Shown: positions 1-24,140 of the stretch, piece by piece
Numbering within the stretch: the stretch's first letter is position 1
Layout: every line of letters starts with the position of its first letter
Virus record (IMG/VR): IMGVR_UViG_3300031963_000913
Location: 1 to 24,140 of that record
Source of the DNA: a virus
Strand: one strand, 5' to 3'
DNA length: 24,140 nt
Made by a program: the position numbers and the translations under genes
The notes under the pieces: generated by a model
Seen by the model: the letters and a program-made list of their open reading frames with translations, nothing else
What the model was told of the DNA's origin: nothing
Databases searched by the model: none

Positions 1-195
1 ATCAAATCTGACCACAAGATTTATGGAATCGGTAGTGGCGGCGCTTATGCTCTCGGTTATCTTTATGATCGTCTGGGTCGTCTCACTAATGGTAATGTAG
101 AGCAACACGCCCGACGTGCCGTTGAAATCGCCAGCATCCTTGACATCAATACCTGTCCTCCGATTCAATTAGTTACTCAACGACGGGAGTACTAA
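1..195 (+). CDS. Proteasome-beta/HslV-like Ntn hydrolase, C-terminal fragment
   Basis: This is the last 64 codons of a gene whose start lies left of the window. The fragment contains a GIGSGGAYALGYLY segment, followed by an alanine-rich helix and AVEIASILDINTCPPIQLV. In 20S proteasome beta subunits and HslV the same region reads GSG..YALGAL...(A)..A..AA.YD..TG.PI, so the family match is strong although the catalytic N-terminal Thr is not visible. Phages of actinobacteria often carry such a gene among their early genes. Its role there is unknown; a self-compartmentalised protease or a decoy subunit are possibilities. The TAA stop shares its last base with the ATG of the next gene (TAATG), so the two are probably translationally coupled. 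Confidence 0.8.
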   Translation: MKSDHKIYGIGSGGAYALGYLYDRLGRLTNGNVEQHARRAVEIASILDINTCPPIQLVTQRREY

Positions 196-383
196 TGAGA
201 AAAGATTGGTCCCACTGGACTATCTATTTCAATGCCAACCACTTGTATAACTGGGGCATTGGTATCAACTATTACCACGAATATGAATCAGCACCATTTG
301 AGATGCTTGCTAGAATTTGTCAGATAGACCTGCTATTGTTCAATATCACAATTACTCGATGGGAAAAACGGCAGTGGATATAA
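195..383 (+). CDS. Small aromatic-rich phage protein of unknown function
   Basis: A 62-aa protein rich in Trp, Tyr, His and Asn (for example WTIYFNANHLYNWGIGINYY) with a hydrophobic C-terminal half (ICQIDLLLFNITITRW). It starts on the last base of the preceding stop, with GGGAG 5 nt upstream of the ATG, and runs 10 nt past the likely GTG start of the next gene. The aromatic pattern and coupled start support a real gene. I do not recognise a domain, and no function should be assigned. The alternation of hydrophobic and aromatic residues suggests a small beta-rich fold rather than a membrane helix. Confidence 0.65.
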   Translation: MRKDWSHWTIYFNANHLYNWGIGINYYHEYESAPFEMLARICQIDLLLFNITITRWEKRQWI

Positions 384-1315
384 AAGAATTACTTATCAAG
401 GCGCTACACGATAAAGAGAACAAGCGCCCACGTTCTACTCAGGTTCAGGTAGGACCATCTGAATTAGGTGGTTGACGTCGTAAAGTCTGGTACAAGTTAC
501 ATAACCAGCCTGAGACTAACGAGAACGAGATGAAGTTAGCAGCGATTATGGGTACTGCTATTCACGGTGCCATTGAAAAAGCAATGGCTGATAACAAAGA
601 AGTTTTGATTGAGCAGACCGTAGAACATAACGGTATGAAAGCACACGTAGATCTCTACATCCCTGGGACAGGAGATGTAGTTGATTGGAAGACAGTCAAG
701 GTGAAGAACCTTGCCTATTTTCCAAGCCAGCAGCAACGCTGGCAAGTACATACTTACGGATACCTCATAGAACAAAGTGGATTGGGGAAGGTCCACAATG
801 TGCATCTTGTGGCTATTCCACGAGACGGTGACGAGCGCGATGTAAAGGTCCACTCAGAGAAGTACGATTCTTCCATTGCGCTTGAAGCCCTATCTTGGTT
901 GGAAGGTGTGAAGCAATCAGAGTTTCCACCAGAGCCTGAAAAGGATGAGAGTTACTGTAAGTTCTACTGTAAATACTATGACGCATCAGGCGAGATGGGA
1001 TGCGTTGGTCTAAAAAAAGAACGTACAAAAACTGAATTACCACTCATTGAGAATTCAGATACTGCTACCAAAGCCTTGCAATATCTACAACTAGATAACC
1101 AAATAAAGGATCTCACTACACAGAAAGATGCTTTGAAAGAAGAACTTGCTGGAGTAGTGGGTGTCACCGATACAGGAGTAGAAGTTCGTTGGTCTTCTGT
1201 CGCTGGTGCTAAACAAGTGAATAAGGAAGTGGTCAAAGAACTTCTTGGCTTCGTTCCTACTATTGAAGGGAAAGAATCCCTTCGACTTTCTATCAAACAT
1301 ACTGGAGGTAAATAA
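374..1315 (+). CDS. Cas4/RecB-like PD-(D/E)XK Fe-S nuclease with one in-frame TGA
   Basis: Read from GTG 374, the frame encodes 313 residues with one internal TGA at codon 34 (473-475). The nuclease features are clear. GTAIH is near residue 63; VDLY (D93) and the DWKT pair (D104, K106) form the D...(D/E)XK site; QQRWQVHTYGYL is the RecB-family Q-x-x-x-Y motif. A cysteine trio (C195, C199, C210) closes the domain, as in Cas4/AddB proteins that bind a 4Fe-4S cluster. The fourth ligand normally sits near the N-terminus in a context like the one here (VGPSELGG-[TGA]-RRKVWYKL), exactly where the stop falls. A coiled segment and a small C-terminal domain follow. ATG 359 is in frame too but lacks a ribosome site. 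Without readthrough, an ATG at 530 could give a 261-aa product lacking the first ligand. Likely role: end resection or recombination in phage replication. Confidence 0.75.
473..475 (+). other. In-frame TGA at the expected first Fe-S cysteine codon
   Basis: The frame is open on both sides of this TGA, and homologous-looking sequence continues across it (SELGG-stop-RRKVWY). One substitution (TGC or TGT to TGA) would create it. The next base is C, giving the leaky TGAC context. An imperfect hairpin (CTGGT 487-491 pairing with ACCAG 504-508) starts 11 nt downstream. TGA is used as a normal terminator by several neighbouring genes (2796, 3278, 4288, 4897, 6107), so this is not a general code change. 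Confidence 0.8.
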
Positions 1316-1318
1316 CAA

Positions 1319-1681
1319 GTGGCTGCGAATGAATCAACAAAGTTCCAAGTGAATTTCAAATCACCTGATGGAACTCTTATCAACCTTTACGCTTCAACAA
1401 AGGAGGAACTAGAATCGTTGCTAACTGCAGCGCAAGACTTTTCCGCCCTTATTGGAAGCGTTAGCCAATCTTTCTCAGGCGCTCGATCTGCTGCGCCCGT
1501 ATCAAGTCCTGCTGCACCAGCAGCACCACGACCAGTCGTAGTTGAGGGTCAGACACCTGAATGTAAACACGGTCAGATGCAATTTAGAACAGGTAACGGG
1601 GCCAAGGGACCTTGGAAGGCTTGGATGTGCGCTGCTCCTAAGGGTGCGCCAGACAAGTGCGACGCAATCTGGGTTCGATAA
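1319..1681 (+). CDS. Phage protein with C-terminal Cys/His motif
   Basis: A 120-aa protein starting at GTG 1319, with GGAGG about 10 nt upstream inside the end of the nuclease gene. Residues 7-50 look like a small folded domain (FQVNFKSPDGTLINLYASTKEEL). Residues 54-76 are a low-complexity Ala/Pro/Ser linker. The C-terminal part carries C82, H84, C104 and C114 around a GAKGPWKAWMC segment, a plausible single zinc site. The domain-linker-domain layout and its place between a recombination nuclease and WhiB suggest a nucleic-acid-binding accessory to replication, but that is inference. I recall similar small proteins beside Cas4-like nucleases in actinophages, without a proven function. Confidence 0.7.
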   Translation: MAANESTKFQVNFKSPDGTLINLYASTKEELESLLTAAQDFSALIGSVSQSFSGARSAAPVSSPAAPAAPRPVVVEGQTPECKHGQMQFRTGNGAKGPWKAWMCAAPKGAPDKCDAIWVR

Positions 1682-1685
1682 CCAC

Positions 1686-1964
1686 GTGCGCGACCCACGA
1701 GAGTACGAAAGTCCTCTCTGTGCGGAAGTTGATGGCGAATACTGGTTCCCAGAAGATTTATCTGGTATCGGAAAAAACGAAAATATCAATATCGCTAAAA
1801 GTATCTGTGGAAACTGCCGTCATCGAACTGAATGCGCCGAATGGGGAATTACTAGAGAACGCTATGGTATGTGGGGAGGACTCACTGCCAATCAGCGTAA
1901 GTACATAAGGAGAAAACGAGGAATCATTCTTCCTCCAGAGGAAAGGGAAGGTAGAAGTGCTTAG
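1686..1964 (+). CDS. whiB: WhiB-family transcriptional regulator
   Basis: From GTG 1686 the product is 92 aa and carries the whole WhiB signature: C12, then C41-x2-C44-x5-C50 as the four 4Fe-4S ligands, the WF at 20-21 after the first Cys, and the turn YGMWGGLT at 60-67 followed by a basic tail (RKYIRRKR). WhiB proteins bind an Fe-S cluster and contact the principal sigma factor, region 4, to alter promoter choice. They are confined to actinobacteria and their phages, and phage copies can interfere with host WhiB function. The start is 4 nt after the preceding stop without a clear Shine-Dalgarno, so it probably depends on coupling. An upstream extension of the frame has no family resemblance, which is why I start at 1686. 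The 3' end overlaps the next gene by 8 nt. Confidence 0.92.
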   Translation: MRDPREYESPLCAEVDGEYWFPEDLSGIGKNENINIAKSICGNCRHRTECAEWGITRERYGMWGGLTANQRKYIRRKRGIILPPEEREGRSA

Positions 1965-2796
1965 ACTTACACGTGCTTGGCAAGGCACGCAGATCAAAGC
2001 AACTCCACTTCCTGATGTCTGGAAAGATTTAGTAACAGGTGAGATAAGTGTACGCTTCAGACGAGGACAAGTCTGTATGGTTGCAGCAGCACCCAATGCA
2101 GGTAAGTCTATGTTTGCTCTAGTGTATGCAATCAAAGCAAAGATTCCAACGCTCTTCTTCTCAGCAGATACTGATACCACAACGGTAACTATCAGGGCTG
2201 CTGCTCATATGTCAGGTCATACACAACTGACAGTAGAAAAGAACCTTACTGAAAATCCTAACTTCTATAAAAAAGATTTAGGAGATATGCAACATATACA
2301 GTGGGTCTTTGACTCCAGTCCGTCACTCGATGATATCGAGATGGAGATAAAGGCTTACATAGAACTGTATGGAATTGCACCTGAACTTATAGTGATAGAT
2401 AATCTAATGAATGTAGCAGCCGAAACCGACAATGAGTGGGCAGGGCTGCGAGCAATTATGATGGAGTTACACGATATGGCACGCAAGACCGAAGCCTGTG
2501 TGCTAGTACTTCATCACGTATCAGAACAGAGTGAGTATGGATCTCCCACGATGCCCCCTCCTCGTCGTGCCATACACGGTAAGGTAAGTCAATTACCTGC
2601 CATCATTCTGACCCTTGGTTATGACCCCTCCCAAGGAATGCTTCGGGTTGCTGCCGTGAAGAATCGCTTTGGTCCTCACTTTGCTGATGCTTCACGGTGG
2701 GCAACATTATTTACAAACTTCGGTGCTTGCCAGATAGGTGACTCCGATGCACAAGGCAGGGCATACCTCAACTCTAATCCACAGGTGAAGTATTGA
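1957..2796 (+). CDS. RecA-like P-loop ATPase (RecA/DnaB-helicase-like)
   Basis: A 279-aa protein starting at GTG 1957 with GGGAAGG a few bases upstream. Walker A is AAPNAGKS (44-51), preceded by a beta strand (GQVCMVAAA). A FFSADTD segment near 67-73 resembles the beta strand carrying the catalytic acidic residue in RecA/DnaB folds. Walker B is LIVIDN (144-149) and the sensor-like strand is VLVLHHVSE (182-190). The order fits the hexameric RecA-like ATPase family used by phages as replicative helicase or recombinase, but the N-terminal DnaB domain is absent. The protein is therefore either a minimal helicase or a RepA/KaiC-like ATPase. Sitting between WhiB and a resolvase-like nuclease, and a short distance from primase, it most likely works at the replication fork or in recombination. 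Confidence 0.85.
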   Translation: MLRLTRAWQGTQIKATPLPDVWKDLVTGEISVRFRRGQVCMVAAAPNAGKSMFALVYAIKAKIPTLFFSADTDTTTVTIRAAAHMSGHTQLTVEKNLTENPNFYKKDLGDMQHIQWVFDSSPSLDDIEMEIKAYIELYGIAPELIVIDNLMNVAAETDNEWAGLRAIMMELHDMARKTEACVLVLHHVSEQSEYGSPTMPPPRRAIHGKVSQLPAIILTLGYDPSQGMLRVAAVKNRFGPHFADASRWATLFTNFGACQIGDSDAQGRAYLNSNPQVKY

Positions 2797-3278
2797 GTTC
2801 ATATAATAAGATAAAAGGTTCAAAGTTTGAGACAGATGTTATGAAATATCTACGCAAACTTGGACACTTTGCTGAGCGTCTGGCTAAGGCTGGGGCCAAT
2901 GATGAAGGTGACATCGTTACCATAATCGCAGGTCAGACCTATATTTTAGAATGCAAGAACCGCAAGTCAATCAATCTTCCGCAGTTCTGGGCAGAAGCCC
3001 AGACTGAGGCAGCCAACTATGCGAAGGCTCGTGGACAAGTGGTTGCTCCGCCTGCCTTCGTCATAGTGAAACGTCGTAATGCAAGTATTGAGGATGCTTG
3101 GGTAATACAAACACTAGAGAAATGGATGGAACAAATGCCAGTACCACAAGGACAGATAACAAGTAGTCAAGGGTGGACAACGCCAGCAGAACCACCGCTA
3201 CCTGAAGAACCAACAGAGGTAGAACAGAAGGAAGAAGTAGCAGAAGAAGCCATAGATAAAAAGGCTAAGAAGAAATGA
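2793..3278 (+). CDS. Holliday-junction-resolvase-like PD-(D/E)XK endonuclease
   Basis: A 161-aa protein with TTG start 2793 overlapping the preceding stop as TTGA; AGGTGA lies about 8 nt upstream. The N-terminal 110 residues look like the Hjc/VRR-type nuclease fold: KGSKFETDV (E13), AGANDEGDIV (D40) and YILECKN (E53, K55) give the E...D...ExK active site. The following NLPQFWAEAQTEAANYAK helix resembles phage resolvase-like endonucleases. Residues 120-161 form a Pro/Glu/Lys-rich tail ending KKAKKK, probably flexible. It is expected to cleave branched DNA during phage replication or to trim concatemers before packaging. It could instead act on host DNA; the sequence alone cannot tell. Confidence 0.8.
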   Translation: MSSYNKIKGSKFETDVMKYLRKLGHFAERLAKAGANDEGDIVTIIAGQTYILECKNRKSINLPQFWAEAQTEAANYAKARGQVVAPPAFVIVKRRNASIEDAWVIQTLEKWMEQMPVPQGQITSSQGWTTPAEPPLPEEPTEVEQKEEVAEEAIDKKAKKK

Positions 3279-3451
3279 TCTGCACAGACTGTAGTGTTGC
3301 TGGTGATTTCAATTCACAAGGCAACTACGATAAGGCCGAAGAGTTACACGAGTATTGTAAAGGAGATTGCGGATGCCACCACAAGACTGGTCCAGGGTGG
3401 TACGTAAAGGCGGGAGAAAAACCAAAACCGATCCAAACACAATCCCCATAG
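3275..3451 (+). CDS. 58-aa Cys/His-rich protein
   Basis: An ATGA overlap joins this gene to the resolvase stop. The product has C3-x2-C6 at the N-terminus and a second cluster, C28, C32, C34, H35, H36 (GDCGCHHKTGPGW), which looks like a small zinc-binding module. Its last 79 nt overlap the primase zinc-finger gene in another frame. Coupling and the paired metal ligands make it credible despite its size. Function unknown. Its place directly before primase hints at a replication accessory. Confidence 0.65.
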   Translation: MICTDCSVAGDFNSQGNYDKAEELHEYCKGDCGCHHKTGPGWYVKAGEKPKPIQTQSP

Positions 3452-3750
3452 CAGTCATCGTTTCATTCTATGGTGGTGAAGTAAAAGAGGGAAGAAGCGC
3501 ATCAGTCAAGTGTTGTATCCACGATGACTCAAGACGAAGCGCGGTAATGAATACGTATGACAATTTGTATTACTGTCATACCTGCGGCAAGGGTGGGTCA
3601 TCCGTCAACGTGGTGATGGAAAAAGAGAGTCTGGAGTATAAAGATGCAATCGAGCGAGCAGTCGAGATTATTACTGGAAGCGGTCACTCGCTACAGTCAA
3701 AGTCTAGACGAGGCAACGTTAGCCTACCTCGACGGACGTGGAATATCTAA
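3373..3750 (+). CDS. DnaG-type primase, CHC2 zinc-binding part
   Basis: A 125-aa protein from ATG 3373, chosen over a TTG six bases earlier because AAAGGAG lies 8 nt upstream of the ATG. Residues 46-73 carry the CHC2 zinc ribbon of DnaG primases: C48-x-H50 (CIHDD) and, after a strand, C68-x2-C71 (CHTCGKGG). SVNVVMEKESLEYKDAIERA follows as in DnaG N-terminal domains. The domain binds template DNA and helps select start sites for primers. The catalytic TOPRIM half is in the next ORF, in the +1 frame, overlapping by 107 nt. The last ~20 residues (LQSKSRRGNVSLPRRTWNI) look unlike primase and may simply be overrun into the overlap. Split primases of this kind are known in some mycobacteriophages. 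Confidence 0.85.
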   Translation: MPPQDWSRVVRKGGRKTKTDPNTIPIAVIVSFYGGEVKEGRSASVKCCIHDDSRRSAVMNTYDNLYYCHTCGKGGSSVNVVMEKESLEYKDAIERAVEIITGSGHSLQSKSRRGNVSLPRRTWNI

Positions 3751-4288
3751 AGAGATAGCCGAGCAGTTTATGTTAGGAACTGTCGTTGATCCTGCTAATG
3801 GACACGAGCAGTTTGTAGGGTGGCTATCTATTCCATACGTTACGGCGTTGGGTATTGCTACAAGTGTAAAGTTTAGAAGATTAGATGACGGAAAGCCTAA
3901 GTATGGGCAACCAACAGGACAGAAACTACACCTGTATAACGTGGTAGATGTGACTGTTGATTCATCACATATTGTTGTATGCGAAGGTGAGTTAGATACC
4001 ATTGTGGTATCGGGAGTATTGGGAATACCAGCAGTAGGAGTTCCAGGTGTGGCTGCGTGGAAGCCTTACTATGCTAAGTTGCTGAGTGGATTTGATACAG
4101 TCTATGTTGTCGGTGACAACGATCTGAAAGAAGATGGCACTAACCCTGGAGCAGAGTTTGCCAAACGTGTCGCAGGAGAAGTAACAAACTCACATATTGT
4201 ACAATTACCACTAGGTATGGACATCAACGAGATGTATCTACAGAATGGGCCAGAGGAAACTATGACACTACTAGGAGGAGCGAGATGA
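3644..4288 (+). CDS. DnaG-type primase, TOPRIM catalytic part
   Basis: A 214-aa protein from ATG 3644, which has GGAG (3633-3636) 7 nt upstream inside the zinc-finger gene, so independent initiation is plausible. Residues 20-45 (SLDEATLAYLDGRGISKEIAEQF) match the region after the zinc ribbon in DnaG-like primases. FRRLDDGKPKYGQPTG is the basic substrate-binding stretch. The TOPRIM core follows: VVCEGELDTIV (E114) and VYVVGDNDLKEDG (DND at 158-160), the Mg2+-binding residues for RNA primer synthesis. With the upstream zinc ORF it would reconstitute one primase, either as two chains or as a frameshift fusion. The gene ends in an ATGA overlap with the next. Confidence 0.88.
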   Translation: MQSSEQSRLLLEAVTRYSQSLDEATLAYLDGRGISKEIAEQFMLGTVVDPANGHEQFVGWLSIPYVTALGIATSVKFRRLDDGKPKYGQPTGQKLHLYNVVDVTVDSSHIVVCEGELDTIVVSGVLGIPAVGVPGVAAWKPYYAKLLSGFDTVYVVGDNDLKEDGTNPGAEFAKRVAGEVTNSHIVQLPLGMDINEMYLQNGPEETMTLLGGAR

Positions 4289-4701
4289 ATGAGCAAGAAA
4301 AAGGATCTCCAAGAGGCAGCCATATTATTGACGGATATGGGGATGATAATAGTCTCGATAGATTACAAGGCTGGGACTATAACTTGTCAGCCGATGCCCG
4401 CAAGAGGATAGATGATGACTTCATTCGAGATGTCTGGTCCATCTTGGACTCCGCTGGAAATCTGCTCATCCGCAAGCATAGTGATTACGGCCCGAAGAAC
4501 ATCGCTCACAGTCCAGGTGGAGCACTCAACGGACTCCGCGTGCGAATGTGGGACAAAGTGGCTCGTATCAATAACCTCCTTGATAGCAGAGTATCTCCCA
4601 GTAACGAAAGCCTCAGAGACTCCTTCATAGATTTGTTGAACTATTCTGCCATTGCAATTATGGTGCTCGATAAAAAGTGGCCTGAGTTACCTAATGATTA
4701 G
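4285..4701 (+). CDS. DUF1599-like (nucleotide-modification-associated) protein
   Basis: A 138-aa protein, start ATG 4285 in an ATGA overlap with GGAGGA upstream. Residues 60-135 show the DUF1599 pattern: LLIRKHSDYGPKNI, then NGLRVRMWDKVARINNLL, then ESLRDSFIDLLNYSAIAIMVL. The helical acidic and basic residues resemble the all-alpha NTP-pyrophosphatase-like folds. The Pfam name for this family, 'nucleotide modification associated domain 1', comes from its occurrence in modification gene clusters of phages. Here no partner modification enzyme is visible in the window, so a role in nucleotide-pool control is inference. The first 35 residues are polar and probably unstructured. Confidence 0.75.
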   Translation: MNEQEKGSPRGSHIIDGYGDDNSLDRLQGWDYNLSADARKRIDDDFIRDVWSILDSAGNLLIRKHSDYGPKNIAHSPGGALNGLRVRMWDKVARINNLLDSRVSPSNESLRDSFIDLLNYSAIAIMVLDKKWPELPND

Positions 4702-4897
4702 TCAAGAAAAGTTAGATGAATGGGCAAGGCTATATGAATCTACTTGCACTGAGTCTCCAACTTGCGCTTACTGCCAACACTACGCCAACATTATTCGTAA
4801 GCCACAGATATTTACTGACTTTGAAAAGACAGATTTGTTCAAGGGTTGTATGAAAAAGATTGCAGAACTATCACGGAGGTTAGAGAAAGTTGACTGA
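4694..4897 (+). CDS. 67-aa protein with putative zinc site
   Basis: ATG 4694 overlaps the preceding stop by 8 nt; this start was preferred over an upstream in-frame codon inside the DUF1599 gene because the helix MISQEKLDEWARLYES begins here. C18, C24, C27 and C52 could bind one zinc (CTESPTCAYC, then FKGC). The rest is helical. Function unknown. Confidence 0.6.
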   Translation: MISQEKLDEWARLYESTCTESPTCAYCQHYANIIRKPQIFTDFEKTDLFKGCMKKIAELSRRLEKVD

Positions 4898-5030
4898 GAA
4901 GTATTCGTGGTACAAGGCTGCGCTACGCAGAAAGAAAATAGAAGAAGCGAAAAGATTGAAGGCTGCCCGTTACGTTGATGAGATGAATAAGAGAGCCAAT
5001 GACAAATCAACTACATCCAACACTCAATGA
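4890..5030 (+). CDS. Tiny basic helical protein (46 aa)
   Basis: TTG 4890 overlaps the previous stop by 8 nt, with GGAGG (4875-4879) 10 nt upstream. The product (YSWYKAALRRKKIEEAKRL in its first half) is a lysine/arginine-rich amphipathic helix. Its last 32 nt overlap the sigma-like gene. The coupled start and the filled gap of about 100 nt support it, but it has no recognisable family and may be a spurious frame. Confidence 0.45.
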   Translation: MTEKYSWYKAALRRKKIEEAKRLKAARYVDEMNKRANDKSTTSNTQ

Positions 5031-5634
5031 TCTAGTCCCCTCGGTGGTCACTACTATCCATCGTAGGTTTAGAACTTACACAGAAAGATCAGACCTACTC
5101 CAAGAGGCGTGGGCTTTCGTTCTCTCACGCGCTGATAACTTCAATGAACTACTCAACCACGAGTCAGAAGTCCAGCGTAAATGGAATGAGAAGCGAGTAG
5201 CGTGGCAGATACGCAGGAACTTAGAACGTTATGCTCGTAAAGAGAAGGCAGTCAAGTCGGGATATCAGATCGCTGATGAGGCATACTACGACACAGTTAC
5301 TATCGGACAGTTACTTCCATTCGTAATCAAAAGTTTTGTTACTGATACTGCCCTAGAGCAGAGCCAAGTCCTTGTCAATGACGGCACACCTAGAAAGCAG
5401 AGCGCACCAGCAGAAGGTGGAAACCTGCTTGCTATGCTGGTTGATATCAAGAAAGCCTATGAGAAACTAGATAAGCAAGACCAAGAGATACTGCGCCTGC
5501 GTTACCACGATAACCTCACTCTTCAACTCATCTCTGAGTATTTAGAATGTGCTATCTCTACTGCTGATCGTAAATGTAATCAAGCCCTACGCAAACTACA
5601 AGAAAACATAGGAGGCGAAAGCCCTTGGCAATAG
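4999..5634 (+). CDS. Sigma-70-family-like RNA polymerase sigma factor
   Basis: A 211-aa protein. The N-terminal part (LVPSVVTTIHRRFRTYTERSDLLQEAWAFVLSR) resembles sigma region 2.1/2.2, where the protein binds the RNAP clamp. The C-terminal 60 residues (KKAYEKLDKQDQEILRLRYHD followed by LTLQLISEYLECAISTADRKCNQALRKL) match region 4, a helix-turn-helix that reads -35 elements. The central stretch is less conserved. It could act as an alternative sigma factor directing host polymerase to later phage promoters, or as a positive regulator. Together with WhiB, which binds sigma region 4 of the host, it suggests the phage alters host transcription at two points. The sigma call is from residue pattern only. 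Confidence 0.65.
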   Translation: MTNQLHPTLNDLVPSVVTTIHRRFRTYTERSDLLQEAWAFVLSRADNFNELLNHESEVQRKWNEKRVAWQIRRNLERYARKEKAVKSGYQIADEAYYDTVTIGQLLPFVIKSFVTDTALEQSQVLVNDGTPRKQSAPAEGGNLLAMLVDIKKAYEKLDKQDQEILRLRYHDNLTLQLISEYLECAISTADRKCNQALRKLQENIGGESPWQ

Positions 5635-6107
5635 TCATACAACTTTCCCAAGCAGAGGTAAGAGTCTGTGCTCTTATCGCTGTTGAACGTTGGCTAGTCA
5701 AGTTCGGGTCAGAAGATAGACCCAACTACGCAAGTGGTAAGAAGTTCGGTAAGTTAGAACCTGAGATCAATGCCAACATCAGAGCCAACGTCGCTGAGTG
5801 GGCAGTCGCCCGTCACTATAACCTTGGTTGGAATATGCCGTGGTACCCGAACGACTTACATAAGCAGAGAAAGAACATCTCTGACGTGGGTGACTTAGAA
5901 GTGCGAACAGTACGCACTCAGTCTGCTATACCCTTCTGGAAAAAGGACGTGGGTAGGACTATCGTTGGGACAAAGGTTCTTGATGAAGAATACTATTCTT
6001 TGGTGGAAATCTACGGCAAGTTCCAAGCCGATGACTTTATGATAGAACAATTCTCTGACCCTTCCATTGACGGCTGGCGTGTGCCTGTGGAGTTATTAGA
6101 AGTATGA
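5625..6107 (+). CDS. Conserved phage protein, possible PD-(D/E)XK-type nuclease
   Basis: A 160-aa protein, TTG 5625 with GGAGG (5611-5615) 9 nt upstream and a 10-nt overlap with the sigma-like gene. After a helix (NANIRANVAEWAVARHYNLGW) comes DVGDLEVRTVRTQ, which has the D-x(n)-E-x-(K/R) spacing of restriction-like nucleases, and then a strand-rich C-terminal half (YYSLVEIYGKFQADDFMI). The order helix, D, ExR, strands fits a small PD-(D/E)XK fold, but R instead of K at the last position and the lack of other motifs leave this uncertain. Other possibilities are a structure-specific nuclease remnant or a DNA-binding protein. It ends in an ATGA overlap with an FmdB-like gene. Confidence 0.65.
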   Translation: MAIVIQLSQAEVRVCALIAVERWLVKFGSEDRPNYASGKKFGKLEPEINANIRANVAEWAVARHYNLGWNMPWYPNDLHKQRKNISDVGDLEVRTVRTQSAIPFWKKDVGRTIVGTKVLDEEYYSLVEIYGKFQADDFMIEQFSDPSIDGWRVPVELLEV

Positions 6108-6283
6108 AGTACGAATACGAGTGTCCTGCCTGTGGAAATGTCGTCCTCATTCTCCGTTCCATTCACGATATTGAGGTGGATTATGACTGCCCTCAATGTG
6201 GATCAACTGTCAATAGAAAGTATGAAGCCCCTGCCATTTCATTCAGAGGCAAGGGCTTCTATTCTACTGACTCGAAAGGATAA
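6104..6283 (+). CDS. FmdB-family zinc-ribbon protein
   Basis: A 59-aa product starting at ATG 6104 in an ATGA overlap. It has C7-x2-C10 and C29-x2-C32 on two knuckles (YECPACGN, YDCPQCGS) and ends PAISFRGKGFYSTDSKG. This is the hallmark layout of the FmdB 'putative regulatory' zinc ribbon, including the terminal F.GKGFY.TD motif. Such proteins are widespread in bacteria and phages; their target is unclear. It is the last gene of the rightward operon and its stop lies in a hairpin shared with the convergent operon. Confidence 0.8.
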   Translation: MKYEYECPACGNVVLILRSIHDIEVDYDCPQCGSTVNRKYEAPAISFRGKGFYSTDSKG

Positions 6284-6305
6284 GGAACTAGTCAGTAGTG
6301 TCCTT
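6282..6305. terminator. Possible bidirectional hairpin between convergent operons
   Basis: AAGGA-ACTA (6282-6290), loop GTCAG, TAGT-g-TCCTT (6296-6305): nine pairs with one bulged G. It spans the stop codons of both convergent genes, which are only 8 nt apart. There is no long U-run on either strand, so intrinsic termination would be weak. Confidence 0.4.
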
Positions 6306-6717
6306 TGCGTTGATGATAGCGATAAGCCTTACAAGGTGTTCCATAACGCTCACTAATGTAACGTAAGCCTCGCAGTATTTGGAGTTCAGGGTCTCGACTT
6401 CTCTCTCCAAGCATTTGAGCGATTCCAAAAGCGCTGCTTCTAGGGTTCTGTGCGAAGTGGTCAAACCTGCTCTCACGGGTCCATAGATCGTGGAGGCAGA
6501 GCCACTCTCGTCCTCGCCAACCAAACGCAACCCACGCATAGGTCTTGGCTCTTTCTCTATTTTCATTCTTCTCCTCCCACGTAGCCTTTGTCCTGCTCAT
6601 CTGTGTTGCTTTTCTCGGATCGAGATGAGTTACCTCGTGTGTTCCTACTAGAACCAATATCATTGTTAGTAGCGGTAGCGCCACTAATATCCAACCACGC
6701 CCTTCCATTAGCCTCAT
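6292..6717 (-). CDS. Membrane-anchored lytic transglycosylase (SLT-like)
   Basis: A 141-aa protein. Residues 9-25 (WILVALPLLTMILVLVG) form one N-terminal membrane helix or uncleaved signal. The C-terminal 70 residues carry a small SLT/goose-lysozyme-like domain: EWLCLHDLWTRESRFD with likely catalytic E82, NPRSSAFGIAQML, then a QILRGLRYISERYGTPCKAY segment. This is the motif order of transglycosylases that cleave the GlcNAc-MurNAc bond with 1,6-anhydro product formation. Its place at the end of a leftward train of small genes, rather than in the virion module, suggests a role in lysis or cell-wall remodelling during infection. Methionine 4 is an alternative start. Its first 155 nt overlap the upstream gene in another frame, an unusually long overlap. 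Confidence 0.85.
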   Translation of the reverse strand: MRLMEGRGWILVALPLLTMILVLVGTHEVTHLDPRKATQMSRTKATWEEKNENRERAKTYAWVAFGWRGREWLCLHDLWTRESRFDHFAQNPRSSAFGIAQMLGERSRDPELQILRGLRYISERYGTPCKAYRYHQRKGHY

Positions 6718-6868
6718 CAGTTAGCCTCTCCTTCTCAAGTAATTCCTTGTATTGGTCGGGGTACTGCTGAGCAAGGCGGGTTAGCGCTCTCGCCCTCGCC
6801 CTCTGATAATTGCGTAGCCATACGGCTCGCTTCTCAGAGTTCTGTCTGCGTCTATCTATCGTTTTCAT
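6563..6868 (-). CDS. Basic phage protein of unknown function
   Basis: A 101-aa product. Residues 1-58 are helical and strongly basic (RRRQNSEKRAVWLRNYQRARARALTRLAQQYP..), ending near an ANGRAWLDISG strand. The remaining 40 residues are Ser/Asn/Asp/Gly-rich and probably disordered. The disordered part is encoded where the frame overlaps the transglycosylase signal region, which suggests that the tail is constrained by the other gene. The WLRNYQRARARALTRLA type of helix is common in small actinophage proteins with presumed nucleic-acid binding. GGGAG lies about 10 nt before the ATG, inside the tiny membrane ORF upstream, whose 3' end it overlaps by 17 nt. Confidence 0.65.
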   Translation of the reverse strand: MKTIDRRRQNSEKRAVWLRNYQRARARALTRLAQQYPDQYKELLEKERLTDEANGRAWLDISGATATNNDIGSSRNTRGNSSRSEKSNTDEQDKGYVGGEE

Positions 6869-6938
6869 TGAGTTTATGCTCCCATATAATCAGCAGATAG
6901 GCAAGAATACAGACGGCTATTACACCTAGAAATATCAC
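6852..6938 (-). CDS. 28-aa single-pass membrane peptide
   Basis: Starting at GTG (6938-6936) in a GTGA overlap with the preceding stop, with GAGGAG upstream, the frame encodes a hydrophobic helix of about 18 residues (IFLGVIAVCILAYLLIIW) and a short charged tail (EHKLNENDR). Without it there would be a gap in an otherwise overlapping gene train. Directly upstream of a transglycosylase, a holin-like or accessory lysis function is conceivable but unproven. Confidence 0.6.
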   Translation of the reverse strand: MIFLGVIAVCILAYLLIIWEHKLNENDR

Positions 6939-7162
6939 CCTCTACTCCTCTCGCTTGTGATAGTAGCCAGCACCAGCGCCGTCACTTCTATCTTGTCGGT
7001 TACCAGCACAGGGTTCTCGATGTCCTGCTCATTCCATACACTCACAAAGATAGAGTTATCTAGCCCTCGTCTGAACCATTCAACGGCGTCAGACGGGCTT
7101 GCTCCACCCCACGCAATATCGCCCTTCCTATCCATTACCTCATAGAAATTGACGAGTTTCAT
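6935..7162 (-). CDS. Small conserved-looking phage protein
   Basis: A 75-aa protein beginning VNFYEVMDRKGDIAWGG, followed by a helix (SPSDAVEWFRRGLDNSIFVSVW) and strands (PVLVTDKIEVTALVLATIT). The alpha/beta composition and the GGASPSDAVEWFRRG turn look like a compact domain; I recall similar early proteins in actinophages, all of unknown function. Start in an ATGA overlap with the gene before; stop in a GTGA overlap with the membrane peptide. Confidence 0.7.
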   Translation of the reverse strand: MKLVNFYEVMDRKGDIAWGGASPSDAVEWFRRGLDNSIFVSVWNEQDIENPVLVTDKIEVTALVLATITSERSRG

Positions 7163-7362
7163 ACTTCACTCCCACAAACTAGACAGGTTACTTCTTCGAC
7201 AGGTTGTTCTATCTCACAAGCATCACAGTCTTGCCACTTGATATGTAATAACTGTTGATTATCTTGTCTATCTTTGACAAACTTTCTGACTGATCCGTCT
7301 CCGAAATTGACATACATTTCGTAGAGAAAATCAGATAACTCTTTCTCTTCATACAGTTTCAT
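7159..7362 (-). CDS. Small protein with C-terminal zinc ribbon
   Basis: A 67-aa product with AGGAGGAGAAG just before its ATG. The first 40 residues are an acidic then basic helix/strand region. The end carries CDAC (C46, C49) and CLVC (C60, C63), a classic zinc ribbon. Likely a protein- or nucleic-acid-binding adaptor. Function unknown. Confidence 0.7.
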   Translation of the reverse strand: MKLYEEKELSDFLYEMYVNFGDGSVRKFVKDRQDNQQLLHIKWQDCDACEIEQPVEEVTCLVCGSEV

Positions 7363-7519
7363 TCTTCTCCTCCTTGTAGTTGATTAGTTGTAGTTCATTC
7401 AAGGCATTCACCATACGGATTAGGTTCGCCCCTGCCTCCTTGCTATCTCCCTCTACCATTTGCTTGATCGCAAGGTCACGGCAGAGGTCTGCCTTTGCTT
7501 GATAGTATTCTTTATTCAC
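7349..7519 (-). CDS. 56-aa helical protein
   Basis: GTG start (7519-7517) with GGAGG 6 nt upstream. The product is one long helical run (QAKADLCRDLAIKQMVEG, then SKEAGANLIRMVNALNELQL) ending in a charged tail whose codons also supply the ribosome site of the next gene. It overlaps both neighbours by 8 and 14 nt. Function unknown. Confidence 0.65.
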   Translation of the reverse strand: MNKEYYQAKADLCRDLAIKQMVEGDSKEAGANLIRMVNALNELQLINYKEEKNETV

Positions 7520-7652
7520 TTGCTTCCTCCTCCAATAGTCCTTCCAATAAATTGAGTATTCCTGTCACCTGTTCAGGTTCATCTCCTTCTCGCCAAGAAT
7601 ATGACGCTAAGAAATCGTATTGCTCCTTGAGTAATCCTTTATCTATATTCAT
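7512..7652 (-). CDS. 46-aa acidic helical protein
   Basis: ATG 7652 preceded by GGAGGAGAGTA. The product (KEQYDFLASYSWREGDEPEQ, then ILNLLEGLLEEEASE) is acidic and helical and may form a helical hairpin. It overlaps its neighbours by 14 and 8 nt, the pattern of the whole train. Function unknown. Confidence 0.6.
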   Translation of the reverse strand: MNIDKGLLKEQYDFLASYSWREGDEPEQVTGILNLLEGLLEEEASE

Positions 7653-7803
7653 TACTCTCCTCCATTTCTTTGATTAGGTCATCTATTTCAGGAGAGTAGG
7701 CTACTCTATCCGCCTTCTCTTCCTCTAAACCACACGCAGTTTCGGCGTGCTTTGTTAGTGTGCGATCAGAGAAGTTCCACCCACATACACCACACTTAGG
7801 CAT
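7639..7803 (-). CDS. 54-aa zinc-finger-like protein
   Basis: Started at ATG 7803 because GGAGGAGAGTA directly precedes it; an upstream in-frame ATG would extend it without a ribosome site. C4-x2-C7, then H19-x4-C24 (KCGVCGWNFSDRTLTKHAETAC) give a C2HC finger, followed by an acidic tail. The finger resembles DNA- or RNA-binding knuckles, but binding is not shown. Confidence 0.7.
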   Translation of the reverse strand: MPKCGVCGWNFSDRTLTKHAETACGLEEEKADRVAYSPEIDDLIKEMEESNEYR

Positions 7804-7963
7804 TACTCTCCTCCTCGCACTCAGTATCATCGTGAACCTTTCGATCCCACTTACTCTCCTCATTCAACATCTCACAGCACGCACCGCAGATATCATTCTC
7901 ACATCTGTCACACGGCACAGAGTCAGGGAACAACTTATCTCCACACTCTATACACCTAGACAT
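7796..7963 (-). CDS. 55-aa cysteine-rich protein
   Basis: ATG 7963 preceded by GAGGAGGT. Cysteines at 4, 7, 18, 21, 26, 29, 30 and 49 (CIECGD, CDRCENDICGACC) allow two zinc sites of RING or double-ribbon type. The tail is charged. It overlaps its neighbours by 8 nt on both sides. Confidence 0.7.
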   Translation of the reverse strand: MSRCIECGDKLFPDSVPCDRCENDICGACCEMLNEESKWDRKVHDDTECEEESNA

Positions 7964-8132
7964 TGACTACCTCCTCTGAACAGTTGTGTTCTCCATTGTT
8001 GTATTCACCGCACGCACCGCAGGCGTGCCACTTGCTCTCATAATCGGGATCATAGACACACCGTTGCCCGTGATAACTAGACCAATGCTCGCCACACCCC
8101 ACGCATTTATCGTTCTTGTCATAGTTACTCAT
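7956..8132 (-). CDS. 58-aa cysteine/histidine-rich protein
   Basis: ATG 8132 shares one base with the preceding stop (TAATG). Ligand pairs are C10-x2-C13 (CVGCGEHW) and C38-x2-C41 (CGACGEY), with C25, C51 and several His between. Two zinc sites are likely. It resembles its neighbour at 7796-7963 in layout but not in exact spacing, so common ancestry is possible but not shown. Confidence 0.65.
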   Translation of the reverse strand: MSNYDKNDKCVGCGEHWSSYHGQRCVYDPDYESKWHACGACGEYNNGEHNCSEEVVNV

Positions 8133-8254
8133 TACTCGCCCTCTCTCTCCTTGATTTCTACCTTACTCATTACCCACAGCACCGCCCCGATTAGTAGGGC
8201 GATACCTAACACTTGCGCGGTGGCTTGCCACCCTCCTAGATATATGTCGAACAC
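8132..8254 (-). CDS. 40-aa single-pass membrane peptide
   Basis: GTG start (8254-8252) sharing one base with the preceding TAG; GAGGAAG lies about 12 nt upstream. One hydrophobic segment (ATAQVLGIALLIGAVLWVM) is followed by a charged cytosolic-type tail (KVEIKEREGE). It is the second tiny membrane gene of this operon. Possible roles include superinfection exclusion or lysis timing; none is supported beyond topology. Confidence 0.6.
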   Translation of the reverse strand: MFDIYLGGWQATAQVLGIALLIGAVLWVMSKVEIKEREGE

Positions 8255-8574
8255 TATGCGCTCACTTCCTCTTCTGCTAATTCTTCTTCCAATTCCTCAA
8301 TGGCTTCGTTGAACAAATCGGTGTAGTAGAGATATAGGTCAAGCCCCATTAGACCAATAATCGTAATCTCTCCCCCCATACCTAACTCAGCATAACCGCG
8401 ATTATCGTATTCGCTAGGTAACTCTTGCCATTCTCTAATTATCTGATTAGAGTAAACGGGAAGATAGCCGTCCACCCATTCGCCCGAATTGTCTTTGATA
8501 TCGTCAATTTCTTCCCCATTGGATAGGGCGGTACGGATTTCTTGCTTCATCTGTTCTACTGTTGTCCTGCTCAT
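8254..8574 (-). CDS. Acidic phage protein of unknown function
   Basis: A 106-aa acidic product starting at ATG 8574 with AAAGGA about 8 nt upstream. The N-terminus is helical (EQMKQEIRTALSNGEEIDDI), the centre aromatic (YLPVYSNQIIREWQELPSEYDN), and the end an acidic coiled stretch (NEAIEELEEELAEEE). High negative charge is seen in DNA-mimic and anti-defence proteins of phages, but charge alone is not evidence of that role. It has its own leader element (8575-8677), unlike most genes of the train, so it may be the first gene of a sub-operon. Confidence 0.7.
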   Translation of the reverse strand: MSRTTVEQMKQEIRTALSNGEEIDDIKDNSGEWVDGYLPVYSNQIIREWQELPSEYDNRGYAELGMGGEITIIGLMGLDLYLYYTDLFNEAIEELEEELAEEEVSA

Positions 8575-8677
8575 TGTCTTATCCTTTCAATGTGGAGGCT
8601 AGTTCCTCCCCTCCCCCGCAGGATAGTCTAACCCTGCGAGGAAAGGCAAGCACCAACTCGATCGAGTTCCCTCTCTC
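8575..8677 (-). promoter_or_regulatory. Leader element A with two hairpins
   Basis: Read leftward, this gap holds a 14-bp perfect palindrome AACTCGATCGAGTT (8655-8668), a GCTTGCCTTTC box, hairpin CGCAGG/CCTGCG, a GGGGAGG run, hairpin GGAGG-AACTAG-CCTCC, and GAAAGGATAAGA just before the start codon. The box order matches element B (9267-9339). I see no convincing -10/-35 pair. Confidence 0.55.
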
Positions 8678-8953
8678 CTAAAAATGATTTTCGTATTGGT
8701 CTATCGCCCATTCATAGAGAGCGCCCTCTGTAAGAGTCACTCTTTCGGTGTCGTTGAAATACTCAACGCTTACCTCGTTGAGGTCTAAATCCTCCTGTAT
8801 CTTTACGCCGTCCTCATTGGGAAAGAAAAAAGACATAATGCGGAAGCGGTTCGGTGCGCTTTCGGCATAGACAAAAGGGTTCGCCTCGTTGCCTTCCTCG
8901 CGGTCTGCCTCTGTTGTTGCTAGTAGTTCCGCCTCTCGTTGCTTGAGGTTCAT
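8678..8953 (-). CDS. Phage protein of unknown function (91 aa)
   Basis: ATG 8953 in an ATGA overlap, with GAGGAGG upstream. The N-terminus is a charged helix (QREAELLATTEADREEGNEANPF), followed by a mixed alpha/beta domain (NRFRIMSFFFPNEDG.., EDLDLNEVSVEYFNDTERV, and a final helix YEWAIDQYENHF). Acidic overall. I recognise no family. It is the last gene before leader element A. Confidence 0.68.
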   Translation of the reverse strand: MNLKQREAELLATTEADREEGNEANPFVYAESAPNRFRIMSFFFPNEDGVKIQEDLDLNEVSVEYFNDTERVTLTEGALYEWAIDQYENHF

Positions 8954-9069
8954 TGTTTAGCCTCCTCTAGTTCTTTCGCGCACTTATCGCAGACATTATC
9001 GTTCGGAAATTGCGGGTCATAGACCCATTTACCGCACGCCTTATCGCCTACCCCTAGACATTCGCTCAC
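8950..9069 (-). CDS. 39-aa zinc-ribbon peptide
   Basis: GTG start (9069-9067) in a GTGA overlap with the upstream stop and GAGGAGG a few bases before. Cysteines C4, C12 and C27-x2-C30 with one WVYDPQFPND loop form a probable minimal zinc ribbon. The WVYDPQF stretch recalls VYDPDYESKW in the 58-aa protein at 7956-8132, suggesting that the two are related. Confidence 0.6.
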   Translation of the reverse strand: MSECLGVGDKACGKWVYDPQFPNDNVCDKCAKELEEAKQ

Positions 9070-9266
9070 TTTGTAGCCTCCTCTAGTTCTGTGGTGATGT
9101 GGTAGGTCTCTTCATTGCGTTTTACACATTCGCAATACTCCTCACCACAGGGACAGAGTTCCGCCCCTCCTGTCCAAAATGCGTCGTACTTAGCCTCTGC
9201 CTCTTCCTGAGTCTCTGCCTCTATGTAGAGCACTTCTGTAATTACCTCAAATTGGTAGCGCTTCAT
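9066..9266 (-). CDS. 66-aa protein with a CxCxxxxCxC cluster
   Basis: ATG 9266 with AAAGGATAAGA upstream (leader element B). A beta-alpha unit (YQFEVITEVLYIEAETQEEAEAK) precedes a tight cysteine cluster C38-x-C40-x4-C45-x-C47, then a polar tail. The YEVTTEVLYVEAETEEEAEA type of repeat is common in small phage proteins. The cluster may bind zinc or be redox-active. Confidence 0.7.
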   Translation of the reverse strand: MKRYQFEVITEVLYIEAETQEEAEAKYDAFWTGGAELCPCGEEYCECVKRNEETYHITTELEEATK

Positions 9267-9339
9267 TTCTTATCCTTTCGGGGTTCTAGGTCTAGAACCT
9301 CCCCACCGCCCACCCGTGAGGGTGAGCGATAGGCAAGCG
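9267..9339 (-). promoter_or_regulatory. Leader element B with two hairpins
   Basis: Read leftward: GCTTGCCTATCGC, hairpin CACCC-tcac-GGGTG, GGGGAGG, an 18-nt palindrome GGTTCTAG-AC-CTAGAACC (9282-9299), then CGAAAGGATAAGA before the start codon. Same order of boxes and hairpins as element A, with different stem sequences. Confidence 0.55.
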
Positions 9340-9522
9340 CTAAGCCTTGTAAACCGCTCCTAGAAATCGGAGGGAATCAAAGCGAGGGTTCTCTACGGAT
9401 AACCATTCAACGACATCGTTGACGGCTTGGTCTACTGCCTTACCTTCGGCGGTCTTTGGTTCAACGGCTAGAACTAGGCGGTTCATCACCTTTGCTAGTT
9501 CTACATAGTCTTTTCTAGTCAT
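9340..9522 (-). CDS. Small MTRKDYVELA-type phage protein, first gene of the leftward operon
   Basis: A 60-aa product started at ATG 9522, which has AAAGGGG 6 nt upstream; a longer reading from 9594 would cover the palindromic operator and has no ribosome site. It begins TRKDYVELAKVMN, an opening seen in many small phage early proteins, followed by two helices (KAVDQAVNDVVEWLSVENPRF). Function unknown. As first gene it is directly exposed to the control region at 9523-9740. Confidence 0.65.
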   Translation of the reverse strand: MTRKDYVELAKVMNRLVLAVEPKTAEGKAVDQAVNDVVEWLSVENPRFDSLRFLGAVYKA

Positions 9523-9542
9523 TTCTGCCCCTTTTCGGTTCT

Positions 9543-9560
9543 TTAGAACATTTGTTCTAA
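9543..9560. promoter_or_regulatory. Operator-like palindrome 1
   Basis: TTAGAACA-TT-TGTTCTAA is a perfect inverted repeat just upstream of the first leftward gene. Its core GAAC-N4-GTTC has the shape of Gram-positive/actinobacterial LexA (SOS) boxes, although flanking bases differ from the usual CGAAC...GTTCG. Confidence 0.55.
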
Positions 9561-9563
9561 TCG

Positions 9564-9594
9564 TTGTTCGGTATCTCCGCCAACGAGAGAACAA
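9564..9594. promoter_or_regulatory. Inverted half-sites TTGTTC / GAACAA
   Basis: TTGTTC (9564-9569) and GAACAA (9589-9594) repeat the half-sites of the two palindromes with wider spacing. Possible secondary binding site of the same regulator. Confidence 0.3.
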
Positions 9595-9706
9595 TACACG
9601 ATAGATGAGGTTTATCTATCTATTTGGCAAAGATTTTTCGGTCATAATCGGTCAGACCTTTAGCCGTATCTGCTAGGTAATTAGACAACGAAAGTGTTGC
9701 GAAATA

Positions 9707-9718
9707 GAACACTTGTTC
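9707..9718. promoter_or_regulatory. Operator-like palindrome 2
   Basis: GAACACTTGTTC repeats the core of palindrome 1 with one change (T to C) and the same 4-nt spacer. It lies about 25 nt upstream of the possible rightward promoter and also forms part of an AAGTGTT/AACACTT inverted repeat. Confidence 0.5.
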
Positions 9719-9741
9719 GGATCTTTAGTAAAGGTTGAGGG

Positions 9742-9770
9742 TTGAGAATTGTCTTAGGATTATTTATTTA
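9742..9770 (+). promoter_or_regulatory. Possible rightward sigma-70-type promoter
   Basis: TTGAGA (9742-9747), 17-nt spacer, TATTTA (9765-9770). Placed just downstream of palindrome 2, it would drive the rightward leader and packaging operon. Conflicts with reading 9742 as the start of a gene. Confidence 0.35.
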
Positions 9771-10011
9771 TGGAAAGAAAATAACAAAGGCACGGGGGCG
9801 CAAGAGTGCCGAGTGGGTAGCAAGCCCTCACAAGATTATCGTCTCAACATACGAGACAAAGGCAACAACCGAAAAAAGACGGCAACCGCAGGGGCAACAA
9901 ACCCCCGTTTATATAGCCGAGCCACGCCCTGTATGTACTCCCCAAATAAATATCTCGACTAAAGTGGGGGGCTTAGATCTATATAAAACGGACATAGAAC
10001 CCGTGATATAG
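9742..10011 (+). CDS. Possible 89-aa protein (uncertain)
   Basis: A frame opened by TTG 9742, with AAAGG 7 nt upstream, encodes an 89-aa basic, mixed-composition product without low complexity (for example SAEWVASPHKIIVSTYETKA). A Rho-independent terminator begins at its stop codon, which is where a terminator would be expected after a real single-gene transcript. Against it are the weak start, the overlap with a promoter-like sequence, and an almost equally long frame beside it. The internal G-run and C-run (around 9890-9910) could also be RNA structure. No family recognised. Confidence 0.35.
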   Translation: MRIVLGLFIYGKKITKARGRKSAEWVASPHKIIVSTYETKATTEKRRQPQGQQTPVYIAEPRPVCTPQINISTKVGGLDLYKTDIEPVI

Positions 10012-10050
10012 GTGACGTTCGTCACATTAGTAGGAAATCACCTATTTTTT
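10008..10050 (+). terminator. Rho-independent terminator with competing hairpin
   Basis: ATAGGTGA (10008-10015) pairs perfectly with TCACCTAT (10038-10045), followed by a run of Ts to 10050. GTGAC-GTTC-GTCAC (10012-10025) is a second perfect hairpin that uses the same GTGA bases, so only one can form. The layout is that of an attenuator. Confidence 0.6.
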
Positions 10051-10069
10051 CTGCCTTATATATAGTAGG

Positions 10070-10200
10070 GGAGCAAATGCGACACAGCCCTAGCATTTGC
10101 GACCAGGGGCGCTTCGCTGGGTGCTACGCGCCCTAGAAGCGTAACCAACTTACCCCCTTGCTCCTAAGGTCGCTTCGGGGCGCTCAAGCACCGAAGCCAG
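10070..10200 (+). ncRNA. Structured leader RNA or DNA packaging element
   Basis: Several strong inverted repeats follow in 130 nt: GCAAATGC/GCATTTGC (10073-10080, 10093-10100); GGGCGC/GCGCCC inside CGCTTC/GAAGCG (to 10141); GCTTCGG/CCGAAGC (10172-10178, 10191-10197); and a long-range pair GGAGCAA/TTGCTCC (10070-10076, 10158-10164) that competes with the first hairpin. There is no open frame of note and local GC is higher than around it. It lies before the packaging genes, so a cos/pac element is as likely as a transcript. No tRNA T-loop motif is present. Confidence 0.45.
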
Positions 10201-10202
10201 GT

Positions 10203-10223
10203 GTGGTGCTTTGCACCACTTTT
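10203..10223 (+). terminator. Short perfect hairpin with TTTT tail
   Basis: GTGGTGC-TTT-GCACCAC followed by TTTT. It looks like a weak intrinsic terminator placed 37 nt before the first packaging-operon gene; it may be a second attenuation point or mark the end of the structured element. Confidence 0.5.
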
Positions 10224-10260
10224 AGTGGGGATAGTTGTATCTATTCCAATAGGAGATCTA

Positions 10261-10752
10261 ATGGCAAAGCAAAAACCCACCAAACAACAGAAGGCCTATG
10301 GTAAGGCCCGTGCTGGTGGAAATAAACCTATGAAGATTACAGGCGACGATGTTCGTCGCGCTGGCAAGGCTGCTGCCATTGTTGCTATCAACCTTACCCC
10401 TACAGGACGTGCTGCTAGTACCGTCGCTAAAATTGCTTCTCTATCCAAGGCTACCAAGTTATCCTCTGGTGCCTCCAAGGTAAAGACCAAAACCTTTACC
10501 CAAGGAAGAACTGCTAGAATTACAAACACCCCTCCTAAAAAATCGGCTGCTGGTCCTAACTCTCCTATCAAGGGAACTAAGGTCAAGGTTGAGTACAAAA
10601 CCAAAGAACTTACTCCTAAGCAGCAGGCTACTTTGACCACAGGTCGGGTAGTTCGTGAAAAAGGCAAAGCAGCAGGAGCCTACGCTAAAGGTGCTGCTAC
10701 TACAGCAATCATTGCCAGCGAAAAGGGTAAGAACAAAAAGAAGAAGAAGTAG
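10261..10752 (+). CDS. Basic Lys/Ala-rich protein before terminase
   Basis: A 163-aa product from ATG 10261, with AGGAG 5 nt upstream; a longer upstream reading would run through the hairpin at 10203-10223. It is very basic and low in acidic residues, with an Ala/Thr/Lys composition, an Ala-rich hydrophobic helix (AAAIVAINLTPTGRAASTVAKI) near 38-60, and a C-terminal GKNKKKKK tail. It sits where a small terminase subunit would be expected but lacks the acidic, compact pattern of TerS. DNA condensation or a minor virion protein is possible. Two further basic genes follow among the terminase and portal genes. Confidence 0.75.
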   Translation: MAKQKPTKQQKAYGKARAGGNKPMKITGDDVRRAGKAAAIVAINLTPTGRAASTVAKIASLSKATKLSSGASKVKTKTFTQGRTARITNTPPKKSAAGPNSPIKGTKVKVEYKTKELTPKQQATLTTGRVVREKGKAAGAYAKGAATTAIIASEKGKNKKKKK

Positions 10753-10757
10753 ATCTT

Positions 10758-12632
10758 GTGACTGTAACCCCGAACAAGACCAAAGAGTCAGATAGAGCCA
10801 AGAAGGTCATACTCCAATGTATGGCTGAAGGTATGACTGTGGAAGCGGCAGTCAAGACTGCTGGTAAATCCATCAAGTCCTATGAGTACTATCGTCGGGT
10901 AGATCCCACATTCAAGTCGTTGGCTGATAGAACCCGCCTCGGTTCTGTAGAAAAGAACTGGGCTGAGGAATCAGCCCTTGGTCTAGACTTTGTTACCTGG
11001 AGACAAAAGTACCTCAGATCCAAGACCTTTGGTCACCAGAAGAATCTGATAGATGTGATAGAAGGACGCGAACCTTCCTGGCTCCATCCATCAATGAAGT
11101 ACGAAAAAGGTATTGCAGATAACCGCATCCTTTTGAACATCCCACCCAACCACGCCAAGTCAATGACGGTCACGGTGGATTATGTTACCTACCGCATTGT
11201 CAATAACCCCAACTTTAGAGTTCTTATAGTTTCCCAAACCCAGCGTTTAGCGGCTGACTTCCTTTATGCTATAAAGCAGCGACTAACGCATCCAATGTAC
11301 GAAGAACTACAGCAGGCCTACGCCGCTGGGGTTGGGTTCAATACTAAGACAGCCTCCTGGCAGGCTACCCGTGTTACCTTTGGTGAAGAACTACGTGAGT
11401 CTTCTGAAAAAGATCCAAACCTAGAAGCCGTCGGTATCGGCGGTCAGATCTACGGTAAACGCGCTGATATGATTATCATAGATGACGCTGTAACCTTATC
11501 AAACGCCAATGACTTTGAACGACAGATCAAGTGGCTCACCCAAGATGTACGAAGCCGTCTGAACCCCACAGGTAAACTTATTGTGGTAGGTACCCGCGTT
11601 GCACCAGTAGACCTATACAAAGAATTACGTAATCCAGATCGCTACCCTGGTGGCTTAGTTCCCTGGACCTATCTGGCTATGCCAGCACTTCTTGAGACAA
11701 ACGAAGACCCAGAAAAATGGGTTACACTCTGGCCCTATTCCGATGCTCCATTTGATGGACAAGAAGAAGTAGATAAAACAGAAGAAGGCTTATACCCTCG
11801 TTGGAATGGTAAGCATCTATTTGCTGAACGCCAGGCTATGGATACCTCCACCTGGGCGCTAGTCTACCAACAGCAAGATGTTTCTGATGATGCAATCTTT
11901 GACCAAGTTTGTGTGAAAGGCTCCATTGATGGAATGCGAAAAGCAGGTCGTCTGGTGCCTGGCAATCCAGGTCATCCCAAAGACCTCAACGGTTTCAGTT
12001 TTGTTTGTGGACTCGACCCAGCAATGGTCGGAGACACAGCGGCGGTATGTTATGCAGTTGATCGCATTTCTCATAAGCGCTACATTGTGGACGCTATCAA
12101 GATTACGCGTCCTACGCCTGCACAAATCAGACAACTCATTACCGATTGGACTCACGTATATGCACCATCGGAATGGATCGTGGAGCGTAACGCCTTTCAA
12201 TCTTTTCTCACGCAAGATGAAGGAATTAGACAGTTCCTTGCATCCAAGGGAGTTGTACTAAGAGAGCACCACACTGGTAATAACAAGTGGGATGCAGGCT
12301 TTGGTGTGGCATCTATGTCTACACTCTTTGGTACCAAGCAGCAAGATGGAAAGCATCACAGAGATAATCTGATTCATCTACCCTCAGACCAAACAGAAAA
12401 TATCAAGAGCCTTATAGAACAACTTATTACTTGGTCACCTACGACTAAGGGTAAGACCGATATGGTGATGGCCTTGTGGTTCTGTGAGATTAGAGCACGT
12501 GAGTGGCTCAACAACGGAATTCACGCAGCACATCATCTCAAGAATCCATTTTTGTCCCGCTATGAACGGGGCAAGAGAATGGTTGTCAACATTGACAATC
12601 TACTCGCTGAACAGGAAAGGCAATTTATCTAA
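10758..12632 (+). CDS. terL: Terminase large subunit (ATPase and nuclease)
   Basis: A 624-aa protein from GTG 10758, 5 nt after the preceding stop. The ATPase domain has a variant Walker A IPPNHAKS (128-135), Walker B DMIIIDDAV (D242-D243) and a coupling segment IVVGTRVAP. The RNase-H-like nuclease follows with CGLDPAM (D420), WIVERNAF (E476) and TDMVMALWF (D568), the three metal-binding acidic residues expected for concatemer cleavage. It powers DNA translocation into the prohead through the portal encoded two genes downstream. Residues 10-60 (ILQCMAEGMTVEAAVKTAG.. YEYYRRVDPTFKSLADRTR) form an extra helix-turn-helix-like region resembling small-terminase DNA-binding domains. No separate small subunit gene is evident nearby. 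Confidence 0.95.
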   Translation: MTVTPNKTKESDRAKKVILQCMAEGMTVEAAVKTAGKSIKSYEYYRRVDPTFKSLADRTRLGSVEKNWAEESALGLDFVTWRQKYLRSKTFGHQKNLIDVIEGREPSWLHPSMKYEKGIADNRILLNIPPNHAKSMTVTVDYVTYRIVNNPNFRVLIVSQTQRLAADFLYAIKQRLTHPMYEELQQAYAAGVGFNTKTASWQATRVTFGEELRESSEKDPNLEAVGIGGQIYGKRADMIIIDDAVTLSNANDFERQIKWLTQDVRSRLNPTGKLIVVGTRVAPVDLYKELRNPDRYPGGLVPWTYLAMPALLETNEDPEKWVTLWPYSDAPFDGQEEVDKTEEGLYPRWNGKHLFAERQAMDTSTWALVYQQQDVSDDAIFDQVCVKGSIDGMRKAGRLVPGNPGHPKDLNGFSFVCGLDPAMVGDTAAVCYAVDRISHKRYIVDAIKITRPTPAQIRQLITDWTHVYAPSEWIVERNAFQSFLTQDEGIRQFLASKGVVLREHHTGNNKWDAGFGVASMSTLFGTKQQDGKHHRDNLIHLPSDQTENIKSLIEQLITWSPTTKGKTDMVMALWFCEIRAREWLNNGIHAAHHLKNPFLSRYERGKRMVVNIDNLLAEQERQFI

Positions 12633-12904
12633 TGGCAACAATAAAAAAGAAAACTGCTAAGCAAATTGCAGGAACTAGAACTAGAGCAGCACAATATGCT
12701 GAAGCAAATAAAGCAGAAGATAAAGTGCGTGTAGCCGCTATAAATCTCTCAAGAGGTGTGCCTAAGAGTAAAGCAGGTAAGTTAGCCCGTTCTGTTTCTA
12801 ACCCAACCAAGGCTGAGTATAAAGCCGCAACTGCTATGCAGAAACAACGTGCTGCAGAAACAGACCGAGCCTACGCTAGAAGTTTGAAGAAAAAGAAGAA
12901 GTAA
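12632..12904 (+). CDS. Small basic protein between terminase and portal
   Basis: A 90-aa product, ATG 12632 sharing a base with the terminase stop (TAATG). Almost a quarter of residues are Lys or Arg; Ala is also abundant and the C-terminus is SLKKKKK. The sequence KSKAGKLARSVSNPTKAEY could be a flexible DNA- or capsid-binding peptide. Composition mirrors the genes at 10261 and 14678. Function unknown. Confidence 0.7.
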   Translation: MATIKKKTAKQIAGTRTRAAQYAEANKAEDKVRVAAINLSRGVPKSKAGKLARSVSNPTKAEYKAATAMQKQRAAETDRAYARSLKKKKK

Positions 12905-12928
12905 CTTTCCCCTTAGTTAGGAATTTAG

Positions 12929-14665
12929 ATGTTATCAGTCAAAGAGGTAGTCGCAAAGGTTGCTCGTCTACAGACGAAGTACTCTGCTCGCGACCAGCGT
13001 ATGCGCGACGTGCTATCAGTACGTCAAGGAGACATCAGCAAGGTTTACCCTGCGATGTTCTCAGAAGATTACCCAAAGCCTCTTGTTGCTAACTTCGTAG
13101 ATGTTGCTGCTCGTGACCTCGCAGAGGTAATGGCACCACTGCCATCATTCAACTGCGCTGCTACCAATATGGTTTCAGACTCAGCACGCAAGGCTGCAGA
13201 TACCAGAACTCGTATCGCTAACTATTACGTCTCTATGTCTGAGTTGCAGATTCAGATGTATAACGGTGCTGACTGGTTCAACACCTACGGAATGCTGCCA
13301 GCAATGGTTGAGATGGATTACGAGACAAACAATCCACGTATCCGCTTGCTCAATCCATTTGGTGTCTATCCTGAGATTGACAGATTTGGTCGTTGCACAT
13401 CACTTACTCAAACAATTCAAACTGACGCTGAGACTTTATCAGCGCAGTATCCAGAGTTTGCTTCCCAGATTATGCCTAAGATGGCATTCACAATGGGTAG
13501 CCCTTATATCACAATGGTCCGTTATCACGACAAAGACCAAGACTTGGTATTCCTACCAGATCGCAATAACTTAGTTCTATCTAACTTACCTAACCCAACT
13601 GGTAAGTGTATGGCTCGCGTTGCTGTTCGCTCATCTTTAGATGGCGAAGCACGTGGTCAATTTGATGATGTTCTAGCGGTGCAGTTGGCACGCGCTAGAT
13701 TTGCAGTTCTGCAAATTCAAGCAGCAGAAAAGTCTATTCAAGCACCGATTGCTATTCCGCAGGATGTCCAAGAACTCGCACTTGGCCCTGATGCGATTAT
13801 GCGTTCATCTAATCCACAGGCAATCCGCCGTGTGCCGCTAGAACTTCCACCTGGAGTCTTTACAGAATCAGGCGTTCTAGAGCGCGAACTACGTCTCGGT
13901 TCTCGTTATCCAGAAGTTCGCTCAGGAAACATTGACGCATCTATCATTACAGGTCGCGGAGTTCAAGCACTACAGGCTGGCTTTGATACACAAGTACGTG
14001 CAGCGCAAGCACAGTTTGCTCGCCTCTTTACTGAACTTGTATCTCTCTGCTTTGAAACAGATGAAAAAATCTTTGGCAATATGACCAAAGAAATCAAGGG
14101 CGTAGATGATGGTACTCCATTCAATATGAAGTATGTACCAAGCCGCGCTATCAATGGTGAGTACGGTATAGATGTGCGCTACGGCATTATGTCTGGTATG
14201 AATCCCAACAATGCCATCATCGCTTTGCTACAAATGCGTTCTGACAAACTTGTATCACGCGACTATGTACGTCGTGAAATCCCGATGGAGTTGAATGTTA
14301 CTCAAGAAGAACAACGTGTTGACATTGAAGAGATGCGCGATTCTCTTCGTGTTGCTGTTGCTCAGTATGCCCAGGCTATTCCAGCGATTGCTGCACAAGG
14401 TCAAGATCCTTCTCAGATTGTTGCTCGAATCGCCGAGGTAATCAAGGGTCGTCAAAAAGGTTTACAACTAGAAACTATTGTGGAGAAGGTATTTACACCA
14501 GAGCCACAACCTGAAGTCCCAGCAGAAATGATGGGCGGTGAAGTTCCAGCAGCAGGTATGGCCCCCGTTCCTGCCTCGCAGCCAACTCCAGAACAAATGG
14601 GTGCGGCCCCTGCTGCTGGCGCTCGTCCAGATATTGCTACGTTACTCGCATCTATTGCAGGGTAG
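12929..14665 (+). CDS. Portal protein
   Basis: A 578-aa protein with AGGAA upstream of ATG 12929. Its length, its position two genes after terminase, and its pattern fit portal proteins: a helical N-terminus (VKEVVAKVARLQTKYSARDQRMRDVLSVRQGD), a YPKPLVANFVDVAARDLAEVMAPLP segment, the wing region around NPFGVYPEIDRFGR, and a long helical stem with FDTQVRAAQAQFARLFTEL. A Pro/Ala-rich C-terminal tail (from about residue 525) is typical of actinophage portals. Portals form the dodecameric vertex ring for DNA entry and exit. The match is by pattern and context rather than by a catalytic motif. Confidence 0.85.
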   Translation: MLSVKEVVAKVARLQTKYSARDQRMRDVLSVRQGDISKVYPAMFSEDYPKPLVANFVDVAARDLAEVMAPLPSFNCAATNMVSDSARKAADTRTRIANYYVSMSELQIQMYNGADWFNTYGMLPAMVEMDYETNNPRIRLLNPFGVYPEIDRFGRCTSLTQTIQTDAETLSAQYPEFASQIMPKMAFTMGSPYITMVRYHDKDQDLVFLPDRNNLVLSNLPNPTGKCMARVAVRSSLDGEARGQFDDVLAVQLARARFAVLQIQAAEKSIQAPIAIPQDVQELALGPDAIMRSSNPQAIRRVPLELPPGVFTESGVLERELRLGSRYPEVRSGNIDASIITGRGVQALQAGFDTQVRAAQAQFARLFTELVSLCFETDEKIFGNMTKEIKGVDDGTPFNMKYVPSRAINGEYGIDVRYGIMSGMNPNNAIIALLQMRSDKLVSRDYVRREIPMELNVTQEEQRVDIEEMRDSLRVAVAQYAQAIPAIAAQGQDPSQIVARIAEVIKGRQKGLQLETIVEKVFTPEPQPEVPAEMMGGEVPAAGMAPVPASQPTPEQMGAAPAAGARPDIATLLASIAG

Positions 14666-14677
14666 GGAGGTGTAAAT

Positions 14678-14809
14678 ATGAAAAAAGGTGGTCGTGCAAA
14701 GGCATCAGTCCAGAAGCCAACCGAAGGTCCTAAGAAGGCTCCAATGCCAAAGGGCGGAAAAGTTGCTTTTGGTTATGCAGCAAAGGCTCGTAAAGGCAAG
14801 AAGGCTTAG
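14678..14809 (+). CDS. 43-aa basic protein
   Basis: ATG 14678 preceded by GGGAGG. The product is rich in Lys, Gly, Ala and Pro (KKGGRAKASVQKP.., GKVAFGYAAKARKGKKA). It is the third basic gene interleaved with the packaging genes and has no internal domain. Strong ribosome site and conserved-looking composition support it. Confidence 0.6.
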   Translation: MKKGGRAKASVQKPTEGPKKAPMPKGGKVAFGYAAKARKGKKA

Positions 14810-14831
14810 TTTTACTTTGAGAGGATAGAGC

Positions 14832-15050
14832 GTGGACGAAGATAAAGATTATGTACCTCGCTCTATTACTCTCGCTGATTTCTTAGTAGTTGTATCAGGT
14901 TTTGCAGTAAACATAGTTAGAGCATTTGAAATGCTTGCTTCAGAATTATTAGATTTAGCAGTGTATAACGCAAATAGAAAAACAAAGGTTTCCAGAGTGT
15001 GGGAACAATTTACTTCAGATTTAGAGAAGATGGAGGACAATAATGGCTAG
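14832..15050 (+). CDS. Small protein with one hydrophobic segment
   Basis: GTG 14832 with GAGGATAGAG before it. A 72-aa product with a hydrophobic stretch (ITLADFLVVVSGFAVNIVRAF, residues about 12-32) followed by a helical, charged end. It may be membrane-associated or simply a hydrophobic helix used in head assembly. It overlaps the next gene by 8 nt. Confidence 0.6.
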   Translation: MDEDKDYVPRSITLADFLVVVSGFAVNIVRAFEMLASELLDLAVYNANRKTKVSRVWEQFTSDLEKMEDNNG

Positions 15051-15441
15051 AGGCCCACTAGCAGGACCAGCAGGTCCAGGCAAGTTCTCCAAGAGAACAG
15101 ATGGATTAGAATTCAAACCAGATACTTATGGTCAAGGTGTAGAGCAAGCCGCAATCAAAGCAGGTGCTCCACTTGCAAAGACTGCAGATGTTCGTGGATT
15201 ACCAGCAGGAGAAGTTCGTGCTGCAGCACAAGAAGCAGTAACTCCGTTATTTGCACCAAGCCAACGTCCAGATGAACCTATTACTTCAGGTATTGCAATG
15301 GGCGAAGGACCTGGACCAGAAGTTCTAGGCGGAGCAAGACCAGCACAAAAACTTTCTGACACTTTAGCGCAACTATTACCTTTTGATGATACAGGCGATA
15401 TAGCAATCTTGTATCAAGAGGCATTAGCACGGGGTAACTAA
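15043..15441 (+). CDS. Unknown virion-module protein (132 aa)
   Basis: Gly/Ala/Pro-rich product beginning ARGPLAGPAGPGKFSKRTDG, with a compact C-terminal helix pair (KLSDTLAQLLPFDDTGDIAILYQEAL). Encoded between two coupled neighbours. No family recognised; the low-complexity start and folded end suggest a linker or adaptor protein bound to portal or to the giant protein next to it, which is inference from position alone. Confidence 0.65.
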   Translation: MARGPLAGPAGPGKFSKRTDGLEFKPDTYGQGVEQAAIKAGAPLAKTADVRGLPAGEVRAAAQEAVTPLFAPSQRPDEPITSGIAMGEGPGPEVLGGARPAQKLSDTLAQLLPFDDTGDIAILYQEALARGN

Positions 15442-18400
15442 TGGCTGATCTGAATACCGCAGCATCGGCAGCAGGTCTTACTCCAGCACAAAAGAAACAG
15501 ATTGAAAAACTTTCTAAAGCGCTAGAGGCCCACAAGACTCTTTTGAACCTACCAGCACCTGTTGCTGAAGAGGCGTATCAAAATAAATTTACTGCATCTG
15601 AAAAACAAGATATGCAGAATAAGTTTGGTACAGAGTCTCCAGAGCAAAAGCCACCTCGTGGTTGGCTAGGAACTGCTTGGCATTACACAGGTTCCAAAGT
15701 TCTTGATGTTCTTGAGGCTGGCTCTGATTTATCAACTCGTGTTGCTCGTACTGGAATCATAGCCCTCGAAGAAGGAATCAATCTTTCTGATGCTTGGGAT
15801 CGCTCTGATAAGAGTGGACAAAAAGTATTCAATGAAAAAAGACTTCAGAAGGCTACAAAGAAATACGGCGATACAGTAATAGGTTTAGCCAAGCGCCTTC
15901 AAAGCGGTGAGAAAGTAACCGACATAATGGTTACTGCTACACCTGAAGAACAGTACTGGCTCAAGATTGCTGACAATACCGTCAAAGATATCAATGGTAT
16001 CAAAGACGAAAAAATCAAAGCCGATAGGGATTTGTTTGAAGATGCACTTGCATCGGTAAACGCTGCACAGTATTCACCAGGTCGTTTTATAGCAAACATT
16101 GTAGATACTATTACACCAGGTGACTTATATGAAAAAGGCTTTTTCTATAAAGTTACATCTGGAGCACTCGATGCAATGTATCGAATTGTTGCAGATCCAT
16201 TTATCCTACTTGGAAAAGCAAAGCGTCTTTATGATGTCAACAAGTATGCCTACGAAGTAATCGTTGCTTCAGCAAAAGAAGGCGGAGAAACTGCTGCCCA
16301 GTATTTTGCTAAGGATTCTACAGTCCAGTTCTGGAACAGATATGGTCAGGAACTAGACAAGATTCGCAAGGCTACTGATAGTGGCGATAGAGAAGCAGCA
16401 GCAAGAGCGCGTATTGAAGCGCAGCGGATTGCTCCAGAGTTCGGTCCTAGCGTAATCAACCTATTCAACAAAAACAATATCTCAGATATTGAGACAGCCA
16501 AAGCGTTCTTCTATAACTCAGAAGATGCTTTCAAGGTAATGGCTGCAGGAACTGCTCGTCGCCGCATCATTATGCCTCGCCTAGACCCTCTACGTAGAGC
16601 ACGTCTAAGCACTTTGACTACTGCTAATAAGGTTTTCAACATAGATACAGTTGGTCCAAAACTAGTTGATAATATGTTCGGGTATCCAGCAACCGATGAT
16701 GGTATCTACAAAGCCCTTGTTGAGGATAGAACAAAACTGGTAGAGGCAGCCCAAGGTCTAAAAGTCAAGGGTGTAGATCGTTTCCGTTTTTCTAGCGCAG
16801 ACATTGCACGTCGCTATGACAATGCAAAGCGTAAGTTTACTCGCATCCCGCTATTTAGAAACGATGAATTCAACCTTCGTGAAGCAGATGCCCCAGATAA
16901 GATTTATCAGTTAGCAGCGATTGCACTTCCAACTCGTGAGGCGCGTCTTATTTCTGAAACATTTAGAGCAACTGATGATCTTGGTCGTCGTAAAGATATC
17001 TATGATGGGTTATGGAATACCCTTGTAGAAATACGTGGAGCCAATAAGTTTCCTGCTGGTCAGAATGTAGCACGACTACTTCGCCAAAAGGGTAAAGAAA
17101 AATACAGCGTTGCTGGAACTGACGACTACATTGACTTTGGTGTATTGCCAAGTGAAATGAATGACATAGTTACTGCTCCTAGCCTAGTAGACCTTGATCG
17201 TCTGGCTGGTAGAAGCGGTCTTGTAAATACCATTGTTGGATTTGGTAATACAAAGTGGGCAGAAAAGATGACCAACTACTGGTCATTCTTGACTCTTGCT
17301 GGTCCTCGTTACGCTATTCGTAACGCCTCAGAAGATTTGATGGTAAACCTTGCTATCGGTAATAGTGTATGGGGTATTGCTAAAAGCAAGTATCTATCTA
17401 CGCGTCTCAATACCGCTATTCAACTAGCGCCAGGTTTGACCAGGGCTGAGAAATTTGCATCTGATCCACTTGGTATCATTATGCGATTTGTCAATAAGAG
17501 CCAGGCTGATAAGTATTCTGGAGAAATCAAGGCAATTCAAACAACTCTTGAATCTCAAAAGAAGCAGATTGCTGATTTCGCTAGAATAGCAAAGTCCAGT
17601 AAAGATGCAAACGAAGTTGCTACAGCCAAGGCTAATATCAGCCGTATCAACAAAGAAATGAATGCTAAGGGTGGAGTCGTAGACCAGACTCGCGTCATCC
17701 TTGCTCAGGCTTTATCAGAAGGTCGTACCCAAAACTTCCTCAAGAAGTTCAATATCAAACTACTTGATGATGAAGGCGTAGATATTCTAAAAGAGCAAGT
17801 TCTCTTTGGTGATATTGACAACGTAGTATCTATTATTTCTGAAGGCGGATTCAACTTCGCATCAGGCTCTACATATATTGATGGCGCTTACGACTTAGCC
17901 AAGTCACTTGGCGTAAGACAAGCAGAACTTCGCCTTGATTTAGGTGGACTCAAGACTCGCTATGGAAGAACTGCGACAGATCGCGGATTCCGTGAGATTG
18001 GCATAATCAAAGAAAACGAGGCATCTCTAGTTGCCTGGGCTTTACGTATTTCATTCTATGGAAATGATGAACTAGGCTCTATAGCACTTGCTAATTTGTC
18101 AGATGATGCTAACGAGGCTGCTAATACAATCAAGACTATCCGCACTTACCTAGAAGGTAACAAGCAATTAGTCTCAGATGCACGTCTTTTGGCAGGAAGA
18201 GATTTATCTCTTGATGAATACGCCAAGATAGTCTATGACCGAGCAAAGTCTTTAGTAGCGGAACGCTCTACTGGTAAAATCAATACTGCTTTGCTAGATA
18301 AGATTCGCGTTTTTGATGACGACCTAGGTAGATACAAGATTTCAGGTAAACTAACACTTGAAGATGTCTACGATATAGACGAAGCATTGCTTCCTAAGTC

Positions 18401-20294
18401 TGTTGTTGGACCAGAATTGGTACCAGTAGCAGATGTAGATAACTATACAGCGCCATTGATGCAAAATGGTTGGGTATGGCTAGGACTATCGAACGCTCGT
18501 ATCTCTCGTCAGCCTATTGTATTCAACGAAATGGTACAGATTCGCAAGCAAATGCGTAAGGCTGGATTTGAAAAGGCTTATCTTGATGCCTTTACTCGTG
18601 ATATCAAAGATCCTGCAGCCAAAGCAGCAGCACTTGTCAATGCAAGAAAAGAACTTGCTACCTTGGTAGAGGAAAGAGCAACATCACAGGTACTTGCATA
18701 CGTGGATAATCCACTTATCCGTAGCCAAGTATCGTTCTCACTGCGTAACTTTGCTCGCTTCTATCGTGCTCAGGAAGACTTCTTCCGTCGTTTCGGACGT
18801 ATTATTCGCTATAACCCAGAGGCAATCCAAAGATTGCTACTTACTTGGGATGGCGTTGCACATTCAGGCTGGATACAAGAAGATGATCGTGGAGAAAAGT
18901 ACTTTGTTTACCCACATTTCGCTCCAGGATATAAGGCTATCCAGGGAACTCTTCGACTTCTAGGTATTGAGCAGGACTTCAAAGTACCATTCCCAGTGCA
19001 ATTCGGTGGTTCTGTAAAGATGCTCACACCATCTATCAATACAGAGTCGTGGTTGCCTACATTCTCTGGCCCTGCAGCAGCGCTTCCTATGACTATGCTT
19101 GAGAGTATTTCTGACATATTCAAACCAGGTATGGGAGATACGATTGCAAGATACACTCTTGGAGAGTATGCCGTAGGCGAAACCCTAGTATCGCGTCTAT
19201 TGCCAGCACACGTCAACCGTTTTGTTGCAACATTTGACCAAGACGAGAGAAACTCTCAGTATGCTTCTGCAATTCGCAAATCAGTTACTTATCTAGAGGC
19301 ATCAGGAAATGGTATTCCTAAGCGTTATGATGAGGCTGGAGAACTACTTCCACCATCACCTGCAGAACTTGAAGAGTATCGCCAAAAACTGCGGTCAACA
19401 GCGCTAGGTATCCTAGCAACACGATTTGCATTCGGCTTCCTTGCACCAGCATCACCATCTATCCAACTAAAGTCTGATATGTCAGAATGGATTCGTGACT
19501 CTGGCTTGGCTAACTGGAAGCAAGCATTCAACGATTTGCGTGAAAAGTATGATGGAGACTATGACGCAGCAATGCGTAAGTGGGTAGAGATTTACCCAAA
19601 TACAGTCCCATATACTGTCACAGAATCAGAGCGAAAGACGGTAGCATTCTTTGGTTACGCTGAAGAATCGGGTAGATTCGTAGAAGAAAACTCAGGTTTA
19701 TTTGAAGATCACCCAGAAGGCGCTGCATTCCTCATCCCACATAAGGGTGCATTCTCATTTGATACATACAGAACTATGTCGGAGATGGGACTTCGTACCA
19801 ATAAGCGAGTAGAAGATTATATTCGTGAGGTACAGACCGCTGCAGACCTGCAGACATACTACGACAAGCGCGATGAGTATGAAACACAACTTGAGTTCGC
19901 TGGTTCTGATTTTGCTCGTAGCATATTCCGTCAAGAGTTCAACTCTTGGAAACAGAGATTCTTTGCTGGTCGCCCATTAGTTCGTGAAGAACTAAACCAA
20001 GGCGCAGAAAAAGCAATCCAGCGAGTAGAGGCTTTGGATGATCTACAACAGATGCTCAGCAATCCAAGGTATGCAGCAGTTAGACCAGAAACTCAAGATG
20101 TCTTACGTAAGATGATGGATGCTTACACATCGTACAAGACACAGAAAGAGATTCTAGAACTAACTGGAAGCAATTCAGACTTTATGGATTCTATGAAGGA
20201 CAGCACAATCGTTCAGATCCGTGAACTTGCTACCTTCAATGAAAATACTCAAGCAGCATACGACGCATTGTTTGCAAGACTATTAGGCGACTAG
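15441..20294 (+). CDS. Giant (1617-aa) probable virion protein
   Basis: Starts at ATG 15441 sharing one base with the previous stop. It is the longest gene of the window and is largely helical, with charged stretches throughout. Noticeable parts: a 30-residue helix at the N-terminus (AQKKQIEKLSKALEAHK), a segment near 611-632 (WSFLTLAGPRYAIRNASEDLMVN) resembling the W..LTL.RP.Y.IRN motif of large phage internal or 'polyvalent' proteins, coiled regions near 690-745, and an aromatic/Arg patch near 1093-1130 (LRNFARFYRAQEDFFRRFG). I find no protease, transglycosylase or transmembrane signature. Position after portal and before the scaffold gene suggests an ejected or internal head protein, but a tape-measure-like role cannot be excluded. 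Confidence 0.7.
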   Translation: MADLNTAASAAGLTPAQKKQIEKLSKALEAHKTLLNLPAPVAEEAYQNKFTASEKQDMQNKFGTESPEQKPPRGWLGTAWHYTGSKVLDVLEAGSDLSTRVARTGIIALEEGINLSDAWDRSDKSGQKVFNEKRLQKATKKYGDTVIGLAKRLQSGEKVTDIMVTATPEEQYWLKIADNTVKDINGIKDEKIKADRDLFEDALASVNAAQYSPGRFIANIVDTITPGDLYEKGFFYKVTSGALDAMYRIVADPFILLGKAKRLYDVNKYAYEVIVASAKEGGETAAQYFAKDSTVQFWNRYGQELDKIRKATDSGDREAAARARIEAQRIAPEFGPSVINLFNKNNISDIETAKAFFYNSEDAFKVMAAGTARRRIIMPRLDPLRRARLSTLTTANKVFNIDTVGPKLVDNMFGYPATDDGIYKALVEDRTKLVEAAQGLKVKGVDRFRFSSADIARRYDNAKRKFTRIPLFRNDEFNLREADAPDKIYQLAAIALPTREARLISETFRATDDLGRRKDIYDGLWNTLVEIRGANKFPAGQNVARLLRQKGKEKYSVAGTDDYIDFGVLPSEMNDIVTAPSLVDLDRLAGRSGLVNTIVGFGNTKWAEKMTNYWSFLTLAGPRYAIRNASEDLMVNLAIGNSVWGIAKSKYLSTRLNTAIQLAPGLTRAEKFASDPLGIIMRFVNKSQADKYSGEIKAIQTTLESQKKQIADFARIAKSSKDANEVATAKANISRINKEMNAKGGVVDQTRVILAQALSEGRTQNFLKKFNIKLLDDEGVDILKEQVLFGDIDNVVSIISEGGFNFASGSTYIDGAYDLAKSLGVRQAELRLDLGGLKTRYGRTATDRGFREIGIIKENEASLVAWALRISFYGNDELGSIALANLSDDANEAANTIKTIRTYLEGNKQLVSDARLLAGRDLSLDEYAKIVYDRAKSLVAERSTGKINTALLDKIRVFDDDLGRYKISGKLTLEDVYDIDEALLPKSVVGPELVPVADVDNYTAPLMQNGWVWLGLSNARISRQPIVFNEMVQIRKQMRKAGFEKAYLDAFTRDIKDPAAKAAALVNARKELATLVEERATSQVLAYVDNPLIRSQVSFSLRNFARFYRAQEDFFRRFGRIIRYNPEAIQRLLLTWDGVAHSGWIQEDDRGEKYFVYPHFAPGYKAIQGTLRLLGIEQDFKVPFPVQFGGSVKMLTPSINTESWLPTFSGPAAALPMTMLESISDIFKPGMGDTIARYTLGEYAVGETLVSRLLPAHVNRFVATFDQDERNSQYASAIRKSVTYLEASGNGIPKRYDEAGELLPPSPAELEEYRQKLRSTALGILATRFAFGFLAPASPSIQLKSDMSEWIRDSGLANWKQAFNDLREKYDGDYDAAMRKWVEIYPNTVPYTVTESERKTVAFFGYAEESGRFVEENSGLFEDHPEGAAFLIPHKGAFSFDTYRTMSEMGLRTNKRVEDYIREVQTAADLQTYYDKRDEYETQLEFAGSDFARSIFRQEFNSWKQRFFAGRPLVREELNQGAEKAIQRVEALDDLQQMLSNPRYAAVRPETQDVLRKMMDAYTSYKTQKEILELTGSNSDFMDSMKDSTIVQIRELATFNENTQAAYDALFARLLGD

Positions 20295-20301
20295 GAAGAT
20301 A

Positions 20302-21435
20302 ATGGCAACGACTCTCAAGCAGTTCCTTGACAAGGACCCACAGGTCAAGGCAGCCCGTAAAAAGGCTCAAGCCGCACGTGCTGAACTACAAAAGCAGCAA
20401 CAGGCTTTAGCAGCAGCAGGTGCTCGTGCAGATGCTAATACAATAGAGGCAATCAATCGTCGTATCCAAGCAGCGCAACAAGAAGTAGATAAGCAGTCTG
20501 AGAACCTACAGTTGGTTGAGGCTAATCGTACTGATTACTTCTCTCAAAACAAAAAGGCTATTAGAACTGAAGAACGCGAACTAAGCGTAGCGGAAGCAAA
20601 GCAAGAACTTGAGGAGTTGCTACAGCAACGCCGTCAAGATCCTCGCATTGCTGGTCCAGTTGTAGATGCTCGTATTCAAGACCTCAACGACAGAATCAAT
20701 GGGACTGGAAAGTATGCTCCTAAACCAAAAGAAACCAAGGTTGATGGTGCAGTTACAAATCAAGAAGGTGGCGCTAAAGAATTACGCGACTACACTACCG
20801 AAATAAAGAACGCTTATGTAACTGTAAGAAATATGAAGCCTGCTCAACGCAAGGCTTTGATAACAAGTTTGAAGAATGCTGGATATAATCCACCAAATGT
20901 ATCTGAGGTATACACAGATCAACTTGCTAATGAGTATCTCAAGGCTATCCAAGAGAACTCAGTAAGATCAAGACAGTTTGGTGAAATATCATTCAATGAA
21001 TTTCTTACTGAAAAGACTATTGAGAACAACGCCCTAAAGAAATCTGGCACTGGTCTAACAACGACAGTTGACACTGATGTTGATATTGTCCGTAAAACCA
21101 AAGGTCAGATTGATCAGGATATTAGCGAAATCGCTATCAAGGTTCTAGGTAGAGACATATCTGAAGAAGATAAGGTCGAAGACTGGTATAAAAACCTAGT
21201 CAACTCTATTGGCAAGATGTACGAAAAAGGAACAAAGACTGTAACTACAGCCACGACAAGACGTGGTGATGGGTCAACTGTATCTGGTTCTAAGAGAATT
21301 GTAACGCCTAGCGTTGCTGAGGCTGACATTGATGCCTTGATTGAACGTCGTTTGAGAAAGAATGACCCAGAAAGCGTAGGCCGTAAAGAACGGCTTGACT
21401 TTGTTTCGTGGATGAATAAGGCATTAGGAGACTAA
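20302..21435 (+). CDS. Coiled-coil probable virion protein (377 aa)
   Basis: AGGAAG precedes ATG 20302. Residues 15-115 form a strong coiled coil (AARAELQKQQQALAAAG.., NRRIQAAQQEVDKQSENLQ). The rest is a mixed domain region with a Lys-rich middle and a C-terminal helix (RKERLDFVSWMNKALGD). It directly follows the giant gene and has the same expression context. Length and coiled coil suit a structural or assembly role; no family recognised. Confidence 0.65.
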   Translation: MATTLKQFLDKDPQVKAARKKAQAARAELQKQQQALAAAGARADANTIEAINRRIQAAQQEVDKQSENLQLVEANRTDYFSQNKKAIRTEERELSVAEAKQELEELLQQRRQDPRIAGPVVDARIQDLNDRINGTGKYAPKPKETKVDGAVTNQEGGAKELRDYTTEIKNAYVTVRNMKPAQRKALITSLKNAGYNPPNVSEVYTDQLANEYLKAIQENSVRSRQFGEISFNEFLTEKTIENNALKKSGTGLTTTVDTDVDIVRKTKGQIDQDISEIAIKVLGRDISEEDKVEDWYKNLVNSIGKMYEKGTKTVTTATTRRGDGSTVSGSKRIVTPSVAEADIDALIERRLRKNDPESVGRKERLDFVSWMNKALGD

Positions 21436-21437
21436 CG

Positions 21438-22430
21438 GTGGCAGAACCTACTTCATACCAAGAAGCCTTTGATGCAGCATATAAAAGGGCTATTGATCGT
21501 GGCGACAGCCCATCTGAGGCGAATGCTACCGCAAAGGCTGCTGCTGATAACTGGGCAAAAGAATATGACCCAGCAGGAATTCTAGAAGAAGTCCGTAAAA
21601 GTCCAGAAGGTGCAAAACTCGGCATTGGTCTTGCCTTGCTCTCTGACAAAAAATACGGTTCACAACTTATGGAAGTTTTTAGAACCTGGAGAAAAGATAA
21701 GAACAAGGCTCTAGATCTACTCAATAAGTCAGCCTGGGCGCAACTAAATAAGACTGCTCGTGACAACTACTCTCTAATGCTAGAGAGAGGTGACATCTAT
21801 CAGAGCCAACTTGCTAACTTCAAGGCAAGAATCAATAAACTTCTCACAGAAGAAGGCTATGACCGTCTTGATGATAAGACCTTAGAAGATGCTTACCTGT
21901 CTGGTAAAGATGATGAGACATTACTACGCGAGGCTCTTGCTGGATTCAAGTTCAAGCCAGGTGCTACTGGTGGAACTATTGGTGCCAACTATGACACCTT
22001 ACTAAAGGTTGCTCGTCGCAATGGCATTACAGATAGTATGCTTCCAAATGTTCTTGGATTTGATTCAGTAGACGAAATAATCAAGGCAATTCAAGGCGGC
22101 GAACGAATTGATACATTTGAGCGTAAGATTCGTAGTTATGCTAAAACAGCAATGCCAGATTATGTCAAGGGATTGCTTGATGAGGGCCAAGACCTAGAGG
22201 ATATTGTTGGTCCATATAAGGCTGTAATGGTTGATGAATTAGAACTTCCATATAACTCAGTAGTTCTAACAGACAGATACTTACAGGATGCTTTAGCAAA
22301 GCAAACAAATCTTGCTGACTTTAGAAGAACACTAAGAAAAGACTCTCGTTGGCAGTATACAGATAAGGCTAAACAAGAAGTTGCCAGCACGACATTAGGC
22401 ATACTTCGTGACTTTGGATTCCAGGGGTAA
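21438..22430 (+). CDS. Probable virion protein (330 aa)
   Basis: GTG 21438, two bases after the previous stop with AGGAG nearby. A helical protein whose last 50 residues (FRRTLRKDSRWQYTDKAKQEVASTTLGILRDFGFQG) show a pattern I recall from phage structural proteins ending in a DFGF.G motif. The centre contains VLGFDSVDEIIKAIQGG and a predicted beta turn. The next gene starts two bases after the stop. Function unknown; virion association is inferred from position. Confidence 0.65.
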   Translation: MAEPTSYQEAFDAAYKRAIDRGDSPSEANATAKAAADNWAKEYDPAGILEEVRKSPEGAKLGIGLALLSDKKYGSQLMEVFRTWRKDKNKALDLLNKSAWAQLNKTARDNYSLMLERGDIYQSQLANFKARINKLLTEEGYDRLDDKTLEDAYLSGKDDETLLREALAGFKFKPGATGGTIGANYDTLLKVARRNGITDSMLPNVLGFDSVDEIIKAIQGGERIDTFERKIRSYAKTAMPDYVKGLLDEGQDLEDIVGPYKAVMVDELELPYNSVVLTDRYLQDALAKQTNLADFRRTLRKDSRWQYTDKAKQEVASTTLGILRDFGFQG

Positions 22431-22432
22431 TA

Positions 22433-23842
22433 ATGGCTAAGAAAAAAACAACTGCTCCTAAGACTCTAACGCAAAAGCAACTCAAGGATATGCTTGCACA
22501 ACAGCAAGCAAATTTGGCTGCTACTCAGGAAAGATTGACACAGGCCGAAGAGACATATAAATCTTTGACAACTCCATCTGAGGCAGAAACTATTGATCCA
22601 GATTTAGTTCGCAGTAAAGTTACTGGTCTTAGCGCTGCACAACAAGAAGCAAAAGATACCCTTATTTCTATTGCACAAGAACAAGGTGGCGGTTATTTAC
22701 GTACTTCAAAATCAGCAGGCGAGGTAGTTGCTAAGCCAACAACCACACTTCCTCCTGGGCAAGAATGGAAATGGTTTCCTACTACTGGTGGTGGAGGAAG
22801 TTGGAAAGCAGTACAAATTTTTACTCCAGGAAGCGGAAATGGCAGTAGTGGCGGTGGAGTAAATTCAGGAAGTTCTACTGGCTCAACAACTAAAACTACC
22901 TACACTGCTCCAGATGGAAGAATCTTTACTGATCTAGGTGCCTATAACGCATACATTGCACAGATTGCAGCGGAGGATAAGCGACGCAAAGGACAGTCTG
23001 CATTTGATTTATTGTTTAGTGAGTTTGACCGATACGGTATGGGCGCACTGCTAAACGATGTAAAGAACTTTATCGTTGAAGGTTTATCGCGTGATGAGTT
23101 AGTGCTAAAATTACGCGCTACTCCAGCATATGAAAAACGATTTGCTGCTAATGCTCAACGTATAAAATCAGGATTGCGTTCTTTATCTGAGGCAGAATAC
23201 ATCGGTCTTGAAGACCAATACCAAAGCATTATGCGTCAGTATGGATTGCCTCAGTCTTATTATGCTCGTGGAGATATGGGTCGCCAAGAAGGATTTGAAA
23301 AGTTTATTGCTGGCGACGTATCACCAGTAGAATTAGAAGACCGTATTCAGACTGCACAGAACAGAGTAACCAATGCTCCAAAGCAAGTTCGTGATGCGCT
23401 CAATCAATTCTATGGAGCAGAACTTGGTAATGGAGATATTCTCGCTTATGTTCTCGATCCAGAAAAAGCGCTATCTCAAATCAAGCGTAAAGTAACTGCT
23501 GCTGAAATTGGTGGCGGTGCTGCAATGGCAGGACTTGGAGTAGGAAGAGAACGAGCAGAAGAACTAGGTATGTTTGGCGTAACTAGCGAACAAGCACGTC
23601 AAGGTTACCAATCAATCGCAGAATTCCTACCATCTGCTACAAAACTTGGAGACATCTACAGCAAGGCTGGTATGGGTCCATATAACCAAGCAGTTGCAGA
23701 ACAAGAAGTATTTGGTATCACAGGTGCAGCCGATGCCGCATCTAAGCGCAAGAAGTTAGCACAACTAGAGACTGCACAGTTCTCTGGTACAACAGGTGCT
23801 GCACAAGGCGCACTAGGCCGCGAACGCGCTGGCCAATTCTAA
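22433..23842 (+). CDS. Probable virion protein with Gly/Ser linker (469 aa)
   Basis: ATG 22433 overlaps a TAATAATG junction. Domain order: a coiled coil at 12-50 (QLKDMLAQQQANLAATQERL), a folded part to about 125, a Gly/Ser/Thr linker near 130-155 (GSGNGSSGGGVNSGSS), then a helical domain with ATPAYEKRFAANAQRIKSGL, LSEAEYIGLEDQYQSIMRQYGLP and a final Gly/Ala-rich part. The 'YEKRF..N..R...GL..LSEAEY' pattern recurs in phage virion proteins of unknown role. It is the last gene before a hairpin-containing gap and the scaffold-like gene. Confidence 0.68.
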   Translation: MAKKKTTAPKTLTQKQLKDMLAQQQANLAATQERLTQAEETYKSLTTPSEAETIDPDLVRSKVTGLSAAQQEAKDTLISIAQEQGGGYLRTSKSAGEVVAKPTTTLPPGQEWKWFPTTGGGGSWKAVQIFTPGSGNGSSGGGVNSGSSTGSTTKTTYTAPDGRIFTDLGAYNAYIAQIAAEDKRRKGQSAFDLLFSEFDRYGMGALLNDVKNFIVEGLSRDELVLKLRATPAYEKRFAANAQRIKSGLRSLSEAEYIGLEDQYQSIMRQYGLPQSYYARGDMGRQEGFEKFIAGDVSPVELEDRIQTAQNRVTNAPKQVRDALNQFYGAELGNGDILAYVLDPEKALSQIKRKVTAAEIGGGAAMAGLGVGRERAEELGMFGVTSEQARQGYQSIAEFLPSATKLGDIYSKAGMGPYNQAVAEQEVFGITGAADAASKRKKLAQLETAQFSGTTGAAQGALGRERAGQF

Positions 23843-23847
23843 GCCTG

Positions 23848-23925
23848 CTAACGGAACGACTGGCCCGTTAGAGAGATAACAAGACCAGAAGTAGAAGCCA
23901 TACAGAAAGCCCCCGAGTCTGTATG
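23848..23925 (+). other. Two hairpins in the gap before the scaffold-like gene
   Basis: CTAACGG/CCGTTAG (23848-23854, 23865-23871) and CATACAG/CTGTATG (23899-23905, 23919-23925), both perfect 7-bp stems. Neither has a U-run, so they are more likely mRNA stability, processing or translation-control elements than intrinsic terminators. They lie in the only sizeable gap (120 nt) of the structural operon before genes that are usually expressed at the highest level. Confidence 0.5.
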
Positions 23926-23962
23926 AGGTCTACGAAACCAACTAACAAAGGGAGAAGGACCT

Positions 23963-24140
23963 ATGTCCAACTACGACTACGAAGATGATGACTTTGACAC
24001 CAATGATGGTGGAGATCTCGTCAAGCAGTTGCGTAAAGCAACAAAAGCAAAAGACAAAGAACTGGCTGAACTAAAGGCACAGTATGAGTCACTTGCAAAA
24101 GCAAATAGAGAACGAGCAATCAAAGATGCCCTCGCTAGTC
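23963..24140 (+). CDS. Scaffold-like protein, N-terminal fragment
   Basis: ATG 23963 preceded by GGGAGAAGGACC. The 59 visible codons start with an acidic region (SNYDYEDDDFDTNDGGD), followed by a charged coiled helix (KQLRKATKAKDKELAELKAQYESLAKANRERAIKDAL). This acidic start plus helix is characteristic of capsid scaffolding proteins encoded just before the major capsid gene. The gene runs off the right edge, so the capsid gene probably lies immediately beyond. Scaffold identity is inferred from composition and place. Confidence 0.65.
   Translation, partial: MSNYDYEDDDFDTNDGGDLVKQLRKATKAKDKELAELKAQYESLAKANRERAIKDALAS

Follow-up and report, generated by a model that had tools for sequence, protein, structure and literature searches.

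The window analysed here is a virus record of 24,140 bases, and a frame near its start raises the question of why a TGA stop stands where a Cas4-like nuclease should encode the N-terminal cysteine of its iron-sulfur cluster. The first-pass annotation, made from the sequence alone, offered four explanations: a sequencing or assembly error, a recent nonsense mutation, programmed readthrough, or the insertion of selenocysteine.

The identity of the gene was established from profiles and from the predicted fold of a close relative. The frame, as translated from GTG 374, ends in TAA at 1313-1315, and an in-frame ATG at 359 means that the start possibly lies 15 nt upstream of the GTG. The codon at the aligned start is variable among the 13 relatives viewed (GTG, ATG, ATT/ATA or others), and the true start in each of them is uncertain. 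A short frame at 195-383 lies on one side of the gene and a frame at 1319 on the other. Only a single match to the nuclease gene was present within the window record. When translated through the stop, the frame matched the Pfam families Cas_Cas4 (E=2.6e-9, 37.8 bits against a cut-off of 22.7) and PDDEXK_1 (E=1.9e-7, 31.8 bits against a cut-off of 22), and the natural relative L003 matched the PHROG exonuclease family phrog_1674 (E=8.8e-30). The features of the locus are listed in Table 1.

Table 1. Features of the nuclease locus, in window coordinates
Feature	Position	Strand	Basis
Frame of a Cas4-like PD-(D/E)XK exonuclease, broken by TGA	374..1315 (or from ATG 359)	+	Sequence, Pfam, fold of relative L003
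TGA in frame, in place of the N-terminal Fe-S cysteine codon; base 475 unlike all relatives compared	473..475	+	Sequence comparison
Proposed SECIS hairpin, 5 bp; not above chance, same fold in Cys-encoding L003	487..508	+	Folding versus shuffles
Downstream open frame from ATG 530, without the N-terminal 52 residues; Met not conserved	530..1315	+	Frame list, relatives
Cys195 codon, putative C-terminal cluster ligand	956..958	+	Translation, relatives
Cys199 codon, putative C-terminal cluster ligand	968..970	+	Translation, relatives
Cys210 codon, putative C-terminal cluster ligand	1001..1003	+	Translation, relatives

A structural model of L003 was built from alignment A3, which contains 50 sequences. 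Its mean pLDDT was 69.0, and residues 14-34 and 45-62 were under 50. An earlier model from 17 relatives was discarded (mean pLDDT 46.9). Foldseek placed SSO0001 (4ic1) first with an E of 2.2e-7 and Pcal_0546 (4r5q) as the second protein with an E of 7.3e-6, at modest TM-scores by query length of 0.39 and 0.33, respectively. In VIA-align, SSO0001 4ic1 (138 residues, 3.1 A) and human MGME1 5zyt (152 residues, 5.0 A) tied at Z 12.9, followed by 7mi4 (Z 12.0, 167 residues, 3.9 A) and Pcal_0546 4r5q (Z 9.8, 173 residues, 4.7 A). Searched by sequence, the PDB yielded nothing for A1 (E 0.01) and, for A2 (E 1), two hits on an unrelated protein, both at chance level. L003 is predicted from its model to have a Cas4-like fold, and together with the Pfam profiles this upholds the original naming of the gene as a Cas4-like nuclease.

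In Cas4 proteins, four cysteines bind the cluster, one of them N-terminal and the other three C-terminal (PMC4176176, PMC5704561). The sequence and its translation confirm that the TGA is codon 34 counted from GTG 374, the codon of the N-terminal cysteine, and that the other three cysteines, at codons 195, 199 and 210, are intact, as had been annotated. The IMG/VR search found 378 relatives, of which the best 80 were kept (51 distinct proteins), and the ranking by match quality favours unbroken copies. The allele printed in the window lacks the four-cysteine set, a stop replacing the N-terminal cysteine, whereas all four of C34, C195, C199 and C210 are kept in 80/80 of these relatives. The constancy of Cys195 and Cys199 is partly due to selection, because both lie within YCKFYCKY, one of the search peptides behind this set; none of these peptides spans C34. 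C34 is also invariant in A3, but this alignment is uninformative on the point because 45 of its 50 rows were retrieved with a pattern that demands the cysteine. From the aligned sequences, codon 34 is very likely the cluster cysteine position. The ligand role of residue 34 rests on alignment and not on geometry, because the L003 model is weak over residues 14-34. The relatives are Cas4-like members, and the printed window allele is the broken one.

At codon 34 itself, the comparison of homologues that had been proposed with the annotation gave cysteine in every one of the best 80 of 378 relatives (44 TGC and 36 TGT) and a stop in none. The nuclease frame was unbroken to its stop in 79 of them, and the remaining one runs off its contig. 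The closest records narrow the difference to one base. Over 3603 bases, L003 and the window share 3602, and the sole mismatch is base 475. L005 differs at two of 4150 bases, 475 and 895, and is itself the odd one at 895. L082, a longer stretch of the same record as L005 and the longest near-identical sequence, differs at five of 12,349 bases (475, 895, 4462, 12320 and 12335); the last four changes are synonymous and 475 alone alters a protein. All 13 loci covering base 475, from seven records, oppose the window there. The window is likewise opposed at base 12320, a synonymous change, by its three covering loci.

A pattern search with the TGA form of the motif, in which the arginine codon following the stop is restricted to CGN, returned no viral records, in a search that may omit records very near the window; a twin record with the same TGA that was left out as too near is possible. 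The Cys form was found in at least 120 viral records and matched all 80 of the best relatives. In genome contigs, the pattern written with TRA had no hits; this is uninformative since the collection contained no confirmed relative. Among the sequences compared, the C-to-A change that creates the TGA is peculiar to this record; apart from this isolated one-base change, the phage gene is an ordinary exonuclease of the Cas4 family.

Because cysteine is found in 80/80 relatives and only base 475 differs from L003, readthrough and selenocysteine are disfavoured, and an error or a nonsense mutation is left. Both had been named as candidates at the outset and are upheld by these two observations. We infer that a base-call or assembly error is the most likely source of the TGA, with a probability of roughly 0.6. 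The one-base C-to-A difference at 475 would then be an error in an ordinary phage exonuclease gene, and the virus would encode cysteine at codon 34, as its relatives do, giving a normal four-cysteine nuclease. Base 475 sits 475 bases from the record end, which was counted toward an error, as was the finding that the sole protein-changing difference of the five from L082 falls in a conserved gene. C:G>A:T is a described class of error arising from DNA damage during library preparation (PMC5521083). The changed C stands in a G-C-C context, unlike the CCG or NCG contexts named in that paper, and this counts against an error. Errors are also rare in the window record because there is no other mismatch to L003 across 3603 bases, which again speaks against one.

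The alternative that survives best is a recent and real nonsense mutation, which we consider possible but less likely than an error. The record would then represent a rare phage genotype in which the TGA leaves a 33-residue peptide and, at best, a restart from ATG 530. Apart from base 475, the stretch shared with L003 is identical throughout, which speaks for a good consensus; genotypes nearly identical to this one are on record, and the gene has only one match in the record. Cys-to-Ala mutants of Pcal_0546 and SSO1391 are reported to retain nuclease activity (PMC4176176), which was counted toward a real allele, though here the change is a stop; SSO0001, in contrast, is reportedly inactivated by cluster disruption (PMC4176176). 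The frame of another relative, L255, also ends early, elsewhere in the gene. In L255:1082-1867 it is 262 residues long, some 50 fewer than in the others, and more stops follow in frame; a frameshift or a stop, real or an error, is possible. Therefore, isolated disruptions, real or not, do appear in records of this nuclease family. Against a real nonsense allele, 79 of the 80 best relatives are unbroken, although the ranking favours unbroken copies, and purifying selection would fit the remaining four differences from L082, all of them synonymous, although four is few. The literature search on nonsense microdiversity found no pertinent papers.

The frame from ATG 530 misses the first 52 residues and thus, as had been noted, the N-terminal ligand. 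At this position (Met53) the best 80 of 378 relatives have Met in 26 and Leu in 54, and the 80 loci of the Cys-pattern set have Met in 14, Leu in 41, Ser in 19, Ile in three, and Val, Lys and Arg in one each. ATG 530 was rejected as a conserved internal start on these counts, which also weigh against a real nonsense allele; a chance restart there is possible. The position of the stop was also compared with chance. Among the 2817 single-base changes of a relative's gene, 147 create a stop, and four of these fall at the four cysteines, so that a random stop would hit a cluster cysteine about one time in 37; those four are among the 28 changes that give TGA. Such a coincidence is uncommon, but as a post hoc observation it is not compelling.

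Readthrough, whether programmed or by a suppressor tRNA, would allow some full-length protein to be made, and we consider it very unlikely. In its favour, a C after TGA makes for a leaky stop, and the frame downstream of it is intact and also conserved among the relatives. However, none of the best 80 relatives has the stop, the TGA pattern finds no other case, and a search of the window for tRNA genes gave none. If the signal were programmed, the relative with 99.97% identity, which encodes cysteine, should share it. The earlier suggestion of programmed readthrough in a TGAC context is thus argued against by the 80/80 cysteines and the single-base difference from L003.

Selenocysteine in place of the cluster cysteine is more improbable still, and the data agree with its original ranking as the least supported option. 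In its favour, a TGA aligned with the cysteine of homologues is the classical sign of a selenoprotein candidate. The proposed hairpin exists as described, with CTGGT (487-491) pairing with ACCAG (504-508) around a 12-nt loop that starts with AC, but its stability is not above chance: folding gave a z of -0.96, and 37 of 200 shuffled sequences were as stable or more so, while a 66-nt stretch gave a z of 0.03, with 98 of 200. The same site folds alike in Cys-encoding L003 (z of -0.92), and in two other relatives with cysteine the z was -1.50 (L020) and -1.23 (L054). The loop lacks the expected G, as the first-pass annotation had said. Folding against shuffles and the comparison with L003 give no support for a bacterial SECIS here. 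A search of Rfam gave no match at or above a gathering score. Retention of the TGA across the family, expected of a selenoprotein, was seen in 0/80 of the best relatives and in no viral record by the TGA pattern, and the nearest Cys form is one base away in 3603. Selenocysteine was rejected on the shuffle-level hairpin, the lack of Rfam or tRNA matches and the lack of a TGA-pattern record. A cysteine codon may in principle become a selenocysteine codon by one base, but this needs a pre-existing signal, for which the hairpin is no evidence. No pertinent literature on selenocysteine with phage was found. It is highly improbable that a single base change has just made the N-terminal Fe-S ligand of Cas4 in this phage lineage a switch based on selenocysteine or readthrough, one that relies on host machinery and has no lineage-specific signal. 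Genome-wide recoding of TGA was rejected because TGA terminates other window frames, namely five on the plus strand (2796, 3278, 4288, 4897 and 6107) and four of the eight minus-strand frames listed.

Elsewhere in the window, among the matches listed for the large terminase (10758-12632), the best from annotated phages belong to Streptomyces phages, with about 43-44% identity, and records of 'Caudovirales sp. ct2KA10', which are unannotated, reach about 47%. These terminase relatives hint at an actinobacterial host. A 578-aa frame at 12929-14665 follows the terminase and had no Pfam or PHROG match at E 0.001; its position is what we take to be the usual place of the portal gene. Short minus-strand frames form a block at 6288-9594 flanked by plus-strand blocks, and a single 1617-aa frame occupies 15441-20294. 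A scan of the window for promoters and terminators was at shuffle level, and no tandem repeats were found.

These results remove a tempting selenoprotein candidate, in which the stop lies opposite a conserved cysteine, yet near-identical records reveal an isolated single-base change. If the allele is real, it would suggest that the phage is able to lose Cas4. Otherwise, it is a reminder to compare such stop calls with sister contigs.

Among known systems, bacterial selenoproteins resemble the window in having an in-frame TGA opposite a Cys column. The window differs in that it has no supported SECIS, no second TGA member was found, and a near-identical Cys form exists. The CRISPR Cas4 proteins SSO0001 and Pcal_0546 carry a single N-terminal cysteine and three C-terminal ones (PMC4176176), as does the window family. 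In contrast to them, the gene here is a phage gene with a different spacing of the C-terminal cysteines, and no cas1 or cas2 was found among the nine window proteins scanned with Pfam. Cas4-type exonucleases are also known from actinobacteriophages, including Gordonia phages Francois and Tarzan, Mycobacterium phage Firecracker and Arthrobacter phage RootBeer, and the counterpart in Rhodococcus phage Jflix2 is labelled a hypothetical protein. L003 is 29-33% identical to five aligned actinophage homologues (five of 160 records matched). In these five, as in L003, the N-terminal cysteine, D93, D104, K106, Q124 and Y128 are invariant, and we read the latter five residues as probable nuclease motifs. 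The C-terminal cysteines are spaced C-x3-C-x10-C in the window family, whereas those of the five homologues start with C-x2-C, and C34 and C195 are the only cysteines invariant over the eight aligned rows. Where the actinophage homologues have the N-terminal cysteine, the window record has TGA.

Follow-up and report, generated by a model that had tools for sequence, protein, structure and literature searches.

Ejection proteins are known from podophages that infect Gram-negative bacteria; the phi29-like phages of Gram-positives are said to lack them (PMC8954989). The internal core, or ejectosome, of the podovirus T7 (gp14, gp15, and gp16) consists of several structural proteins that diverge fast, one of them very large and helical (gp16, 1318 aa), and the system includes a transglycosylase domain (PMC8954989); its genes lie after the tail genes. 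P22 is described as a podovirus that ejects three proteins (gp7, gp20, and gp16) with its DNA (PMC8402733), their genes lying after the capsid and head-completion genes. Closer to the locus analyzed here are the Streptomyces cluster-BF phages (Beephvirinae), podoviruses without an identifiable tape measure (PMC13097060, PMC11536984), one of which, Destructrice, has a homologue of the giant protein discussed below and a tail of 16 nm (PMC13097060). Two Planktophila phages, LanE43AprE7 (E7) and AprF5 (F5), had already revealed the module that we describe, although it was not recognized as such: it was published as a variable 8-kb "genomic island" without homologues in the sister phage (PMC10202952).

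The window, the whole 24,140-nucleotide stretch of IMG/VR virus record IMGVR_UViG_3300031963_000913 that was analyzed, carries a block of genes in the head operon (Table 1). A preliminary description had reported four tightly packed open reading frames of 1617, 377, 330, and 469 aa between portal and scaffold, and their coordinates are exactly as claimed; each of these genes, here called G, H, I, and J, lies at most 7 nt from the preceding gene and has a purine-rich sequence upstream. Two further genes, C and D, belong to the block. The portal has 43–50% identity over 91–100% of its length to annotated portals (tblastn), and the hydrophobic segment of C has a hydropathy of 1.95 over residues 11–29. 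In relatives, the block is followed by the scaffold family phrog_7813, whose position the gene truncated at the window's end occupies, and by the major capsid protein phrog_1357. The giant gene G is clearly under purifying selection (dN/dS 0.05 against relative L006 and 0.13 against L008); the values for H, I, and J are 0.23–0.32, at larger distances and partly near saturation.

Table 1. Features of the portal-to-scaffold region, in window coordinates.
Feature	Position	Strand	Evidence or remark
Portal protein, 578 aa; conserved left flank	12929-14665	+	tblastn to annotated portals
C, 72 aa; single hydrophobic segment; conserved upstream neighbour	14832-15050	+	same position in 161 loci
D, 132 aa	15043-15441	+	phrog_8200, E 7.6e-14
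Segment without nucleotide similarity to relative L030	15330-22337	+	window compared with L030
G, 1617 aa	15441-20294	+	ORF
Conserved WSFLTLAGPRYAIRN segment of G, residues ~613-628	17277-17324	+	R627 invariant in 24 relatives
H, 377 aa	20302-21435	+	ORF
I, 330 aa, GTG start	21438-22430	+	ORF
Dock domain, C-terminal domain of I (...RWQYT..A......L...RDFGFQG)	21993-22427	+	phrog_6654
J, 469 aa	22433-23842	+	ORF; phrog_8424, E 8.3e-92
Conserved helical C-terminal domain of J; usual right edge of exchanged segment	22994-23839	+	exchange-border comparison
Scaffold-position gene, 5' end only (window stops)	23963-24140	+	position equivalent to phrog_7813 scaffold in relatives

The cassette is not an orphan. 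The gene order TerL-portal-C-D-G-..-J-scaffold-capsid is kept in all 184 of 184 related loci, and an I-domain gene is located between G and J in 163 of 163. Among these loci are those of E7, a cultured phage of Ca. Planktophila (acI), and of the cluster-BF podophages. Capsid and downstream tail-region genes are shared with both E7 and the BF phages. E7 is 47% identical to the window in TerL and 51% in the portal, carries the same module, and has WhiB and sigma-70 genes as the window does (PMC10202952); a WhiB gene is present in the window, as it is in five relatives of 40 kb. The BF phages Immanuel3 and Fabian (gp7–gp13 in each) share the portal-to-capsid order and homologous D, G, I, and J, but differ in having I in two copies, fused to NlpC/P60 and SLT, and tRNA genes between J and the scaffold. 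No relative turned up in two scans of bacterial genomes, so there is no sign of prophages. The block had been thought undescribed, which holds only in part: I, J, and D fall into PHROG families to which no function is assigned, GenBank already lists the Streptomyces homologues (as hypothetical, peptidase, glycosylase, or minor tail proteins), and the 8-kb island is published.

The N-terminal half of D is conserved, whereas its C-terminal half co-varies with G and usually marks where the exchanged segment begins on the left. H is fused with the next gene into a single protein, mostly of 450–600 aa, in many relatives, and phrog_13037 is matched in 11 of the 43 relatives that keep two genes. The N-terminal part of I is variable; its residues 169–329 match phrog_6654 (E 4e-21), and this dock domain matches the same family in 77 of 77 relatives. 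In Streptomyces cluster-BF phages, the dock is fused to an NlpC/P60 peptidase (3.6e-30) and to an SLT transglycosylase (2.5e-05), and these fusions occupy the same slot of the gene order as I; no cell-wall enzyme domain was found in the window's own proteins or in the freshwater forms. J (model pLDDT 81.6) has a variable N-terminal linker and a conserved C-terminal domain. Comparing I, J, and G with one another gave no mutual homology.

G is the best candidate for the main ejected or internal protein. As anticipated from its sequence, it is predicted to be mostly helical (residues 420–1617, in a model of only moderate confidence; pLDDT 71, pTM 0.37), and its length is fairly constant among relatives, with a median of 1611 aa. 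The motif W..LTL...RY.IRN, which the preliminary description likened to large phage internal proteins, is present (WSFLTLAGPRYAIRN), but no library ties it to known internal proteins. Remote homology and structure searches did not clearly connect the proteins with any tape-measure or internal virion family. The ejection proteins of T7, P22, and N4, entered as single sequences, reached hhalign probabilities of at most 2.3% against the cassette, within the decoy range. Foldseek with the models of J and of G residues 420–1617, parts of which it barely tested, returned nothing at E ≤ 0.001, and the VIA-align rows for the same models were common helical pairs with no convincing match. Pfam gave nothing over its cut-off for any cassette protein, sequence profiles of G, I, and J found only chance matches in the PDB, and BFVD yielded matches to uncharacterized phage proteins only.

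The cassette always lies between the same two genes, yet its version changes even among otherwise near-identical phages. Where the portals of two phages are at least 95% identical, median identity is 98% for the capsid and 94% for the scaffold, but 42% for G and 27% for I, and G identity is below 25% in 35% of such pairs. Around the segment in which the window has no nucleotide similarity to L030, the two are 94–96% identical on the left and about 84–85% on the right. E7 and F5, from one host strain, are 96–98% identical on both sides and differ by exactly this cassette; the breakpoints lie within D and at the end of J, the whole block being swapped. More generally, the left breakpoint falls in D in 127 of 150 pairs.

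The F5 cassette nevertheless holds remote homologues of the E7 cassette proteins. The classes of G include KA (window and E7), KB (the BF phages), and KC (F5), with hhalign probabilities of 99.1% for KA against KB and 100% for KB against KC, where reversed decoys reach at most 0.3%. By this profile comparison, the alternative versions are distantly homologous: they are swapped alleles of one module. The published 8-kb island is an allele swap of a putative entry module between same-host phages. Although E7 and F5 did swap everything, the cassette as a single moving allele block is ruled out as a general rule: alleles co-vary between D and G (rho 0.70), but not between G and I (−0.02) or G and J (0.03). 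That the genes travel together, a point left for checking in the preliminary description, is true of their order but not of their alleles, G and the 330-aa gene reassorting independently. Mapped on the portal tree, G changes class 22 times, compared with 25.4 after shuffling.

These patterns suggest that the block D-G-H-I-J is probably an internal virion module, of ejection or pilot proteins, in a lytic actinobacterial podovirus. The ejectosome-like or internal head complex proposed earlier is the best-supported reading, and we infer packaging in the head and ejection from relatives, position, and enzyme fusions. It is favored because the nearest cultured relatives of known morphology are podoviruses without an identifiable tape measure, because the block sits inside the head operon in every relative, and because the same dock domain bears peptidoglycan hydrolases in Streptomyces phages. 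Against it, SEA-PHAGES annotators label the Streptomyces I homologues "minor tail proteins", the T7 and P22 ejection genes are placed after the capsid genes rather than before, the enzyme domains are not in the window's own proteins, and the searches described above gave no link by sequence or fold to the ejection proteins of T7, P22, or N4. The likeness to T7 would lie in a podovirus with several fast-diverging structural proteins, here putative, one of them very large and helical, and in a transglycosylase domain in the system, here in the Streptomyces relatives. The cassette has no detectable homology to the T7 or the P22 proteins in the single-sequence comparisons, however, and unlike in T7 its enzyme domain is on a separate dock protein and the host is actinobacterial, not Gram-negative.

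Alternatively, G, H, I, and J could sit outside, on the tail or its tip, as minor tail proteins; they would then bind and digest the cell wall and vary with receptor choice as tail fibres do. Several records label Streptomyces gp11 and gp12 as minor tail proteins, gp11 matches tail-protein PHROGs in its NlpC/P60 part, and receptor binding is typically hypervariable. We consider this unlikely, however: the block lies between portal and scaffold, away from the tail genes, and tail-fibre-like genes form a separate downstream block, with a second variable island reported at the fibre genes of E7 and F5. A 16-nm tail would also leave little room for a 1617-aa protein, and E7 and F5 were isolated on one host strain despite their different cassettes.

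Packaged effectors that, like phage polyvalent proteins, counter host defences inside the cell, while other proteins make the DNA passage, would suit the size, packaging-operon position, and extreme allelic diversity of the block, as expected of an arms race, and one weak structural match is to a polyvalent-domain protein (E 0.06). This is improbable given that Pfam detects neither an enzymatic nor an LPD domain in any G and that the enzyme domains seen in relatives are cell-wall hydrolases; a search for LPD38 gave no match with its positive control equally silent, and the Pfam matches include no LPD family. A role in capsid assembly or head decoration, with none in entry, would fit genes adjoining scaffold and capsid, but is very improbable: capsid and scaffold remain 94–98% identical where G, H, and I are completely different, which makes tight co-evolution with the shell unlikely, and fused cell-wall hydrolases would be senseless in assembly. 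That G is the tape-measure protein of a long-tailed phage, as a long helical protein of fairly constant length might be, we reject as extremely improbable, since G matches no tape-measure family in PHROG or Pfam, the podoviral BF relatives lack a tape measure, and relatives with a homologous G are very short-tailed (16 nm in Destructrice; PMC13097060).

If the block is an ejection module, its proteins would be packed within the capsid, around or above the portal, and at infection would exit before the DNA and build or line a passage across peptidoglycan and membrane. G would be the source of the long helical mass; I would work via its conserved C-terminal dock, able to bear cell-wall enzymes (NlpC/P60 and SLT in Streptomyces phages); and the conserved C-terminal domain of J may link the module to conserved head parts. 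D, G, and the N-terminal portions of both I and J would be under diversifying pressure, we propose, because the ejected part is the first to meet the host envelope. They would be exchanged by recombination between short conserved borders, the 5' half of D on one side and the 3' end of I with the J C-terminal domain on the other.

Candidate genes can now be named for envelope crossing by short-tailed actinophages. E7 and F5 are the first phages to be cultured from Nanopelagicales hosts, freshwater bacteria of very high abundance, and the pair amounts to a natural swap experiment that makes the module's role directly testable. More tentatively, actinobacterial podophages may have an ejection complex of their own, with no sequence relationship to the T7, P22, and N4 complexes, and ejected proteins could, beside tail fibres, be an arms-race front, with deeply diverged alleles (~15% identity) of a 7–8-kb module swapped between near-identical phages of one host, for example, in evading superinfection exclusion or using another membrane partner.

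The chief new finding concerns the gene block between portal and scaffold: it is a recombinational hot module whose alleles are deeply diverged. The four open reading frames of the preliminary description, here G, H, I and J, are indeed present in the window (table), and with the 132-aa protein D they show operon-like packing: the start of G overlaps the final base of the D stop codon, 7 nt separate the G stop codon from the start of H, I and J each begin 2 nt past the preceding stop, and purine-rich sequence lies upstream of the starts of G, H, I and J. Codon comparison gives dN/dS for G of 0.05 against one related locus (L006) and 0.13 against another (L008); H, I and J, whose partners were more distant, give 0.23-0.32, with dS partly near saturation. 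Upstream lie TerL (phrog_38, E 2.8e-64), a portal that aligns to annotated portals over 91% or more of its length at 43-50% identity, the 72-aa protein C with one hydrophobic segment, and D, which matches phrog_8200. The end of the 24,140-base virus record cuts the gene 3' of J, where relatives carry the scaffold (phrog_7813) and then the capsid protein (phrog_1357). Small proteins with lysine-rich ends (KKKKK) flank TerL on both sides, the second being 90-131 aa long across relatives.

Coordinates of features in the window and in related records
Feature	Record	Position (strand)
WhiB-type regulator	window	1710-1901 (+)
141-aa ORF	window	6292-6717 (-)
Small protein flanking TerL, first	window	10201-10752
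Small protein flanking TerL, second	window	12632-12904
C, 72 aa	window	14832-15050
D, 132 aa	window	15043-15441
G, 1617 aa	window	15441-20294
H, 377 aa	window	20302-21435
I, 330 aa	window	21438-22430
J, 469 aa	window	22433-23842
J, N-terminal part	window	22433-22990
Zero nucleotide identity to L030	window	15330-22337
84% nucleotide identity to L030	window	22875 on
96-98% identity to F5	E7	2833-8372 and 16922-25476
G split over two frames	L025	2183-6918
786-aa gene	L036	14217-16577
Glycosyltransferase gene	L036	16809-17879
399-aa gene and I gene	L080	5319-7504
G homologue	JXY1 (NC_048854 / MN994275)	11901-16817

Gene order is strictly conserved. In all 184 loci compared, which were picked by similarity to G or J (at most 80 per scan) from IMG/VR contigs that are fragments, the order TerL-portal-C-D-G-..-J-scaffold-capsid held as far as each fragment extends, and a gene with the I domain lay between G and J in 163 of the 163 loci having both. 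Among these, H and I form one fused gene in 82, two genes in 71 (the split form, as in the window) and minor variants in the remainder. One locus, L080, has between G and J a 399-aa gene without a family match and an I gene whose product is 64% identical to that of the window, nearer than most relatives' I; in another, L025, G is split over two frames (777 and 697 aa) by a frameshift or assembly error.

Sequence conservation across the block is very different from that of its flanks. Among locus pairs whose portals share 95% identity or more, the median identity of capsid is 0.98 (77 pairs) and of scaffold 0.94 (117), vs that of J 0.50 (352), of G 0.42 (388, with 35% of pairs under 0.25) and of I 0.27 (381), the pairs having loci in common and thus not being independent. 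G identity is nearly independent of portal identity (its median stays at 0.39-0.42 across portal identities of 70-100%, and the rank correlation is 0.12). Against L030, the window is 94-96% identical in nucleotides up to position 15329 within D, has no identity from there through most of I, and then matches briefly where I ends and J begins, ahead of the right-hand match. The left break of exchange falls within D in 127 of 150 such pairs, which likewise have loci in common, and in early G in the other 23, and the right break in mid-J in 78 of the 90 pairs where it is measurable. The first 60 residues of D and the C-terminal 280 of J are conserved, and the N-terminal parts of I and J are variable, that of J (median identity 0.23 where the portals of a pair are 93% or more identical) as much as that of I. 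The J N-terminal linker is glycine-rich in several relatives. D and G covary (0.70) and G and I do not (-0.02), and therefore the block has at least two sub-modules that reassort. The genes thus travel together across phages in their order, as the preliminary description had proposed should be checked, but the alleles of G and I do not.

The alleles of G fall into three classes: KA (window, Planktophila phage E7), KB (L030, L078, Streptomyces phages) and KC (Planktophila phage F5, L082, L114). Profile alignment joins KA to KB (99.1% probability, 1210 columns, 17% identity) and KB to KC (100%, 1378 columns, 15% identity); KA and KC aligned directly reach only 32%, and reversed decoys at most 0.3%. 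The portal of L030 is more than 99% identical to that of the window, yet 94% of the length of its G aligns with Streptomyces phages (E 7e-88). On a portal tree (FastTree, 135 rows) the classes require 22 changes, vs 25.4 with shuffled labels and a minimum of 19, and G class is therefore nearly unlinked from portal lineage.

J matches phrog_8424 and I phrog_6654, both PHROG families of unknown function. IMG/VR scans with alignments gave at least >510 J-like and >580 G-like loci, and two scans of bacterial genomes found no relatives. The relatives among annotated phages are Streptomyces cluster-BF podophages, joined by two unannotated records, OX376640 and OX376641, whose titles name them as E7 and F5, the phages that were first isolated on freshwater Nanopelagicales (PMC10202952). 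The window lineage has capsid and several downstream tail-region genes in common with BF phages and E7. The host is likely actinobacterial, since a WhiB-type regulator (PF02467, E 3.3e-15) is found in the window and in five 40-kb relatives, and WhiB genes are used as an actinophage marker (PMC10202952). In L036, a 786-aa gene in tail-protein position 3' of the capsid genes matches phrog_5313, of unknown function, and its product has only a 90-aa N-terminal match in E7; a glycosyltransferase gene (phrog_13126) lies amid the tail genes, like that described for Planktophila phages. The G homologue of Streptomyces phage JXY1 appears as four matching pieces across three annotated genes, perhaps through sequencing errors.

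As to function, the first suggestion is partly supported: we regard an ejectosome-like module as the likeliest reading of the block, and as fairly probable. Ejection proteins would fit a short-tailed phage whose head operon encodes a large helical protein together with docked cell-wall hydrolases. The C-terminal dock domain is the invariant element of I (phrog_6654 is matched by 77 of 77 I proteins); Streptomyces phages carry I in two copies with NlpC/P60 peptidase (3.6e-30) and SLT transglycosylase (2.5e-05) N-terminal parts, the only two such enzymes among the 77 scanned. BF phages have podovirus morphology without an identifiable tape measure (PMC13097060; PMC11536984), the tail of Destructrice being 16-nm (PMC13097060), and in three 40-kb relatives no other frame comes near G in length. 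Ejection proteins are fast-diverging, and T7 has its transglycosylase domain on gp16 (PMC8954989), whereas here the hydrolases are docked on I, in the Streptomyces relatives. AlphaFold models of J (pLDDT 81.6) and of the mostly helical G residues 420-1617 (pLDDT 71.4, pTM 0.37) had no convincing match in the PDB, and when G, H, I and J were compared by hhalign with T7 gp14-16, P22 gp7/20/16 and N4 gp51/52, the probabilities stayed at or below 2.3%, in the range of decoys; for these reasons we only infer that the block proteins are packaged in the head and ejected. Elsewhere in the window, the 141-aa ORF, whose N-terminal part contains a hydrophobic segment and which shows by eye a lysozyme/transglycosylase-like sequence (RES..NP.SSAFGIAQ), may encode a membrane-anchored cell-wall enzyme, but an SLT profile search of the window gave no match.

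Assembly chimeras could mimic exchange in contigs, but they are not its sole cause because E7 and F5, isolated on one host strain, show it. Between their two closely matching stretches, similarity is absent from most of D onward, through G, I and J. Family profiles find D, I and J in F5 (E 7.6e-07, 7.6e-15 and 8.3e-14), and its 1711-aa giant protein links to the G alignment by profile at 98%. An 8-kb island has been reported for this pair, coding for three hypothetical proteins in one phage and four in the other, each lacking homologues in its sister; a further island is at the tail fibre (PMC10202952). We infer that the 8-kb island is the D-to-J gap found here, since size and gene counts agree and the head operon has no other such gap. 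A recombinational hot module accounts for this published and previously unexplained island.
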